Source: Aureimonas sp. AU22 (GTDB lineage Bacteria; Pseudomonadota; Alphaproteobacteria; Rhizobiales; Rhizobiaceae). Taken from it: a DNA stretch of 64,000 nucleotides. The stretch lies in NCBI RefSeq assembly GCF_001463745.1, contig NZ_BBWJ01000043.1, positions 1 through 64,000 of the forward strand, given 5' to 3'. The position numbers and the translations under genes were made by a program. Positions 1-64,000 of the stretch are shown here, piece by piece. The notes under the pieces are model-generated. The model saw only the letters and a program-made list of their open reading frames with translations. It was not told where the DNA came from and did not search any database. The first letter of the stretch is position 1, and each line of letters begins with the position of its first letter.

Positions 1-2
1 AC

Positions 3-53
3 CCCGCCGAGATCGCGATGGTGCTCGACGAGTGCGAGCGCCAGGGCCATTGA
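3..53 (+). CDS. C-terminal tail of an upstream gene (partial)
   Basis: The first bases carry an open frame of 16 codons that runs in from outside the window and stops at TGA 51-53. The residues end in DECERQGH. The stop overlaps the possible TTG start of the next gene, which would be typical of translational coupling. Too little is present to name a family. Confidence 0.35.
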   Translation, partial: PAEIAMVLDECERQGH

Positions 54-736
54 CGTCGCTTCGCAGAGGTCCGGAAACCGAGCTCTATGGTCCCGTCAAG
101 CGCTTCCTCGAAGAGCTTGGTTTTGCCGTGAAGGGCGAAATCGGGGGCTGCGATCTCCTCGGCGTGCGCGACGGCGAGCCGCCGGTGGTCGTCGTCTGCG
201 AACTGAAGCAGGCGTTCAACCTCGAACTCGTGCTGCAGGGCGTCGACCGGGCCGCGGCCAGCGACGAAGTCTGGCTCGCCGCGCGCCTGTCGATCCGAGG
301 CAAGGGACGCGAAGCCGACGCGCGGTTCCGCAATCTCTGCCGGCGCCTCGGCTTCGGGCTCCTGGGTGTCGGTGCCGACGATCAGGTTCATTGTCTCCTG
401 AGCCCCACCGCGTTGATGCCCCGCCGGGATCCGAGGCGACGCTCGCGCCTTCTCGACGAGCACCGAAGGCGGCAAGGCGATCCCGTGCCGGGTGGGGGCT
501 CCCGCGCGCCGATCATGACGGCCTATCGCCAGCAGGCGCTCGTCTGCGCCCGCGCATTGGCGGCGGGCCCGAGACGACCGCGCGACCTGGCGGCCTCTGT
601 ACCGAAGGCCGCGGCCATCCTGCACCGAAATGTCTATGGCTGGTTCGAGCGCACGGCCCACGGCGTCTATGCCCTCACACCAGCCGGCCATGACGCGCTC
701 GCGCGCTGGCCTGTCACCATCGAGACGACATCATAG
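32..736 (+). CDS. DUF2161 family PD-(D/E)XK nuclease-like protein
   Basis: The protein opens with the ETELYGPVKRFLEELGF segment that typifies DUF2161, followed by a nuclease-like core: an Asp in GGCDLLGVRDGE and an ELK triad in VVVVCELKQAFNLELVLQG. This spacing is that of a PD-(D/E)XK fold. The last ~70 residues resemble a small winged-helix region (RNVYGWFERTAHGVYALTPAG). The family's biochemical role is unknown to me; a nucleic-acid-cleaving activity is inference from the fold. The start is uncertain: GTG at 32 is used here, but TTG at 50, which overlaps the upstream stop, would place the conserved segment closer to the N-terminus. It appears to be the last gene of an operon entering from the left. 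Confidence 0.75.
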   Translation: MRAPGPLTSLRRGPETELYGPVKRFLEELGFAVKGEIGGCDLLGVRDGEPPVVVVCELKQAFNLELVLQGVDRAAASDEVWLAARLSIRGKGREADARFRNLCRRLGFGLLGVGADDQVHCLLSPTALMPRRDPRRRSRLLDEHRRRQGDPVPGGGSRAPIMTAYRQQALVCARALAAGPRRPRDLAASVPKAAAILHRNVYGWFERTAHGVYALTPAGHDALARWPVTIETTS

Positions 737-817
737 GAGGCACGCCCGGCGGCGGCGCATCGACCAAGTATCGGAGCGGCTGGCATGTCAGGTTCCGGCG
801 CCGCGCCGATCGACGCA

Positions 818-1025
818 GCGCGAGGATCGTCGCCGAAGGCTGGCGCTGCCCATGCAAACATCGGGCGACCACGCTTGCGCCCGGGCCACCGTCCGCCGCC
901 AACTGCCGCTCGGCCGTGGCCGGTCGTGCAAATCCCAACCCGCTTTCCGGGCGACCTCGACCGTCGGCGACACGCCCACCGTCCACCACCTTTGAACCGG
1001 ACCACCGAGAGGGCCGGCCACCCTC
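818..1025 (+). pseudogene. Decayed 3' end of an IS3-family element (copy 1)
   Basis: This stretch has no long meaningful frame but aligns by eye with the 3' ends of two other IS3 remnants, at ~14100-14300 and ~61500-61712. Shared blocks include CTGGCGCTGCC, ACCGTCCGCC, CCGTGGCCGG, CAACCCGCTT and the terminal TTTGAACCGG-type end. It is the most degraded of the three copies. It fills most of the gap between the DUF2161 gene and the PAS protein gene; I see nothing else in the remaining bases. Confidence 0.6.
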
Positions 1026-1108
1026 CAAGCCCATACGATGAAGGCCTATAAATAGGGGGCGAAGCGGGTGGAGCGCGGCCCGCGGGATCGTGCGGCATTC
1101 AGGGGGTG

Positions 1109-1675
1109 TCAGGCGTCGTCCCGGCCGCCGTCCGACGTCCCGTCGGATCGCATGTGCGCCGCCAGCCGAAAGCCCGCTTCCAGCAGCACGGCCTCGATCA
1201 GCCGCCGCAGCAGCGACTCGCCGGCATCGTCCGCGAGGTCCCTCGCTTGCATCAGGTTCTCGATGACCTCCGAGAGAAGCCCCGTCGGACCGGAGGCCGC
1301 GCCGGTCGAGGCGTCGCCGCTCAGGAGATACCCGGACAGGTGGGTGCAATCACCGGCCCGGTTGAGGAAGCACTGCCCGCTCGCGTGAACCTGCCGCAAC
1401 CCGTGGATCACGCTGATCACGCGGTAGCTCGCCTGAAACGCTTCCCCGCTCGCAATGGCCTGCGCGCTGCGGCGCGTCAGTTCCGGCAGATCGTCGGGAT
1501 GGACGGCGTCCAGGAACGTGCGGAGCGGGACACCGGACTGCCCGTGGTTCGGATCCACGTTGAAGTACTCGCAGACCCGTTGGTCGGCGATCACGAGATT
1601 GTTGACCTTGTCGGACGTCCAGATGCCGATCAGCTCGTCTGCCGGCCTGAGGTTCTTGACCCTCCTGTCATCCAT
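1109..1675 (-). CDS. PAS-domain protein
   Basis: A 188-residue protein whose first ~120 residues look like one PAS fold (ELIGIWTSDKVNNLVIADQ, then FLDAVHPDDLPELTRRSAQ, then ASYRVISVIHGLRQVHASG). The HPDD turn and the following basic strand are typical of the PAS_3 class. The C-terminal ~60 residues are helical, with VIENLMQARDLADDAGESLL, and could be a dimerisation segment. There is no attached kinase, GGDEF or HTH domain, so it is a stand-alone sensor or adaptor. Partner and ligand cannot be read from the context. The gene stands alone, with an IS remnant on one side and a long gap on the other. Confidence 0.7.
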   Translation of the reverse strand: MDDRRVKNLRPADELIGIWTSDKVNNLVIADQRVCEYFNVDPNHGQSGVPLRTFLDAVHPDDLPELTRRSAQAIASGEAFQASYRVISVIHGLRQVHASGQCFLNRAGDCTHLSGYLLSGDASTGAASGPTGLLSEVIENLMQARDLADDAGESLLRRLIEAVLLEAGFRLAAHMRSDGTSDGGRDDA

Positions 1676-2163
1676 CCCGTCCTCGCGTCGAAACTACGGC
1701 AAGACCGTGAACGGTAGGGCGCTGGCGGGGTACGGCGAGATCCGTCGCAGAATGGGCGGTTCGATCGCACGTGACCGGATGACGCGTCATGCCTCGAGAT
1801 CGGGTTGGGGACGGGTCGATTTCGACCAGATATCCCGTCGACGAGCACATCGGCCGGCGCCTGACCCGGGAGCGCACCCCGCGCCCGTCAGTCCACAACC
1901 GCGGCAACCCAGTCTGCGTACCGCAGCGACGGCATGACATCGCCGAGCTCGCCTTGATCGCTTTTCTGCAAGGGCCGGAGCGTGCTTCCACAAAGCGAGC
2001 GGCATGCGGGGCGCTGGCGCGACGCGTGGATGTGATCGATCCGGCTGGCCAGCGACGGCCATCGAGGCTATCTTACCGGTCAAGGCGTGTGCTGCGTGCG
2101 CCCTGGGCTTCCCAAAACCGACGGAGAACTGGATCAACCTTTCGCAAGAAGGAACGCGAAGCC
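1676..2163. other. Intergenic region between PAS gene and nhaA
   Basis: A gap of about 490 bases between divergent genes. An open frame runs into nhaA from 1789, but its first 125 residues have no NhaA similarity and look like antisense-type composition. A purine-rich stretch, AGAAGGAACGCG, precedes the ATG at 2164. I see no RNA gene, strong inverted repeat or mobile element here. Confidence 0.4.
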
Positions 2164-3372
2164 ATGTCCTCTCCGCCCGTCGTCAAGATCGGCAGCCAGC
2201 GTCCGTCCGGCTTCCTGCGCCGCTTCATGGCAAGCGAGGCCGCCGGCGGTCTCGTGCTGATGGCTGCGGCCGCGCTCGCGCTCGGGATCGCGAACTCCCC
2301 CGCCGCCTCGCTCTACTTCGAGGCTTTGCATGTCTATGTCGGCGGACTGTCGATCCAGCACTGGATCAACGACGCCCTGATGGCCGTGTTCTTCCTGCTC
2401 GTCGGCCTCGAGATCAAGCGCGAGGTCGTGGGCGGGCAGCTGTCGAGCTGGCAGGCGCGGATCCTGCCGGGCCTTGCGGCGCTCGGCGGCATGGCGGCAC
2501 CCGCCCTGTTCTTCGTCGCCTTCAACACGGGGTCGCCCGAGACGCTGCGGGGCTGGGCGATCCCGGCCGCGACCGACATCGCCTTCGCGCTCGGCGTCCT
2601 GTCGCTCCTCGGCAGCCGAGTGCCGATCTCGCTGAAGGTGTTCCTCACCGCGCTCGCCATCATCGACGACCTCGGCGCGGTGCTGATCATCGCCTTCTTC
2701 TACACCGCCGATCTCGACGTCGCGGCGCTCGCCGGCGCCGCCGCGGTGGTGGCGATCCTCGTCGGGCTGAACCGGGCGGGCGTGACGCGCCTTCTGCCCT
2801 ATCTCGTGCTCGGCGCCGCGCTCTGGCTTCTCGTTCTCCTGTCGGGCATCCATGCGACGCTGGCGGGCGTGGTCCTGGCGCTCACCATTCCGCTCGTGGT
2901 GGAGACGCCCGGGCTCCAGGAGGAGGAGCCGCCGCTCCTGAAGCTCGAGCACGCCATCCAGCCCTGGGTGGCGTTCGCCATCGTTCCGATCTTCGGCTTT
3001 GCCAACGCGGGCGTGTCGTTTGCCGGGTTCACGCCGGCGGCCCTCCTCGATCCGGTTCCGCTCGGCGTCGCCGCCGGGCTGTTCCTCGGCAAGCAGGTCG
3101 GCGTGTTCGGGGTCATGGCCCTGGCGATCCGGGCGCGCTGGGCGAGCCTGCCGGAGCGGGCGACCTGGGCGCAGGTCTACGGCGTCTCGCTTCTCTGCGG
3201 CATCGGCTTCACCATGAGCCTGTTCATCGGCCTCCTGGCGTTCCCCACGAACCAGCTACTCCAGGACGAGGTGAAGCTTGGGGTCCTGATGGGATCGCTC
3301 CTCTCCGGCGTCGCCGGGGCGCTGGTGCTCGGCCTGGCGCCGGGGCGAGGCGCGCGCCCGCAGCCAACTTGA
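2164..3372 (+). CDS. nhaA: Na+/H+ antiporter NhaA
   Basis: The inner-membrane sodium/proton antiporter exports Na+ in exchange for protons and supports pH and salt homeostasis. The ~402-residue product has the usual length and shows the recognised order of segments: [20 protein letters not shown] near the N-terminus, [38 protein letters not shown] containing the conserved TDIAFA, and [20 protein letters not shown] with the paired Asp residues that bind the cation. Later helices [14 protein letters not shown] and [10 protein letters not shown] are also family signatures. ATG 2164 is chosen because it begins the family-like sequence and has a purine-rich stretch upstream. It appears monocistronic. 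Confidence 0.96.
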
Positions 3373-3531
3373 GGAACCGGTTTCGCTCCGACGCCGCCCT
3401 GACGCCGAATTGACGCCTTTCCGGGGAGCGGTAAGCTCGCCACGGACCGGTCCGGCATCGTCGGACCGGACTTCAGCGACAGCCAATTCACGTCACCTGA
3501 CGATCTCGATCGGAGCGAATGGCGAGCGATC

Positions 3532-4734
3532 ATGGGGCAAGACGACTTCGACCAACTCGTCCTGAGCATCTACGACTGCGCCGTCGACCCGACATCCTGG
3601 CCATCGGCCCTCACGCGGACCGCCCGCTTCCTCGGAGCGAGGGGCGCCTTCGTCTTCGAGCTTCAGGGCGGCGGCGGGGCGCGTCGCATCGCGGCCCGCT
3701 GTTTCAGCGACACCTATGACGGGGCGCTCGTCCAGCAGTATCTGGACCGCCACAACGACCAGGAGCTGATCGATCAGGACATCTTCGCCCGGCACTCGAA
3801 GCAGTCGGATGCGATCGAGATGATCCCCGATACGGTGCTCGCGGACACGGAGGCCGAACTGCGCGAGCGAGCCAACGTTCGCGAGATGCAGCAGTATCGC
3901 ATCGGTCACCGAGCAGGTGCCCTTCTCAACAAGGACCATCTCGACCAGGACCGCTTCGCTCTCCAGTTCTCGACCAGCTGGGAGAGGATCTCGCCCGAGC
4001 AGCTTCGGCTGGCATCGCGCGTGATGCCCCATATCGCGAAGTCCCTGAACATCTCCCGCCCGCTGACGAAGCTGGCTGAAACGCATGGGGCCATCGAGCA
4101 GTCGCTGGACCTTCTCGCCGTCGGGGTCTGCGTGATCGATTCGCGCGGAATGATCGTCACCGCCAATGCCGAGTTCCGGGCGCAGATGGCGGCTTACGGC
4201 ATCTTCCGCCTCGACCCGCAGGGACGGCTTGCGATGCGATCGGAGGAATCGATGCGCAGCTTCGCCCGGTTGACGGCGGACGCCAGCGGTCACGGACGCT
4301 TCGGCGGCCGGCCGCGCAAGGAGGCGATCGTGGCGACCGTGAACGGGGAGGAGCATACGCTTTGCGTCGAGGTCGCACCCCTGCAGAAGGCCGCCTCGTT
4401 CGGCGAGCCCGACCTCGTCGGCCACATCGTCTACAGCATGGACACCGGCAAGGGCTTTGCGATCGACGAGGAGATGGTCGCCCCGCTCTTCGCGCTCACG
4501 AAGGCCGAAGCGAGCGTCCTGACGCTCATGGCCGAGGGGCTGACCAACCCGCAGATATCGGACATGCGGGAGCGATCGCTGGAAACGATCAATTCGCAGG
4601 TCAAGGCGGTCCTGGAAAAGACCGGCTCGGCCAACCGCACGCAGGCCATCCGCCTCGCGGTCAACGTGTCGTCCTCGTTTCTGATGTCGAAGCCCCGGAC
4701 GGCGCCGAAGGAAGGCGTTCCGCCTCGAGAGTGA
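3532..4734 (+). CDS. LuxR-type HTH transcriptional regulator
   Basis: A 400-residue regulator with a C-terminal LuxR/GerE helix-turn-helix (about residues 322-385: LTKAEASVLTLMAEGLTNPQISDMR, then TINSQVKAVLEKTG and NRTQAIRLAV). The ~300 N-terminal residues are a PAS/GAF-like sensor region common to standalone regulators of this type in rhizobia, with VICVIDSRGMIVTANAEF-like sequence around residues 200-220 resembling a PAS strand. No receiver domain is present, so it is probably ligand- or state-sensing rather than phosphorylated. It is convergent with the LysE-type exporter gene and divergent from nothing obvious, so the target genes are not evident. Confidence 0.85.
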   Translation: MGQDDFDQLVLSIYDCAVDPTSWPSALTRTARFLGARGAFVFELQGGGGARRIAARCFSDTYDGALVQQYLDRHNDQELIDQDIFARHSKQSDAIEMIPDTVLADTEAELRERANVREMQQYRIGHRAGALLNKDHLDQDRFALQFSTSWERISPEQLRLASRVMPHIAKSLNISRPLTKLAETHGAIEQSLDLLAVGVCVIDSRGMIVTANAEFRAQMAAYGIFRLDPQGRLAMRSEESMRSFARLTADASGHGRFGGRPRKEAIVATVNGEEHTLCVEVAPLQKAASFGEPDLVGHIVYSMDTGKGFAIDEEMVAPLFALTKAEASVLTLMAEGLTNPQISDMRERSLETINSQVKAVLEKTGSANRTQAIRLAVNVSSSFLMSKPRTAPKEGVPPRE

Positions 4735-4787
4735 AGCAGATCATCCTGCGCCCGGTGCCGCGACGACGCTTCGAATTTCCAACGGCA

Positions 4788-5561
4788 TCAGCGGGATGCG
4801 CTCAAGGTCGTCGCTGAAGCCTCGTTCGGCCGACCGAACGCCGTTCCGTCGCGCATCGGCCCTTCACCCCGAACGCTGACGGCGGCCCCGTGCGGCCGAT
4901 CGACGACCCATCCCTTCAGGACCGGCACGAGGAACGCGAGGCCGACCAGCGCCAGCGAGATCGCCGAGGCGCGGGTAACGAGGCGCAGACGTCGTTCGTC
5001 GAGACGTTCGTGGCTCAGGAGGCGAACGGCGATGACCACGGTGCTCCACCAGGCGAACGATCCGGCGGCGACGCCGAAGACGACGAAGAACGGGATCCCG
5101 ACCCCCGGCGTTCGCCCGAGGAGGCCGTCGAAGGAGGGAATGACGGCCACGAAGAAGAAGACCGTCATCGGGTTCGTCGAGCCGAGGAGCAGGGCCGAAG
5201 CGTAGGATTTGCCCAAGCGCCGCGCCAACCGGCCGGAGAGCGCCATCTGGTCCTTCTCCAAGCGCTGCGTCGACGTCAGAGCGCGAAAGGCGAACACGAA
5301 CAGAAGGCATGCGGACGCGATCGTGAAGACGTCCGAGTTGGCTCCGACGAAGCTGGCGATCTCGCTCGAGCCGCGCACCGCGAGTGTCGCGTAGGCCGCA
5401 TGCACGGTGGCGATGCCGAGCCCCGACGCCAGACCGACCGCAAGCCCGCCGGCGAGGCAGCGGTGGACGCAGAGCAAAAAGGAGGGCCCCACCGGGACCG
5501 CGATCGAGAGGCCGATCAAGACGCCCGAGAACAGGTCGGCTGCAGTCTCGCTTGCATGCAT
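4788..5561 (-). CDS. LysE/RhtB-family translocator
   Basis: An inner-membrane exporter of the LysE superfamily, which moves amino acids or similar small molecules out of the cell. After the ATG at 5561 comes FSGVLIGLSIAVPVGPSFLL, the typical N-terminal helix with its conserved PVGP turn, then VGLASGLGIATVHAAYATL. LLLGSTNPMTVFFFVAVIPS is the central helix, carrying the family N-P motif. About six hydrophobic segments fit the ~257 residues. The open frame extends upstream, but the extra 90 residues are Arg-rich and not family-like. Substrate cannot be inferred from context. Confidence 0.88.
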   Translation of the reverse strand: MHASETAADLFSGVLIGLSIAVPVGPSFLLCVHRCLAGGLAVGLASGLGIATVHAAYATLAVRGSSEIASFVGANSDVFTIASACLLFVFAFRALTSTQRLEKDQMALSGRLARRLGKSYASALLLGSTNPMTVFFFVAVIPSFDGLLGRTPGVGIPFFVVFGVAAGSFAWWSTVVIAVRLLSHERLDERRLRLVTRASAISLALVGLAFLVPVLKGWVVDRPHGAAVSVRGEGPMRDGTAFGRPNEASATTLSASR

Positions 5562-5883
5562 GGGCAGCCCCTGGAACCGGTCTCGTGCCGTCCGCGCCAT
5601 CGAAGCGTCGGCGCTCGCAGGCCGACCATTTCTCCGGCCGATCGCCGCGTCATCACGCGATCGGGGGATGCGCCGCCTGATCCGCTCCTCGCCGGCACCG
5701 TTCGCGGCCGCGGTCCGTCGCCCCCGGCTCGAGGGTGCGCCGCAGGGCGCTCCCGTCCCCCGAACTGGTGATGCCGATCGCCTTGCGACGTTCCAGACTC
5801 CCCGCCGACATCCGCAACGATGGACCTCCACGCCCTTTCGGGTTCACGAGGGCCGCTGACCAGGGTTCGAGGAGGACCAATCC

Positions 5884-7731
5884 ATGCTTTTCACGCTCGG
5901 TCACGGACAGCACGTCATCGTCGAGCCTTCGCCGCCCGCCAACGCGGCGAGGTCTTTGCGCAAGCCGGCGGAGGTCGTGCCGCTGGGCGCCGTCGTCGAC
6001 GAGGGGGACGAAACGATGGCGCCAGGGGAGACGAACCGGGCCCGCGCCCTCCGCGCCAAGCCCGCCGCACCGCTCGGCGGCCCGTTCGCCTACTATTTCG
6101 CGCAAGCGCCGGATGCGCCCGACCTTCCGGACATGGCGGCGAAGCTCGATGCGCTGGCGGAGGCCATGGTGGAGGCGGACGGCGATCCGGACGCACAGAA
6201 CTCCGATATTCCGCCGATCTTCACCTATTTCGGTCAGTTCATCGATCACGACATCACCGCGAACACGGACCGCGACGGCGCGATCTCGATCATCGAGGGA
6301 GCGCAACTGGCGCCGCTCCCTCGATCCACGGTCACGAGCGGCCTTCTCAACTTGCGGAACGGGGCACTGGAGCTGGACAGCCTCTACGGCGACGGGCCGG
6401 ACCAGGGACCGTTCTCGAGGAAGCTCGCTCGGCTGATGCGGCACCCGACGCTCAAGGACAAGATGCGGATCGGCCTCCCATCGAAACCGGACGGCAACCG
6501 GCCGCCGCTACCGGCCGACCCGGCGGCCGACCTCCTGCGCTTCGGTCGTCTCATCGGCATCGACGCGTCCGATCACGTCACGCCTGAGGACCTCCAGGCG
6601 CTCGATCCCGCGTTGCGCGCAAGCTTCGTGGGGGCCGACGGAAAGCCGATCGTGCAGAAGGCGATCATCGGCGATGCGAGGAACGACGAGAACCTCATCG
6701 TCGCGCAGCTTCAATGCGCCTGGCTGCGCTTCCACAACCGGATGGTGGATCGCTCGCACGAGACCGGCAGCGGTTTCCACGACGGCGACCGGTTCGAATG
6801 GGCGCGGCAGCGCGTCCGCTGGCACTACCAGTGGCTGGTGGTCAACGCCTACCTGCCGACGGTCTGCGATCCCGCCATCCTCTCGCGCGTGAAGACCGCG
6901 AACGCGCCGCTCTATGCCGCGTTCTTCGCGGCCCACGGCTCGGGCGACGCCAGACGGATGCCCCTGCCGCTGGAGTTCTCGGTCGCGGGGTTCCGGTTCG
7001 GCCATTCGATGGTGCGCGGCGCCTACGATCACAACCGGTTCTTCGGACGCGCCGAGGGCGGCTCGACGCCGTTCATCGACCGGGCGCCCTTCGACCTCCT
7101 GTTCGCCTTCACGGGCAACGGCCATCCGCCGATGCCCTCGCCGCAAGGGGTGCAGGAGACGCTTCCGACGAACTGGATCATCGAATGGGACCGGTTCGTC
7201 GCCGTCGACCCGGCCTTCCCGGATCGCAGCGCGAGACGGATCGACACGCGCCTCGCGCGCCCCTTGAGCGTTCTGAAGAACGAGGCCGAAGGCGTCTTCA
7301 AGCATCTCGCCAAACGCAACCTGCGTCGGGGCCATCGGCTCAATCTTCCCTCGGCGCAGGACTGCATCGCCGGCATCAACGCCATGCGACCCTACGGCGA
7401 CAGCGCCCTCTTCGCGCTCGACGAGGCGACCCTGTCGTCCGGCCGGACCGGCGACGCCGTGCGGGCCGGGGGCTTCGAGAAGCGCACGCCGCTCTGGTTC
7501 TACGTGCTCAAGGAAGCGGAGGAATCGGCCGGCGGCGCGCATCTCGGGGCCCTCGGCAGCACGCTCGTCGCCGAAACCCTGATCGGGCTGATTGCGAACG
7601 ATCCGACATCCTACTGGAACCAGGCGGGATCGGATCACGGCCGCTGGCATCCCCGGGATGCCAGCGGCCCGGGGCACCCGCCCGTCGACAGCCTGGCGGC
7701 GATGCTTTCCGTGGCGGGGCTTCTCGGCTGA
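5884..7731 (+). CDS. Animal-type (myeloperoxidase family) heme peroxidase
   Basis: A 615-residue heme peroxidase of the peroxidase-cyclooxygenase superfamily, which uses H2O2 to oxidise halides or organic substrates. The distal site FGQFIDHDIT (Gln118, Asp121, His122, Asp123) matches the heme-contacting Asp, catalytic His and calcium-binding Asp of mammalian enzymes. GDARNDENLIVAQLQ holds the catalytic Arg266 and a Glu269 in the position of the second heme-ester Glu. FRFGHSMVRGAYDHNRFF carries the proximal His374. LELDSLYGDGP is also a family signature. I see no classical signal peptide at the N-terminus, unlike the products downstream. It is the first gene of a five-gene same-strand run. Confidence 0.92.
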   Translation: MLFTLGHGQHVIVEPSPPANAARSLRKPAEVVPLGAVVDEGDETMAPGETNRARALRAKPAAPLGGPFAYYFAQAPDAPDLPDMAAKLDALAEAMVEADGDPDAQNSDIPPIFTYFGQFIDHDITANTDRDGAISIIEGAQLAPLPRSTVTSGLLNLRNGALELDSLYGDGPDQGPFSRKLARLMRHPTLKDKMRIGLPSKPDGNRPPLPADPAADLLRFGRLIGIDASDHVTPEDLQALDPALRASFVGADGKPIVQKAIIGDARNDENLIVAQLQCAWLRFHNRMVDRSHETGSGFHDGDRFEWARQRVRWHYQWLVVNAYLPTVCDPAILSRVKTANAPLYAAFFAAHGSGDARRMPLPLEFSVAGFRFGHSMVRGAYDHNRFFGRAEGGSTPFIDRAPFDLLFAFTGNGHPPMPSPQGVQETLPTNWIIEWDRFVAVDPAFPDRSARRIDTRLARPLSVLKNEAEGVFKHLAKRNLRRGHRLNLPSAQDCIAGINAMRPYGDSALFALDEATLSSGRTGDAVRAGGFEKRTPLWFYVLKEAEESAGGAHLGALGSTLVAETLIGLIANDPTSYWNQAGSDHGRWHPRDASGPGHPPVDSLAAMLSVAGLLG

Positions 7732-7749
7732 CGCCCCGCCACCGGGCGT
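7731..7749 (+). other. Small stem-loop just after the peroxidase stop codon
   Basis: ACGCCC and GGGCGT form a 6-bp stem with a 7-base loop, starting on the last base of the peroxidase stop codon. No T-run follows, so it is more likely an intercistronic hairpin than a terminator. Chance occurrence in GC-rich DNA is possible. Confidence 0.25.
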
Positions 7750-7869
7750 GTCTGGCGACCTCCCACGCCGGACACGTCATTTCGGATGCGCACTTCGGCA
7801 GTCGATGCTAGCCTGCCCGAAGAAAGCAGTCGCATTGCATGCATCAAGGTCCGGTTCTCGGGGGAATCG

Positions 7870-9831
7870 ATGTTGCGCAACGGGCTTGTTCGTCTTTCCA
7901 TCTCTTGTGCCGCGCTTCTCCTGTGCGTGGGGTTGCTCGACACGAGCCGCGACGTCGGCGCGGCGGAGACCGATACGGTCTGCAGCGGCAGCACCGTTTG
8001 CCTCGACCAGGGGTGGACGCTCGAGCAGCGGCAATGGTGGTATTCCGTGTCGCAAGGATCGCGGCTTCTGCCGTTGAGCTGGATGCGCGCGCTCGAAACG
8101 GCGGAAGCGGTCGGTGCTCCCGGCGAAGCGCCGCAGAAGTTCCTCGATCCGGCGCACATCGCCAGGCTCGGATATCTCGCCAATCCCGTCTCGCCCGCCA
8201 ATCCCGAGGGCCTGCCGCTCGGCTTTGCCGTGGATCAGGACACGAGCCGCAGCGCCGACATCATGTGCGATACGTTCCCGGCGGCATGCGACGGGCTGGT
8301 GATGCGCCAGAAGTGGGTCGGGCTGAACTGCGCCGCCTGCCACACCAGCGAGATCGAACTCGGCGACCGCCGCCTGCGCATCGAAGGCGCGCCGGCCATG
8401 GCCGACTTCCAGGCCTTCGAGGAGGAGATCGCGGCCGCGCTCCGGCTGACGCTGGCCGACCGGTCGCGCTTCGACCGCTTCGCGCGCGAGGTGCTCGGCG
8501 ACACGATGTCGATCGAAGGCCGGCAGGCGCTGGAAGCGCAGGTCTCCGAACAGCTGGGCTGGCAGCAGGCGCTTCTCGACAAGAACGCCACCCCGCTGCG
8601 CTACGGTCACGGCCGGCTCGACGCGCAGGGCCATATCCTCAACAAGGTCGCGATGACGACGGGGGTGGCGGATCAGCCAAGAACCATCGCGGCCGATGCG
8701 CCGGCCAGCTACCCCTTCATCTGGAACACCTCGCAGCAGGGCAAGATCCAGTGGAACGGGATCGCCAACAACATCTTCAAGATCGACCTGTTCGGCTTCG
8801 AGACCGACATCGGCGCGCTCATCCGCAACACGTCCGAAGTGGTCGGCGTCTTCGCGCATATCGACACCCGTCGCGGCAAGGCGACGCGTGGCTACGCGTC
8901 CAGCCTGCGCCTGCCGGCCATGGTGGCTCTGGAGCGCCAGCTTTCGGTCCTCCAGTCGCCGCGCTGGCCCGAGGAACTCCTCGGGCGGATCGACTACGAC
9001 CGGGCGACGAAGGGCAAGGCCGTGTTCGACCGGATGGCTTGCGCCTCGTGCCATCAGCCCTTGGCGCCGGACGACACCCGAAGCCCGCTCAAGGAGGTGA
9101 TGACGCCGCTCGCGGAGGCCGGAACCGACATCTTCCTCGCTTGCAACACGTTCCTGCATCGCTCGAAGGCCGGCAACTTCGCCGGGCAGAAGATCTTCGG
9201 CGTCGCCGGTGATCGCATCGCGGACACCGACTTCACGCGGACCATGCTCGTCAACACGGCGGTCGGAGCGGTCGCCGGACAGTTCGACGACCTCCTGCTC
9301 AGCCTCTTCACCGACGTCGCGCCGAACGGCCGGCCGTCCGCGTCGCCCTCCCTCGATCGGCGTGATTTCCTGCCGGGCGTCGACGATCCCGCCAAGAAGG
9401 CGCGCGCCCGCGTCTGCCTGACGAACTCCGACGAACTCCTCGCCTACAAGGCGCGCTCGCTCAACGGGATCTGGGCCACCGCCCCCTATCTGCACAACGG
9501 GTCCGTGCCGACGCTCTACGACCTGTTCCTGCCGGCCGGCGTCCAACTCGTGGGCCCGAGCGAGGCGGACCGAGCGGAGGGCGCGGCCGCGACCGCGGGC
9601 GAGGTCGGGCCGCACCGGCCGGAGGTCTTCGGCGTGGGCGGTCGGACGTTCGATCCCATGAAGGTCGGCTTCCGCAGCGATCCCGCACTCAGCCCTTCGG
9701 TGTTCCGGGTGCGCGATCCCGCCACCGGCGCGCCCATTCCCGGCAACTACAATTCCGGACATGACTACGGAAACGCCGCCCTGTCGGATGCCGAACGCCA
9801 CGATCTCGTCGAGTACCTGAAGACGTTGTGA
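7870..9831 (+). CDS. RoxA-like di-heme cytochrome c / cytochrome c peroxidase-type protein
   Basis: A 653-residue exported protein with two c-type heme sites, CAACH (residues 154-158) and CASCH (391-395). The N-terminal LVRLSISCAALLLCVGLL segment looks like a signal peptide, giving periplasmic or extracellular location. The C-terminal block RSLNGIWATAPYLHNGSVPT is characteristic of the family that includes rubber oxygenase RoxA and related di-heme peroxidases. The length is close to RoxA rather than to the ~350-residue CcpA peroxidases. Substrate is unknown: hydroperoxides, or a C=C-containing polymer in the RoxA manner, are both possible. ATG 7870 precedes the leader directly. It sits between the heme peroxidase and a metalloprotease, 13 bases before the latter. 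Confidence 0.88.
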   Translation: MLRNGLVRLSISCAALLLCVGLLDTSRDVGAAETDTVCSGSTVCLDQGWTLEQRQWWYSVSQGSRLLPLSWMRALETAEAVGAPGEAPQKFLDPAHIARLGYLANPVSPANPEGLPLGFAVDQDTSRSADIMCDTFPAACDGLVMRQKWVGLNCAACHTSEIELGDRRLRIEGAPAMADFQAFEEEIAAALRLTLADRSRFDRFAREVLGDTMSIEGRQALEAQVSEQLGWQQALLDKNATPLRYGHGRLDAQGHILNKVAMTTGVADQPRTIAADAPASYPFIWNTSQQGKIQWNGIANNIFKIDLFGFETDIGALIRNTSEVVGVFAHIDTRRGKATRGYASSLRLPAMVALERQLSVLQSPRWPEELLGRIDYDRATKGKAVFDRMACASCHQPLAPDDTRSPLKEVMTPLAEAGTDIFLACNTFLHRSKAGNFAGQKIFGVAGDRIADTDFTRTMLVNTAVGAVAGQFDDLLLSLFTDVAPNGRPSASPSLDRRDFLPGVDDPAKKARARVCLTNSDELLAYKARSLNGIWATAPYLHNGSVPTLYDLFLPAGVQLVGPSEADRAEGAAATAGEVGPHRPEVFGVGGRTFDPMKVGFRSDPALSPSVFRVRDPATGAPIPGNYNSGHDYGNAALSDAERHDLVEYLKTL

Positions 9832-9843
9832 GGGAGGGCCGGG

Positions 9844-10743
9844 ATGGGAGAGGGGAGCGTCGCGGAAAGGTCGAGGATCGGACCGGAAGCGTCGCACCGC
9901 CCTGTCGGCCGGTTCGGCATCCCGGCTCCCGCCGCCCTCGCGCGTGTCGGCGCCATCGCGCTTGCCGTGATCGTCTCCACCTCGGCCGGCGCCCAGGAAA
10001 GCGGGATCGTCGACGCCTTGCGGAACGGGACGATCCCCGGTGGTTCGATGCTCGCACTGCCGTCGCCGGCGGCGAGCGGCGAGCATCCTGGGCCGCCCGG
10101 CAGCGGCTTATCCGGCGCCGGGGCGGGGCGGGACGGCGGCATCCTCGCCATCACCGACGCACAGGAGCGCAACATCGTTGATCGCGCCTTTCCGCTGCTG
10201 GCCAGCAAATGGCCGTTCAACGTCGTCTATGTCTGCTGGGAGCGGCCGGAGGCCGGTGACCATGGCAAGCGCATGCTCGTGCGCCAGGCCGTCCAGGAGA
10301 CCTGGGAGGCCAACTCGGGCCTTCGTTTCCGCGGATGGAACACCTGCTCGGCGAACTCGAAGGGCGTGCGCATCCGCGTTGCGGACGAAGGGCCGAACGT
10401 CAAGCTGCTCGGCAAGTTCGTGGACGGGGTGCCGGACGGCATGGTCCTGAACTTCGCCTTCCGCAACTGGAGCCCGGAGTGCCAGGCGATGAGCGACTAC
10501 TGCATTCGCACGATCGCGGTGCACGAGTTCGGACATGCGATCGGCTTCGCGCACGAGCAGAACAGGCCCGATACGCCCGGCGAATGCGCGGAGCCCGCAC
10601 AAGGCGCGTCCGGGGACACGACCACGCTGACGCCGTGGGATCCGCACTCGGTCATGAACTACTGCAATCCCGCCTACAACAACGACGGCGTCCTCAGCGA
10701 CTTCGACGTCACGGCCGTCCAATATGTCTACGGAGCACCGTGA
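9844..10743 (+). CDS. Secreted astacin/metzincin-type zinc metalloprotease
   Basis: A 299-residue protein with the extended zinc site VHEFGHAIGFAHEQ (His227, Glu228, His231, His237), which is the astacin-style HExxHxxGxxHE form, and a Met-turn SVMNY (Met271) about 33 residues later. A hydrophobic leader, ALARVGAIALAVIVSTSAGA, at residues ~31-50 ends in an AxA-type cleavage site, so the enzyme should be exported. Residues 60-100 are Gly/Pro-rich and may be a linker or propeptide. Cysteines around the core (CQAMSDYC, CAEP, YCNP) could form disulphides outside the cytoplasm. The gene stop overlaps the next start (TGATG at 10741), indicating coupled expression with the serine protease. Confidence 0.88.
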   Translation: MGEGSVAERSRIGPEASHRPVGRFGIPAPAALARVGAIALAVIVSTSAGAQESGIVDALRNGTIPGGSMLALPSPAASGEHPGPPGSGLSGAGAGRDGGILAITDAQERNIVDRAFPLLASKWPFNVVYVCWERPEAGDHGKRMLVRQAVQETWEANSGLRFRGWNTCSANSKGVRIRVADEGPNVKLLGKFVDGVPDGMVLNFAFRNWSPECQAMSDYCIRTIAVHEFGHAIGFAHEQNRPDTPGECAEPAQGASGDTTTLTPWDPHSVMNYCNPAYNNDGVLSDFDVTAVQYVYGAP

Positions 10744-11897
10744 TGCCTGGGAGATGGTCTGGGAAGTTCTCGTCGAAGGACCGGCATGCCGGCGGCTGGC
10801 GGCCCATTGTCGCGATCGCCCTCTTGTCCATCGCGATGGCGGGCGGCGAAGCGGCGGCCCAGTCGCCCCATGAAGCGATGCGACGCAGCCTCGTCGCCCT
10901 CGTAGCGGACGGGATCGGGGGGGAGGGCGGCGCCTTCACCGGCCAGACCGTCGAGGAGCGGGCGACCGGGGTTCTGATCTCCACCGACGGTCTGATCCTG
11001 ACCACCTATCACCTGATCGGCGGCCTCCTGGAGCGATCGGTGGACGGCCAGACCGTCGCGATCAGCGCCAATATCGGCGAGAAGTCGGCCACCCCCCGGT
11101 TCACCAACGTCACCATCATGAACTCCATGCCGCTCCTCGATCTGCTTCTCCTGAAGATCCCGCCGGCTGCCGATCCGTTCCATGCCGCGACGATCGGGAC
11201 CGCCGACGCGCTGACCACCAGCGATCCCCTCTTCACCTCCGGCTTTCCGGAGGCCGCGAACTACACGGTCGAGGAAGGTCACCTGAACAGCAAGGATGGT
11301 CCGAGGGGCTACCTGTGGACGGTGGATATGCCCTTCGCCAGCGGCCAGAGCGGAAGCCCGATCTACGACAAGGACGGCACGGTCGTCGGGATCGCGAAGG
11401 GAAACGACGACCGCGCCCCGCATCAGAACTACATGATCCCGATCCAGTTCGCCGATCCCCTGATCGCCCACCTGAAACTCGCGGCGGTCGAGGGTCGGCT
11501 GGCGAAGCTGGCGCGCGATATCGACCCGTTGCGCCGCCATTTCGAGTGGACCGGCCGATATTCCGAGGACGGGCGGGAGGTTCTCCTCGGATACACCAAG
11601 CTGATGGCAAGCGATCTGCAGGTGCGCAAACTTGCCTACAACGTCTACCTGGAGGCCGACAACTTCGACCGGTGGAAGGCATTCCCGGGCCTCAAGGAGA
11701 TCGACGTCGAGCCGACGGGGCCCGCCGAAGGCACCATCCTGATGGAGGACGTGGCCCAGGCGATCGACAGCTTCGAAAGCTTCATCCGTTACAAGCCGAT
11801 CAAGGAGATCCGCATCGTCTTCGTGCCGACCCTGAGCAGCGGCCAAACTCTTCCGCCTCAGACGGTCTACGTCGAGCCGCGCGGTCGGTCGTCGTGA
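10743..11897 (+). CDS. Trypsin-like serine protease, exported
   Basis: A 384-residue S1-type protease. A leader WRPIVAIALLSIAMAGGEAAAQ at residues ~19-40 points to export. The triad can be read as His90 in ILTTYHLIGG, Asp133 in SMPLLDLLLLKIP and Ser203 in SGQSGSPIYD. The GQSGSP form, with Ser instead of the second Gly, occurs in HtrA-like proteases. No PDZ domain is evident; the last ~150 residues contain an unrecognised region (RYSEDGREVLLGYTKLMASD). The start at 10743 overlaps the metalloprotease stop, and its own stop overlaps the next gene (TGATG at 11895). Pairing two different protease classes suggests sequential processing of exported proteins, which is inference. Confidence 0.85.
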   Translation: MPGRWSGKFSSKDRHAGGWRPIVAIALLSIAMAGGEAAAQSPHEAMRRSLVALVADGIGGEGGAFTGQTVEERATGVLISTDGLILTTYHLIGGLLERSVDGQTVAISANIGEKSATPRFTNVTIMNSMPLLDLLLLKIPPAADPFHAATIGTADALTTSDPLFTSGFPEAANYTVEEGHLNSKDGPRGYLWTVDMPFASGQSGSPIYDKDGTVVGIAKGNDDRAPHQNYMIPIQFADPLIAHLKLAAVEGRLAKLARDIDPLRRHFEWTGRYSEDGREVLLGYTKLMASDLQVRKLAYNVYLEADNFDRWKAFPGLKEIDVEPTGPAEGTILMEDVAQAIDSFESFIRYKPIKEIRIVFVPTLSSGQTLPPQTVYVEPRGRSS

Positions 11898-13309
11898 TGG
11901 GCCTGCGAGCTCGCATGGGCCTGGACCCGATGCGAATGCCGCGTTTCCGGGCGATCGGGATCGCCGTGGCCATAGCTGTGCTCGCGCCTGCGCCTTCCGA
12001 TGCGCGGGCCGCCGGCCTCGATCTCGACCATACCGGCCGGCGTCTCGAACTCGAGGGTGTTCCCTCATTCATGGCGAGCATGGGGGACGAGCGCTTCGTA
12101 TTCGGGTTTCCCGAGGATGATGCCACGCGGCTGTCCGTGATCGATCTCGGAGCGGATCCACCAGCGGAAGTCGCGCGGTCGAGCCTGCGGTTTCCGGTCC
12201 TCGATGGACAGGTGGACTTCTCCGGCCAACGGCTCGTGGCCGTCGGCAATGCGGACGGCCGGTCGTGGATCGCGTCGCTCGATCCGACGTCGGCCGGCGG
12301 GGGCGTGGAACAGCGGTTGCCGATGACGCTCGCCAATCCGCTGGTCGCCGTCGATGCCGCGGGCGTTGCGCGGGTGGCGGACGCGGGCCTCGGCCGGGTC
12401 TTCACGCTGGACGGCGATCTCTTCCGGGACGCTCGCGGCGAGGCCCGCGTCGCGCGGACCCAATTCTTCGACAGCGCCGGGGGCGTCGGGAGCCTGCACG
12501 TCACGGCGGACGGGCAGTTCACCTTTGTCGGGGACCATGCCAGCACGCGCCTTTCGATCCTCGACGCCTCGGGCCGTGTTCTCGATACGTTGGGAAAGCC
12601 CGCAACCTCGAACCGGGGCCGCGTCGCGGGACAGGCCACGGTGAGTTTTCACGACGGGAGCCAGGGCGTGTCCGCTCCGGCCTCGTTGCTCATGGCGGAC
12701 TATGCCAGCGAGACGTTGCGGGTCATCGACTTCGAACCCGTCCTTGGCGCCCTGTCGGTGACGGCAACGGCACCGATCGGCCTGCCCATCCAGCCCGGCT
12801 CGGTCGTGGCGACCGATCCGGTCGGTGCGACACCTTTGTCCCCGATCCTTCTGGGCGCCAGCGCAGACGAGGGCACGATCGCGGTCGGCAACCTCTTCTC
12901 GACCGCGGTCCTGTTTTTCTCCCGGACCGGAAGCGTCCTGGAACGCATCGGATCGGCGACGACGCCGCGACCGCCAGCCTGGATTCTGGTTTCCCGTACC
13001 GGCAAGACCATCGTCGTCTCGTATCCCGATGCGTCCTTCGTCACGATCTTCAGTCTCTCAGGACCGGAGACGACGGCCGAGGGAGGCTCCCGCCTTGTGC
13101 CCGGCGGAAGCCGCGCGGTGCGGGACATCCAGAAAGCGCTCGATGAACTCGGATACCCGATCGGCGTCGTCGACGGCTATGCCGGTCCCCGGACGATGCA
13201 ATCCCTGGATGCCCTGCGGAAAAAGACCGGCCGCGGCATCGACCTCGCAAAGCCGGCCGAGGCCCTGGAAACGCTTCGCTCCCTCCGGATATCCCCCCGA
13301 GAACGCTGA
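11897..13309 (+). CDS. Exported propeller-like protein with C-terminal peptidoglycan-binding domain
   Basis: A 470-residue product with a leader (RFRAIGIAVAIAVLAPAPSDARA). The central ~350 residues contain repeated blade-like units, for example LSVIDLGADPPAEVARSSL, VAVGNADGRSWIASLDPTS, LSILDASGRVLDTLGKPA and VGNLFSTAVLFFSRTGSVLE, consistent with a beta-propeller. The last ~65 residues, from SRAVRDIQKALDELGYPIG through VDGYAGPRTMQSLDALRK, match a PG_binding_1 domain, which would dock the protein on cell wall. It has no visible enzymatic motif. It is the terminal gene of the peroxidase/protease run, start overlapping the previous stop, and may be a wall-anchored scaffold or ligand sensor for the secreted enzymes. 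Confidence 0.72.
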   Translation: MGLRARMGLDPMRMPRFRAIGIAVAIAVLAPAPSDARAAGLDLDHTGRRLELEGVPSFMASMGDERFVFGFPEDDATRLSVIDLGADPPAEVARSSLRFPVLDGQVDFSGQRLVAVGNADGRSWIASLDPTSAGGGVEQRLPMTLANPLVAVDAAGVARVADAGLGRVFTLDGDLFRDARGEARVARTQFFDSAGGVGSLHVTADGQFTFVGDHASTRLSILDASGRVLDTLGKPATSNRGRVAGQATVSFHDGSQGVSAPASLLMADYASETLRVIDFEPVLGALSVTATAPIGLPIQPGSVVATDPVGATPLSPILLGASADEGTIAVGNLFSTAVLFFSRTGSVLERIGSATTPRPPAWILVSRTGKTIVVSYPDASFVTIFSLSGPETTAEGGSRLVPGGSRAVRDIQKALDELGYPIGVVDGYAGPRTMQSLDALRKKTGRGIDLAKPAEALETLRSLRISPRER

Positions 13310-13659
13310 GCGGATCGCCGTCGCCATCGCTGCGCAGCGCGAGGGGGCATCGATTTCGGTTGCATCGGTCCCCTCGCGCGCGACGCGGGCTGACGGACGT
13401 GGAGGTGTCTTCCCGCAGGATCTGGAAACACCCGCCCGATCGCCTCCTCGCCGACTGCGTCGCTTCGATCGCTCGCGGCCCGCATGTTTCTTCGCAGGAT
13501 GCCCTGATTTGAAAGGCGCCGCCTCGCGGACGTCGGACGCAAACTCGTCCTGTTCGTTGAAGGGCAGTCGTGGACCGTCCGCCTGCGCTGGTGAGATCGG
13601 AGAGCGGCTGTCCGCTTCAGGGGCGGTGGGCCACGGCAGACGCCCGTCGTCCCGACGAA
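13310..13659. other. Intergenic region after the peroxidase/protease operon
   Basis: About 350 bases with no credible gene. Frames on both strands are Arg/Ser/Pro-rich and look like composition artefacts. I see no T-run terminator after the stop at 13309. The right part grades into the IS3 remnant. Confidence 0.4.
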
Positions 13660-14300
13660 ACCCTTCACCCTGTTCCATGGGCTGAAGGTCCCCGTCAGGC
13701 AGCCCAGGAAGGGTTGGCTTTGGCTGAACGATGGGTCCTGCGTTCGGCTTCGACCCGAGTGAGCGAACCACGTGTGGTCCTACGACTTCGTCGAACACCG
13801 CACCCCAGGATGGGCGCAAGTTCCGCATGTCTGGCGACAAACGCTGCGCGTTTGCGCCGATGTCATCGATGTCCTGTCCGACCTTTTCATCCTGCGCGGT
13901 GTGCCGGGTCATCTTCGTTCGGCCAACGGCCCCGAGTTCGGGGGCAAGGCGGTGCTCGAGTGGATTCCCGAAGTCGGCGTCAGAACGGCGTTCATCGAGC
14001 CGGGCTCCCCTTGGGAGAACTGCTATTGCGAGAGCTTCAACTCTAAGCTTCTGAACGGCGAGATCTTCAATAGCCTCGCCGAGGCCACGATCCTCATCGA
14101 GAGATGGCGCCAGCACGACAACACCAAGCAACCCCGCTAGAGTCTGGGCTACCGTCCGCCGGCACCTGCCGCCGTGCCATGGCCGGCTGCGCCACCCCGA
14201 CCCGCTTTGCCGGCCACCTTGACCGTGACCAGCAAGCCCACCGCGAATTTGTTTTGGACCGGGCCATCTATTGGGGGCAGTCCAACCTGTCATCTGCCGG
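13660..14300 (+). pseudogene. IS3-family transposase OrfB, frameshifted and truncated (copy 2)
   Basis: Typical OrfB sequence is spread over more than one frame. GWLWLNDGSCVRLRPE is followed by a TGA, then NHVWSYDFVEHRT, then a broken stretch, then VIDVLSDLFILRGVPGH. The DDE-core SANGPEF carries Ala where the second catalytic Asp (SDNGPEF) is expected. EPGSPWENCYCESFNSKLLN has the terminal Glu. A stop at 14138-14140 precedes the residual SLGYRPPAP C-terminus. The 3' boundary near 14290 resembles the ends of the copies at 818-1025 and 61472-61712. The 5' half of the element is absent. It separates two unrelated operons. Confidence 0.88.
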
Positions 14301-14395
14301 ATTGCCTTCTGAAGCTTCGGCTGACCAAAGGACTCCGTGACCCGTAGCGCTCGGCAAGGCGACGATCGCGGTGCTTCGCCGCTGACCGCCCTTGC

Positions 14396-15841
14396 TTAGG
14401 CGAGGCAGATCGGCGGGCGGCGAAGGTCCCAGTGCGTGGCGTCTTCCAGAGCCTGCGCGAGCGAGAGTAGGATCGCCTCGTCCCCATGCCGCCCGATCAT
14501 ATGAATGCCGATGGGCAGCGGCCCGGCCTCGGCCGCGCCCGGCACCGAAATCGCCGGCAGGCCGGAGATGTTGCAGGCGAAGAGGTAGCCGCCCTCGGCC
14601 CAAAGGTCGAGGTATCGGTCGAGATCCGGATTCTCCATCGACCAGAAGCCGATCGGGCGCGGCGGCTCGGTCAGTGTCGGGGTCAGGAACACGTCGAAGG
14701 CATCGAGTTCGCGCTCAATCTCCTGGCCTGCCTTCCGGACGGCGGCGACGTGATCCGCGTAGTCGACGGCCGAGAGCGCCCGCCCGCGCTCGACGAGGGC
14801 CGCATTGACGGGAGCGAGTTCGGAGAGATCGACGGGGTGTCCGACCAGCGGCTCCCAGCGGCGAAAGTCCGCCGCCGTCTCGACGGCGGTGATGCGGGTG
14901 TAGTTCCTCCAGGCGTTTCGGAGATCTGTCTCAAGATCGTGCTCGACGAGATCATGTCCCATGGATGCGAGAAGCGACGTTGTCGCATCGAGGTCGGCAA
15001 GAACGGTCGGAGAGACCGGCCCTCCCCAGGGCGCGGTGCGCGTGAAGCCCACTCTCAGCCGCTCCGGCGGGCGGTCGAGGGCGGAGAGCCAACTCCGTTC
15101 GGGCCGGGCGAGGCGATAGGGATCGCCCGGCGCATCGCCGACTACCGCGTCGAGATAGGCGGCGGTGTCGCGAACCGTGCGCGTGACGCAGAAGGTCGCG
15201 ATGCTGCCGAACCAGAGGTCCGGCACCTGCGGCCCATAGGTGATCCGCCCGCGCGAGGGCTTCAGGCCGACGAGGCCGCAGCAGGAGGCCGGCCCGCGGA
15301 TCGAGCCGCCTCCGTCGGAGGCCTCGGCGATCGGCAGCATGCGGGCTGCGACGGCCGCCGCCGCGCCGCCGCTCGATCCGCCGGCCGTGCGCGACGGGTC
15401 GTATGGGTTGCGCGTCGGACCATAGAGCCGCGGCTCGGTGCCAAGCGACCAGCCGCCCTCCGGCGTGTTGGTGCGCCCGAGAAGAAGGAAGCCGGCCTGC
15501 CGGATGCGTCGCGACAGCTCGGTATCCTCGGGGCACACAAAGTCGGCGAGGTAGCGGTAGCCGTTGGTGAGCGGCGTTCCCTTCCACATCGAGCCGATGT
15601 TCTTGAGAAGGAAGGGCACGCCCGCGAAAGGACCCTCGGCAGGCACGTCTGCGGCGGCGCGGGCGAGATCGAAGAGGCGGAGCGGGGCGGGAACCGCGTT
15701 CAAATCCCCATCCAGTGTCTCGATCGCCGCGATCGCGGTGTCTACGAGCTCGCGTTGCGAGACCTCGCCCCGGCGGACGAGGGACGCGAGGCCGAGAGCG
15801 TCGCTTTCGGCGTAGAGGCGGGTCAAATCCGGCGTGACCAT
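14396..15841 (-). CDS. Amidase-signature family amidase
   Basis: A 481-residue amidase that hydrolyses a C-N amide bond. The Ser-cisSer-Lys triad is complete: Lys80 in [10 protein letters not shown], the cis-Ser near 157 in [14 protein letters not shown] and the nucleophile Ser180 in [12 protein letters not shown]. The length matches the family. The ATG at 15841 has an AGGAG five bases upstream. It is the last gene of a minus-strand operon with BtpA, kinase, peptidase-like and ABC importer genes, so the substrate is probably an amide-bearing compound imported by that transporter; this is inference. There is no signal peptide, so it acts in the cytoplasm. Confidence 0.92.
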
Positions 15842-15876
15842 GTCGATCTCCTGCGGCCGTGCCGTTTCCTGGTTCG

Positions 15877-16719
15877 TCAGCCCCTGTCACGCAGCGGCTT
15901 CACGGTCTCGACGAGTCTGCGCACGCGGGACGTCTCGACCGCGTTCCACCAGACCCCGCCTTCCTTCAGGCTGGAGCCGACGATGGCGCCGTCCAGCCGG
16001 CCGAGGATCTCCGGAGCGTTGTCCACAGTCACACCGCTTCCCGCGATCAGGGGGAGGCGGGTGCCGCCGCGAACGGCGGCGATCTCGCTCTCGGGAACCG
16101 CGTCGCCCGTCCGGTTGCCGGTGGCGATCGCGACGTCGGCATCGGCGAACTCGACATCCGAGGCCTGTTCGCTGACCGGTCGGTCCCCGACGATGGCGTG
16201 CGAGCCGTGCTTGACGTGGACGTCGGCGAAGATCGCGACCCCTTCAGCATCGATCTGGCGGCGGAAGCGCAGGGCGCGCGCGCTCTCGCCGTCGATCACG
16301 CCTTCGTTGGCGACGTAGGCGTTGACCCACTGGTTGACGCGGATGAAGCGGGCGCCGGAGGCTTTCGCGACGGCAAGGCCCGCCACCGCGCCGTTGGCGA
16401 GGACGTTGATGCCCATCGGCAGACCGCAGGCTTCGCGCACGGCTGCGGCGACCACCGCCATCGCGGCGACGATCTCCGGCCCAATGTCGGCCGGCTTCAG
16501 GAAGGGAACGTCGCCGTGGTTTTCGACAATCACGCCGTCCATCCCGCCTTGGGCGAAGGCCTGCGCGTCGCGGCAGGCCCGCTCGATAATGGCGGCCATG
16601 CTTTCACCGCGCGAGCGCGGCGTGCCGGGCAGCGGCGGCAGGTGGATATCCCCGATGAGAGGCTTCCTGACAGGAAAGATCGTGTCGAGGGCGGAGGGGC
16701 GGATCGAAGAGATCGACAT
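15877..16719 (-). CDS. BtpA/SgcQ family protein
   Basis: A 280-residue TIM-barrel-type protein. GDIHLPPLPGTPRSRG at the N-terminus, GGMDGVIVENHGDVPF and LPMGINVLANGAVAGLAVAK are signatures of the BtpA/SgcQ family, as are FIRVNQWVNAYVANEGVIDG and IFADVHVKHGSHAI. BtpA is known from photosystem I biogenesis in cyanobacteria and SgcQ from an uncharacterised enterobacterial sugar locus, so the name conveys no firm reaction. Here it sits between a PfkB kinase and an amidase, which favours an enzymatic role on a phosphorylated sugar-like intermediate. The gap to each neighbour is below 40 bases. Confidence 0.88.
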   Translation of the reverse strand: MSISSIRPSALDTIFPVRKPLIGDIHLPPLPGTPRSRGESMAAIIERACRDAQAFAQGGMDGVIVENHGDVPFLKPADIGPEIVAAMAVVAAAVREACGLPMGINVLANGAVAGLAVAKASGARFIRVNQWVNAYVANEGVIDGESARALRFRRQIDAEGVAIFADVHVKHGSHAIVGDRPVSEQASDVEFADADVAIATGNRTGDAVPESEIAAVRGGTRLPLIAGSGVTVDNAPEILGRLDGAIVGSSLKEGGVWWNAVETSRVRRLVETVKPLRDRG

Positions 16720-16746
16720 CAGGTTTCCGTTTGGCCGGAGAAATCG

Positions 16747-17670
16747 TCAGGGGACCGTTTGCATCGCGGCCGCGACATGGGCGAGGCGGGCGGCGCGGTC
16801 GGCGTGGTCCGGCCGCCGGGTGGCGAGAGCCCCCGTCGCCTCGACGACGTAGGAAGCCGAGACCGTTCCCATCGCGGCGGCGATGGAGGGCGGATGGCCG
16901 GCGACGAGCCCGGCGAGGAAGCCGCCGCAGAAGGCATCGCCTGCACCGGTCGTATCGACGACCGCCGCGGGCCAGGCGGCGACGCGGATCAGTTTTCCCG
17001 TTCCCGCCTCCGCCAACAGCGCACCGCGCTCGCCGAGCTTCGCGCCCATGTGGCAGCGGTGGCGGATCGCGTTGTCCGCAAGGAAGCCCTCGATCGTCGG
17101 AGGATTCCAGATCCGGCGGATCTCCGCTTCGCTCGGGAGAAAGGCGCTGAGGTCGGCGAGGAAGGCGAGATCCTCGTAGAGGGAGGCGTCGATGAAGCGG
17201 TCGGAGAGAATGTCCATCGTCACGATCGGCCGGGAGTGGAGGGCCGAGAGCCGTGCCGCGTTCGCCCGGGAGCTCGCTGGCCCCTGCGGCGCGATGTGGA
17301 AGCCGCGAGCGCCGGAATAGACCGGCGGCAGGTCGCCGCGCTCGTTGTCGAGGTTGAGGGCGCTCTCGGAAGTCAGCTTGGGGACCTGCTGCTTGTGGAC
17401 TTCGCTCTCGTGGAGGAGCCAAAGCTCGAGGCCGTTGCCCACGCTTTTCGAGATGCCGGAGGTGTCGATGCCGCGCGCGCCGATCGATCGGCACGTCTCG
17501 TCGTGATGGGGGCGTCCGGCGACCGAGTGGATGCCGACGGAGGGGCTCCAGAGCGAGGCGCCGATGGCCGAGTAGAGCGCGCCCCCGCCCGGCACGCCGA
17601 GACTGCAGGTCCCGTCCGTCAGGACGATGTCGTCCATGGTCAGCCAGCCGACCGTCACGACGTCGGTCAT
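16747..17670 (-). CDS. PfkB-family carbohydrate or nucleoside kinase
   Basis: A 307-residue ribokinase-type enzyme that phosphorylates a sugar or nucleoside. The signature VVDTTGAGDAFCGGFLAG near the C-terminus holds the anion hole and catalytic Asp, and the glycine pair PGGGALYSAIGASLW is at residues ~28-42. The start at 17670 overlaps the stop of the preceding gene (ATGA), so it is translationally coupled to the peptidase-like hydrolase. The substrate is presumably what the RbsABC-type importer upstream in this operon brings in, perhaps after hydrolysis. The larger open frame upstream of the ATG is a shadow of the neighbouring gene. Confidence 0.9.
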   Translation of the reverse strand: MTDVVTVGWLTMDDIVLTDGTCSLGVPGGGALYSAIGASLWSPSVGIHSVAGRPHHDETCRSIGARGIDTSGISKSVGNGLELWLLHESEVHKQQVPKLTSESALNLDNERGDLPPVYSGARGFHIAPQGPASSRANAARLSALHSRPIVTMDILSDRFIDASLYEDLAFLADLSAFLPSEAEIRRIWNPPTIEGFLADNAIRHRCHMGAKLGERGALLAEAGTGKLIRVAAWPAAVVDTTGAGDAFCGGFLAGLVAGHPPSIAAAMGTVSASYVVEATGALATRRPDHADRAARLAHVAAAMQTVP

Positions 17671-18869
17671 CGCCCCGCTCCGGCCAGGAGTGCCAGGGGC
17701 GGGCGAAGCAGGGCGGCGTAGACGAGCGCTTTCGAGAGATCGACGATGTCCGACAGGGCCGCGCGCGGCTCGCCGCGATCGAAATGGCGGTCGAAGCCGG
17801 GGAAGCCGAGAAGCAGGATGTTCGGGGTCTTCAAGAGGACGCTTACGTCGTCGCTCCTCGACGTGTAGGCGTTGTTCGATTCCTGGATGCCGACGCCGAG
17901 CTCCGGCAGCAGGCCGCAGAGATGACGGGCAAGCGCGTAGAGGGGCGGGGGCGTGACGGCGCCGCGCGCGAGGCTCGAGAACTCGCTGAGGACCGCGCCC
18001 TGGCCGATGCGGGTGGAGTTCGAAGGCCCGGCGCGCGCATCCGCCTCGCCGCCGGCCTGCTGCATGTCGGCGACGATCGCGAGATCGGGCGGGGCGAGCC
18101 GCGAGACGATGCGCGATCCGCCTCGCCCCATGACCTGGCTTCCCGTGCCGTGCGGTCCTTCCTCCTCGTCGGGAAAAGCCAGCAACGCGTCCACCCCGGC
18201 CTCGGCGATCACCGGTGCGGCAACGGCAAGGGCGGCGGCGCCGCCGGCATTGTCGAAATGCCCGGTCCACAACCCGTCCCGTCCCGGCAGGCACCGCGTG
18301 ACGGGCACGACGCGGTCGCCGGCGCGCAGGCGCAGCGCCGCATCCACCGGCGCGAAGAAGGGCGCCCCGGCCTCCGACTCCAGCCAGCCCTCCGCCGCGA
18401 CCGCGTAGCGCCCGCTGGACAGGTCGAAGCGATAGGCGCGCGCGGCGCGGCGGCCGTCGGCCGTCAGGTGGTAGCAGAAGGGGACGAGCGGATGGCGGTG
18501 GCCGTCGTGCGGCTGGACGAGGTAGCTGATCGTGTCGAGATGGGCGAAGTACCAGAGGCCCTTGTCACCGGACGCCGCACCGGCGGTGAGGACCGTGCTC
18601 GCGGTGTTGCCGAAGTTCGGCTCCAGCACGAGGCGGCCGTCGGACAAAGCGCCGTCGGCATCGAGCAGGTCACGCAGGACGGGGGCGCGCATGGCGCTCG
18701 CCGCCGTGGAGGGGGCCGGGGTCTCGGCGAGGGCCACGAGGTAGCGGGCGACCCGCTCGGCCGTGACGTGCCGGTCGACGAGCGGACGAAGGGCCGCCGC
18801 TTGCTGCCGCAGGGCGTGAAGGCCTTCCGCGATCGCCACAACCGGTTCCATCGCGATGGCGGCGCTCAT
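17667..18869 (-). CDS. M28/M20/M42-like zinc aminopeptidase-type hydrolase
   Basis: A 400-residue protein with the co-catalytic zinc ligands in order: AHLD (His110, Asp112), the bridging Asp206 in GHFDNAGG, the Glu cluster DEEEGPHGTG (235-237) and Asp268 in IVADMQQAGG. A final His is present in FDRHFDRGEP. This arrangement is that of clan MH peptidases. It has no signal peptide, so it is cytoplasmic. Such folds also include deacetylases and amidohydrolases, so the substrate need not be a peptide. It overlaps the kinase start by ATGA and its own start overlaps the upstream permease stop. The apparent 990-residue open frame is an artefact: only the last 400 codons are coding. Confidence 0.82.
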   Translation of the reverse strand: MSAAIAMEPVVAIAEGLHALRQQAAALRPLVDRHVTAERVARYLVALAETPAPSTAASAMRAPVLRDLLDADGALSDGRLVLEPNFGNTASTVLTAGAASGDKGLWYFAHLDTISYLVQPHDGHRHPLVPFCYHLTADGRRAARAYRFDLSSGRYAVAAEGWLESEAGAPFFAPVDAALRLRAGDRVVPVTRCLPGRDGLWTGHFDNAGGAAALAVAAPVIAEAGVDALLAFPDEEEGPHGTGSQVMGRGGSRIVSRLAPPDLAIVADMQQAGGEADARAGPSNSTRIGQGAVLSEFSSLARGAVTPPPLYALARHLCGLLPELGVGIQESNNAYTSRSDDVSVLLKTPNILLLGFPGFDRHFDRGEPRAALSDIVDLSKALVYAALLRPPLALLAGAGR

Positions 18870-19840
18870 GCACGGCCCCTTCGCGACATGAGGTAGACCG
18901 CGACGACGATCAGCGCGCCCTTGAAGAGCTGCTGGACGAAGGGGTCGACGCCGGTGAGATTCAGGATGTTGGCGAGGACGCCGATGATCAGCGTCCCGAG
19001 GAAGGTGCCCCAGACGCTGCCGACGCCGCCGAAGAGGGAGGTGCCGCCGACCACCACCGCCGCGATGGCGTCGAGCTCGTAGCCCTGCCCGGCGATCGGC
19101 GTGCCGATCGAGAGCTGCGAGGCGTAGACGAGGCCGGCAAGGCCCGACACCGCCCCGGAGATGACGTAGACCGCGGTCGTGTACGCGCGAACGGGCACGC
19201 CGGAGAGGCGCGCCGCGTCCTCGTTCGAGCCGATCGCGTAGAGGCTGCGGCCGAACGGCGTGCGGCCGAGGATCACGGCGCAGACGAGGAGGAGGGCGAG
19301 CAGGATCAGCGAGGGAATGGGGACGCCGAGGATGTAGCCGTTGCCGAGGTCGTAGAAGGACTCGTCGAGGATCGGGATCGGCGTACCGCCGGTGTAGATG
19401 AAGCAGAGGCCGCGCGCGAAGGAGAGCATGCCGAGCGTCATGATGAAGGGCGGGATGCCGGCGACGGCGACGCCGAGCCCGTTGACGAGGCCGGCCAGCA
19501 CGGCGGCCCCCAGGCCGAGCGGGATCGCGATCGCCATCGGCTGGCTTTCCAGGAAACCGGCGTAGAGAACCACGGAGATGCCGAGGATCGAGCCGACCGA
19601 CAGGTCGATGCCGCGCGTCAGGATGACGAAGGTCATGCCGATGGCGAGGATGCCGACGATCGCGACCTGCCGCAGGACGTTGAGGAGGTTCGGCAGGGTG
19701 AGGAAGCGGTCCGACAGGAAGGAGGCCGCGATCACGAGGATCACGAGGGCGGCGAGGACGCCGACCCGGCGCCAGGCCCTCATGAAGGACCGGCCGTCGA
19801 TCCTCGAACTCTTCGGAACGTTCTGCATGGTCAGGCTCAT
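18866..19840 (-). CDS. Sugar-type ABC transporter permease (RbsC-like)
   Basis: A 324-residue inner-membrane permease of the BPD_transp_2 class. Typical features are FLTLPNLLNVLRQVAIVGIL, the hallmark GMTFVILTRGIDLSVGSILG and ELDAIAAVVVGGTSLFGGVG near the C-terminus. About 8-10 hydrophobic segments are visible. It should form a homodimer channel with the ATPase encoded just upstream (19847-21340), from which it is separated by six bases. Its stop overlaps the start of the peptidase-like gene, placing transport and processing in one transcript. Confidence 0.93.
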   Translation of the reverse strand: MSLTMQNVPKSSRIDGRSFMRAWRRVGVLAALVILVIAASFLSDRFLTLPNLLNVLRQVAIVGILAIGMTFVILTRGIDLSVGSILGISVVLYAGFLESQPMAIAIPLGLGAAVLAGLVNGLGVAVAGIPPFIMTLGMLSFARGLCFIYTGGTPIPILDESFYDLGNGYILGVPIPSLILLALLLVCAVILGRTPFGRSLYAIGSNEDAARLSGVPVRAYTTAVYVISGAVSGLAGLVYASQLSIGTPIAGQGYELDAIAAVVVGGTSLFGGVGSVWGTFLGTLIIGVLANILNLTGVDPFVQQLFKGALIVVAVYLMSRRGRA

Positions 19841-19846
19841 CCGTCG

Positions 19847-21340
19847 TCAGGCCGCGATCGCGGCCGCCCTCATGATGGTGGCTTCGCTGGCGTCCGCCCG
19901 GGAAAGCGTCGCGGCCACCCGCCCGCCGCGCAACACGACGACGCGGTCCGACAGGCGCAGGATCTCCTCCATCTCGGAGGAGATCAGGATCACGCACATG
20001 CCGCCGGCGACGAGTTCCTCGATAAGGGCGTAGATCTCGCTCTTGGCACCGATATCGACGCCGCGCGTCGGCTCGTCGAAGATCAGGATGCGCGGCTCGA
20101 CGCTGAGCGCGCGGGCGATCAGCGCTTTCTGCTGGTTGCCGCCGCTGAGGAGGCGGATCTCGGTCTCCATTCCGGCGAGGCGGATATCGAGCCGCCCGAT
20201 CAGCCCGGCGACGTGCCGGCGCTCGAGCGCGGGTCTCAGCAGCCCGAAGCGCCGGAAGCGCGAAAGGGCGGAGACGACGACGTTTTCGCGCACGGAGCGA
20301 TTGGGCAGGAGGCCGAGCGCCTTGCGGTCCTCGCTGACATAGGCGATCCCGTGCCTTGCCGCGGCGCCGGGACCCCTGATGCGGACGGGCTTGCCGAAGA
20401 GGCGGATCGACCCGGCGCCGAGGCTCCGGATGCCGAGGATCGCCTCCGCCACCTCCGTCCGGCCGGCCCCGACGAGGCCTGCGAGGCCGACGATCTCGCC
20501 CCGACGGGCGACGAAGGAGACGTTCTCGAAGATGCCGCGGACGGTCAGCCCCTCGACTTCCAGCGCCGGCTCGCCGCCCGGTCTCGCCCCAGCGGAATGG
20601 GCCGGGAAGCCGCGTCCGATCATGTGTGCGACGAGCCACTCCTGGTCGATGTCGCGGACCGCCGCCGTGCCGGTGCGCGTCCCGTCCCGGAGGACCGTCA
20701 CGCGGTCCGCGATGCGGAAGATCTCCTCGAGGTGATGGGAGATGAAGACGATCGCGAGGCCCTCCGCCTTGAGGCGCTCGATGAGGCGGAAGAGGATCGC
20801 GACCATATCCTCGTCCAGAACCGCCGTCGGCTCGTCGAGGATCAGCACCTTGGCGTCGAAGGAGATAGCCTTGGCGATCTCGACCATCTGCTGCTGCGCG
20901 ATGGAGAGCTCGCCGACGGGACGCTCCGGGTCGATCGAGATGCCGAGCCGTGCGAGAAGGTCGGCGGTGAAGGCGCGCATGCGCCGCCGGTCCACGACCC
21001 CGAGGGCGGTACGGGGGAAATGGCCGAGGAAGATGTTCTCGGCGGTGGTCAGGTGAGGCGCGAGCGAGAGCTCCTGGTGGATGACGATCACGCCGTGACC
21101 GATCGCATCGCGCGGCGAACGGAGCTGCACGGGAGTCCCGTCGATCGAGATCGTGCCGCCGTCCGGCCGGTGAATCCCTCCGAGCGCCTTGATGAGCGTC
21201 GACTTGCCGGCGCCGTTCTCGCCGACGATCGCATGGACCTCGCCGGCGTGGACGGCGAGGTCGACGCCTGAGAGGACGGTGTTCCCATCGAACACCTTGC
21301 GCAGGGCCTCAACTTCGAGACGCGCCGTGGACGTGGTCAT
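19847..21340 (-). CDS. Sugar-type ABC transporter ATPase, two nucleotide-binding domains (RbsA-like)
   Basis: A 497-residue tandem-domain ATPase. The first domain has Walker A GENGAGKST, signature LSIAQQQMVEIAKAI and Walker B VLILDEPTAVLDE. The second has the degenerate Walker A GLVGAGRTE usual for this family, with LLSGGNQQKALIARAL and ILIFDEPTRGVDIGAK. ATG 21340 begins MTTSTARLEVEALRK just ahead of the first domain; the longer open frame adds 40 non-family residues. It powers the adjacent RbsC-like permease and the binding protein at 21406-22506. Confidence 0.94.
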   Translation of the reverse strand: MTTSTARLEVEALRKVFDGNTVLSGVDLAVHAGEVHAIVGENGAGKSTLIKALGGIHRPDGGTISIDGTPVQLRSPRDAIGHGVIVIHQELSLAPHLTTAENIFLGHFPRTALGVVDRRRMRAFTADLLARLGISIDPERPVGELSIAQQQMVEIAKAISFDAKVLILDEPTAVLDEDMVAILFRLIERLKAEGLAIVFISHHLEEIFRIADRVTVLRDGTRTGTAAVRDIDQEWLVAHMIGRGFPAHSAGARPGGEPALEVEGLTVRGIFENVSFVARRGEIVGLAGLVGAGRTEVAEAILGIRSLGAGSIRLFGKPVRIRGPGAAARHGIAYVSEDRKALGLLPNRSVRENVVVSALSRFRRFGLLRPALERRHVAGLIGRLDIRLAGMETEIRLLSGGNQQKALIARALSVEPRILIFDEPTRGVDIGAKSEIYALIEELVAGGMCVILISSEMEEILRLSDRVVVLRGGRVAATLSRADASEATIMRAAAIAA

Positions 21341-21374
21341 CGAGCCGGCTGACCTTGATGCGAGGGAGGAAGGG

Positions 21375-21398
21375 GCGGCCGATCGGATGGCCGGCCGC
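21375..21398 (-). promoter_or_regulatory. Intercistronic inverted repeat between binding protein and ATPase genes
   Basis: GCGGCC and GGCCGC can pair as a 6-bp stem across a 12-base loop, with an alternative 5-bp pairing inside. It lies in the 65-base gap after the binding-protein stop. Three other importer operons in this window have a stronger hairpin in the equivalent place, which is the reason for listing this weak one. It may stabilise the upstream mRNA segment. Confidence 0.3.
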
Positions 21399-21405
21399 GC
21401 GAGGC

Positions 21406-22506
21406 CTACTTGCAGGGATCGGGGGTCGGCTCGAAGTCGCCCCAGCCGCGCCCGATCCATTCATCGGCATTTTCAGCGACGACGGTCGGGGAGTCCGGGA
21501 GAAGCAGCCGCTGGCCCGGCTGGTCGTAGCTTTCCTGCCCGGGGATCGCCTGGCCCATGAGCGTGTAGAGGGCCGCACGAAGTCCGATGTCGGCGATGAA
21601 GGGCGTGTAGTTGCCATCCGCGCCGAAGGTGCCGGCCTTGACCGACTTGAAGCCGGCATTCGAGCCGTCGAACGTGTAGTGGCGGATCTTGTCGCCGCAG
21701 CGGTTGGCGCGCGCGATGGCGAGCTGGGCGCCCCAGGACGACTCCTCGGCGTGGGAGAACACGGCCGCAATGTCCGAGTTGGCCGTCAGGAAGTCCTCCA
21801 TCAGCGGCACGGCGGGCTCGCGGATCCACTGCCCGTCGCCGGTCGCCAGAACTTTGATGTCCGGGTGCTTCGCGAGGACGTTCTTCATGCCCTTGTCGCG
21901 GTCGACGGCTGCGGAAGAGCCCTTGAGGCCGGTGATGACGACGATGTTGCCCTTGCCGCCGAGGTCCTTGGCCATGCGCTCGGCGACCTGCTCGGCCATG
22001 GTGACGTTGCTCTGGCCAATGAAGAGCGTCTTGGCGGCCGGCACGTCGCGGTCCATCACGACCAGCGGGATGCCGGCATCGTTGACCGCGCGGGCGGCGG
22101 GGACGAGCGCGGCCGACTCCACCGGGCTGAGCAGAACCGCGTCGACGCCGCGGGTGAGAAGGTCGCGGAGGTCGTTGCTCTGCTTGGCGACGTCGACATT
22201 GCCGTCGAGGACGACGAGCTCGACGTTCTTGTGGCGGCAGGCCTCGGCCTGCAGCGACTCCAGCATCGAGACGCGCCAGGGATGGTTGAAGGCGGTCTGG
22301 GAGAAGCCGATCGTCAGCTTCTTCTCGTCGCCGCCGACGAGCACCGGGCCTTCGGGCAGCGGCAGGATGTCCTTGAAGGGCAGCTTGTCGTAGCCGGCGA
22401 GCAGCGTCTCGCAGGTCTTGCCGGAGACGGGCAGGACCTCCTGCGCATGGGCAGCGCCGGCAAGCAGCGCGGCGAAGGAGACGGCGAGGGAAAGACGTCT
22501 GAGCAT
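21406..22506 (-). CDS. Sugar-type ABC transporter substrate-binding protein (RbsB-like)
   Basis: A 366-residue periplasmic protein of the Peripla_BP_4 type. The leader MLRRLSLAVSFAALLAGAAHAQ has an AHA cleavage site. Family segments follow: KLTIGFSQTAFNHPWRVSML, DLLTRGVDAVLLSPVESAAL and GIPLVVMDRDVP. NVTMAEQVAERMAKDLGGKG and VFSHAEESSWGAQLAI also fit. It captures the ligand for the adjacent RbsA/RbsC pair. The ligand is unknown; the operon's kinase, amidase and peptidase-like genes argue for something other than a plain pentose. Confidence 0.92.
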   Translation of the reverse strand: MLRRLSLAVSFAALLAGAAHAQEVLPVSGKTCETLLAGYDKLPFKDILPLPEGPVLVGGDEKKLTIGFSQTAFNHPWRVSMLESLQAEACRHKNVELVVLDGNVDVAKQSNDLRDLLTRGVDAVLLSPVESAALVPAARAVNDAGIPLVVMDRDVPAAKTLFIGQSNVTMAEQVAERMAKDLGGKGNIVVITGLKGSSAAVDRDKGMKNVLAKHPDIKVLATGDGQWIREPAVPLMEDFLTANSDIAAVFSHAEESSWGAQLAIARANRCGDKIRHYTFDGSNAGFKSVKAGTFGADGNYTPFIADIGLRAALYTLMGQAIPGQESYDQPGQRLLLPDSPTVVAENADEWIGRGWGDFEPTPDPCK

Positions 22507-22617
22507 GCGGGCGGCCCTTTCACGATGGCGGCAGATCGCCGTTGGAGATGCGGAAAGTCCTCGTCGGTCTCTTCGCCCCGCCGTGCGGGACGATGGTTCG
22601 CGTCGATGGGTTCGGGG

Positions 22618-23394
22618 TCAGCGCCCGGCGAGCCAGGTCGCGATGTTGACCCAGAGCTTCGGGTAACCCTCCCAGGAGACGAAGGCGGGCGGTCCCCAGT
22701 GCGGGCCGCAGTCGGAGGCGAAGACCGCGCTGCGGCCGCCTCCGACCTCGCGCGTCGCGATGAAGGGATGGTCGCCGAAGCTCGCGACGAGACGGGCGTC
22801 GGGGCGGAGCGTCGACTTGTTGTAGCCGAGGAAGTGCGGCCACTCGCCGAGCCCCGCGACGATCGGATGTGCCGCGTCGTGGATGCGGGGATGGATGCCC
22901 TGCGGCTGCTCGCTGCGGTCGTCCGAGGCCTGGAGCGCGACGGGCAGGACCTCGTCCACCGGGCTCTGGAAGTAGTTGCCCTTGGCCTGGATGCCCTGGA
23001 AGGTGAGATAGCCCCCGACCATCAGGAGTCCGCCGCCGCCGCGCACGAAGTCGGCGATCAGTTCCAGGCGGTTCGCGGTCGGCTCGGAGCGCACGGCGGT
23101 GCGCTCCGGAAGAAGCAGGGTGTTGGCGCCGATGTCGGACAAGACGACCACGTCGAAGGCGCCGAGTTCCTCGGCCGTCGTCGGGAAGGCGTTCGCGGCG
23201 ATATGGCTCGGCTGATAGGTCACCTCCACGCCGCCGTTGCGCAGGGCCGCGATCATCTCCGTCCCGCCCTCGTGGTAGGACGACATCTCGAAGGAGTCGA
23301 AACCCTTGATGTGGAGGCTTCGCGTCACCCAGGACTCGCCGGCGAAGAGAAGTCTGATCGCATCAGCCAAAGGCATCACCCCATGCTTCGCCAC
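22618..23394 (-). CDS. GATase1-like (PF07090-type) cytoplasmic protein
   Basis: A 258-residue protein with a class I glutamine-amidotransferase-like fold. Recognisable stretches are SLHIKGFDSFEMSSYHEGG, FDVVVLSDIGANTLLL, FVRGGGGLLMVGGYLTFQG and GRSAVFASDCGPHWGPP. No Cys-His-Glu triad with a GxC elbow is visible at the usual place, so amidotransferase activity is doubtful. The same family is often found next to sugar ABC operons. The start codon is GTG at 23394; no ATG lies closer to the family-like sequence. It appears to be the first gene of the minus-strand operon that runs to 14396. Confidence 0.78.
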   Translation of the reverse strand: MAKHGVMPLADAIRLLFAGESWVTRSLHIKGFDSFEMSSYHEGGTEMIAALRNGGVEVTYQPSHIAANAFPTTAEELGAFDVVVLSDIGANTLLLPERTAVRSEPTANRLELIADFVRGGGGLLMVGGYLTFQGIQAKGNYFQSPVDEVLPVALQASDDRSEQPQGIHPRIHDAAHPIVAGLGEWPHFLGYNKSTLRPDARLVASFGDHPFIATREVGGGRSAVFASDCGPHWGPPAFVSWEGYPKLWVNIATWLAGR

Positions 23395-23519
23395 GACGCT
23401 CTCCCGGTTGCGGGCCGGCCTTCCCCGTATTGTTCGATGCGCCTTCTCCGGGTTAAGGACAGGGCGTCATCGGGAGGCCGACGTGCACGGACAAGACGAT
23501 CGAGACGATCTCCTCAAAT

Positions 23520-23543
23520 GTCATGACGTTCGGACGTCATGAC
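23520..23543. promoter_or_regulatory. Perfect 10-bp inverted repeat over the GntR start codon; likely operator
   Basis: GTCATGACGT and ACGTCATGAC flank a TCGG centre, giving a 24-base dyad. It covers the ATG at 23539 of the GntR/UTRA gene and lies 125 bases upstream of the divergent operon start. Each half is itself near-palindromic (GTCATGAC). GntR-family sites are dyads of this kind, so autoregulation is likely. Which genes it controls has not been shown. Confidence 0.65.
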
Positions 23544-24300
23544 TGGAGCTTGGTACGATCCGCTGACGAAGTCCAGCCCCCTTCCGCTCTGGTTTCAACT
23601 GGCCGAGCGATTGCGGGGAGCGATCGCCGACGGCGTCTTCAAATCGGGCGAAGCGCTGCCCTCCGAAGCGAAGCTGAACGAGACGTTCGGCATCAGCCGC
23701 GCCACCTCCCGCGCCGCGCTCGACGCGCTGGAACAGGACGGGCTCGTCGTGCGCCGCTCCGGCAAGGGATCGATTGTGCTGGCGACGCGCGTCGACCAGC
23801 CGGCCAACGAGATGCTGGGCTTTGCTGACGACATGCATCGCCGCGGACTGAAGCCGTCCTACGAGACGCTGTCCGCCGGCAAGGTGCGCGCGACGCCGGA
23901 GGTGGCGGAGGCTTTCGGCGTGCGCGCCGGCAGCCCGGTCTTCCAGTCCCGCAGGCTCCTGAAGGCGGACGACGTGCCGATCGGATGCGCGGTCTCGTGG
24001 CTCTCCCCAGCGCTCCTGAAGGGCCGCAAGCCGCCATCCGAGAGCGAACTGCGGGAAGGGTCGCTTTATGCCTGGCTGGCCAATCACTGCCAGGTGCGCA
24101 TCGCGGGCGCCAAGGAGTTCATTGAAGCGGCCATCGTGGAGGATGAGATGGCCGCGGCTCTTCAATTCCCGAAGGGCAGTGCTGTTCTTATTGTCAGGCG
24201 CCGTTCCCATCAGGGAGATGGATCGCCCGTCGAATATGTCGTCCTGCATTTCCGGGCCGATCGCTACAGGTTCCACTTGGAGTCCGGCACGAGCGCGTGA
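23539..24300 (+). CDS. GntR-family regulator with UTRA domain (HutC type)
   Basis: A 253-residue regulator. The N-terminal winged helix (residues ~15-75) includes PLWFQLAERLRGAIADG, PSEAKLNETFGISRATSRAALDAL and GLVVRRSGKGSIV. The rest is a UTRA ligand-binding fold (RGLKPSYETLSAGKVRATPE, RRLLKADDVPIGCAVSWLSP). It is divergent from the ABC/amidase operon and almost certainly controls it. ATG 23539 is forced: an in-frame stop lies at 23524-23526 and the winged helix begins within ~12 residues. No ribosome-binding site is visible, since the operator dyad occupies that position. Confidence 0.92.
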   Translation: MTGAWYDPLTKSSPLPLWFQLAERLRGAIADGVFKSGEALPSEAKLNETFGISRATSRAALDALEQDGLVVRRSGKGSIVLATRVDQPANEMLGFADDMHRRGLKPSYETLSAGKVRATPEVAEAFGVRAGSPVFQSRRLLKADDVPIGCAVSWLSPALLKGRKPPSESELREGSLYAWLANHCQVRIAGAKEFIEAAIVEDEMAAALQFPKGSAVLIVRRRSHQGDGSPVEYVVLHFRADRYRFHLESGTSA

Positions 24301-25026
24301 TCGGGCGCCTGGAAGTCATGGCGGGGTGGAGCTTCGCCCTGCCTCGCCGTCCAACTCGCTGTCGTTGCGCTGGCGCAGACTGTGCGGCCGGACGTTGGGC
24401 TGGGGGTAGGGTGTGGCGGGTTCGGCGATCGCTTTTCCGTAGCGCTGTCGGCACGGCGTGCAGCTCCTGCAGCTTCATAGCGGGGACGAACATCATCACC
24501 CGCGAGGCGCATACCAATGAGTTGAGACGCCGCGACGCCGAAGAGCGCGATGTCGACGTTTGCACGAAGACGCGCATCATCTGCTAGCGTCGGAGGGAAA
24601 CGGCATGAGAACTGCGTCGGTCACGCGGTGCGGGTCGTAACCGGAGCCGCACCCAATTGCCGGCCGTCGAGCGGGATCAGGGTCATGGTGGATGAGGGAA
24701 GCGGAGGACCGTCCGCAATCAGGCAAACCCCCGGGCAAGCGCATTGTCGCCACGGAGTCGAGCGCGGAAGGGCAGCTATATTAAACAGAAAGTCGCATAG
24801 CTGCCGGCCCGCTTTCGGCCCTCCGTCGACCTTCAAGCATAGAAGAGGCTGCACAGTTGCCCGGAGGGCTCGTTGAAGCAGGAGCTATCCAACGTCGGTC
24901 CAGCACCGATCCTGTCTCTTCCGGAAGCTCGCTTACCGGTTTTTTCGCTCCTGCGATCCCATCTCACCGCGTACAACCCGGCAGGCCCGCCCGCTCAGAT
25001 GGCGAGCGAGCCTCCATGTGAGGGAG
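24301..25026. other. Long intergenic region without a recognisable gene
   Basis: About 725 bases between the GntR gene and the convergent PhyH gene. Short frames on both strands have no recognisable domain. An AT-richer patch is present at ~24777-24800 (AGCTATATTAAACAGAAAG), unusual for this DNA. I see no tRNA, strong hairpin or intact mobile element. It may be decayed sequence. Confidence 0.4.
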
Positions 25027-25875
25027 CTATTCAGAACCCATCACCAGACCTTCGATGTCATGCTTCTGCGTGATTGGCACCAGTTCCTCGACCACGCGGC
25101 AGACGAGGTGGTCTCGCACCGACTGTGGCAGTCCATCGTAGAAGGCACGGGTGACCATCATGTCGTGGAGCTCCGCGTGGCCAGCGCCCGGTGCATCGAC
25201 CCCAAGCACCAGGACAGGGCGAGAAATCGGCGATGGATGCGCCGTGCCCCGGTGCATCATCAGAGCCGAGCGGCAGGAAATGTCACCCATCGAGGGATAC
25301 TTGCGCGTCGCACGCTCTTCGTAACGGCCCCAGAGCGAGCGGTCCGGGAACATCTCGTGCTTCCATTCGCGCCCGTCGTCCCACTGTGTGCCGGGAGCGC
25401 ATTCGAAGGGGCCCATGTCCTGGGTCACGTCGACACCCGTCAGGTTGAACGCGAGCGAGGTGATCTTCTTGTTCTGCCAGGAGTCCTGGGGGGAGGGGAA
25501 GTCGCGGTGCCAAGGCTGGTTCTCGGCGCCTTGGAAGGGCGTGTCGAAGCCGATCTCGACGATCTGGTAATCCGGTCCGCAGACCGCCTCGCACATGCCG
25601 GCGACCCAAGGGTGGGTGACGAGGTCCGTGAAACCGGAGATGGCCTCCGGGTGCAATTCCACATACCAGCGCCGGGGACCGCGCGTCACGGCGCCGCCCG
25701 GACGCTGGATCGCCTCCCAGAACGAGGTCATCATGTCCTCGCGCATCTGTTCGGTCCATTCCCGCGAGAAGGCGCCCTTCAGGCCGGTGATGCCGTCGCG
25801 ATAGAGCGTGTCCACGCTCGCCCGGATATCGAAGCTCGGCAGTTCATGGGATTTCTGGAGTGCGGACATGACCAT
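25027..25875 (-). CDS. Phytanoyl-CoA dioxygenase (PhyH) family oxygenase
   Basis: A 282-residue non-heme Fe(II)/2-oxoglutarate dioxygenase. The iron facial triad reads His123-x-Asp125 in QPWHRDFPSP and a distal His208 in ALMMHRGTAHPSP, with Arg219 eleven residues later in the position that binds 2-oxoglutarate. GMCEAVCGPDYQIVEIGF is the usual helix-strand ahead of the first strand. Members hydroxylate diverse small molecules. It lies 9 bases after the second permease gene of an RbsABC-type operon and is the last gene, so it probably acts on the imported compound or its derivative. Confidence 0.85.
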   Translation of the reverse strand: MVMSALQKSHELPSFDIRASVDTLYRDGITGLKGAFSREWTEQMREDMMTSFWEAIQRPGGAVTRGPRRWYVELHPEAISGFTDLVTHPWVAGMCEAVCGPDYQIVEIGFDTPFQGAENQPWHRDFPSPQDSWQNKKITSLAFNLTGVDVTQDMGPFECAPGTQWDDGREWKHEMFPDRSLWGRYEERATRKYPSMGDISCRSALMMHRGTAHPSPISRPVLVLGVDAPGAGHAELHDMMVTRAFYDGLPQSVRDHLVCRVVEELVPITQKHDIEGLVMGSE

Positions 25876-25884
25876 TCCCTTTGC

Positions 25885-26877
25885 TTAGAAGTCGTCGGAG
25901 GTCTTGGCGATCTTCGCCTGAAGGAGGACGAAGAGGAGAAGGAACAGCCCGCGGATCACCGACTGCCAGTAGGCCGAGAGGGAGATCCAGCCCTTGCCGT
26001 TCTCGAAGTTGAGGAGGTTGAAGAGGAGCGCAAGGAGCATGGCGCCCGCGAAGGTCGCACCGACGGAACCAGAACCGCCGGTGAGAAGGGTGCCGCCGAC
26101 CACGACCGCAGCGATGGCGAAGAGCTCCCAGCCCACGCCCTCCGTCGGCTGACCCGCGCCGAACTGAGCGGCGAGGATGACGCCGGCAAGACCGGCCAGT
26201 GCGCCGGAGGCGAGATAAACGCCGAGCTTCAGCCGGTCGACGTTCAGGCCCATCAGGCGCGAGGCGTCCTCCGCTCCGCCGACGGCGAGCACCCGGCGGC
26301 CGGTGCGGGTCCGCTCCAGGACGACCCATCCGACGAGATAGGCCGCGACCATGACGAGCGCCGGCATGGGCAGGGCGAACAGATCGCCTTGGCCGAACTC
26401 GGTGAAGGCCGTGTCGTAGGAAGCCGACACGGACTGGTTGTCGGCCAGCAAAAGGGCCGACCCATAGGCCGCCAGCATGGTGGCGAGCGTCGCGATGAAG
26501 GGCGCGATGCCGAGCCGCGTGACGATGACGCCGTTCAGGAGCCCGGCGACGAGACCCGTCGCGGTGCCGGCCACCACGCCGGCAAGGAGGCCGTAGGGCG
26601 AGGCGAGAGCCGCCACGACGCTGGCGAGCGCCGCGACGGCGCCGACGGACAGATCGATGCCGCCGGTGATGATCACGAAGGTCATGCCGAGCGCGATCAG
26701 CGCGAACATCGCGTTGTATCTGAGGAAGCTCAGGATGTTGTATTCCGACAGGAAGTTGTCGTAGCGCGCCCAGCCGAAGAGCACGAGTAGCACGAGGGCG
26801 GCGACGACGCCGACCTTGGCGATGTCTTGCGGCGAGGCGAAGGGCGTGCGGGGCGAGGCGGATGGGTTGAGGGACAT
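25885..26877 (-). CDS. Sugar-type ABC transporter permease 2
   Basis: A 330-residue permease with the family hallmark GMTFVIITGGIDLSVGAVAA and WELFAIAAVVVGGTLLTGGSG. ATG 26877 overlaps the stop of the preceding permease gene (ATGA). With the first permease (26877-27893) it likely forms a heterodimeric channel, unlike the single-permease system at 18866. The upstream continuation of this frame is an antisense-type shadow of the neighbouring permease gene. Confidence 0.93.
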   Translation of the reverse strand: MSLNPSASPRTPFASPQDIAKVGVVAALVLLVLFGWARYDNFLSEYNILSFLRYNAMFALIALGMTFVIITGGIDLSVGAVAALASVVAALASPYGLLAGVVAGTATGLVAGLLNGVIVTRLGIAPFIATLATMLAAYGSALLLADNQSVSASYDTAFTEFGQGDLFALPMPALVMVAAYLVGWVVLERTRTGRRVLAVGGAEDASRLMGLNVDRLKLGVYLASGALAGLAGVILAAQFGAGQPTEGVGWELFAIAAVVVGGTLLTGGSGSVGATFAGAMLLALLFNLLNFENGKGWISLSAYWQSVIRGLFLLLFVLLQAKIAKTSDDF

Positions 26878-27893
26878 CAGCCGGCCTTTCCGAGGGAGCG
26901 CTGCTGGATCCAGACGGCGGTTACGATCAGCGCCGCCTTGACGACGAGGGCTGCGGCATCCGGCACGCCGTTGGCCAGAAGCGTGTAGCGTACGAGCTGG
27001 ATGACGAGAGCGCCGAGCAACGTGCCGACCATCGAGGCACGGCCGCCCGACAGAAGCGTGCCGCCGACCGCGACGGCCGCGATGGCATCGAGTTCCATGC
27101 CGAGGCCGACGAGGTTGGCGTCGCTCGCTCCGTTGCGGGCGATCACGACGAGGCCCGCAAGGCCGGCAAGCGCGCCGCTCGCCACATAGGCCAGGGCGCG
27201 CACGCGCCGCACCGAGATGCCGGAAAGATGGGCCGCGCGCGCATTGCCGCCGACGGCGATGAGCTGGCGCCCATACAGCGTCTTCGTCAGGACGAAGGCG
27301 CCGACGGCGACGATCAGCACCATGAGCACGACCTGGATCGGCACGCCCGCGATGCGGCCGAGCCCGATCGCCTGGAAGCCCGGCTCGCGGAAGACCTGGA
27401 GATTGCCGTTGGTCACGACCTGCGCGATGCCGCGCCCTGCGATGAAGAGAACAAGGGTCGCGACGATCGGCTGGATGGAGAAGCGCGTCACCAGCCAGCC
27501 GTTGAAGAGGCCGAGCAGCGCTGCGACGAGAACCGGCAGAACGAAGGCGAGCGCGATGCCGACCCCGTGCGAGGGCAGCGGGAACAGGGCGCCGGTGAAG
27601 ACGAGCGGTGCCAGTGCCCCGGAGATCGCCATCAGCGAGCCGACCGAGAGGTCGATGCCTCCGGATGCGACCACCAGCGTCATGCCGACCGCGACGATGA
27701 CGATCGCGCAGGCCTGCGTCAGGTTCACGTTCAGGGTCTGCCAGGACAGGAAGTTCGGCGTGAAGACGGCGTTGAAGGCGAGAAGCAGAAGCAGCGCCAC
27801 GACGACGCCGTAGCGGCGCACCAGCTCGGCCGTGTTGGGGCGGGCGCGGGAGCTGCGAGCCGGGGCGGTTGCTGCGAGGGTCGGGTGGCTCAT
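26877..27893 (-). CDS. Sugar-type ABC transporter permease 1
   Basis: A 338-residue inner-membrane permease with GMTLVVASGGIDLSVGSLMA, FSIQPIVATLVLFIAGRGIA and LDAIAAVAVGGTLLSGG. A cytoplasmic N-terminal stretch of about 30 residues precedes the first helix. It overlaps the ATPase gene stop on one side (27890) and the second permease gene on the other, so the transport genes are tightly coupled. Confidence 0.93.
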   Translation of the reverse strand: MSHPTLAATAPARSSRARPNTAELVRRYGVVVALLLLLAFNAVFTPNFLSWQTLNVNLTQACAIVIVAVGMTLVVASGGIDLSVGSLMAISGALAPLVFTGALFPLPSHGVGIALAFVLPVLVAALLGLFNGWLVTRFSIQPIVATLVLFIAGRGIAQVVTNGNLQVFREPGFQAIGLGRIAGVPIQVVLMVLIVAVGAFVLTKTLYGRQLIAVGGNARAAHLSGISVRRVRALAYVASGALAGLAGLVVIARNGASDANLVGLGMELDAIAAVAVGGTLLSGGRASMVGTLLGALVIQLVRYTLLANGVPDAAALVVKAALIVTAVWIQQRSLGKAG

Positions 27894-29413
27894 CGCGCGG
27901 TGGTTCCCTGCACGGCTCGTGGTGCGTCGGCTGCCATGGCCGAAAGGATCGCGGGTTCCGAAATGCCGTCGCCGGACAGTTCTGCGACCGTCTGCCCGTC
28001 GGCAAGCACGGTGACGCGGTCAGCCAAGCTCAGCACTTCCTCGATCTCCGAGGAGATCATCAGGACGCCGAGCCCATCCTTCGATAGTTCGCGCAGGAGG
28101 GTCAGGATTTCCGCCTTGGCGCCGATATCGATGCCACGGGTCGGCTCGTCGACGATCAGGAGGCGCGGGTTCATGGCGAGCCAGCGAGCGAGCAGCACCT
28201 TCTGCTGGTTGCCGCCCGACAGTTCGCGGATCTTCTGGTCGGGCGAGGCGAGCTTGATGCCGAGCCGCTTCACGAAGCGATCGACCACGGCCCGCTGCGC
28301 CGCCTCATCCACCAGGCCCGCCTTCGCAAGGCGCGGCATCAGGGCGAGCGTCAGGTTCTCGGCGACGCTCATGTCGGGCACGATCCCCTCGATCTTGCGA
28401 TCCTCGCTGCAGAAGCCGAAGCCGGCGGCGATCGCCTCGGCCGGGCCGGAGAAGACGCGCGGGCTCCCATCAAGATGGAGCGTTCCGGCATCGGGCCGGT
28501 CGGCGCCGAAGACGATGCGGGCGGTCTCCGTGCGCCCCGAGCCGAGGAGTCCGGCCAAGGCCACCACTTCCCCACGCCCGACGGAGACGCTGGCCCCGTT
28601 CAGCCGGCGTCCGGCGACGAGGTCGCGCGCGTCGAGGAGGGCTTCGCGCCCCGTGCCGTCCTGAGACCCGCCGAGCCGCCTCTCGGCTTCCGCCAGCGTG
28701 CGGCCGAGCATGGCGGTGACGAGGTCGATCTTGGCGATCTCGCTCATGCGGTGGACGCCGACCGTCTGGCCGTCGCGCATGACGGTGACGCGGTCGCAGA
28801 CGGCGTAGAGCTCGTCCATGCGATGGCTGACGAAGAGAACGGCAACGCCTTCCGCCGTGAGCTTGCGGATCGTGGCGAACAGGGTCTCGACCTCGCGCTC
28901 GTCCAGCGACGAGGTGGATTCGTCCATGATGACGAGGCGCGCGCGCATCGACAGAGCGCGGGCGATCGCCACCATCTGGCGCGTGGCGGCATTGAAGCGC
29001 CCGAGCGGCAGGGACACGTCGACGGCCAAGCCGAAGCCGGCGAGCAGCCGTTCGGCCTCGCGCGCCATGGCGCGGCGGTCGGTGAGGCCGAAGCGGGTCA
29101 ACTCGCGGCCGAGAAAGATGTTCTCCGTCACCGAGCGCTGCGCGACGAGATTGATCTCCTGGTAGATCGTGGCGATGCCCGACCCCTGCGCCGCACCGGG
29201 GCTGGCAAAGTCCACCGGCTTGCCGTCGAGCGTGATCGCCCCGCCATCACGCCGATAGGCGCCGGTCAGGATCTTGATGAGGGCGGATTTTCCCGCGCCG
29301 TTCTGGCCGATCAGGGCCATGACTTCGCCGGGCTCGATCTCCAGCGAGGCGCCGGACAAGGCCGGCACGCCGGAAAAGGACTTCTCGATCTCGCGCATCG
29401 AAACGAGCGCCAT
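27890..29413 (-). CDS. Sugar-type ABC transporter ATPase (two domains)
   Basis: A 507-residue tandem ATPase. First domain: Walker A GQNGAGKSA, and Walker B VIMDESTSSLDE, in which the usual Pro after Glu is Ser. Second domain: degenerate Walker A GLLGSGRTE, signature LSGGNQQKVLLARWL and LLIVDEPTRGIDIGAK. ATG 29413 begins MALVSMREIEKSF; the ATG five codons later is an alternative. A hairpin at 29441-29458 lies between it and the binding-protein gene. It energises the two permeases encoded downstream. Confidence 0.94.
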   Translation of the reverse strand: MALVSMREIEKSFSGVPALSGASLEIEPGEVMALIGQNGAGKSALIKILTGAYRRDGGAITLDGKPVDFASPGAAQGSGIATIYQEINLVAQRSVTENIFLGRELTRFGLTDRRAMAREAERLLAGFGLAVDVSLPLGRFNAATRQMVAIARALSMRARLVIMDESTSSLDEREVETLFATIRKLTAEGVAVLFVSHRMDELYAVCDRVTVMRDGQTVGVHRMSEIAKIDLVTAMLGRTLAEAERRLGGSQDGTGREALLDARDLVAGRRLNGASVSVGRGEVVALAGLLGSGRTETARIVFGADRPDAGTLHLDGSPRVFSGPAEAIAAGFGFCSEDRKIEGIVPDMSVAENLTLALMPRLAKAGLVDEAAQRAVVDRFVKRLGIKLASPDQKIRELSGGNQQKVLLARWLAMNPRLLIVDEPTRGIDIGAKAEILTLLRELSKDGLGVLMISSEIEEVLSLADRVTVLADGQTVAELSGDGISEPAILSAMAADAPRAVQGTTAR

Positions 29414-29440
29414 GGCCTTGGTCTCCACTGTTCGGTCTGC

Positions 29441-29458
29441 GCCCGGCCGGAGCCGGGC
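29441..29458 (-). promoter_or_regulatory. Intercistronic stem-loop with UNCG-type tetraloop
   Basis: On the minus strand GCCCGGC-TCCG-GCCGGGC forms a perfect 7-bp stem closed by C(UCCG)G, a member of the very stable UNCG tetraloop class. It is in the 71-base gap after the binding-protein stop and before the ATPase start. No T-run follows, so it should protect upstream mRNA from 3' decay or attenuate rather than terminate. Confidence 0.6.
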
Positions 29459-29484
29459 AGCAAGGTCGGTGCGAACCCTGGAGG

Positions 29485-30474
29485 TCAGTAGGCGTTGGCG
29501 ACTTCGGTCGAGGCGTTCGACTTGTCGTAGAAGGCATCGACGTTCTTGACCCAGGGCTCGATCGTCTCGCCGGCCGCATAGCGGTTCAAGGTCTCGAAGG
29601 CCTTGGGGCCGAAGCGCGGGTTGCACTCGACGACGGCGGCGATCTTGCCGTCCACGACCGCCTGCACGGCCTCCTTGCCGCCGTCGATCGACAGGACCAT
29701 GATGTCCTTGCCCGGCACTTTGCCGGCTGCCTCGATGGCGGCGATGGCGCCCATCGCCATCTCGTCGTTGTGGGCATAGACGACGTCGGCGTCCGGATGC
29801 GCCTGAAGCAGCGCCTCTGCCACCTGGCGGCCCTTGTCGCGGGCGAAGTCGCCGGACTGGGAGGCGACGACCGTGAAGTTGGCCTTGCCGGCCAGCCCGT
29901 CCTCGAAGCCCTTCTTGCGGTCGTTGGCCGGCGAGGAGCCGGTGGTGCCTTCAAGCTGGATGATCTTGGCACCGTCCGGCTTTTCCTTGGCCAGGAACTC
30001 CGCAACGCGCCGTCCCTCGTCCACGAAGTCCGAGCCGATGAAGGTCACGTAGTCGCGACCCGCCTTGGCGAGGGCGGGATCGACGTTGCGATCGAGCAGG
30101 ATGACCGGAATGCCGGCACGGGCGGCGGCGCGCACGGCCGGAATCAGAGGCTTTTCCTCGCGCGGGGCGAGAAAGATGAGATCTACGCCCTGTGCGATCA
30201 TGGAATTGACGTCGGCGACCTGCTTGGCAGCCGAGCCGGCGGCATCGGTGTAGACGAGCTGGTGACCGAGCTTCTTGGCCTCGTCCTGCATGCTCTGCGT
30301 CTGGGCGATGCGCCAGGGATTGTTGCTCTCGGTCTGGGCGAAGCCGACCTTGTAGCTGTCCTTCTTTTCGAGCTTCGGCAGCTCCTGCGCGCCGGCCGGC
30401 AGCGAGGCGGCCAGCGACATGGCGGCAAACAGCGTGGATGCCAGAAGCACGGCACGGCGTGTCGGTGCGAACAT
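29485..30474 (-). CDS. Sugar-type ABC transporter substrate-binding protein
   Basis: A 329-residue periplasmic protein. A leader with TRRAVLLASTLFAAMSLAASL ends at AGAQ. Peripla_BP_4 segments follow: YKVGFAQTESNNPWRIAQTQ, INSMIAQGVDLIFLAPREEK-like sequence, GIPVILLDRNVDPAL and DADVVYAHNDEMAMGAIAAI. A strong GGGGAGGAATCAT Shine-Dalgarno precedes ATG 30474. It is the first gene of the importer/PhyH operon and is divergent from the LacI regulator across AT-rich operator-like dyads. Confidence 0.93.
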   Translation of the reverse strand: MFAPTRRAVLLASTLFAAMSLAASLPAGAQELPKLEKKDSYKVGFAQTESNNPWRIAQTQSMQDEAKKLGHQLVYTDAAGSAAKQVADVNSMIAQGVDLIFLAPREEKPLIPAVRAAARAGIPVILLDRNVDPALAKAGRDYVTFIGSDFVDEGRRVAEFLAKEKPDGAKIIQLEGTTGSSPANDRKKGFEDGLAGKANFTVVASQSGDFARDKGRQVAEALLQAHPDADVVYAHNDEMAMGAIAAIEAAGKVPGKDIMVLSIDGGKEAVQAVVDGKIAAVVECNPRFGPKAFETLNRYAAGETIEPWVKNVDAFYDKSNASTEVANAY

Positions 30475-30534
30475 ATGATTCCTCCCCAGGAAGGGCGACC
30501 GCTTGGGATCTCCCGCCGCCCGGGTACAGAGAAG

Positions 30535-30553
30535 CTGATAATAATATTATCAG
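30535..30553. promoter_or_regulatory. LacI-type operator candidate 1
   Basis: CTGATAAT and ATTATCAG form an 8-bp inverted repeat around AAT. It stands out as AT-rich against GC-rich surroundings and lies 61 bases upstream of the binding-protein start and ~106 bases upstream of the regulator start. The position suits repression of the binding-protein promoter by the divergent LacI protein. Confidence 0.6.
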
Positions 30554-30559
30554 TCAATC

Positions 30560-30571
30560 GATAATTTTATC
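30560..30571. promoter_or_regulatory. LacI-type operator candidate 2
   Basis: GATAA and TTATC form a dyad around TT, flanked by CAG so that the right half reads TTATCAG as in the neighbouring candidate. The two dyad centres are about 21-22 bases apart, two helical turns, which would allow cooperative binding on one face. Confidence 0.5.
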
Positions 30572-30658
30572 AGCCACGCAACGAGATGGCTTTTGACGCG
30601 AAGGCTGACACAAGGGGATGGTGTGCCAAGCCGCTTCGGCCGGACGAAGGAGACTGAC

Positions 30659-31756
30659 GTGCAGAGAAAACCGGATGAAGATCGCATCCGGCGGGTCCAG
30701 GACGCCAAGGCTTCCGAGCGGCGCCCGACGATGATCGAGGTCGCTCGGCTCGCGGGCGTCTCGCAGTCCAGCGTGTCCATGGTGCTCAACCGCATGGAGG
30801 GCGCGCGGATCACGGATGCGACGCGCCAGCGTGTCGAGGAGGCGGCCCGCACGCTTGGCTACGAACTGCCCGGCCGCCGCCGGCTTCGACACCGGGACCT
30901 GGAACGGCGGACGATCGCCTATCTGGTGGACGAGATCTCGACCAGCCCGCATCCCGTCGTCAATCTTGATGGCGCGCGCGACGCAGGCTGGGAACAGGGC
31001 TATCTGGTCAGCGCCCATGTGACGCGATCGGACCCGGCGCTGGAGGCGACGACGCTGGCAGCCATCCTTGCCGATCCGTCGGTTCTGGGCATCGTCTATT
31101 CCACCATCTTCACGCGCCGGATAACCCCGCCCGAGCCCTTGCGCAGTCTGCCGAGCGTCCTTCTCAACTGCTACGATGAGGAGCGCTCTCTTTCGGCCGT
31201 GCTGCCGGCGGAAGTCATCGGCGGCTTCACCGCGACCACCCATCTGACGGAACTCGGGCATCGCCGGATCGGCTTCATCAACGGCGAGCCGTGGATGGAC
31301 GCGGCCGCCGACCGGCTGGTCGGTTACCGCCAGGGGCTGGCGACCTCGGACCTGCCATTCGACGAAAGCCTCGTGCGCCATGGCGACTGGTATCCGACGA
31401 GCGGCTACCAGCACGCGAAGGAACTCCTGACGCGTGCCGACCGGCCGACGGCCATCTTCTGCGCCAGCGACCAGATGGCGGTCGGTGCGCTGGAGGCGGC
31501 CGTGGAGCTGGGCCTGAAGGTACCGGACGACGTGTCGATCCTCGGCTACGACAACCAGGAACTGGCGCGTTACACCAACCCACCTTTGTCCACCGTGGTT
31601 CTTCCGAACTACGAGATGGGCCGCCGTGCCGTCGAGACGCTGATCCGCCTCGCCAATGCCAACAAGCCTGCTCGCCCGCATCTCATCAAGATCGACGGCC
31701 CTTTGGTCGCGCGTAACACGACGGGGCATCGCTCGGCGGCAGCTTCGAAGAGGTGA
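30659..31756 (+). CDS. LacI-family transcriptional repressor
   Basis: A 365-residue repressor. The HTH at residues ~24-45 reads TMIEVARLAGVSQSSVSMVLNR, followed by a hinge (TRQRVEEAARTLGYE). The rest is a periplasmic-binding-like sensor (GFINGEPWMDAAADRLVGYR, TAIFCASDQMAVGALEAAVE, VSILGYDNQELARYTNPPLS). GTG 30659 is preferred because AAGGAG lies eight bases upstream; the frame is open further upstream but without a ribosome-binding site. It is divergent from the importer/PhyH operon and presumably represses it until the imported ligand or a derivative binds. Confidence 0.92.
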   Translation: MQRKPDEDRIRRVQDAKASERRPTMIEVARLAGVSQSSVSMVLNRMEGARITDATRQRVEEAARTLGYELPGRRRLRHRDLERRTIAYLVDEISTSPHPVVNLDGARDAGWEQGYLVSAHVTRSDPALEATTLAAILADPSVLGIVYSTIFTRRITPPEPLRSLPSVLLNCYDEERSLSAVLPAEVIGGFTATTHLTELGHRRIGFINGEPWMDAAADRLVGYRQGLATSDLPFDESLVRHGDWYPTSGYQHAKELLTRADRPTAIFCASDQMAVGALEAAVELGLKVPDDVSILGYDNQELARYTNPPLSTVVLPNYEMGRRAVETLIRLANANKPARPHLIKIDGPLVARNTTGHRSAAASKR

Positions 31757-31771
31757 ACGATCTAGAGGCTG

Positions 31772-32190
31772 TTAGCGCCTGATCCAGTCGAGGGCTGCGG
31801 CGAGGCAGGGGACGCCGAGATCGGCCAAGCGCTTCACGGCCGTCTCGCACTCTTGCAGATCCCCCTTTCGGCCGGCGCCCGCCGCTTGTCTGTGGGCGCG
31901 GACGTTGGTTCCGTCCGGGAATACCATGCCGAGCCTGACGCCGCGCTCCTGAACCAGTGGCAGCCGCTTTTCCCCGACGCCGAGCCGCAACTAGCGGATG
32001 AAGGTCTGCGCCGCCATCCACCTGGGCCGAACTCGGCCGGCGGCGATCGCCGCATCGCCCCGTTCTGGTGACGCCGGAAGATCGCCTCGATGGTTCGGCG
32101 AAGGCGCGGGCTCGGAACCGTCGCATGCGGGCGGAACGCTTCGATCAGCGGTTCCAGATCAGACCATCGCTCGTCGCCCGGCATCTGCAC
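31772..32190 (-). pseudogene. IS5-family transposase remnant
   Basis: The start MPGDERWSDLEPLIEAFRPH and RRTIEAIFRRHQNGA are the N-terminus of an IS5-group (IS427/IS1031-like) transposase. Continuation requires frame changes: a second frame holds LVQERGVRLGMVFPDGTNVR, which carries the first catalytic Asp region (normally LDGT), and then CETAVKRLADLG. The catalytic core beyond the first Asp is missing, so it is inactive. It lies between the LacI gene and the PheC-like gene. Confidence 0.85.
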
Positions 32191-32497
32191 TCTCCCTCAT
32201 CGGAAAAGCCAGCGACATGAGGACCGGCTTCAAACGCTCAAAGCCCCGAAGGCCCGGCGATGAGGATCAGGGGGCATGATCTCGAAATGGTGGAAAGCGG
32301 ATGTCGCATCGGGAGGGTGCAACGTATCGTTTCGTCGACAGGAGCGGATATGGTCTGCCAGGGCTACGACATGGGGTGGAAAGAGGCGATCGAGCGGATC
32401 CACCGGACGGCGGAAATTCGCAAGGGAAACGCCGGAGACGGCAATGACACCGTTGTCCCGTACGGAAGGGAGAATGGCTCCGCGTTCGAACGGTAGG
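32191..32497. other. Intergenic region, no gene recognised
   Basis: About 300 bases between the IS5 remnant and a strong palindrome. Short frames have no recognisable domain and I see no promoter I would defend. Confidence 0.35.
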
Positions 32498-32529
32498 TGA
32501 CCGGGTCATCCCATGGGATGACCCGGTCA
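32498..32529 (-). terminator. Perfect 32-base palindrome after the PheC-like gene
   Basis: Two 16-base arms, each beginning TGACCGGGTCATCCCA when read from its 5' end, meet with no spacer. It lies 16 bases past the stop of the minus-strand gene ending at 32545. The RNA could form a stable hairpin with a small internal loop, but no T-run follows, so it is a non-canonical terminator, a processing barrier or a protein site. Confidence 0.5.
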
Positions 32530-32544
32530 ACAACGGGGTCCCCG

Positions 32545-33339
32545 CTACTTCATGTTGGCTTCGAAAATCCGGTCGAACTCGCCCGTCGCCTTGGCGAGGT
32601 GCAGCCACTGATCGACGTAGGCCTTGAACTCGACGTCGCCGCGCGGCAGCAGAAAGCCCATCTCGCCATACTGGAGTGGCTGGTCGGGGTTCACCGCGCA
32701 CAAGCCGGGATGCAGCTTCTCCTGAAGCTTCACCTCGACGGACTCGGCGACCATGACGTCGGCGCGGTTCTCGGCGATCTCCTGCCAGATGACCCGGTTG
32801 TCCGGGAAGAGCTGGATCTGCGCGTTCGCGAGGTTGGCCCGGGCGAACTTCTCGTTCGTGCCGCCGGGGTTCACGACGACCCGCGTCGCCGGCTGGTTGA
32901 TCGCCTCGGCGGTCTGGTACTTCGAGACGTCGTCGCAGCGCACGATGGGCGCCTTGCCGTTCACGAGGTAGCCTTCGCTGAAGAACGCCTCGCGCTGACG
33001 CGGCAGCGTCACGGAGATGCCGCTCATCGCGACGTCGCACTTCGCCTTGAAGTCGGCCATCAGGTCCGACCACTTCGTCTGGATGAAGACGGCTTCCGCG
33101 TCGAGCGACTTGGCCAGCGAGCGGCCGAGGTCGATATCGATGCCCACGAAGTCGTTGGCGCCGTCCGGGCGGTACGAGAACGGGCGGTAGTCGCCCGTCG
33201 TGCACACGTTCAGGATTTTACGCTCGAGCACCTCGTCGAGCCGCGATTTGGATGGCATCTCCTGAGAGAGCGCCTGCGTTGCTGCGACGGCCAAAGTGAT
33301 ACCGATCGCAACCCGTGATGTCCGATAGCCCAACGCCAT
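32545..33339 (-). CDS. PheC-like periplasmic cyclohexadienyl dehydratase / SBP_bac_3 protein
   Basis: A 264-residue exported protein with leader MALGYRTSRVAIGITLAVAATQ. The fold is that of amino-acid-binding proteins, but several blocks match periplasmic cyclohexadienyl dehydratase PheC specifically: TTGDYRPFSYRPDGAN, DVAMSGISVTLPRQREAFFS, VNPGGTNEKFARANL, LHPGLCAVNPDQPLQYGE and YVDQWLHLAKATGEFDRIF. PheC converts prephenate or arogenate to phenylpyruvate or phenylalanine. The Glu in AESVEVKLQEKL may match the PheC acid residue by position, from memory of the family. No transporter genes adjoin it, which favours an enzyme over an importer subunit. It is probably a single-gene unit bounded by the palindrome at 32498. 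Confidence 0.78.
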   Translation of the reverse strand: MALGYRTSRVAIGITLAVAATQALSQEMPSKSRLDEVLERKILNVCTTGDYRPFSYRPDGANDFVGIDIDLGRSLAKSLDAEAVFIQTKWSDLMADFKAKCDVAMSGISVTLPRQREAFFSEGYLVNGKAPIVRCDDVSKYQTAEAINQPATRVVVNPGGTNEKFARANLANAQIQLFPDNRVIWQEIAENRADVMVAESVEVKLQEKLHPGLCAVNPDQPLQYGEMGFLLPRGDVEFKAYVDQWLHLAKATGEFDRIFEANMK

Positions 33340-33717
33340 TCCGTCCGCCCTATGCCACGTGATTCTGCTGGCAGCAGCCTACGGTTGGTGGTGTCGAGCG
33401 TCCAGTTCGACGCACTCCGCAGGAGTGTGATGCGTTGGTCGCGACGTCGTTGGCGATCAACGTCGTCGTCTTTCCATGCGCCTGCGTCCCGGAGCGGTAT
33501 TCACTCGTTCGGACGACTACACGATCAGCCGTATCCGACGCGTTCGGCTAGGCGCCGGCGGCACTTCCCGCGTTCGCGGCTGACGACCGAACGATCATTC
33601 CCCCTTGGGGTCTTCGAACGCAAATCCCTGCCTTCAGATCGCCCGTCGAACATATTTATATATCGACTGTGTAGATATATTAGGCCTTCGGGCTGCGTGG
33701 TGAGACGAGGGGACCGT
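33340..33717. other. Divergent promoter region between PheC-like gene and SsuA-like gene
   Basis: A 378-base gap. The right third is AT-rich (33650-33683) and includes the inverted repeat listed separately. The left part has no recognisable feature. It probably holds promoters for both genes. Confidence 0.4.
33658..33680. promoter_or_regulatory. AT-rich inverted repeat upstream of the ssuA-like gene
   Basis: ATATATC and GATATAT are separated by nine bases, centred about 49 bases upstream of the ATG at 33718. In DNA this GC-rich the AT cluster itself suggests a promoter -10/UP region or an operator, possibly for a LysR/CbI-type sulfur regulator. No regulator gene is adjacent. Confidence 0.4.
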
Positions 33718-34698
33718 ATGCTGGATCGCCGCCAATTCATCCTGTCGACGCTGGCCGTCGTCAGCGTCTCGATCCCGGGACGCGCGTTCGCCGTCGGCGA
33801 GGCTGCCGCGGCTCCGCTGACCGTCGCCGACCAGAGCGAGCTCCTGCGCAACCTGTTCGAGGCGAGCGGCGAGGCCGCAAAGCTGGGCTCGCCGGTTGCT
33901 TTCCCGAACTTCGCGGGTGGTCCAGCGATCCTGGAGGCCATGCGCGCCGGGGCGCTCGACCTCGCTTATGTCGGCGACACGCCGCCGATCCAAGCGCGAG
34001 CGTCCGGCACCCTCCTGCCGATCGTTGCGACTTTCACGCGGCCGGTCGCCGAGTACCGTCTCACGAGCCGGCCGGGTCTGGTCATCGAGAAGCTCGCTGA
34101 GTTGAAGGGCAAAAAGGTGAGCTACGTCGAGGGCTCGGGCCGGCAGGCCTTCCTGATCGAGGCGTTGAACCGCGCCGGCCTGAAGCTCGACGACGTGGAA
34201 AGGGTCAACCTTCGCGTCGCCGACCTGCCGGACGCGATCCGCACCGGGGCGGTGGACGTCGCGGTGTTGCAGGAACCGTTCGTCACGCGTCTGACGAAGC
34301 AGGTCGGCGCTGCCCAGGTGCGCGACCCGGAAGAGCGTCGCCTCCTGCCGAGCACCAGCTATATCTACGCCCGGCCGGAGGTGCTGGCTGATCCCCCAAA
34401 GGCGGCCGCGATCGGTCCGTTCCTGTCGGCGTTCGTTCGGGCGGGCAACTGGTCCAACGCGAACCGGGACGCTTGGGGCGAGCACTACTACTCCGGCTTC
34501 CAGCGTCTTCCGCCGGAGGACACCGCGTCGATCCTTGCCGCCCAGGCGCCCGTCTCCTTCCAGACCTCGGCGGAAGCGATCCCGCACCATCAGCGTCTGA
34601 TCGACATCCTCTACCAGGCCGGGTCGCTTCCCCAGCGCTTCGACGCCGCGGGCTCCTTCGTCGACACGTTCGATCCGGTGATCGTGGCCAGCCGCTGA
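33718..34698 (+). CDS. SsuA-like sulfonate/taurine-type ABC substrate-binding protein
   Basis: A 326-residue periplasmic protein starting LDRRQFILSTLAVVSVSI, a twin-Arg-like leader. FPNFAGGPAILEAMRAGALDLAYVG and PPIQARASG form the ligand-pocket segment found in SsuA/TauA-type proteins, and ELKGKKVSYVEGSGRQAFLI and GAVDVAVLQEPFVTRL are also typical. It starts a four-gene operon with SsuC-like permease, SsuB-like ATPase and an FMN monooxygenase. GAGGGGACC upstream of ATG 33718 can act as ribosome-binding site. An aliphatic sulfonate, sulfonate ester or similar organosulfur ligand is likely but not shown. Confidence 0.88.
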   Translation: MLDRRQFILSTLAVVSVSIPGRAFAVGEAAAAPLTVADQSELLRNLFEASGEAAKLGSPVAFPNFAGGPAILEAMRAGALDLAYVGDTPPIQARASGTLLPIVATFTRPVAEYRLTSRPGLVIEKLAELKGKKVSYVEGSGRQAFLIEALNRAGLKLDDVERVNLRVADLPDAIRTGAVDVAVLQEPFVTRLTKQVGAAQVRDPEERRLLPSTSYIYARPEVLADPPKAAAIGPFLSAFVRAGNWSNANRDAWGEHYYSGFQRLPPEDTASILAAQAPVSFQTSAEAIPHHQRLIDILYQAGSLPQRFDAAGSFVDTFDPVIVASR

Positions 34699-34727
34699 CC
34701 TTATCCCTTTCGACCCGGAGGCATCCG

Positions 34728-35606
34728 ATGTCCGACTTGGCGATCCGAACCGCGGCGCACCATGCGCCACCGCGGCACGCGGTGGATCTCGTTCCTGCGG
34801 CTGGTCCGAGGAGCCGGCGCTCCGGCCCGGCCCGCAGGCTCACCCCCGCACCTCTTCCGAAGGGCATGCGGCTTCTCGGCCCCATTCTCCTGCTCCTCGT
34901 GTGGGAGGCGGCGTCGCGGCTCGGCCTGATCTCGCCCTATACGCTGGCGGCGCCCTCGACCGCGCTCGCCACCGGCTACGCGCTGATCGCGGACGGATCG
35001 CTCCTGCCGCATCTCGCGGCCTCGGCCGCCCGCGCCTACTCCGGCCTCGCGCTCGGCGTGACGGCCGGCGTGGTGCTCGCGCTCCTGTCCGGCCTGACCC
35101 GCAGCGGCGAGGCGCTGATCGACGGGCTGGTCCAGGTGAAGCGCGCCGTGCCGACGCTGGCGCTCATCCCGCTTGCCATCATCTGGCTTGGCATCGGCGA
35201 GGCGATGAAGGTTTTCCTGATCTTCACGGCCGTCCTCGTGCCCGTCTACATCAACACCCACGCGGCGCTCCGCGGCATCGACATCCGCCATATCGAGCTG
35301 GCGCGAACGCTGCGGCTGACGCGCTGGGAGTTCATCCGCAAGGTGGCGCTCCCGGGAGCCTTGCCGGGCTTCTTCGTCTCGCTGCGCCTCGCCGTCGCCC
35401 TCTGCTGGACGGCGCTCGTGGTGCTCGAACTCGTGAACACGCAGACCGGCATCGGCTATCTCATGAACCGCGCCCGCGACTGGGGCCAGACCGACATCAT
35501 CGTCGTCGGCATCCTGATCTACGCCGCGTTGGGGCTCGCCTCGGATGGCGTGGTCCGCGCTGTGGAGCGCCGCGTGCTGCGCTACCGCAGGGGGCTCGGC
35601 GCATGA
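34728..35606 (+). CDS. SsuC-like ABC transporter permease
   Basis: A 292-residue inner-membrane permease. The first ~45 residues are a long basic N-terminal tail. Then LLGPILLLLVWEAASRLGLI starts the membrane region, and ALIPLAIIWLGIGEAMKVFLI plus ELARTLRLTRWEFIRKVALP include the EAA-type loop that contacts the ATPase. GIGYLMNRARDWGQTDIIVV is the usual C-terminal segment. Its stop overlaps the ATPase start. Confidence 0.92.
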   Translation: MSDLAIRTAAHHAPPRHAVDLVPAAGPRSRRSGPARRLTPAPLPKGMRLLGPILLLLVWEAASRLGLISPYTLAAPSTALATGYALIADGSLLPHLAASAARAYSGLALGVTAGVVLALLSGLTRSGEALIDGLVQVKRAVPTLALIPLAIIWLGIGEAMKVFLIFTAVLVPVYINTHAALRGIDIRHIELARTLRLTRWEFIRKVALPGALPGFFVSLRLAVALCWTALVVLELVNTQTGIGYLMNRARDWGQTDIIVVGILIYAALGLASDGVVRAVERRVLRYRRGLGA

Positions 35607-36346
35607 CCTTCCATCAGGCTCCGCCACCGGCCGTTTCGCTGCGCGAACTGTCGCGCGGCTTTGCAGGCAAGACTGTCCTCGACCGCCTGTCGCTCCAGAT
35701 TCCGCACGGCCAGTTCGTAGCGCTGCTCGGAGAATCCGGTTCCGGCAAGACGACGCTCCTGCGGGCGCTCGCCGATCTCGACGAGGACGCCGACACGCAA
35801 GGCGAGTTCGCCGTGCCGGACGAGGTCTCGGTCCTGTTCCAGGACGCCCGTCTGCTGCCCTGGATGAGCGTCCTCGACAACGTCGTCCTCGGGTACCGAG
35901 CCGCCGCCGCACGCGAGAAGGCAATGACGCTGCTCGATGCCGTCGGGCTCGGCGACAAGGCGGACGTCTGGCCGGACACCCTGTCCGGCGGCCAGAAGCA
36001 GCGCGCCGCTCTCGCACGCTCGCTTCTGCGGGAGCCGGACCTCCTCCTTGCCGACGAACCCTTCGGGGCCCTGGACGCGCTCACGCGCATCCGCATGCAG
36101 GGCCTGCTGCGCGACCTCGTTCGGCGCCGCAACCCGACCGTCGTCCTCGTCACCCACGATGTCGACGAGGCCCTGCTGCTCGCAGACCGCATCCTTGTCC
36201 TGAAGGAGGGGCGGATCGCCGAGGACCACCCTGTGCGTCTCGGCCATCCACGCCTTGCTCACCATCCCGACTTCATCTCTCTACGCCAGCGCCTGCTCGC
36301 GAGCCTCGGCGTCGAGGCCGGCCTTGTAGAAGGAGAACGCCCGTGA
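35603..36346 (+). CDS. SsuB-like ABC transporter ATPase
   Basis: A 247-residue single-domain ATPase with Walker A GESGSGKTT, Q-loop SVLFQDARLLPWMSVLDNV, signature LSGGQKQRAALARSL, Walker B LLLADEPFGALDA and switch VLVTHDVDEALLLADRI. The VFQD-R-LLPW motif is typical of the nitrate/sulfonate/taurine group. The start is ATGA-coupled to the permease stop, and its stop overlaps the GTG of the monooxygenase gene. Confidence 0.94.
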   Translation: MTFHQAPPPAVSLRELSRGFAGKTVLDRLSLQIPHGQFVALLGESGSGKTTLLRALADLDEDADTQGEFAVPDEVSVLFQDARLLPWMSVLDNVVLGYRAAAAREKAMTLLDAVGLGDKADVWPDTLSGGQKQRAALARSLLREPDLLLADEPFGALDALTRIRMQGLLRDLVRRRNPTVVLVTHDVDEALLLADRILVLKEGRIAEDHPVRLGHPRLAHHPDFISLRQRLLASLGVEAGLVEGERP

Positions 36347-37680
36347 CGCGTCAGCTTCACCTCAACCTCTTCCTGATGCCCCGTGGCCACCACGAGGCCG
36401 CATGGCGTCATCGGACCGCGACCCGGCGCGCATTGACCGACTTCGAGCTCTACGTCGAGGCGGCGCGGATCGCAGAGAACGCGCGGTTCGACGCGGTCTT
36501 TCTCGCCGACGCCCTCGTGGCCCCCGGCAATGGAGGCCTTGTGGCGAGCGGGGCGCTGGAGCCGCTGACGCTCCTGTCGGCGCTTGCGGCGCGGACCGAA
36601 ACGATCGGCCTGATCGGAACGGCATCCACGACCTACAGCCACGCCTACACGCTGGCCCGCCAGTTCGCCTCGCTCGACCACCTGTCGCACGGGCGTGTCG
36701 GCTGGAACATCGTCACCTCTTGGCTACCGCTGGTCGGCGCCAACTACGGGTTGGAAGACGACGTGCCCCATGCCGATCGCTACGCCATCGCCGAGGAGTT
36801 CGTCGAGGCGGTGGACGCGCTCTGGCGCTCCTTCCCGGCCGATGCCGTCCTCGACGACCAGGCGTCGGGCCGCTATCTCGATCCAGCCCGCGTCGTGCCC
36901 GCCGACTACCGCGGCGAGCGCATCCGCACGCGCGGTCCGCTCAACGTGCCGGGCAGCCCGCAGGGGCGTCCGGTCTACATTCAGGCTGGGCAGTCCGACA
37001 CGGGTCGGGACTTCGCGGCGCGCTGGGCGGAGGCGATCTTCACCGCGCACATCAACAAGGAGTCGGCGCGCACCTTCTATGGCGACGTCAAGGGCAGGGC
37101 GGCCGCCTACGGGCGCCGGGGCGAGGACATCGTGGTCCTGCCCGGCATCAGCCCGGCGATCGGGTCGACGCAGGCCGAGGCCGAGCGCGTCTGGGAGGAG
37201 CTCGACGACCTGACGAGCACCGAAGTGGGCCTCTCGCGCCTGTCTGCCCGCTTCGGCGGACACGATTTCACCGGCGTGCCGCTCGACCGGCCGCTCCGGG
37301 CCGGGGACTTTCCCGATCCCGCCAAGGTCGAGGCTTCCAAAAGCCGCGCCATGGGCTACGCCGACGTCGCCTTGAACGAGGGGCTGACGCTTCGCCAGCT
37401 CCTGCGCAAGCTCGCAGGCGCGAGGGGACATTTCACGGCAACGGGGACGCCCGAGGCGGTTGCCGACATCATCGAGGACTGGTTCACGACGGGAGCCGCG
37501 GACGGCTTCAACGTCATGCCGCCGATCATGCACAGCCAGTTCGAGCTGTTCGCGACCGAGGTGGTGCCGATCCTGCGCCGACGCGGCCTGTTCCGGCAGG
37601 AGTACGTGGGTTCGACGCTGCGCGCGCACTTTGGGCTCGGCCCCGTCGCGGAACCTGCACCGCTGGCCCGGTCCGCCTGA
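36343..37680 (+). CDS. LLM-class FMN-dependent monooxygenase (NtaA/SnaA/DszA/SfnG-like)
   Basis: A 445-residue member of the flavin-dependent bacterial luciferase-like family, two-component type. Signatures are MPRGHHEAAWRHR near the N-terminus, NARFDAVFLADALV, LTLLSALAARTETIGLIGTA, DHLSHGRVGWNIVTSW, YIQAGQSDTGRDFAARWAEA and TGAADGFNVMPP. Such enzymes cleave C-S or C-N bonds using FMNH2 supplied by a separate reductase. GTG 36343 is coupled to the ATPase stop with GAAGGAGA upstream. No flavin reductase gene is nearby, so one must be supplied elsewhere. With the SsuABC-like importer it forms an organosulfur-scavenging unit. Confidence 0.92.
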   Translation: MTRQLHLNLFLMPRGHHEAAWRHRTATRRALTDFELYVEAARIAENARFDAVFLADALVAPGNGGLVASGALEPLTLLSALAARTETIGLIGTASTTYSHAYTLARQFASLDHLSHGRVGWNIVTSWLPLVGANYGLEDDVPHADRYAIAEEFVEAVDALWRSFPADAVLDDQASGRYLDPARVVPADYRGERIRTRGPLNVPGSPQGRPVYIQAGQSDTGRDFAARWAEAIFTAHINKESARTFYGDVKGRAAAYGRRGEDIVVLPGISPAIGSTQAEAERVWEELDDLTSTEVGLSRLSARFGGHDFTGVPLDRPLRAGDFPDPAKVEASKSRAMGYADVALNEGLTLRQLLRKLAGARGHFTATGTPEAVADIIEDWFTTGAADGFNVMPPIMHSQFELFATEVVPILRRRGLFRQEYVGSTLRAHFGLGPVAEPAPLARSA

Positions 37681-37928
37681 CTGCGCTCTCGAGCCACATC
37701 CGGTGTCGGGCCTTGAACCGTTCGGTCGCTGTGATGCGTTGTACGATCGCTTTCGAGTGGCCGCCGTAGGCCTTTTCGGAAGGGAGCGCGTCCTCTTCGT
37801 CGAAGGCAGTCTCGTCGACATCGCGCCATCAGCATTTGTCGCGACCGTTCGACCCGTCCGACCAGCGACAGCCGCGCCCCTTCAAAGCGTCCTTCATTGC
37901 GCCGTCCGCTGACCGTTTGCGCGCTTCC

Positions 37929-40205
37929 TCAATCTTGGATCGCCTCATTTGCTTGGCCCCGCCGATTGCGCCCGCGACGGGGACGGCCCTTCTCCGCAAG
38001 GGGCCTCGACTTCGAGGACGGCTTCACCGACAGCTTCGTCAGGTTGCGCTCGATCTCTTCGTTCAGCGTGGCAACACCCTGTCGCACGGTCGGTTCGTCG
38101 ACATAGACATCGGGGAACCGCTGCGACAGCCAGAGCCAGGCAGTGGCGAGGTTCACGCCGTCCTCCAGACGCTGGAGGTCGCCCGAGCGCAGCGGCGGGA
38201 GCGGCGCCCGTTTCCGGGCCGCATGTGCTCTTGCCCAGGTGACGACCGTGTCCATGAACCAAGGGTGGCGCAGCGAGACCGGCACCACGGCATAGGCGAG
38301 GCGGTCAAGGAGCGGCAGGCCGATGCCCGACAGCCGCCGTGCCTTCTCGATCTCCTCGTCCATGTCACCGATCTTGAGATCGGGATGATCGAGCACGAGC
38401 CGCGAGCGCAGGTAGGCGAGAACCTGATCGAGGGCGTCCGTTTCCAGGAACTCGGCGGCGAGTGCCACGCTGTCGCGGTTGGGTCGCACGAAGGCGCGAC
38501 CCGCGAGTTCCTTCGGCGGTGTCGAGAGCGCGGCGCGGATTTTCTCGACCCCGTAGTTGCCGCCGCCGATCGATCCGACCCAGCCCTTCTCGAACATGCC
38601 GAATCGGCCCGCCCGCCCGCCGATCTGACGGATCTCGGAATGGAGGAGGGCGCGGCGCTTCGTGCCGTCGAACTTGTCGAGCGCCGAGAAGAACACGCGA
38701 GAGATGGGAAGGTTGAGTCCCATGCCGATCGCGTCAGTGGCGACGACGATGTCGGCCTCGCCGCTGCGGAAGCGGGCGGCCTCCGCCCGGCGCACCTCGG
38801 GGCTGAGAGCGCCATAGACGGTCGCGACCGAAAGGCCGAGGGGGGCGATCTGCTCGCGGAGTTCGTGAACCGCCGCACGGGAGAAGGCGACAACCGCGTC
38901 GCCGCGCTGAAGATCCTTCAGGGAGATCGGCTTCGGCCAGGCGTCCAGCTCGTTCTTGCGGGCGAGGGTTCGCACCTCCAGCGGCTCCCCGAGCACCTTG
39001 GCCAGGCGCTCCACCATGGGGACGGCGTCCGGCGAGCCGGTCATCACGACGAGGTCGGCCGGTACGCCGAAGAGCGCCTGCGTCCAGGCCCAGCCGCGCT
39101 GCCCGTCGGCCAGCATCTGGATCTCGTCGATAACAGCCACATCGATGCGCCGCCCGACATCGATCGTCTCGATGGTGCGGGCATAATGGGTGACATCGTC
39201 GCCTGTGTCGCGCTCCTCGCCGGTGACGAGACCCGCCCGCACGCCGCCAGCGGCCAGCGTCTCGCGATGCTCGTGGGCGAGCAGGCGCAGTGGCGACAGG
39301 ACCTCGGCGGTCGGTGCGTCGATGGCCAGGCGCATGGCCTCGTAGGTCTTGCCGGAGTTCGTCGGGCCCGCGAGGAAGAGGAGCTTCCGGCCGATCGAGC
39401 GGGCGAGGGGAAAGAGGTTGGGATAGCGGTCGTAGCCGGACGCTTCGGCGAAGCTCGTGCGTCGACGGCTCTGGCGGCGAAAGGACCGCACCGACCCCAG
39501 CACCTTGTCGAACCACTTGTCCGCCGCGCCCCGGACCTCTTCCTCGGAGGCGGACTGTGCCGCAAAGACGAAGCGCTCGAGGTCGGCCTGAACAGCGGCT
39601 TTCAGGAACGACGCCGGGTCGCCGAGATCATGCGTCGCCTCGGTGAAACGACGCGCGTAGTCCTGGCCGACCCACGCGAGAGCAACCCGCATGCGCTCGG
39701 CCGTCGCGGTCGCATCGGCGGCGACGAACTCGACGGTCGCCTCGACCTCGTCCTCGCGCAGAAGCACGTCGTCGGCCAAGCGCCGGCGTACGTCCGCGGG
39801 CGCGCGAACCCGAACGAAGGCCATGAGAAGAGTCTCGCGCTCGACGGGAAAGATCGAGACGAACACCGGGACCTCGACCTCGAAGGCGAGGAAGGAGCTG
39901 TCCTTGGCTCGGCGAGCTCGGACCACCTCGCCGGCGCGCGATGTGGCGATCCGCGCGATGCGGTCGGCGTCGTCTTCTTCCGCATCGGGCGTGATTTCGC
40001 CTTCCGGAATCTGGGTGATGGCACGCACACGACCCGCCGGAACGAGCATGGCTTTCCGGCGCCCGCCGTCGTCCTTGGCCTTGTCCCCGAAGGGCACTTC
40101 CATCCGGCGAACGAGCCCCGCCTCGACGATCTCGAGGCAGCGGGACAGCGAACGTCCGGTGAGCGCCGGAAGCATGCCGATGGGATAGGCGGTAGGCGGC
40201 TGCAT
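37929..40205 (-). CDS. Suv3-like DEAD/DExH RNA helicase
   Basis: A 758-residue superfamily 2 helicase of the SUPV3L1/Suv3 type, known in mitochondria as part of the RNA degradosome and common in alphaproteobacteria. Walker A is GPTNSGKT (280-287), motif II is DEIQ (360-363), and RTIETIDVGRRID precedes it. Later motifs include VVAFSRAAVHELREQI, ATDAIGMGLNLPI and QIGGRAGRFG (motif VI). The ~250-residue N-terminal region is not recognised. The C-terminus ends in Lys/Arg-rich sequence (KPSSKSRPLAEKGRPRRGR), a probable RNA-binding tail. It stands alone, transcribed toward the monooxygenase gene. Confidence 0.9.
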   Translation of the reverse strand: MQPPTAYPIGMLPALTGRSLSRCLEIVEAGLVRRMEVPFGDKAKDDGGRRKAMLVPAGRVRAITQIPEGEITPDAEEDDADRIARIATSRAGEVVRARRAKDSSFLAFEVEVPVFVSIFPVERETLLMAFVRVRAPADVRRRLADDVLLREDEVEATVEFVAADATATAERMRVALAWVGQDYARRFTEATHDLGDPASFLKAAVQADLERFVFAAQSASEEEVRGAADKWFDKVLGSVRSFRRQSRRRTSFAEASGYDRYPNLFPLARSIGRKLLFLAGPTNSGKTYEAMRLAIDAPTAEVLSPLRLLAHEHRETLAAGGVRAGLVTGEERDTGDDVTHYARTIETIDVGRRIDVAVIDEIQMLADGQRGWAWTQALFGVPADLVVMTGSPDAVPMVERLAKVLGEPLEVRTLARKNELDAWPKPISLKDLQRGDAVVAFSRAAVHELREQIAPLGLSVATVYGALSPEVRRAEAARFRSGEADIVVATDAIGMGLNLPISRVFFSALDKFDGTKRRALLHSEIRQIGGRAGRFGMFEKGWVGSIGGGNYGVEKIRAALSTPPKELAGRAFVRPNRDSVALAAEFLETDALDQVLAYLRSRLVLDHPDLKIGDMDEEIEKARRLSGIGLPLLDRLAYAVVPVSLRHPWFMDTVVTWARAHAARKRAPLPPLRSGDLQRLEDGVNLATAWLWLSQRFPDVYVDEPTVRQGVATLNEEIERNLTKLSVKPSSKSRPLAEKGRPRRGRNRRGQANEAIQD

Positions 40206-40626
40206 GAGCTACTTGTCCGAAACTCTGTACGCGATGGGTCGTCGTGGACGACCGCCGCCGGCATGTCCATGCGGTTGAGACCGCGATCGCCGATCCTTTC
40301 GCTTCCCGCGATACGAACCGTTTGCCCGTCAGAGCGTCAGGATCTTAGCGAACACGACCCGGGCGCTCATGTCGACCAGAGACATCGCGCCGCCATTGAG
40401 GTTCTGTACCTGATCATAAGAGTGGACAGTCAGCTTGCCGCCCATCGATGCGTCGGAAAGTGGGGGGCGGTCTGAGTTGTCGCTCTCTAGAACCGTCGGT
40501 CTCCCCTATCGAACCGCCAATCGATTCGTTGACGTCCTTTCGTGCCGCTTGGGGAGTGGTAGGCCTCGTCGCGCCGACGATGCGTTCGACCGGGCGAGGC
40601 GATGAAACCCTACCCGGTCTTCTTTG
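40206..40626. other. Intergenic region between helicase and gldA-like genes
   Basis: About 420 bases with no recognisable gene. The right part includes several short TC-rich runs but no stem with a T-run that I would call a terminator for the minus-strand gene ending at 40627. Confidence 0.35.
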
Positions 40627-41754
40627 TCAGTGACTGGAGGCCGGTCGGCCCAGCGAATCCACGCTGCTCGCAAGCGCGCTCGCGGTCCAGATCGCGTCCG
40701 CGATCGCTCGGGCCGATAGCGTCACCGGAACCGAATGGATGACGTTGGTCGGCATCATCGCGGCTTCACCGACGCGGGCCATCTCGGCGGCCGTGACATC
40801 CCCTAGCCCAAGATCCGCCAGGGTCGTCGGCAGTCCGATATCGCGGCAGAAGGACAAGGCTTCGGCGAACTCGGCCTGCGGCCGGTTCTCCAGCACCAAG
40901 AGGCAGAGGACACCGAAGGCGACCTTTTCGCCGTGCAAGAAGTGATGCGTCGGCTCGAGGACGGTCAGCGCGTCGTGGATACCATGCGCGCCCGATACAC
41001 CGCAGTTCTCGAAGCCCAGGCCCGAGAGGAGCGTGTTGGCCTCGATGATATTCTCGACCGCGGTCGTCAGGCGCTCATCCCTTGCCGCGACATAGGCCGC
41101 GCGTCCGTCGCGCATCAGCGTGTCGTGGCAGGCGCGGGCGATCTGGTAGCCGCCGACCGTCGTGGCGTAACTGTCGCCGATATAGTTCTTGGACCGCGAC
41201 TCGACGTTGGAGCGGGCCTCGTAGAAGGTCGAGAGCGCGTCGCCCATGCCGGCGGCGAGAAAGCGCGCCGGCGCCTTCACGATCAACTCGCTGTCGACCA
41301 GCACCACGTCCGGGTTGCGCCCGCAGCGCACGACGCGGTCGTAGACGCCTTGCGGAGAATAGATCACGCCGAGCGAGCTCGTCGGGGAATCGGTCGATGC
41401 GATGGTGGGCATCGTCACGATCCGCGCGCCGATGTGGAAGGCGGTGATCTTGGCCGTGTCGAGCGCCTTGCCGCCGCCGATACCGACCACCGACGTCGCG
41501 CCGGCCTCGCGGCCCGCAGCCACGCAGCGCTCGATCTCGGCGTCCGACGATTCGCCGCCGAAGCGCACGAACTCCGCCGCGACCCCCGCCCCGGCCAGCG
41601 CCGACTGGAGTTCGGGGCGCAGCGTGTCCCAGAAGAAGCCGTCGATCACCACCAGCGCCCTGTCGCCGAGCGGGGCGACGTAGCAGCCGAGATCGGAGGC
41701 CACGCCCGGGCCCTGGACGTAGCGAAGCGGTCCGCCGTATCCGCGTTGTGTCAT
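40627..41754 (-). CDS. gldA: Glycerol dehydrogenase-like iron/zinc-containing alcohol dehydrogenase
   Basis: A 375-residue NAD-dependent polyol dehydrogenase of the GldA group. The NAD-binding GIGGGKALDTAK is at residues 91-102, TMPTIASTDSPTSSLGVIY is a GldA hallmark, and metal ligands fall at Asp172 (AGMGDALSTFYEA), His257 (AHGIHDAL) and His274 (HFLHGEKVAFG), matching the zinc site of GldA. It oxidises glycerol or a related vicinal diol to a ketose such as dihydroxyacetone. The ATG at 41754 has AAGGA upstream. It is the last gene of a set with SDR and GMC dehydrogenases. Confidence 0.9.
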   Translation of the reverse strand: MTQRGYGGPLRYVQGPGVASDLGCYVAPLGDRALVVIDGFFWDTLRPELQSALAGAGVAAEFVRFGGESSDAEIERCVAAGREAGATSVVGIGGGKALDTAKITAFHIGARIVTMPTIASTDSPTSSLGVIYSPQGVYDRVVRCGRNPDVVLVDSELIVKAPARFLAAGMGDALSTFYEARSNVESRSKNYIGDSYATTVGGYQIARACHDTLMRDGRAAYVAARDERLTTAVENIIEANTLLSGLGFENCGVSGAHGIHDALTVLEPTHHFLHGEKVAFGVLCLLVLENRPQAEFAEALSFCRDIGLPTTLADLGLGDVTAAEMARVGEAAMMPTNVIHSVPVTLSARAIADAIWTASALASSVDSLGRPASSH

Positions 41755-41776
41755 CGTGATATATCCTTGATGGCGT

Positions 41777-42571
41777 TCAGCGCAGCGTCAGGCCGCCGTC
41801 GACGGTGTGGATCTCGCCGGTGGTGAAGGAGGCGGCGTCGCTCGCGAGATAGACGACCGAGCCGGCGAGCTCGTCCACCGTGCCGATGCGGTTCTGCACC
41901 GCGCTCTTCGCCCAGTGGTTGTTCACGACGTCGGGGTTCTCGCGCAGCACCTCTTCCGTCAGTTCGGTGAGGATGTAGCCGGGCGCGAGCGCGTTGACGC
42001 GGATGTTGTGCTCGGCCCACTCGGTGGCGAGGCACTTGGTCAGCATGTGCACCGCCGCCTTCGACACGTTGTAGGCGGAGTGCTTGAACGGCCAGTTCAC
42101 GATGCGACCGGACATCGAGCCGATGTTGATGATCGAGCCGGACTTCTGGCGGATCATCAGGCGCCCGATCGCCTGGCTGACGAGGAACACGCCATCGAGG
42201 TTCACCGCCATCGTGGCGCGCCAGTCGGAAAGCGCATAGGTCTCGGCGTCGCCGGGATAGATGGTGCCGGCGTTGTTGACGAGGATGTCGGCGCGTCCCC
42301 AGCGCGCCTCGACTTCCGTCGCCAGCCGCTCCACGTCGGCGGGGTCGGCGACGTCGGCCTGGATCGCGAAGCTGTCGCCGCCGCCGGCGTTCAGCTCGGC
42401 CACAAGTTCCCCGGCCTGGGGCAGCGTCGAGCGCACCACGACGCACACGTCCGCGCCGTGCGCGGCGAGCGCCTCCGTCAGCGCCCGGCCGATGCCGCGC
42501 GAGCCCCCGGTCACGATGGCCTTGCGGCCGGTCAGGTCGAACATCCGCGCGTAGTCACGCTTGGGCGCCAT
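41777..42571 (-). CDS. SDR-family NAD(P)-dependent oxidoreductase
   Basis: A 264-residue classical short-chain dehydrogenase. TGGSRGIG (21-28) is the nucleotide-binding motif, NNAG follows at ~99-102, and the catalytic Ser152, Tyr167 and Lys171 are present in NIGSMSG and SAYNVSKAAVH. The C-terminal VYLASDAASFTTGEIHTVDGG is typical. AGGGAGGGGGACC gives a good ribosome-binding site for ATG 42571. Members in such clusters oxidise sugars, polyols or sugar acids; the substrate here is open, with sugar or polyol expected from the neighbours. Confidence 0.93.
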   Translation of the reverse strand: MAPKRDYARMFDLTGRKAIVTGGSRGIGRALTEALAAHGADVCVVVRSTLPQAGELVAELNAGGGDSFAIQADVADPADVERLATEVEARWGRADILVNNAGTIYPGDAETYALSDWRATMAVNLDGVFLVSQAIGRLMIRQKSGSIINIGSMSGRIVNWPFKHSAYNVSKAAVHMLTKCLATEWAEHNIRVNALAPGYILTELTEEVLRENPDVVNNHWAKSAVQNRIGTVDELAGSVVYLASDAASFTTGEIHTVDGGLTLR

Positions 42572-42616
42572 GGTGGTCCCCCTCCCTTGAAAAGTCTTCT
42601 GTCGTTCGATGCGGCG

Positions 42617-44191
42617 TCAGGCGGGCACGGTGTCGGCCACCCGCGCCAGTGGGACGGGCACCGCCATCGGCTCGCCGAGTTCCCGCTCGATGTGCTCGGC
42701 GGTGCGCAGCGCCTGCGCCACGATGGTCAGCGACGGGTTGAAGCCCGTCGAGGACGGCAGGAAGGACGCGTCGACGACGTAGAGATTGTCGACGTCCCAG
42801 ACCTTGCAGTTGGTGTCGAGGACGGAGGTTGCAGGGTCCTTGCCGAAGCGCGCGGTGCCGCACTGATGCATCGAGACCTTGATGTCCATCTTCTGCGTGA
42901 TGATCAGGGGATAGCCGAGCGAGCGCATCACCTTCGACCAGACCTTCACCAGCTCGCCGTGCGATTTCAGGTTGTTCGATGTATAGGACAGGCGAATACG
43001 GCCGTCGGGATCGACGCTGACGCGGTTCTCCGGGTCGGGCAGGTCCTCCGACATCAGCCACCAGTCCACCGAGCGCTCGGCGAACAGGCCCATCGCCCAT
43101 TCCGGCGCCCACTTGGCGTTCGCCGTCAGCATGCCGGCCTGCAGCTTGCCGAGGCCCTGGATGTTGCCGAGCGGGTAGGGCCTTTCGGAATTGGCGAGGT
43201 AGAAGTCGTTGATCGCCATCGACTTCTGGAAGGTGACGCGGTTCTTCTTGAACGGCGAGATCGCCATCATGGCCGTGTTGTTGTGAGCCATGTAGTTGCG
43301 GCCGAGCTGATCGGACGTGTTGTTGCCGAGGCCGCGCGGGTGCTTGTCGTTCGCCGAGCGCAGGAGCAGCGCCGAGGAGTTGATGGCGCCGGCCGACGAG
43401 ACGAAGATGTCAGCCGAGACCGTGCGGCGCTCGCCCTGGTAGTCGAGCTCGACGGCCGTGACCCGGCCGCCCGACGGGTCGGTGACGAGCCGATGGACGA
43501 AGGCTTCGGTGATGAGCGTCACGCCACCCTTGGCAAGCGCGGGGTTGACGAGGCGCACTTCCGCGTCGCCCTTGGCGCCGATCTTGCAGGCGAACCCGTC
43601 GCAGGTTCGGCAGCGCGCGCAGGCGCCCCCGTCGTGGTAGTCGATCGCGATCGGCAGCGGAAAGGGGCGCAGACCCTTCTGGCGGAGCTTCCGCTCGAAC
43701 CAGGCGATCTCCGGCTCGTGGCCGATCGCGGGGTAGGGCATTGGCCCCGAGCGCGGCGGCTCGATCGGATCGACGCCCGCCTCGCCATGCGTGCCCATCA
43801 GCCTCTCGGCGCGGGCGTAGTAGGGCTCGAACGTGTCGTAGCCGACCGGCCAGGCAGGCGCGACGCCCGCCTCGTGCTGCAGGTCCTCGAAATCTTCCTT
43901 GCGGAAGCGCACGGTGGCTGCCCCGAAGAACTTCGAGTTGCCGCCGACATAGTAGTAGGTCGAGGGGTTGAAGAGCTTGCCGTCGCGGTCGCGCCACTCC
44001 TCCTTGGTGGCGTACTTCTTCCTGTGGAAGACGGCGTCGACGCTCCAGTTGTCCTTCTCGCGCGGAAGGCGGGGGCCGCGCTCGATCATCAGGATCTCGC
44101 GGCCGGGCGCGGCCAAGGCGTTCGCCAGCGCGCCGCCGCCGACGCCTGCGCCGATGATGACGATGTCGTAGTTATTCTTGAGTTCGCTCAT
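42617..44191 (-). CDS. GMC-family oxidoreductase with Cys-rich motif
   Basis: A 524-residue FAD-dependent oxidoreductase. The FAD dinucleotide fold is IVIIGAGVGGGALANALA (10-27). The C-terminal block has HQCGTARFGKDP with the catalytic His and YVVDASFLPSSTGFNPSLT with the partner Asn. A CARCRTCDGFAC motif (Cys191, 194, 197, 202) precedes KIGAKGDAEV, in the region where FAD glucose dehydrogenases carry an Fe-S cluster. The start ATG 44191 follows GGGAGGAACGGGAC. No Tat or Sec leader is apparent. Likely oxidises a sugar or polyol; partners SDR and GldA lie downstream. Confidence 0.9.
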   Translation of the reverse strand: MSELKNNYDIVIIGAGVGGGALANALAAPGREILMIERGPRLPREKDNWSVDAVFHRKKYATKEEWRDRDGKLFNPSTYYYVGGNSKFFGAATVRFRKEDFEDLQHEAGVAPAWPVGYDTFEPYYARAERLMGTHGEAGVDPIEPPRSGPMPYPAIGHEPEIAWFERKLRQKGLRPFPLPIAIDYHDGGACARCRTCDGFACKIGAKGDAEVRLVNPALAKGGVTLITEAFVHRLVTDPSGGRVTAVELDYQGERRTVSADIFVSSAGAINSSALLLRSANDKHPRGLGNNTSDQLGRNYMAHNNTAMMAISPFKKNRVTFQKSMAINDFYLANSERPYPLGNIQGLGKLQAGMLTANAKWAPEWAMGLFAERSVDWWLMSEDLPDPENRVSVDPDGRIRLSYTSNNLKSHGELVKVWSKVMRSLGYPLIITQKMDIKVSMHQCGTARFGKDPATSVLDTNCKVWDVDNLYVVDASFLPSSTGFNPSLTIVAQALRTAEHIERELGEPMAVPVPLARVADTVPA

Positions 44192-44459
44192 TGTCCCGTT
44201 CCTCCCGAACACCCGGCCGCTCGCCTCCCAGCGCGCTGGCGCGACGTCCCGTCCTCACATCATCGCGCCGGCCTGTCGGGGCGTGAATTCGCTGTCGTCG
44301 TCGAAGGCTCTGGCGCTCGCCGGCTCGCCGGAAGCAGCTGCCGGAATCTCGGCAAAATGCGGGCATCCGCCGCCTCCGCCGTCCCGTCACCCGCCGTCAC
44401 GGCAACAGCGTCGTCGCTCATGCGGATCGGCGGGGAGAGGCCTCTCAGGGAGCCCGGCA

Positions 44460-45173
44460 TCAGATCTCCTTGCGTTTGAAGTAGCGGCCGTCCTCGTACA
44501 TCGCGCTCATCACCGCGAAGGAGGATTCCAGGTGGATCTTCATGGCGAGCTCCGCCTGGTCGGCGTTGCGCCGGCCGAGCGCGCGCACGATGGCGGCGTG
44601 CTGTTCGGTCACCTCGGCGAGATGCCCGGGTACCGGCGCCGACAGCTGGCGCATCCGGTCGAGATGCGCCTTCACGAGGTTGATGAACTTCCAGATGCGC
44701 GGATAGCGGCTGATGTCGGCGATCGCCGCATGGAAGGCGTCGTCCACCTCGATATATTCGTGCAGCGCGCCGCGCTTGAGAATGTCGCGCATCTCGTCGA
44801 TCAACCGTTCGAGGCGGCGGATGTCCTCGTCGGTGGCAAAGGCGACGGCGCGCCGGATGCTCTCGATCTCCAACGCCCGGCGGATGACGAAGCCTTCCTC
44901 AGCCACCTCGAAGGAAATCTTCGAGACGTACGTCCCCGAGTGCGGAAACACGTCGACGAGGTCCTCGTCGGCGAGCCGCTTGATCGCCTCGCGCACCGGC
45001 GTGCGGGAGACGCCATAGGCGAGGCACAGTTCCTTTTCGGAGATCACCGAGCCAGGGACCATCGACAGCCGCACGATGGCGTGGCGCAGCATCTCATATA
45101 TCTGTTCGGCTTTCAGCGTCGGCTTTTCCGCCGGCGAGCGCCTGTCTTTCACAGCGCTAGTCCCTGCAATCAT
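44460..45173 (-). CDS. GntR-family regulator with FCD domain
   Basis: A 237-residue FadR/GntR-type regulator. The winged helix at ~residues 18-82 includes QIYEMLRHAIVRLSMVPGS, EKELCLAYGVSRTPVREAIK and LADEDLVDVFPHSGTYVSKI. The C-terminal FCD domain contains AFHAAIADISRYPRIWKFIN, with conserved Asp/His ligand positions typical of metal-binding FCD folds. ATG 45173 is chosen because the upstream continuation is low-complexity. It is divergent from the iron alcohol dehydrogenase/ABC/FucU operon and probably controls both directions. Confidence 0.9.
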   Translation of the reverse strand: MIAGTSAVKDRRSPAEKPTLKAEQIYEMLRHAIVRLSMVPGSVISEKELCLAYGVSRTPVREAIKRLADEDLVDVFPHSGTYVSKISFEVAEEGFVIRRALEIESIRRAVAFATDEDIRRLERLIDEMRDILKRGALHEYIEVDDAFHAAIADISRYPRIWKFINLVKAHLDRMRQLSAPVPGHLAEVTEQHAAIVRALGRRNADQAELAMKIHLESSFAVMSAMYEDGRYFKRKEI

Positions 45174-45502
45174 TGCATAATCCGACGGATCTGATGGGGT
45201 GTTGACAACCTGGAACCGGTCTGGCTTCAATAACTCATATATCGGTTGACGGCGCAAGGCGCAATCCGATACGAGATCGAACCGCGGCGGAGGAGGCCGC
45301 CACGGACCGGCCGGCCGGTCCGCCCCATCCGAACCATCATCGCAGTCCTGATCGCGTGGCGCATCCGGGCGAGCGCCGGCCCATGCCGGCGGCGCTGCGG
45401 CCCGCCCCGACGAGACCCATCGCGCCCGATCGGCGCGGCCAGCCCCCTGGCCGTGGACGATGCCGCGCATCCCATATGTCGACAAGTACGAGAGTGCCGG
45501 CC
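45174..45502. other. Divergent regulatory gap between GntR gene and iron-ADH operon
   Basis: About 330 bases. It contains the promoter candidate listed separately at 45202-45231 and an ACTCATATATCGG patch just downstream. CTCATATAT recurs at ~45096 inside the regulator gene, so it may be a regulator half-site. The right half is GC-rich with no clear signal. Confidence 0.4.
45202..45231 (+). promoter_or_regulatory. Promoter candidate for the iron-ADH/ABC operon
   Basis: A consensus TTGACA (45202-45207) is followed after 18 bases by TTCAAT (45226-45231), four of six matches to TATAAT. It would start transcription about 270 bases before ATG 45503, a long leader. The fit is by eye only. Confidence 0.35.
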
Positions 45503-46615
45503 ATGGCCCTGATCACCTATCTCACCCGCATCGAGTTCGACGAAGGCGCCATCGCCAAGCTGCCCTCCATCCTCGAAGGGCTGAACGTGGCGCGCCCGCT
45601 GGTGGTGACCGACCGGGGGCTCGTCGCGAGCGGCCTTGTGGAACGGGTGCTCTCCCTCTTCGCCGAGCGCCCGTTGGTCTTCTCCGACACGCCTGCCAAT
45701 CCTACCGAAGCGGCGACCGAGGCAGCCTTCGCGCTCTACCGCGCCGAAGGCTGCGACGGGATCGTCGGTCTTGGCGGTGGTTCGTCGATCGATCTCGCCA
45801 AGGCCGTGCGGCTCCTCAGCGGCCACGAGGGGCCGCTCGCTCAGTACACCGCGGTCGAGGGGGGCGCCGCCCGGATCCACGCTCGCATCTGCCCGCTGGT
45901 GGCGGTCCCGACGACGTCGGGCACCGGCTCCGAGGTCGGGCGCGCCGCCGTCATCATCACGGCAGAAGGGCGCAAGCTCGGCATCGTCAGCCCGCACATG
46001 CTGCCCTCGGTCGCCTTGTGTGATCCCGAGCTGACCTACGGCCTGCCGCCGTTCCTGACGGCCGCGACCGGCATGGACGCGATCTCGCACTGTCTCGAGA
46101 CCTTCATGGCGCCGTCCGTCAACCCGCCGGCCGACGCCATCGCGATCGACGGTCTGAAGCGCGGCATGGGCGCGATCCGGATGGCGGTGCGCGACGGCTC
46201 CGACCCGCGTGCGCGCTGGGAGATGATGATGTGCGCGCTGGAGGGCGCGATGGCCTTCCAGAAGGGCCTCGGCGCGGTGCACGCGCTGACCCATCCGCTC
46301 GGCGCGGTGCGCGAATTGAACCTTCACCACGGCACGCTGAACGCCGTCCTGATGCCCGCGGTCCTCCGGTTCAACCGCGAGACGATCGGCGCGAAGTGGC
46401 AGGTTCTGGCCGACATCCTCGGCGGCGAGCCGGACGCCGTGATCGCCGACCTCGTGCGCGACATCGGCATGCCGTCCGGCCTTCGCGCCATGGGCGTCAC
46501 CGACGAGATGATGGAGCGCGTCGCCGGCGAGGCGCTGAAGGACCATTGCCACGGCACCAACCCGCGGATCCCGACCCGCGAGGACTACCTCGAACTGCTT
46601 CGCCAGTCCGCCTGA
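45503..46615 (+). CDS. Iron-containing alcohol dehydrogenase
   Basis: A 370-residue group III alcohol dehydrogenase. GLGGGSSIDLAKA (89-101) binds NAD(P), AVPTTSGTGSEVG is a family hallmark and metal ligands are Asp192 and His196 (GMDAISHCLE), His260 (VHALTHPLGA) and His276 (LHHGTLN). Relatives include lactaldehyde reductase FucO and maleylacetate reductases. As the first gene of an operon that ends with FucU-type and fuconolactonase-like proteins, a lactaldehyde- or deoxy-sugar-related role is plausible but unproven. Confidence 0.9.
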   Translation: MALITYLTRIEFDEGAIAKLPSILEGLNVARPLVVTDRGLVASGLVERVLSLFAERPLVFSDTPANPTEAATEAAFALYRAEGCDGIVGLGGGSSIDLAKAVRLLSGHEGPLAQYTAVEGGAARIHARICPLVAVPTTSGTGSEVGRAAVIITAEGRKLGIVSPHMLPSVALCDPELTYGLPPFLTAATGMDAISHCLETFMAPSVNPPADAIAIDGLKRGMGAIRMAVRDGSDPRARWEMMMCALEGAMAFQKGLGAVHALTHPLGAVRELNLHHGTLNAVLMPAVLRFNRETIGAKWQVLADILGGEPDAVIADLVRDIGMPSGLRAMGVTDEMMERVAGEALKDHCHGTNPRIPTREDYLELLRQSA

Positions 46616-46684
46616 GGGCGGCGGCGCCATTCCAAGCGGGGCGGCGGGGGGCCGCCTCGTCCACCGATCACTGGGAGGACCGAC

Positions 46685-47710
46685 ATGACCGACTTCGACG
46701 ACAACAGCCTTGAGGCCGCCCGCCTGCGCCTGACGCGCCGCGGGTTCCTGAGCGGGGCCGCCGCGCTCACCGTGGCCGCGGCGCTCGCCCGTCCGAACTT
46801 CGCCTTCGCGCAGGACGCGCAGTTCTGCGCCTCGCTCGGCTGGACGGTCTGGGAATCGGGCCGTCACATCGTGGCCGGCTACGAGGACGCCGTGAAGCGC
46901 CTCGGCGGCACGCTGACGATCGCCGACGCCAACTACGACGTGAAGAAGCAGGCCGACCAGATCGCCGCCTTCGTGGCGTCGAAGCCCGCGGCGATCTTCA
47001 TCACGCCCGCCGACGCCGCCGCGATCGCCCCGGCCGTACAGGCCGCGGTCGCCTCCGGCATCCCGATCTTCTGCGGCGACAGCTACGTGCCCAACACGAC
47101 GGTGACCTCCACCGCCATGTCCAACAATTTCGGCCTCGGCTCCTATGGCGCGCAGTACATCGCCGACCGCCTGAAGGGGAAGGGCAAGGTCGCCATGGTC
47201 TGCCTGCCCTCCAACGAGTCCTGGGACCAGCGCACGCTCGGCGCGAAATCGATCTTCACGCGCTATCCCGACCTGGAGGTCGTGTCCGAGATCGCGTTCG
47301 CGCTCGGCGGCACGACGACGCCGCGCCAGGTGGTCGACAACATCCTCACCGCCAATCCCGAGCTCGACGCCATCTGGTGCGCCTGGGACGGCGCGGCCTC
47401 GGAGGGCACGCTGGCCATCAAGGCCTCGGGCCGCGACGTGTTCATCACCGGCATCGACGGCGGCGCGCAGTCCTTCGAGTACATCCAGGCCGGCTCGCCC
47501 TTCGCGCTCACCATGGCGCAGAGCTTCTACGAGATGGCCTACATGAACGCCTTCTTCGCGCACGAGGTGATCGCCGGGCGCAAGGCGCCGCGCTTCGTCA
47601 TCACCCCGTCCTACGCGGTGACGCAGGAAAGCCTCGCCGACATCGACATCCCCGACACCTACGACCAGCCCGGCGAGGCCGCCAAGCTCGGCTGGAACCG
47701 CGTGCTCTGA
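46685..47710 (+). CDS. Sugar-type ABC transporter substrate-binding protein, Tat-type leader
   Basis: A 341-residue periplasmic protein. The leader has LTRRGFLSGAAALTVAAALA, a Tat-like twin-Arg motif with cleavage near FAFAQ. Peripla_BP_4 segments follow: KQADQIAAFVASKPAAIFIT, ASGIPIFCGDSYVPN and VFITGIDGGAQSFEYI. GGGAGGACCGAC upstream of ATG 46685 is a good ribosome-binding site. It serves the ATPase and two permeases encoded downstream. A perfect palindrome follows its stop. Confidence 0.92.
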   Translation: MTDFDDNSLEAARLRLTRRGFLSGAAALTVAAALARPNFAFAQDAQFCASLGWTVWESGRHIVAGYEDAVKRLGGTLTIADANYDVKKQADQIAAFVASKPAAIFITPADAAAIAPAVQAAVASGIPIFCGDSYVPNTTVTSTAMSNNFGLGSYGAQYIADRLKGKGKVAMVCLPSNESWDQRTLGAKSIFTRYPDLEVVSEIAFALGGTTTPRQVVDNILTANPELDAIWCAWDGAASEGTLAIKASGRDVFITGIDGGAQSFEYIQAGSPFALTMAQSFYEMAYMNAFFAHEVIAGRKAPRFVITPSYAVTQESLADIDIPDTYDQPGEAAKLGWNRVL

Positions 47711-47729
47711 TCACGCCGACGTAACGCAA

Positions 47730-47757
47730 GGAGGGCGGGGACCGGTCCCCGCCCTCC
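47730..47757 (+). promoter_or_regulatory. Perfect 14-bp palindrome after the binding-protein gene
   Basis: GGAGGGCGGGGACC and GGTCCCCGCCCTCC meet without spacer, 20 bases after the binding-protein stop and 22 bases before the ATPase ATG. The RNA would form a very GC-rich hairpin with a small internal loop. No T-run follows. It probably protects the binding-protein mRNA and reduces read-through to the ATPase gene. Confidence 0.65.
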
Positions 47758-47779
47758 AGTGTCGAGAGGAGGGGAGGCC

Positions 47780-49291
47780 ATGTCGAAGATCCTGACCATG
47801 AGCGGCATCGCCAAGCGGTTCGGGCCGGTTCAAGCGCTTGGCGGCGTCGATTTCGACCTCGACCGCGGCGAGATCCACGCGCTGCTCGGCATCAACGGCG
47901 CGGGCAAGTCGACGCTGATCAAGATCCTCTCCGGCGTCTACGTGAAGGACGACGGGACCATCTCGATCGACGGCGAGGCGGTCGAGCTCGGCACCCCGCG
48001 CGCGGCGATCGATGCGGGCGTCGCCACCGTCCAGCAGCATCCCGAGCTCGTGCCCGACTGCACCGGCGTCGAGAACATCTTCCTCGGCGGCGAGGGCGCC
48101 GCGCCCGGCCTCTTCCGCCGCATGAACCGCGCCGCGATGCGCGAAAAGGCGCAGAAGCTGCTCGCACGATTCCCGATCGAGATCGATCTCGACGCGCGGG
48201 TGGGCGAGATGCCGGCGGTGGACCGCGAGATCGTCGCCATCCTCCACGCCCTGCGCCACGACCATATCAAGGTCCTGATCCTCGACGAGCCGACCTCGAC
48301 GCTGACGGAGCGCGAGAAGGCTTCGCTCTTCCAGATGATGCGGGCCCTCCAGGCGGGCGGCATCTCGATCATCTACATCACCCACCGACTGGAGGAGGTC
48401 TACGAGATCGCCGACCGGTTCACCGTGTTTCGCGGCGGGCGCAACGTCGCGACGATGACGCTCAGTGAGGCGCGCCGGACGGGCGTGTCGATCCCCGAGC
48501 TCATGCTCGACGAGGCGGCGGGCGACCTTTATCCCGCCCGCGACGGTCGCTCCGACGGCGACGTGCTCGTCGAAGCGAGGGGCCTTGGCTGCGGTGCGCA
48601 CTTCTCCGGCGTCGACCTCGTCGCGCGGCGCGGCGAGATCCTCGGCATCTTCGGCCTCGTCGGGTCGGGCGTCGACGAATTGTCCAAGGTGCTCTACGGC
48701 GCGATGCGCCACGATGCGGGCGAGCTTGTCGTGAAGGGCGAGAAGCGCACCTTCCGCGGCGCTCATGACGGCCTGGCCGCCGGCATCTTCCTCGTGCCGG
48801 GCGACCGGCGGACGGAAGGGCTGACGATGACCAAGGACGTCGTCTTCAACACCACCGTCGCCCATCTCGGCCGCGCCTCCTGGCTTGGTGGGCTCCTGCG
48901 CATACGTGCCAACCGGCAGGCGAGCGAGCGGCTTGCGCGCGACGTCGGCCTCCAGCCCTTCGAGCTGGACCGTCCGGTCAGCGCCTTCTCGGGCGGCAAC
49001 CAGCAGAAGATCGTCATCGCCAAGGGCCTCTTCCGCGACGCCGACATCTACATCTTCGCCGAGCCGACGGTCGGCGTCGATATCGGGGCGCGCGCCAAGC
49101 TCTATGCGATGATGCGCGAGCTCTCATCGCGCGCCGCCGTGATCGTCGTCTCGTCGGACTGCGACGAGGTCCACGGCCTCGCCGACCGGGTGCTCGCCCT
49201 CTACAAGGGCCGCCCCGTGCATCCGGGCGGCGCCGAGCCCACCCGCGACCAACTTCTCGCCGCCGGCATCATGGGAGCGCGCGCAGCATGA
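47780..49291 (+). CDS. Sugar-type ABC transporter ATPase (two domains)
   Basis: A 503-residue tandem ATPase. First domain: Walker A GINGAGKST, signature region MPAVDREIVAILHAL and Walker B VLILDEPTSTLTE. Second domain: GLVGSGVDE in place of Walker A, FSGGNQQKIVIAKGL and YIFAEPTVGVDIGARAK, where Ala replaces the Walker B Asp before the catalytic Glu. GAGGGGAGGCC precedes ATG 47780. The stop overlaps the first permease gene start. Confidence 0.92.
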   Translation: MSKILTMSGIAKRFGPVQALGGVDFDLDRGEIHALLGINGAGKSTLIKILSGVYVKDDGTISIDGEAVELGTPRAAIDAGVATVQQHPELVPDCTGVENIFLGGEGAAPGLFRRMNRAAMREKAQKLLARFPIEIDLDARVGEMPAVDREIVAILHALRHDHIKVLILDEPTSTLTEREKASLFQMMRALQAGGISIIYITHRLEEVYEIADRFTVFRGGRNVATMTLSEARRTGVSIPELMLDEAAGDLYPARDGRSDGDVLVEARGLGCGAHFSGVDLVARRGEILGIFGLVGSGVDELSKVLYGAMRHDAGELVVKGEKRTFRGAHDGLAAGIFLVPGDRRTEGLTMTKDVVFNTTVAHLGRASWLGGLLRIRANRQASERLARDVGLQPFELDRPVSAFSGGNQQKIVIAKGLFRDADIYIFAEPTVGVDIGARAKLYAMMRELSSRAAVIVVSSDCDEVHGLADRVLALYKGRPVHPGGAEPTRDQLLAAGIMGARAA

Positions 49292-50280
49292 AACGACGCA
49301 CCAACCCGCTTCTCCCGCGCATCCTCGCCTTCGCGATGCTTCTGGCCATCGTCGCCGCGGTGTTCGCGAGCCTCAGCCCGGCCTATCTTTCGGCGGGAAA
49401 CCTCCACGGCCTCTTCCGCCACATGGCGGTGCAGGGTCTGGCCGCGCTCGGCCTCACCTTCGTGATCGTCGTGCGCCAGTTCGACCTGTCGTTTCCCGGC
49501 GTCGCCTCGCTCGGCGCGATGACGCTCGGCTGGCTGATCGCGGGACGCTACGGGCTCGGGATGGGTGTCGCGGGCGCGCTCGCCGTCGGCCTCCTCTGCG
49601 GCCTCGTCAACGGCTTCGCGGTCGCGTACCTGCGCCTGCCCGACATCGTCGCGACCATCGCCACCGGCGGCGCGGCCGTCGGGCTCTCCTATTTCTATTC
49701 CAACGGCACCTCGATCTCGAAGAACTTCTTCTCCTCGGGGATCCTCGACCTCAACGACGCCAAGTATCTCGGGCTCGACGCGCCGGTGGCGATCCTGGCT
49801 CTTGCCGCGATCCTCTCGGCCGTCGTCCTCCATGCCTCGCGCTTCGGACGGGCCTTCTACGCGACGGGCGAGAACCGCACCTCGGCGGTCTTCTCTGGCA
49901 TCCGCGTCAGGCTTTACGTGCTGGCCGCCTTCGCCCTGTCGGGCATGCTTTCGTGCCTCGCCATCACGCTCCTCGTCGCGTCCTCGGGCGCCGCCAACGT
50001 CACGGCCGGCGCGCAGCTCCTGATGCCGGCCTATGCGGCCGTCTATCTTGGCGCCGCGCTCTTCGGCGCCCCCTCGGTGCCGGCGACGGTCGCCGGAACG
50101 TTCCTGATGTCGGCCATGCTGAACGGCTTCACGCTGCTCGCCGTGCCCTACTACTACTCCGACGCCATCGTCTCGATCGTGCTGATCAGCGCCATCGCGC
50201 TCTTCGACCCGAAGATCGCGGAAGGCCTCCGCCGTTTCCGCGACGCCGGCAAACCCGCTTTGCGCGAGGCTCGTTCATGA
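49288..50280 (+). CDS. Sugar-type ABC transporter permease 1
   Basis: A 330-residue permease with LSAGNLHGLFRHMAVQGLAA, LTFVIVVRQFDLSFPGVASL (a variant of the GIDLSVG hallmark) and FYATGENRTSAVFSGIRVRL. The start is ATGA-coupled to the ATPase stop and the stop is ATGA-coupled to the second permease. About nine hydrophobic segments are visible. Confidence 0.92.
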   Translation: MKRRTNPLLPRILAFAMLLAIVAAVFASLSPAYLSAGNLHGLFRHMAVQGLAALGLTFVIVVRQFDLSFPGVASLGAMTLGWLIAGRYGLGMGVAGALAVGLLCGLVNGFAVAYLRLPDIVATIATGGAAVGLSYFYSNGTSISKNFFSSGILDLNDAKYLGLDAPVAILALAAILSAVVLHASRFGRAFYATGENRTSAVFSGIRVRLYVLAAFALSGMLSCLAITLLVASSGAANVTAGAQLLMPAYAAVYLGAALFGAPSVPATVAGTFLMSAMLNGFTLLAVPYYYSDAIVSIVLISAIALFDPKIAEGLRRFRDAGKPALREARS

Positions 50281-51272
50281 GCGCTGTCATGCCCACCGCG
50301 TCCCGCTCCGCGCCGGCCCAGGCTTTCGACCTCCGCCGCCTCATCGTGCGCTACGGGTTGTTCGTCCTGCTGGCCGTCCTCGTCGTGGTGTTTTCCTGGC
50401 TGCGGCCGAGTTTTGCGAGCGTCGGCAACATCACCGACATGCTGCGCTCGGCCTCCATCTCGGCCGTGATGTTCCTTGGCCTCACCTGGATCATCGCGGC
50501 GGGAGAGATCGACGTCAGCTTCATGTCGGTGGCGGCACTCTCGACCATGATCATCGCCGGGCTGGTTTCCGCCGGCTTCGGTTGGCCGGTGGCGGTGCTG
50601 ATCGCGCTCGGCGCCGGCGTCGTGGTCGGACTTTTGAATGGGCTGCTCGTCGCGGGCATGGGCCTGCCGGCCCTTGTCATCACCATCGCGACCGGCGGCC
50701 TTGCCGGTTCAATCGCGGCGGCGATCGGCAAGGGCACCTCGATCCCGATGGCGACGACCGGTTTCGTCGGCCCGATCGTCGATGCCGATGTCGGCATCGT
50801 GCCGCTGATCGCGCTGATCGTCGCCGCGCTCTACGCCGTAGCCTGGTTCTTGCAGGACCGTACGACCTTCGGCCACTACATCTACGCCATGGAGCAAAAC
50901 CGCCGCGCCGTGGTCGAGGCAGGCGTGCGCGCGAACCGCATCCTCCTCATGCTCTACGTCCTGTCGGGCACGCTGTCGGCGGTGGCCGGCGTGCTTCTCG
51001 CTGCCGACCTCTCGTCAGGTCAGCCCTATATCGGCACGTCCTACTTCATCGACGGGCTGACGGCGGTGCTGCTCGGCGGCATGGCGCTGAAGATGGGCAA
51101 GCCGAACATGATCGGCACGCTGGTCGGCGTGATGCTGCTGGCCGTCCTCCTGTCGGGCGCCGCGCTCCTCGGCTGGACCGACTCGCAGCGCCAGATCGTG
51201 CGCGCCGCGCTCCTTATCGCGGGCGTCGCTCTCGTCGTCTGGACCCGCCGCAAGACCCGCGCGCATCTCTGA
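50277..51272 (+). CDS. Sugar-type ABC transporter permease 2
   Basis: A 331-residue permease. SVGNITDMLRSASISAVMFL, LTWIIAAGEIDVSFMSVAAL and YFIDGLTAVLLGGMALKMGK are the family segments; the hallmark here is GEIDVSFMS rather than GIDLSVG. The atypical motif is shared in spirit with permease 1, so this importer belongs to a distinct branch from the two systems at 18-31 kb. Confidence 0.92.
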   Translation: MSAVMPTASRSAPAQAFDLRRLIVRYGLFVLLAVLVVVFSWLRPSFASVGNITDMLRSASISAVMFLGLTWIIAAGEIDVSFMSVAALSTMIIAGLVSAGFGWPVAVLIALGAGVVVGLLNGLLVAGMGLPALVITIATGGLAGSIAAAIGKGTSIPMATTGFVGPIVDADVGIVPLIALIVAALYAVAWFLQDRTTFGHYIYAMEQNRRAVVEAGVRANRILLMLYVLSGTLSAVAGVLLAADLSSGQPYIGTSYFIDGLTAVLLGGMALKMGKPNMIGTLVGVMLLAVLLSGAALLGWTDSQRQIVRAALLIAGVALVVWTRRKTRAHL

Positions 51273-51347
51273 CGCGGAGCCCGGTCGCCCCTCGATCGGC
51301 GGCCGCACGGTCGCCGAACCTCACCCACCGCATTTCGAAAGACATCC

Positions 51348-51770
51348 ATGCTGAAGACCATCGATCCGCTCCTCAACGGCCAGCTTCTCGCGATCCTAGA
51401 CGACATGGGCCACGGCAACGAGATCGTCATCGCCGACGCCAATTTCGGCGCGGCCAACGTCGCGCAGCGTCTGGTCGACCTGCCGGGCACGACCGCGACC
51501 GCGCTGGTCGACGCGATCCTCTCCGTGTTTCCGCTCGACGACTTCGTCGAGGATCCGATGGCCGTGATGAAGGCGCCGGACGAGACGCGACCGATGTACG
51601 ACGCCTTCCAGGCAAGCGCCGACAGGGCGGAAGGGCGCGCGATCACCATCGCCGAGATCGACCCGGCGGAGTTCGTCGAGCGCACCCGCCGCGCCTATGC
51701 CGTGATCGCCAGCGGCGAACGGCGGCTGTATGGCAATGTCGTGCTTCGCAAAGGCGTGCTGCGTCCATGA
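51348..51770 (+). CDS. fucU: RbsD/FucU-family sugar mutarotase
   Basis: A 140-residue mutarotase interconverting sugar anomers. GHGNEIVIADANFGAANVAQ carries the family His22 and the Asp/Asn of the active site. The C-terminal YAVIASGERRLYGNVVLRKG is typical of FucU more than RbsD. FucU acts on L-fucose and RbsD on ribose, so the ligand of the adjacent importer is probably an aldose of one of these kinds. Its stop overlaps the start of the lactonase-like gene. Confidence 0.88.
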   Translation: MLKTIDPLLNGQLLAILDDMGHGNEIVIADANFGAANVAQRLVDLPGTTATALVDAILSVFPLDDFVEDPMAVMKAPDETRPMYDAFQASADRAEGRAITIAEIDPAEFVERTRRAYAVIASGERRLYGNVVLRKGVLRP

Positions 51771-52621
51771 CATCCACCATCCGGCCGAGTGCCATCGACA
51801 GCCACCAGCATTTCTGGCTGACCTCGCGCGGCGACTACGGCTGGATGGGCGACCATGTGAAGCCGCTCCTGCGCGACTTCATGCCGGAGGATCTCGAGAC
51901 CCTCCTGCGCCGCGCCGGCATCGATCGGACGATCCTCGTCCAGGCGGCCGAGACGGAAGCCGAAACCGACTTCCTCCTCGAGATCGCGGCCCGCACGCCC
52001 TTCGTCGCGGGCGTCGTCGGCTGGCTCGACATGGATGCGGATGGCTTTGCCGAGCGCCTCGCGCATTACCGGGCGAACCCGTATTTCGTCGGGCTGCGGC
52101 CGATGCTGCAGGATCTCGAGGACGACGCCTTCATCCTGCGCCCGCGCGTCCTCGACAACTTGCGGCGCGTGGCCGACAGCGGTCTCGCCTTCGACATCCT
52201 GACCTTCCCGCGCCATCTGCCGAACGTCGCCAAGGCGCTGGAGGCGGTGCCGGGCCTGCGCGCCGTGGTGGATCACCTGTCCAAGCCGTCGATCGCGACC
52301 GGCGACCTCGACCCCTGGGCCGCCGACATCGCGGCGGTCGCGGCCTTCCCGAACGTCTCGTGCAAGGTGTCCGGGATGGTGACGGAGGCGAAGGCCGACT
52401 GGGCGCTCGACGACCTCGCGCCCTATGTCGACCATGTCGCCCGCTGCTTTGGCGCGGACCGGCTCCTGTTCGGCTCGGACTGGCCGGTCGCGACGCTCGC
52501 TGCCGAATACGGCGAGGTCGCCCACGCGGCGCGGGCCCTTCTCGGACGCCATTTCGGGCCGGACGAGATGGCCAAGATATTCGGCGGCAACGCCGCGCGG
52601 TTCTACGCCGTTGGCGCCTGA
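51767..52621 (+). CDS. Amidohydrolase-family lactonase (L-fuconolactonase-like)
   Basis: A 284-residue TIM-barrel amidohydrolase of the PDC hydrolase/L-fuconolactonase group. DSHQHFW carries the metal-binding His13 and His15, LRAVVDHLSKPSI contributes a further His, and LLFGSDWPVATL has the catalytic Asp. GLRPMLQDLEDDAFILRP is a family signature. It would open a sugar lactone formed by a dehydrogenase. ATGA overlap with the mutarotase gene links the two steps. It is the last gene of the operon. A sugar-acid dehydratase, the next pathway step, is absent from the window. Confidence 0.88.
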   Translation: MTSTIRPSAIDSHQHFWLTSRGDYGWMGDHVKPLLRDFMPEDLETLLRRAGIDRTILVQAAETEAETDFLLEIAARTPFVAGVVGWLDMDADGFAERLAHYRANPYFVGLRPMLQDLEDDAFILRPRVLDNLRRVADSGLAFDILTFPRHLPNVAKALEAVPGLRAVVDHLSKPSIATGDLDPWAADIAAVAAFPNVSCKVSGMVTEAKADWALDDLAPYVDHVARCFGADRLLFGSDWPVATLAAEYGEVAHAARALLGRHFGPDEMAKIFGGNAARFYAVGA

Positions 52622-52959
52622 ATGAGACTTACTGCGCCGACGAGAATGGCCGCCTCCCGGATGCAGGAGAGGCTGTCCAACTCGATGGAGATCGAGCCGA
52701 TACGTTCGTATGCGTCGGCTGCGGGTCCGCAAGCTTTCACGAGCTTCGCAGACATCTGCTCGAGACCGTCCTCCTGCCGACGAACCAGCAGCATGTCGTC
52801 GCATACTGGCGTAGGTGGGACCTGACATCTGCAGGGTGCCTGCTTCTTCCCGTGTCACGAAGAAGCTGACTTTCCGCTGTCGGCCCGCCCTCGGCCACCC
52901 TGGCTGTGGGAGAACGACGGTGAGACGCTCACACTTCGACCCGGTGACGGGCACACGTA
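52622..52959. other. Intergenic region left of the integrase fragment
   Basis: About 340 bases with no recognised gene. Short frames have no domain I know. It grades into the integrase pseudogene. It may be decayed mobile-element sequence. Confidence 0.35.
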
Positions 52960-53262
52960 GGGCATGGAACGCAGGCCGCACCATCGGCGCCGAGCGGCCG
53001 CAGAAGCCGCCCGCAGGTCCGGGCTATTCGGTTCTGGCTCGACCATGAAGGCCGAATGCGACCGAGCCCTCTTCGATCTCGCCATCGACAGGAAGCTGAG
53101 AGGCTGCGACGTGGCGAAGGTCGAGATCGGCGACCTGGTATCGGGCGTCCGCGTCCATGCCCGAGCGATCGTCGTGCAGCGCAAAACGAAGAAGCCCGTT
53201 CAGTTCGAGCTCATGGAGGCAGCGCGAACGAGCCTCCTTGCTTGGCTGGAGCGCGGCGAGCT
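52960..53262 (+). pseudogene. Tyrosine integrase fragment, frameshifted
   Basis: Segments of one integrase family appear in different frames: NAGRTIGAERPQKP, then AIRFWLDHEGRMR, then RALFDLAIDRKLRGCDVAKV, EIGDLVSGVRVHARAIVVQ and QFELMEAARTSLLAWLERG. This is the N-terminal half of a phage-type tyrosine recombinase common in rhizobia. The C-terminal catalytic R...H-R-Y region is missing. It breaks off near 53262, where mannitol dehydrogenase sequence on the other strand begins. Confidence 0.82.
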
Positions 53263-53620
53263 TGGCCGGAAAGGATCGCGGCGGTCGGACAGGAGCGCCG
53301 CTCTGCGATCCTTCGCCGCGACCTCGCAGCCCCGGTGGCCCGTGTTCGAAATGACGAAGGCGCAGTCCGTCGCGAACAGCGCCGCGCCGTTCTCGAGCCC
53401 GCGCAGGATGACGGGATAGCCCTCCGTGCGGCCGAAGGCGCGCACGCGCGCCGCCCGCTCGGCCGACCCCCGAGGTCTGGATCACCGCGATGGGGACGAT
53501 CGCTTGGTCCCCCTCGCGTGCCTCGTGGACGACGAGGTCCGCATGGGCCTGAAGGAAGCGGCTGGTTCCGAACTGGATGATGCCGGTCGTCACGGGCCCG
53601 ATATCTCGACAAGGTGGCAC
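53255..53620 (-). pseudogene. Mannitol/fructuronate dehydrogenase N-terminal fragment
   Basis: GIIQFGTSRFLQAHADLVVH and EAREGDQAIVPIAVIQTSG form the N-terminus of a polyol/uronate dehydrogenase of the mannitol dehydrogenase family. After a frame change come AFGRTEGYPVILRGLENGA and FVISNTGHRGCEVA, and back in the first frame SFPAKLAAL. The ~450-residue family is cut to ~115 residues. The break coincides with the end of the integrase fragment. It lies 42 bases before the Gfo/Idh gene end in the same orientation, so it may once have been part of that operon. Confidence 0.8.
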
Positions 53621-53661
53621 GGCCGGCGCCCAGGGGCGCTCAGGTCGTGCCAGTCGCTCGT

Positions 53662-54657
53662 TCAGATATCGAGCTGGCGGCGCATCGTCTCCAGGCGCTC
53701 CATCGCCACCACGCCGTCATGGATGGTCGGAGCCGGCGTCGTCTCGCCCATGAGGGCGGGCACGACGTCGGCAAGGAGCGCGTGGTAGCCCTTGTAGTCC
53801 TCGTTGGCAGCCGCCGTGAAGTTGGGTTTCCAGGTGAGGGAGTCCTCGGCGTCCAGAAGCGTCGCGGCGGGGTCGGCGACCTTGAAAGGAGGGTTGCGGT
53901 GCCAACGCACCTCGACCACGTCCTCGACCTCGAGGCGCTGGTGGTCGCCCATGATCTCGATGCGCTCGACGGGCGTTCCCCGCGACTGGACCGTGCCCAT
54001 GACGACCGTGCCGATCGCGCCGCATTCGAAGTCGAAGCCGACGTGGAAGAGGATGCGGCCGGGCGTCTTCTCGACCTTGCGTGCGGCGATCTTCGTCACT
54101 GGCGAGACGAGGTGCGAGACGAGGTCCATGTAGTGGACGCAGTGGTGCAGCAGGAAGCCGGTGTAGTCGACATTGCCCGCGAAATAGCCGGGCGCCGTCA
54201 TGTAGTAGCCGGTGAGGCCGAGAACGTCGCCGAAGCGGCCGGACTTCAGGACGTTGTGGGCGATCTTGTTGCCGACCGAATAGCGCTTCATGAAGCCGAC
54301 GAGAAGCGGCTTGCCGGAGCGGCGCGAGGCGTCGGCGAGCTGGCGCGCGCCGGCCGCCGAGCCCGACGGCGGCTTCTCCATGAAGACGGGCAGGCCCTTC
54401 TCCAGCGCCGCCACGCCAAAGGCGAGATGCTGGTCGGGGCCGACGGCCATGCCGACGGCGTCGAGGCCGGGCGTGGCGATCAGATCGTGTGCGTCCGTCG
54501 TCAGGCGCGACACGCCGAACTGGCGGCCGGCCTGCGCGAGGCGCGCGGCGTCGATGTCGCACATAGTCACGATCTCCACGTCGTGGCGCAGCAGTTGCGG
54601 CAGCAGCATCTGCGTCGCGTGGATGCCGCAGCCGATCCAGCCGATCCGAAGGGTCAT
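53662..54657 (-). CDS. Gfo/Idh/MocA-family oxidoreductase
   Basis: A 331-residue NAD(P)-dependent sugar or inositol-type dehydrogenase. The nucleotide fold begins RIGWIGCGIHATQMLLPQLL, and the catalytic region MEKPPSGSAAGARQLADA holds the EKP lysine. GFMKRYSVGNKIAH and HHCVHYMDLVSHLV form the substrate-side strands with the conserved Asp-His pattern. ATG 54657 overlaps the stop of the epimerase-like gene. It is the last gene of a minus-strand carbohydrate operon. Confidence 0.9.
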   Translation of the reverse strand: MTLRIGWIGCGIHATQMLLPQLLRHDVEIVTMCDIDAARLAQAGRQFGVSRLTTDAHDLIATPGLDAVGMAVGPDQHLAFGVAALEKGLPVFMEKPPSGSAAGARQLADASRRSGKPLLVGFMKRYSVGNKIAHNVLKSGRFGDVLGLTGYYMTAPGYFAGNVDYTGFLLHHCVHYMDLVSHLVSPVTKIAARKVEKTPGRILFHVGFDFECGAIGTVVMGTVQSRGTPVERIEIMGDHQRLEVEDVVEVRWHRNPPFKVADPAATLLDAEDSLTWKPNFTAAANEDYKGYHALLADVVPALMGETTPAPTIHDGVVAMERLETMRRQLDI

Positions 54658-55535
54658 CGTCTGAACTCCGTCAATGCGATGTGGGACTTGATGAACCGCG
54701 CGCTCGCGGCCAGCCGCTCGCTCTCGTCCTCGTGCGGCGCGCGCCAGTGCGCGAAGGGCACGCCGAAGCGGTCGTCGTTGCGCCGGAAGGGCTCCAGCGA
54801 GACGGGGCCGCGATAGCCGACCGCATGCAGGGCCCGGCATACTGACACCCAGTCGACCGAGCCGGTGCCGGGAAAGCCGCGATGGTTCTCGTTGGCCTGG
54901 AAGTGGGCGATGCGCGCACCCCCTAGCAGGATCGCCTCGGCGATCGAGGCCTCCTCCATCGCCATGTGGAACGTGTCGAGCATGAGCTGCACGCTGCCAT
55001 GATCGACCGCGTCCAGAAGCTCAATGGCCTGTTGTGTCGTGCAGAGGACGTCGCTCTCGAAGCGGTTCAGCGGCTCGACGGCGAGCGTGACGCCGCTTCC
55101 GGCCGCATGGGTGCCCGCCGCCTGGAGGCCGCGCACGCAGCGGTCCTTGCGGGCAAGGCGCTCGTCCTCGGCCACGGGCGCGGGCGGCCTGCCGGCGAAG
55201 ACGAGCGGGTTGCCCGTCAGCGGTCCGCCGACGATCGGCGCACCCATCTCCGCCGCACAGTCGACGGCGTAGCGGAGATAATCGACGCCGCCCTGCCACG
55301 CATCGGGCTCTGCCGACGACAGGTTGCGCTGGAGGTTGACGCGCGCGGCCAAGACGACGTCGAGGCCGGCATCCTTCAGCGCCTTCGCCGTCTCGCGCGG
55401 GTCGAGTTCGCCGGGCTCGGGAACGAGAAGCTCGACGAAGTCGTAGCCGAGCGACTTCATCTTCGAGAAGAGCGGGAAATGCTCGGCCGTGAAGGGCCTG
55501 GCATATTGCATCGAGATTAACCCGACTGGGTTCAT
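54654..55535 (-). CDS. Sugar phosphate isomerase/epimerase (tagatose/psicose epimerase-like)
   Basis: A 293-residue AP_endonuc_2-type TIM barrel. Metal ligands are visible in order: Glu in TLAVEPLNRFE, Asp in QLMLDTFHMAMEE, His in RIAHFQANENHRG and Glu in VSLEPFRRND. This is the pattern of D-tagatose 3-epimerase and L-ribulose 3-epimerase. Adjacent Gfo/Idh dehydrogenase and sugar importer genes support a role in ketose or inositol-like interconversion. The start is ATG 55535. The apparent longer frame upstream is not family-like. Confidence 0.88.
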   Translation of the reverse strand: MNPVGLISMQYARPFTAEHFPLFSKMKSLGYDFVELLVPEPGELDPRETAKALKDAGLDVVLAARVNLQRNLSSAEPDAWQGGVDYLRYAVDCAAEMGAPIVGGPLTGNPLVFAGRPPAPVAEDERLARKDRCVRGLQAAGTHAAGSGVTLAVEPLNRFESDVLCTTQQAIELLDAVDHGSVQLMLDTFHMAMEEASIAEAILLGGARIAHFQANENHRGFPGTGSVDWVSVCRALHAVGYRGPVSLEPFRRNDDRFGVPFAHWRAPHEDESERLAASARFIKSHIALTEFRR

Positions 55536-55582
55536 GGGACGAGTGTTCCTATGGCTAAGAGGGGTTGGACGGTGGGGCCGGG

Positions 55583-56416
55583 TCAGCCCTTCACCGCCCC
55601 TTGCGTGAGGCCGCCGACGAGCCGGCGCTGGACGAGGAGGAAGAGGATGGTGACGGGCAGGGCGCCGACGACGCCGCCGGCCGCGAGCAGCCCCCATTCG
55701 ATCTGGAACTCGCCGATGAGGGTCTGGATGGCGACGGTGACCGTGCGCACGTTCCGCCCACCGAGCGTCAGGGCGTAGAGGTATTCGTTCCAGGCGGTGA
55801 TGAAGATGTAGATGCCGGTCGAGATGATGCCGGGCAGGGCGAGGGGCAGGACGACACGGCGCATCGCCGTCAGCCGCGAGCAGCCGTCGATCATCGCGGC
55901 CTCGTCGAGGCTCTTGGGGATCGCGCCGACATAGCTCGTCAGCATCCACACCGCGAAGGGGATGGCGGTCGTGGCGTTGGCGATGATGAGGCCGATATGG
56001 GTGTCGAGGATGCCGAACCGGCGCATCATGACGAAGAGCGGCAGGATCAGGAGCACGACGGGGAACATGTTGACGAGCAGGAACTGCAGCATGAACGCGC
56101 GCCGCCCGGCGAAACGGAAGCGGGAGAAGGCGTAGGCCGCCGTGACCGAGACAAGGAGGCCGAGGATGACTGTCCCCACGGCAACGATGAAGCTGTGGCC
56201 CATGTTGTCGAGGAACGAGGTCTGGCGCAGTAGGCGCGTGTAGTTGTCCGCGCTCCAGCCAGAGACCCCAAGCGAGACGCCTTGGGCGACAATGGCGGCC
56301 GACGGGGTGAGCGAGGTCAGGATCATCCAGGCGAAGGGACCGATCGCCAGCAGCACGATCAGCGCTACGGGGATATGCGTCGTCAGGAGGCGCTTGAGAA
56401 AGCTGGACTTGTTCAT
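55583..56416 (-). CDS. MalG-type ABC transporter permease
   Basis: A 277-residue carbohydrate permease. AYAFSRFRFAGRRAFMLQFL, LILPLFVMMRRFGILDTHIG and SLDEAAMIDGCSRLTAMRRV (the EAA loop) are typical, as is the final ITAWNEYLYALTLGGRN. Six hydrophobic segments. The start ATG 56416 overlaps the MalF-type gene stop. It pairs with the permease at 56413-57339. Confidence 0.93.
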   Translation of the reverse strand: MNKSSFLKRLLTTHIPVALIVLLAIGPFAWMILTSLTPSAAIVAQGVSLGVSGWSADNYTRLLRQTSFLDNMGHSFIVAVGTVILGLLVSVTAAYAFSRFRFAGRRAFMLQFLLVNMFPVVLLILPLFVMMRRFGILDTHIGLIIANATTAIPFAVWMLTSYVGAIPKSLDEAAMIDGCSRLTAMRRVVLPLALPGIISTGIYIFITAWNEYLYALTLGGRNVRTVTVAIQTLIGEFQIEWGLLAAGGVVGALPVTILFLLVQRRLVGGLTQGAVKG

Positions 56417-57339
56417 CGTTCGACCTCCCGCATGGTGCGCGCGATGTAGATCGCGACGAAGCTGCCCAGGATCAGGGTGAAGGTGACGGCGATGGCCGAG
56501 CCGTAGCCGAAGTCGAGGTTCTGCCGCGCCTTGACGAAGGCGTAGAGCGGCAGCGTCGTTGTGGCATAGCCAGGGCCGCCCCCGGTCATGACGAAGATCA
56601 CGTCCATGGAATTGGCGACCCAGATGACGCGCAGGAGACCTGCGGTGGCGAGCACCGGCGCGATGCCGGGGAGCGTGATGTGGCGGAACTGGCGCCAGGC
56701 GCTCGCCCCGTCGATCGAGGCCGCCTCGTACTGGCTCTTCGGAATGCCCTGGAGGGCGGCAAGGATCATCACCGCGAAGAAGGGGAAGCCCTGCCAGGTG
56801 AGGGTCGCGATGATTGCGTAGATCGCGACGTCGGGGTCGGCGAGCCAGGGCACGGCCGTCGCGATGACGGAGAGGTAGAGGAGGAGGTCGTTGAGGACGC
56901 CGATATTGGGGTCGTAGATCCAGCGCCACATCAGCGCGATCACGACGCTCGGCAGTGCCCAGGGGATGATCACGAGCGCACGCGCGAGGCCCCGCCAGGC
57001 GAACTCGCGGTTGAGGAGGATCGCGGCGAGGAGCCCGAGCCCCATCTGCAGTGGAACCGTGAGCCCGATCCAGAGAGCGGTGTGGCTGAGCGCCTCCCAG
57101 AAGACGGGATCGGCGAAGAGCTTGACGTAGTTGGCGAGCCCGACGAACCGGCTGGCGTTCGGCCGGAACAGGATCAACTCGTAGAAGCTCGTGACCACCG
57201 CCTCCGCCATCGGCAGGAAGACGACGACCGCGACCACGAGGACGGCGGGCGCGAGGAGCGCATAGGGCATGAGCCGGGCGCGGGAGACGCGCCGCCGGGG
57301 CGCGCCTTCCAGCGCTGCGAGGTCTTCGACGGTGGACAT
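56413..57339 (-). CDS. MalF-type ABC transporter permease
   Basis: A 308-residue permease. LMPYALLAPAVLVVAVVVFL starts the membrane region. YEAASIDGASAWRQFRHITL is the EAA loop that docks to the ATPase, and FVMTGGGPGYATTTLPLYAF is a CUT1-family hallmark. It follows the binding-protein gene after a hairpin-containing gap of 76 bases. Confidence 0.93.
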   Translation of the reverse strand: MSTVEDLAALEGAPRRRVSRARLMPYALLAPAVLVVAVVVFLPMAEAVVTSFYELILFRPNASRFVGLANYVKLFADPVFWEALSHTALWIGLTVPLQMGLGLLAAILLNREFAWRGLARALVIIPWALPSVVIALMWRWIYDPNIGVLNDLLLYLSVIATAVPWLADPDVAIYAIIATLTWQGFPFFAVMILAALQGIPKSQYEAASIDGASAWRQFRHITLPGIAPVLATAGLLRVIWVANSMDVIFVMTGGGPGYATTTLPLYAFVKARQNLDFGYGSAIAVTFTLILGSFVAIYIARTMREVER

Positions 57340-57373
57340 GGAGAGCCGTGCCTTCGGGTTCGCCGAGAGGAGG

Positions 57374-57398
57374 GGGCGCCGGTGATGAGCCGGCGCCC
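57374..57398 (-). promoter_or_regulatory. Intercistronic 9-bp stem-loop after the binding-protein gene
   Basis: GGGCGCCGG and CCGGCGCCC enclose a seven-base loop. The repeat lies between the binding-protein stop (57416) and the first permease start (57339), with no T-run. It resembles, in place and strength, the repeats at 29441 and 47730. Confidence 0.6.
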
Positions 57399-57415
57399 GT
57401 CGAACGGGCGGAGGT

Positions 57416-58615
57416 CTACTGTGCGAAGAGCGCCTGCAGCTTCTTCATCATCTCGGCCGGGGTGATCTGGCCGGTCATCGCCTGCTGCATGTTGGCCTGC
57501 CACTCGGTGTTGACGAAGTCGGCCGTCGCCGAGGACTGCGGCAGCACGGCCGCGAAGGGCAGGGACTGCAGCGTCGCGTCGACGAAGCGCTTCTCGTGGC
57601 CGGTCCAGTTCGCCGAGCCGCTCCTGGTCACGGGCAGCTGGTTGGTCGCCTTCACGAACTCGACGTTGTTCTCGGGCTCGGCGAGGAAGGAGATCCACTT
57701 CCAGGCCGCGTCCTTGGCCTGGGAAGCCGAGAAGATCGCCAGCGACTCGTCGCCGTAGGAGGTCCACGCCTTGCCGTGGCAGGCCGGTACCGGCACCGCC
57801 GAAACCTTGTCTCCGAGCGCGGCCACGAGGTCCTTGGACGAGCCGATATGGTGGATCGTCATCGCCGTCTTGCCGGACTTGAAAGCCCCGATGATCTCCT
57901 GGAACCCGTCGTTCGGCGAGGAGGGTGGGATCGACTTGTCCTTGGCGAACATGTCGACGAGCCATTCGTTGGCCGCGATGGCTTCAGGGTTGTCGAGGCC
58001 GCCGGGCTTCAATTCCGCGCCGCGCGAGAAGACGAACGTGCCCCACTGGTCCCAGCCGCCCTTGCCACCCCGGAAGCCGAAGCCGTAGGTGTCGGGCGCC
58101 TTGGTGAGCGTCTTGGCGGCGGTGCGGAACTCCTCGCAGGTCTTCGGCGGCTGGAGGCCGGCGGCCTCGAAGAGGTCGGTGCGATAGTAGAGGTAGAGGA
58201 CCACGTACTGGATCGGCAGGTAGTAGTTGCCCCCGTCCGGCGCGGCGTTCAGCGTCAGGAGGTTGTCGAGAAGCTCGGCCTTGCCCGGCCAGGCGTCGAT
58301 GCGCTCCTTCAAAGGCTCCAGCGCGCCCATTTCGAGAAGGCGCGGCTGCGCGAAGAGCTTGACCATCGCCGCGTCCGGCGCGTTGCCGCCGACGAGCGCG
58401 GTGTAGAGATTGTCGTAGTAGCTGTTCCAGGGAACGTTCTCGGCCTCGATCTCGATCCCGGGATTGGCCGCCTCGAACTTCTGGACGAGAGCCGACATCG
58501 GATTTTCTGGATTGTCGAAATGGTACCAGAAGCGGACGGTCTCGGCGTTGGCGGCCGAGGCGCCGAGCGCAGTGACGAGGGCGAGCGAGGCGGCGAGCGT
58601 CTTGAGGCGGGTCAT
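57416..58615 (-). CDS. Sugar ABC transporter substrate-binding protein (SBP_bac_1, CUT1)
   Basis: A 399-residue periplasmic protein with leader KTLAASLALVTALGASAANA. VRFWYHFDNPENPMSALVQKF, YDNLYTALVGGNAPDAAMVK, VLYLYYRTDLFEAAGLQPPK and AWKWISFLAEPENNVEFVKA are typical of glycerol-3-phosphate/oligosaccharide-binding proteins. GGGAGGAAACACC precedes ATG 58615. The ATPase for this importer is encoded divergently at 60378. First gene of the transport block in this operon, following the esterase and regulator. Confidence 0.92.
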   Translation of the reverse strand: MTRLKTLAASLALVTALGASAANAETVRFWYHFDNPENPMSALVQKFEAANPGIEIEAENVPWNSYYDNLYTALVGGNAPDAAMVKLFAQPRLLEMGALEPLKERIDAWPGKAELLDNLLTLNAAPDGGNYYLPIQYVVLYLYYRTDLFEAAGLQPPKTCEEFRTAAKTLTKAPDTYGFGFRGGKGGWDQWGTFVFSRGAELKPGGLDNPEAIAANEWLVDMFAKDKSIPPSSPNDGFQEIIGAFKSGKTAMTIHHIGSSKDLVAALGDKVSAVPVPACHGKAWTSYGDESLAIFSASQAKDAAWKWISFLAEPENNVEFVKATNQLPVTRSGSANWTGHEKRFVDATLQSLPFAAVLPQSSATADFVNTEWQANMQQAMTGQITPAEMMKKLQALFAQ

Positions 58616-58642
58616 GGTGTTTCCTCCCGGTCTTGTTGTTGT

Positions 58643-59608
58643 CTAGATGCGGCCTTTGACGAAGTCGGCGGCTTGCCCCAGCGCCTCCCGCGCCTGGGGC
58701 AGGTCGTTCGTCATCTGCAGGAACCCGTGGACGACGCCCGGCACCACATGGGTGCGCTCCGGCCGGCCGAGCGCGGCGAGCCGCGCCTCGAGGTTCAAGG
58801 TGTCGCTGAGGAGGGGGTCGATGCCCGCCGCCATCAGGTGCAAGGGCGGCAGGGCGGCCAGCGCGGCGTCGGAGGCGAGAAGCGGGGCGACGAGGGGCGT
58901 TGCCCGCGCCGCCGCGTCCGCGACGTAGAAGTCCCAGTAGCGTTGCATCTTGGCCCGTGTCAGGCCGGGTCCGTCCGTGAAGGCCCTGTAGGACGGGGTA
59001 TCGAAATCGGCGTCGTAGACGCCGTAGAAGAGGAGGGCGGCGTCGGCTTCCGTCCGACCTGCCTCGTGAAGCAGGGCGGAGACGCAGAGACCCGCGCCCG
59101 CGCTGTCGCCAGCCAGGATCAGCGGCCCCCGGCGCACGCCGAGGTGGGCCGTCGCCTCGAAGGCCGCGCGCCAGGAGGCGACGACGTCGAGAACGCCTGC
59201 GGGAAAGGGATGCTCGGGCGCGAGGCGATAGTCCGGCAGGATCACCGGCAGCCCCGTCTCGGCGGCGAGCATGCGCGCGCAGCGCTCGTGCGTTTCCGGG
59301 CTGCAGAAGGCGAAGCCGCCGCCATGGACGAAGAGGATCGCGCCGTCGCGCGCGTCCGGCGGGACGAGCACCAGAAGCCGCACCTTGGCCGATCCGAGGC
59401 CGTCGTCGGCCCGAACCTCAGCGGTCCCGGTGCGCTCCATCGCCGGCAGTGCGACGTTCCAGCGCCGGTTGCCGATTTCGGCAGCGCGCCGCCCGTCCGC
59501 CGGGGCCATCAGCGTCGGGTCGGGCTGCGGCCCGTCCTCGGCGAGGACCCGGGCGGCGAGGGCCGCCATCTCGGGGGCAAGCTCCGTTGCGAAGTCGGGC
59601 GCGCTCAT
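58643..59608 (-). CDS. Alpha/beta hydrolase, HSL-type esterase
   Basis: A 321-residue hormone-sensitive-lipase-type hydrolase. The oxyanion block LFVHGGGFAFCSPETHER, the nucleophile elbow LILAGDSAGAGLCVSALL (Ser in GDSAG) and late Asp and His in MAAGIDPLLSD and VVHGFLQM form a complete catalytic set. No leader, so cytoplasmic. Its start overlaps the regulator stop (ATGA) and it lies 27 bases ahead of the binding-protein gene. It may de-esterify an imported acylated carbohydrate; that is inference. Confidence 0.9.
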   Translation of the reverse strand: MSAPDFATELAPEMAALAARVLAEDGPQPDPTLMAPADGRRAAEIGNRRWNVALPAMERTGTAEVRADDGLGSAKVRLLVLVPPDARDGAILFVHGGGFAFCSPETHERCARMLAAETGLPVILPDYRLAPEHPFPAGVLDVVASWRAAFEATAHLGVRRGPLILAGDSAGAGLCVSALLHEAGRTEADAALLFYGVYDADFDTPSYRAFTDGPGLTRAKMQRYWDFYVADAAARATPLVAPLLASDAALAALPPLHLMAAGIDPLLSDTLNLEARLAALGRPERTHVVPGVVHGFLQMTNDLPQAREALGQAADFVKGRI

Positions 59609-60303
59609 TGCACCTGATCCGGGAAGACGTTCGGGCCGAAGTCGACGATCGTCGCGATGTGGTGGAACAGTGCGGCGGAGGCGGCCTTCAGATCGCGAGC
59701 CTCGATGGCTGCGATGATCGGCTCGTGGCGCTGCGCCGTCTGCAGGAGATCGCGCGTTCCGATGGAGCGCGAGATCTTGAAGCGGTGGTTGTGGATGAGG
59801 CAGCGGCGCAGGATCGGGTCGAGGGCGGGCAGTCCGGCGTCGGCGAAGATGCGGCCGTGGAACTCGCGGTCGATGGAGGCGAGTTCCAGCTCGTCCCCCT
59901 TCCGGGCAGCGACGGTCATGTCGGCGAGGAGCGCCTGGAGGTCACTCGCCAGCGTCCGGCTTGGATGCCGGAGGACGTGGACGATGCCGCGGCACTCGAT
60001 GGACTGGCGGATCCGGAACAGCTCGACGGCCTCTTCCGTGGTGCAGGCAGAGACCTGCGTGCCGCGATAGCCGTTGCGCAGGACGAGTCCCTCGTCCTGC
60101 AGCTGGAGCAGCGCTTCGCGGACCGTCCCTTGGCTGCAGCCGAAGCGGGTGGCGAGTTCGAGCTCCACCAGCGGCTGCCCGGCCTGAAGTTCCCCCAGCA
60201 TGATCTCGCGCTTCAAGGAGACGAAGGCGGCGGCCGACTTGCCCGACGGCGCGCGGCGGGTCGAGGTTCGCCGACGCTCGTCTCCTGCCTGAGGCTCGTT
60301 CAC
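59605..60303 (-). CDS. GntR-family regulator with FCD domain
   Basis: A 232-residue FadR-type regulator. The winged helix at residues ~18-80 has AAFVSLKREIMLGELQAGQP, TRFGCSQGTVREALLQLQDE and GLVLRNGYRGTQVSA. The FCD part includes IDREFHGRIFADAGLPALD and LIHNHRFKISRS. GTG 60303 is preferred, with GGGAG four bases upstream; an in-frame ATG at 60321 lacks a ribosome-binding site and lies in the operator-like dyad. It is first in the esterase/importer operon and divergent from the importer ATPase, so it probably controls both. Confidence 0.88.
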   Translation of the reverse strand: MNEPQAGDERRRTSTRRAPSGKSAAAFVSLKREIMLGELQAGQPLVELELATRFGCSQGTVREALLQLQDEGLVLRNGYRGTQVSACTTEEAVELFRIRQSIECRGIVHVLRHPSRTLASDLQALLADMTVAARKGDELELASIDREFHGRIFADAGLPALDPILRRCLIHNHRFKISRSIGTRDLLQTAQRHEPIIAAIEARDLKAASAALFHHIATIVDFGPNVFPDQVQ

Positions 60304-60321
60304 GACACACTCCCGACTTGC

Positions 60322-60347
60322 CATTATCGATATCATTATTGATAATG
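60322..60347. promoter_or_regulatory. Operator candidate in the GntR / ATPase divergent gap
   Basis: CATTATC and GATAATG flank a 12-base AT-rich centre that also contains GATATC. The dyad sits in the 74-base gap between GTG 60303 on minus and ATG 60378 on plus, so a bound regulator would affect both transcripts. Confidence 0.55.
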
Positions 60348-60377
60348 CGGGAAAGATCAAGCGGTCTGGGAGGACCC

Positions 60378-61457
<1,080 letters not shown>

Positions 61458-61471
61458 TCGCCGCGACCCGC

Positions 61472-61712
61472 TCCGACGGGGAGACCTTCTATGGTCTTGC
61501 CGAGGCCCGGATCATGATCGAGAGCTGGCGCTGCCACTACAACACCAGGCGTCCACACTCGAGCCTGGGCTACCGTCCGCCAGCACCTGCCGCTATGCCG
61601 TGGCCGGCTGGGCCACCCCAACCCGCTTCGCCGGCCACCTCAAACATCGCCGCCGAGCCCACCATGCATTCGTTTTGAACCGGGCTACCTGGTGGGGGCA
61701 GGCCAACCGCTG
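61472..61712 (+). pseudogene. IS3-family transposase OrfB C-terminal remnant (copy 3)
   Basis: The frame reads GETFYGLAEARIMIESWRCH, then YNTRRPHSSLGYRPPAPAAM, the last ~60 residues of an IS3 OrfB, ending in a stop near 61678. The following TTTTGAACCGGGCTACCTGG and TGGGGGCAG form the element's right end. It is better preserved than the copies at 818 and 14100. All upstream transposase sequence is missing, so insertion or deletion occurred next to the ATPase gene. Confidence 0.85.
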
Positions 61713-61862
61713 CCGACGGCATGGCCAGATGAAGTGTGGCTGGACGCCGAGGTGCGTGGGAACGCACACGTTTCGACACCGTACGCGTGTCAGCGTTTGA
61801 TCCCGAATGGCGCTCCACCGAAGCTTCTGAACGCTGGTCCAGCGACGCTTCGCCGAGCGTGA

Positions 61863-63182
61863 TCACCGCGCTGCCGGCGCTGGAGCCTTGCACCATGAAT
61901 GAATAATCGTGGCCGTCACATCGATGGTACGCGAGAGATCTCGAAGGTCGACCCATTCGCCGATCCCCTTCGCCATCGTCAGATCGCCGCATGCCGGACC
62001 GTAACCGACGGTCGGCATGGAGCGCTGGACGAGAGGGTTGCGGATGTCGCTCGACGTATGGAGCGGGTTCACCCTCGGGTTCGCTCCGGCATCCTGCAGC
62101 GTCGCGCGGACCAGGCGGTAAAGCGGCCCCTCGACGTCCGTTTCGGCGGCCGACACCCCGGAGAGCCATTCCAACACGGGCTTTCCCGCCGAAGGCCATT
62201 CCAACTCGCGCAAGGCGCCCGATACGGCGTTGTCCACGAGGGCCTTTGCGTCCGCCAGGGTCTCGTCCGGCACCAGCGACATCACCGCCTGGATCCGGCA
62301 GGAGGCGGGGACGCGCGCCGAAGCGCCTGTTTCCCCGGCCTCGATCCGCGTCACGAGGAGGTTGGTGGAGCGGCCGACCGCCTCTTGCAGGAGCGGGTGC
62401 CGGACGCTTTCCCCTCGCATGCGGTCGAGGGCCGCCAGCGCGTCGAGGACGGCCCGCATCGCATCCAGCGGATGACGGGCGAGATGGGCGAAGGCTGCGT
62501 GCGAAGGCTCGTCGGTCTGCGGGGGAACTCCCTCGATCCGGACCGCGAACTCGATCTGTCCCGGAGCAAAGGCCTTGATCTCGTCGAGACCGGCGCCCGA
62601 CTCCGCCGGGTGGAGATAGATCGCGGCATCCGCGGTGAGGCCGCTGGCAAGCGCTGCGGCGATTCCCCGGCGATGCCGCTTCGAGGGCGCCGATACGAGG
62701 GTGACCGGTGCGGGCGGGGTCCAGCCGCGGGCCCGCAACCGCGCGAGCGACGCCACCATGATCATGATCCCGGCGATGTCGTCGGCGACGCCCCATCCGA
62801 TCAGGCGGCCGTTCTCGATCCGCGGCGTGTGCGGATCCCCGGGCCAGCCGTGATCCACCGGGCAGGGTTCCACGTCGGGATGCGCGAAGAGAAGGAGACT
62901 CCGGGCATCGGCCGTCGAGGTCGAGGGCACGATCCGGCCGATCAGGCATGTCTGCTCGCTGGAGACGACATCGACGCCGGAGGCGAACTCTTCGATCAAG
63001 GGGACGGCCCGCGGATCGTAGGCGAGAGGCTCGACCTCGCAACCCACGGCTTCCATCGCCTCCGCGACGAGGCCTGCAAAGGTCGTCTCGTCCTTCGCCG
63101 CCACGACGAGCCGCATCAGAAGGTCGAGCTCTTCCGGGGAAAGGTCGCCATGGCCGGGGGGGGCGGCTAGAGAGGTCGTCAT
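61863..63182 (-). CDS. M20-like metallohydrolase with altered Glu-Glu site
   Basis: A 439-residue protein of M20 architecture. His101 and Asp103 are present in LLLFAHPDVEP, the bridging Asp134 in GWGVADDIAGI, and IYLHPAESGAG and NPLHTSSDIRNP supply later ligands. The EE motif that carries the catalytic base in M20 enzymes is replaced by SAPSKRHRRGIAAAL (residues ~164-178), so activity by the standard mechanism is doubtful. I recall the SK-H-RG form from other operon-linked M20 members, so it may be a subfamily trait. It precedes the DUF3830 gene end by 84 bases in the gene order of an amino-acid importer operon. Confidence 0.8.
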   Translation of the reverse strand: MTTSLAAPPGHGDLSPEELDLLMRLVVAAKDETTFAGLVAEAMEAVGCEVEPLAYDPRAVPLIEEFASGVDVVSSEQTCLIGRIVPSTSTADARSLLLFAHPDVEPCPVDHGWPGDPHTPRIENGRLIGWGVADDIAGIMIMVASLARLRARGWTPPAPVTLVSAPSKRHRRGIAAALASGLTADAAIYLHPAESGAGLDEIKAFAPGQIEFAVRIEGVPPQTDEPSHAAFAHLARHPLDAMRAVLDALAALDRMRGESVRHPLLQEAVGRSTNLLVTRIEAGETGASARVPASCRIQAVMSLVPDETLADAKALVDNAVSGALRELEWPSAGKPVLEWLSGVSAAETDVEGPLYRLVRATLQDAGANPRVNPLHTSSDIRNPLVQRSMPTVGYGPACGDLTMAKGIGEWVDLRDLSRTIDVTATIIHSWCKAPAPAAR

Positions 63183-63266
63183 GGAATGCGGCTCCCAATG
63201 GGACGATGGATCTTGTTCGACGGCCGTCCGTCCGAATGTCCGGACCGCCGCTACCCCCTTCGCCGC

Positions 63267-63680
63267 TCAGTCCAGCCGGAAGCGGATCGGCTTCGCGCCC
63301 GTCCACAAGGTGCCGCGGCCGAGTTCGGCCAGCGTGTCCAGCTTGTCGGTGATCGTCAGGAAGTGGTTGCCTGCCAGCGGTCCGGCCTTGGAGGCGAAGG
63401 CGACCGGGCCGTAGGCGAGGAGGATCTCGGTTTCCGAGACGCCGCCGGGATAGAGGATCATCTGGCCGGGATGGGGATGGCTGGTCGCGTTCTCGTAGCC
63501 GAGGCCGAAATCCCTGTCGCCGAGCGGGATCCAGCAGGCTTCGCCCGACCAGCGAACATGGATCACCCGTTCGGAGTAGGGCAACAGATTGCGAAAGGCG
63601 GCGACGGTCCTGGGCGCGGCCTCGCTTTCGAAGCGCGCGGGAAACGAGTGGCCGTCGATCTCGACGATGAGTTCGCTCAT
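63267..63680 (-). CDS. DUF3830 family (cyclophilin-like fold) protein
   Basis: A 137-residue protein. FPARFESEAAPRTVAAFRNL, VIHVRWSGEACWIPLGD, GQMILYPGGVSETEILLAYG and NHFLTITDKLDTLAELGRGT are the DUF3830 pattern, a cyclophilin-like barrel with no known reaction. Genes of this family frequently sit with M20-type hydrolases and amino-acid ABC importers, as here. ATG 63680 begins MSELIVEIDG; the longer frame is a shadow of the ATPase gene. It lies between that ATPase and the M20-like gene. Confidence 0.8.
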   Translation of the reverse strand: MSELIVEIDGHSFPARFESEAAPRTVAAFRNLLPYSERVIHVRWSGEACWIPLGDRDFGLGYENATSHPHPGQMILYPGGVSETEILLAYGPVAFASKAGPLAGNHFLTITDKLDTLAELGRGTLWTGAKPIRFRLD

Positions 63681-63772
63681 CAAGGTCTCCTGATGGATGG
63701 GGGGCAAGCTTCGTTCGGGCGGAACGCGGAAAAACGCTTCGGGGCCTGTAGCGCCCGGCGCCTCTGCGGCCC

Positions 63773-64000
63773 TCAGTGGCGCAGGATCTTGCCGAGGAAG
63801 GTCTGCGTCCTCGGGTTGGTGACCTCGGAGAAGAACGCCTCGGTCGGCCGGTCCTCGACGATCTCGCCTTGGTCGATGAAGACGACCCGCGTCGCGACGT
63901 TTCGGGCAAAGCCCATCTCGTGCGTGACGCACATCATGGTCATGCCCTCGCGCGCGAGGCTCACCATGACGTCGAGCACCTCGGCGATCATCTCGGGATC
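63773..64000 (-). CDS. GlnQ-type amino-acid ABC transporter ATPase, C-terminal part
   Basis: The gene runs off the right edge. The visible ~75 residues are DPEMIAEVLDVMVSLAREG, the switch region MMCVTHEMGFARNVATRVVF, IDQGEIVEDRPTEAFFSEV and RTQTFLGKILRH. These are the C-terminus of polar amino-acid importer ATPases (GlnQ/HisP). It shares the strand with the DUF3830 and M20-like genes. Confidence 0.9.
   Translation of the reverse strand, partial: DPEMIAEVLDVMVSLAREGMTMMCVTHEMGFARNVATRVVFIDQGEIVEDRPTEAFFSEVTNPRTQTFLGKILRH

Follow-up and report, generated by a model that had tools for sequence, protein, structure and literature searches.

Kaur et al. (2020) describe as System 3 a trypsin-like peptidase accompanied by a second peptidase (a subtilase or a papain-like enzyme), mostly in Alphaproteobacteria, for which a proteolytic cascade is proposed and an attack on peptidoglycan considered possible (PMC7159879). 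In P. aeruginosa the regulator OdsR adjoins and controls a di-heme operon (PMC6377657). Here we describe a locus in Aureimonas sp. AU22 that we tentatively read, with slightly less than even confidence, as a modular and patchy island in which a LuxR-type regulator and a RoxA-like oxidase are coupled to an exported two-protease unit.

Layout of the locus

The window, that is, the whole stretch of DNA analysed, comprises 64,000 nucleotides (contig NZ_BBWJ01000043.1, positions 1 to 64,000). The original prediction placed a five-gene operon at 5884–13309, and five consecutive open reading frames (g1–g5) are indeed found there, all on the plus strand. A LuxR-type regulator gene at 3532–4734 had been missing from that gene set. 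The features are as follows.

3532..4734, plus strand: LuxR-type (GerE) transcriptional regulator (GerE, 36.5 bits)
4788..5831, minus strand: LysE-type translocator, flanked by the regulator gene and g1 (Pfam LysE, 68.1 bits)
5884..7731, plus strand: g1, heme peroxidase of the animal type (myeloperoxidase superfamily), 615 aa (An_peroxidase, 57.5 bits; motifs; hydropathy)
7747..7776, no strand: inverted repeat between g1 and g2 (script on the sequence)
7870..9831, plus strand: g2, RoxA-like di-heme cytochrome c oxidase/peroxidase with putative leader, 653 aa (NF040606; RoxA-like_Cyt-c)
9844..10743, plus strand: g3, astacin-type metzincin with putative leader (Astacin, 30.6 bits; HEFGHAIGFAHE and SVMNY)
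10743..11897, plus strand: g4, HtrA-like trypsin with putative leader (Trypsin_2, 69.5 bits; model; Foldseek)
11897..13309, plus strand: g5, predicted beta-propeller with putative leader and C-terminal peptidoglycan-binding-like domain (PG_binding_1, 19.9 bits; model; Foldseek)
13772..14140, plus strand: transposase remnant (rve_3 integrase core), just downstream of g5 (rve_3, 46.8 bits)

The start of g2 is placed at 7870, the open reading frame list giving 7786. Close packing of the last three start codons against the preceding stops was borne out, with a gap of 12 bp between g2 and g3 and an overlap of one base at both g3/g4 and g4/g5. Likewise, the leaders expected in four of the five proteins correspond to strongly hydrophobic N-termini in g2–g5, absent in g1, and on this N-terminal hydropathy the products of g2–g5 are probably exported. 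A sigma-70 scan gave 0 promoters (0.5 expected), and 4 terminator-like sites were found (4.7 expected). No paper on this gene set was among the matches listed in a search of literature other than subscription papers and preprints. Among the PADLOC 2023 defence profiles, g1, g2, g3 and g5 had no match, g4 matched RT-Protease_XI (39.8 bits) over the trypsin domain, and the HTH end of the regulator matched CARF models with 19 bits.

The peroxidase g1 matches An_peroxidase (PF03098) above the Pfam cut-off (57.5 against 25 bits) and carries the distal and proximal catalytic motifs GQFIDHD, GDxRxxEN and FRFGH. Its predicted link to g2, however, is not supported: the two genes lie apart in all five other genomes possessing both, although linkage across contig ends is still possible in G086 and G087, whose contigs are short, and here they are separated by 138 bp containing the inverted repeat, which has a 10-base loop, a stem with 9 of 10 positions paired and no T-run. 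Peptidase genes adjoin four of the nine examined relatives of g1, a count to which H7, H8, H10 and H11 do not belong. We considered g1 as a core member and ruled this out on its absence near g2 in those five genomes; it is the loosest, accessory member of the group, and would be an added, exchangeable enzyme for handling oxidants. The LysE-type translocator is outside the recurring set.

The di-heme cytochrome and its regulator

The g2 product matches NCBIfam NF040606 at 554.7 bits (cut-off 150) and Pfam RoxA-like_Cyt-c at 58.8 bits; it contains PYLHNGSVP and two CxxCH motifs 237 residues apart, and the latter spacing is 236–243 in nine relatives. The regulator is 40–55% identical to six regulators that adjoin close g2 relatives in other Alphaproteobacteria, and a related regulator adjoins g2 in all eight fetched loci with close g2 relatives (g2 identity 48–61%), L202 and L203 being near-copies of L129. 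When plasmids were searched with the regulator, a di-heme gene adjoined all nine matches at E<=1e-20. Two of the eight close loci (L131 and L148) have no protease genes detectable by our profiles, though the regulator is present. The fetched stretches around distant g2 homologues (L109, L133, L150, L151 and L174–L185) gave no match to the regulator, and no g2 was found beside three distant regulator homologues (L186–L188). A search for a regulator-binding motif in 13 intergenic stretches gave a best 9-mer in 6 loci, compared with 4–6 in ten shuffled controls.

The pairing of regulator and di-heme enzyme also suits oxylipin-type signalling, in which g2 would be a fatty-acid dioxygenase like PA2077/PA2078, two di-heme proteins of P. 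aeruginosa, the adjacent regulator would sense its product, g1 would handle hydroperoxides and the proteases would be the regulated output. The heme spacing in the nine relatives is nearer to that of PA2077/PA2078 (245/235) than to that of RoxA (199), as given in PMC4496055. P450 genes accompany g2 relatives in 4 of 24 g2 loci (L109, L132, L182 and L185), and PYxHNGSVP, being common to RoxA too, does not discriminate. OdsR offers a precedent for control of an adjacent di-heme operon, but it is a LysR-type and not a LuxR-type regulator. All 4 of 4 P. yeei records place a regulator with 43% identity beside a di-heme gene (profile 73–76 bits), followed by genes annotated as catalase family and peroxidase family; Pfam finds RoxA-like_Cyt-c, Catalase (below cut-off) and An_peroxidase in one of these records. 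However, the P. yeei di-heme protein has a heme spacing of 262 and the peroxidase has no BLAST match to g1, so the cluster is a distant parallel. Overall, we consider signalling of this type unlikely.

MauG and MbnH each oxidise a specific substrate of their own, and g2 weakly matches the NCBIfam MbnH and MauG-like models. The locus might by analogy be a maturation system, the second role offered in the original prediction, its di-heme enzyme oxidising and its proteases trimming one specific exported substrate. The L147 and L149 clusters each include, beside g2, a small Cys/Trp-rich protein whose C-terminal domain also occurs in two peptidases of the cluster; yet a search for that domain gave nothing in the window and, elsewhere, no match with an E-value below 0.01 in other loci, and this locus holds no candidate substrate. 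We regard maturation as very unlikely.

The protease pair and its propeller partner

Four of the five family assignments in the original prediction agree with Pfam and the fifth, the propeller, with a structural model and Foldseek, but the peptidoglycan-binding part of the latter falls short (PG_binding_1, 19.9 bits against a cut-off of 23). The metzincin g3 scores 30.6 bits for Astacin (cut-off 22.5), and its zinc motif HEFGHAIGFAH and Met-turn SVMNY conform to the astacin M12A pattern (HExxHxxGxxHE plus Met-turn). For g4, Trypsin_2 scores 69.5 bits, LTTYH and GQSGSP are present, and the model (pLDDT 76.7) retrieves DegP, DegS and HtrA in Foldseek; the C-terminal domain is beta-rich, and Pfam gives no PDZ match. 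The g4 profile matches 103 of 151 family genomes, non-self matches reaching at most 34.5 bits and lying nearly all over the HtrA-like domain; the source genome has 5 Trypsin_2 genes.

A g4-type trypsin lies directly downstream of g3 on the same strand in 9 of 21 g3 loci in one genome scan (P for at least 9 about 1.5e-19, assuming 0.2% per locus and ignoring shared ancestry), and none was found at the other 12, with the contig ending at or just after g3 in L119 and L126. In adjacent metzincin–trypsin or subtilase–trypsin pairs the stop-to-start offset ranges from -169 to +30, omitting L110 (subtilase–trypsin, 967) and L190 (metzincin–trypsin, 2244) because other genes or space intervene. In L129, L130, L147 and L149 the gene before the trypsin encodes a subtilase; in L190 and L195 the subtilase is flanked by a matrixin-type metzincin on one side and the trypsin on the other. 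We know of no operonic pairing of an astacin with an HtrA-like trypsin. Astacin precursors elsewhere are activated in a two-step cascade, and roughly 65 residues appear to lie between the leader and the catalytic domain of g3. An SKW activation site before that domain was discarded as a candidate, being missing in some trypsin-paired homologues and found in some unpaired ones.

The AlphaFold model of g5 (pLDDT 71.5, pTM 0.72, 4 sequences) and its Foldseek matches, which are beta-propellers, support a beta-propeller fold for this protein. A relative in L117 scores 59.2 bits for PG_binding_1. The g5 profile matches 36 of 151 family genomes, and the matches listed other than g5 itself are C-terminal only (within residues 371–471) and at most 25.7 bits. 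In one survey of loci, the propeller adjoins a trypsin wherever the profile found it (5/5 loci, including this window). No g5 relatives were found in viral contigs, which yielded 27 pattern stretches only.

A proposed patchy island and its relation to known systems

Clustering elsewhere, as originally proposed, was found in part: g3–g4, g3–g4–g5 and g2 with g3–g4–g5 all recur, but none of the other loci examined contains the complete set of five, and we rejected a five-gene unit on that count. The trio g3–g4–g5 occurs in three more loci (L034, L108 and L109), with g2 adjoining in L109 and a g2 remnant in L034. The finding that was to refute the original prediction, homologues lying unclustered elsewhere, is contradicted for g2–g5 and true of g1 with g2. 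Gene order is not conserved, being g2-g3-g4-g5 here and g3-g4-g5-g2-P450 in a Roseobacter. The single same-genus genome searched had no match to g1, g2, g3 or g5. The combined parts look like a mix-and-match gene island, of which the locus would be one version.

If the genes were unrelated and had come to lie together by chance, each acquired at the same insertion hot spot, the separation of g1 and g2 elsewhere and the transposase remnant at the edge would be explained, yet stop and start codons overlap, and the regulator–g2, g3–g4, g3–g4–g5 and g2 with g3–g5 groupings recur across different genera, which argues against chance for g2–g5; g1 may be a chance neighbour. For the locus as a whole we find this very improbable. 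Alternatively, a plain exo-enzyme set for feeding, whose secreted oxidase and proteases degrade extracellular protein or polymer, would agree with the leader-like N-termini of g2–g5 and with the M4 and M28 peptidases added in the L147 and L149 versions. Against it, the recurring genes include no transporter or catabolic enzyme, several versions are plasmid-borne, near transposase, lysozyme-type or transfer genes, and HtrA-like trypsins, not usually engaged in bulk digestion, would be atypical digesters; feeding is unlikely.

Returning to the modular island, its oxidase half would be the LuxR-type regulator with a periplasmic RoxA-like di-heme oxidase, and its protease unit an effector endopeptidase (the metzincin here, a subtilase elsewhere) followed by the HtrA-like trypsin, joined here by the propeller/peptidoglycan-binding-like partner. 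The regulator would activate the whole set, g4 may cut the g3 precursor in a two-step cascade, and g5 may tether both proteases to the wall. Together with the oxidase, the proteases might damage or remodel cell-surface proteins, competing microbes or a host being more likely targets than food. The role proposed originally, in which a surface is attacked by both oxidation and proteolysis and g5 is the putative anchor, is possible. It is distinctly doubtful that, more specifically, the di-heme dioxygenase makes an oxylipin-like signal and a LuxR-type receptor releases an exported two-protease cascade, in an undescribed class of alphaproteobacterial island with an exchangeable effector protease, a wall tether and accessory heme enzymes.

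If the grouping holds, a recurring exported protease pair with a heme oxidase and a regulator gains a name, and a role is suggested for a large family annotated merely as di-heme cytochrome C peroxidase. Plant-associated and marine bacteria would then offer a place to test either oxidised lipids as signals or oxidation plus proteolysis as a joint weapon.

Among known proteins, g2 shares the RoxA-like C-terminal cytochrome motif with RoxA, RoxB and RoxC, but scores 40.9–55.4 bits against their NCBIfam cut-offs of 900–1000 and differs from RoxA in heme spacing (237 versus 199). The zinc motif and Met-turn liken g3 to the astacins (peptidase M12A); g4 has the fold and catalytic motifs of HtrA/Deg proteases, but another C-terminal domain and no PDZ match. 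Compared with System 3 of Kaur et al., the locus likewise has a trypsin-like peptidase (g4), but its proteins carry putative leaders, heme oxidases are involved and the core NucA endonuclease is missing (PF01223, 0 matches in the source genome, the control matching in 4/14 genomes). Pfam found no EAD1 or STAND domain in g1–g5 or the regulator. With the P. aeruginosa operon for oleate diol synthase and that species' oxylipin regulon, the locus shares a periplasmic di-heme RoxA-like enzyme adjoining a regulator (PMC4496055, PMC6377657) and a CxxCH spacing within about 235–245 (PMC4496055), but here the regulator is LuxR-type, the di-heme enzyme single and proteases are attached, whereas there the regulator is LysR-type and the di-heme enzymes number two. 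The multi-peptidase conflict systems (Kaur et al., 2020) and the Pseudomonas oxylipin regulon are the nearest published themes.

The oxidase and protease genes in the window

The five consecutive open reading frames of the original prediction are all present, and the domains that it assigned to g1–g4 were confirmed. A LuxR-type regulator lies upstream, and ABC transporter genes (18866–22506) are found downstream on the minus strand.

3532–4734, +, LuxR-type (GerE) regulator
5884–7731, +, animal-type heme peroxidase (g1)
7870–9831, +, RoxA-like di-heme cytochrome (g2)
9844–10743, +, astacin-type metzincin (g3)
10743–11897, +, HtrA-like trypsin, Trypsin_2 (g4)
11897–13309, +, beta-propeller protein (g5)
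18866–19840, −, ABC permease
21406–22506, −, ABC periplasmic binding protein

In profile searches g2 matched NF040606 with 554.7 bits, and its start is best placed at 7870, given a leader and a ribosome-binding-like sequence. The active-site motifs of g1, g2, g3 and g4 are all present. The proposed tight packing from g2 to g5 was borne out: 12 bp separate g2 from g3, and the next two junctions each overlap by one base. Between g1 and g2 lie 138 bp that contain an inverted repeat (7747–7776). Export leaders had been proposed for four of the five proteins and, on inspection, hydrophobic leader-like N-termini were seen in g2, g3, g4 and g5 and not in g1. The suggested peptidoglycan-binding domain of g5 does match PG_binding_1, but below the family cut-off. 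In the g4 model (pLDDT 76.7) an HtrA-type trypsin leads into a long helix, after which comes a beta-rich domain. The g5 model (pLDDT 71.5) is mainly beta, its C-terminal part being helical, and has many beta-propellers among its structural matches.

The LuxR-type regulator and the di-heme gene

The regulator adjoins g2 in all eight fetched g2 relatives of 48–61% identity, including two R. leguminosarum near-copies of R. brockwellii (59% identity); ours is 40–55% identical to those of R. brockwellii, Rhizobium sp. WL3, Ruegeria pomeroyi, G046, G087 and G115. Six of these eight loci continue with a subtilase and a trypsin, and no protease was found with the profiles used in L131 and L148, both of which have the regulator. 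Searching plasmids with the regulator returned nine matches (E≤1e-20), every one beside a di-heme gene, which was of the close type in five (L129, L130, L131, L202, L203) and of a distant type (73–76 bits) in four, all from P. yeei. Neighbours in the P. yeei loci are annotated as catalase family and peroxidase family; one of the four records gave Pfam matches to RoxA-like_Cyt-c, An_peroxidase and Catalase (sub-threshold), and its peroxidase had no BLAST match to g1. Counter to this pairing, three distant regulator homologues (L186, L187, L188) had no g2 nearby, and g2 homologues gave a weak regulator match in L132 and none in L109, L133, L150, L151 and L174–L185. Across 24 g2 loci, window included, a P450 was near g2 in four and a g4-type trypsin in six.

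In L147 (4228–8096) and L149 (4057–7929), a neighbour of g2 encodes a small protein, rich in Cys and Trp, whose N-terminus is leader-like. Its C-terminal ~70 residues, common to the neighbouring M4 and M28 peptidases, are possibly a shared sorting or anchoring tail.

Recurrence of the proteases and the peroxidase

When genome contigs were scanned once with the alignment of g3, 21 loci were retrieved, with a g4-type gene downstream on the same strand in nine (L108–L113, L115, L117, L123) and the contig stopping at g3 or just past it in L119 and L126. Four of the 16 plasmid g3 records were inspected; a g4-type gene follows g3 in L034 and L134 and is absent there from L135 and L152 (S. sojae). 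A subtilase replaces g3 before the trypsin in L129, L130, L147 and L149, and the order in L190 and L195 is matrixin-type metzincin, subtilase, trypsin. The motif G-x-S-G-x-P is kept in 16 of 18 trypsin copies examined, the L147 copy not being scored; the L117 copy at 15452 lacks the catalytic Ser.

The five families had been proposed as one unit. The grouping of g3, g4 and g5 does recur elsewhere (S. terangae, R. phaseoli, a Roseobacter), but g1 was never near g2 in the five other genomes with both (G086, G087, G185, G402, G511), lying on separate contigs or ~2 Mb away, although the G086 and G087 contigs are short. The Roseobacter trio is followed by g2 (37% identical) and a P450; in S. terangae, g2 fragments flank a two-gene insertion that resembles an IS21 element; the R. 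phaseoli contig terminates 0.86 kb past g5. In Mesorhizobium helmanticense the propeller comes after a second trypsin.

Several loci carry further genes. L117 (M. helmanticense, 7160–20653) holds complete and partial copies of g3, g4 (one without the catalytic Ser) and g5, plus an M23 peptidase. Upstream of the S. terangae trio, on the opposite strand, are a Caspase–GH25 fusion and a second GH25 gene (L034, 771–3600). On an R. ruizarguesonis conjugative plasmid (L195, 4460–12816), amidase, matrixin, S8, trypsin and M23 genes lie a few kb from traA.

Nine g1 relatives (39–51% identity) were examined, Rhizobium records H7, H8, H10 and H11 (~40%) being left out, and peptidase genes adjoin four on the same strand.

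Same-strand peptidase neighbours of g1 relatives
Palleronia: S8 and C1
G402: trypsin and C1
G304: metzincin, S8 and trypsin
G045: trypsin

In R. sullae a subtilase lies on the opposite strand. With the profiles used, no peptidase was found in the other four (P. yeei L032, G020, R. gallicum, Phyllobacterium) or beside any of 13 distant relatives (30–37%; L035, L138–L146, L153–L155). The g1 relatives of L189 (5610–11677) and L033 (7227–12860) sit between leaderless-looking trypsin or subtilase and papain-like (C1) proteins, an arrangement resembling cytoplasmic conflict systems. The trypsin protein of L189 has a 96-bit match to a PADLOC 'nacht' model.

Distribution and possible role

Of 385 genomes of the class, including our own, 13 have a match to g2 (E≤1e-40), 16 to g1 (E≤1e-20) and three to the regulator (E≤1e-30). 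The sole same-genus genome searched, G079, had no match to g1, g2, g3 or g5. A transposase remnant lies downstream of the set, and the island looks acquired.

From the parts and recurrence observed, our reading of the gene set is a module under regulation that combines an exported oxidase with two exported proteases. The rest we infer: the product of 3532–4734 would regulate the set, the proteins would be exported, g4 would cleave g3, g5 would serve as a tether to the wall, and the module might be used against other cells or a host. An oxylipin role accounts better for the oxidase side than for the proteases, and is compatible with the module reading. Among the matches listed from the open literature, none describes the complete arrangement. 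The nearest theme is that of the conflict systems of Kaur et al. 2020 (PMC7159879), but their core endonuclease has no match in this genome. For g2 and its regulator, the nearest work is that on the P. aeruginosa diol synthases (PMC4496055, PMC6377657).
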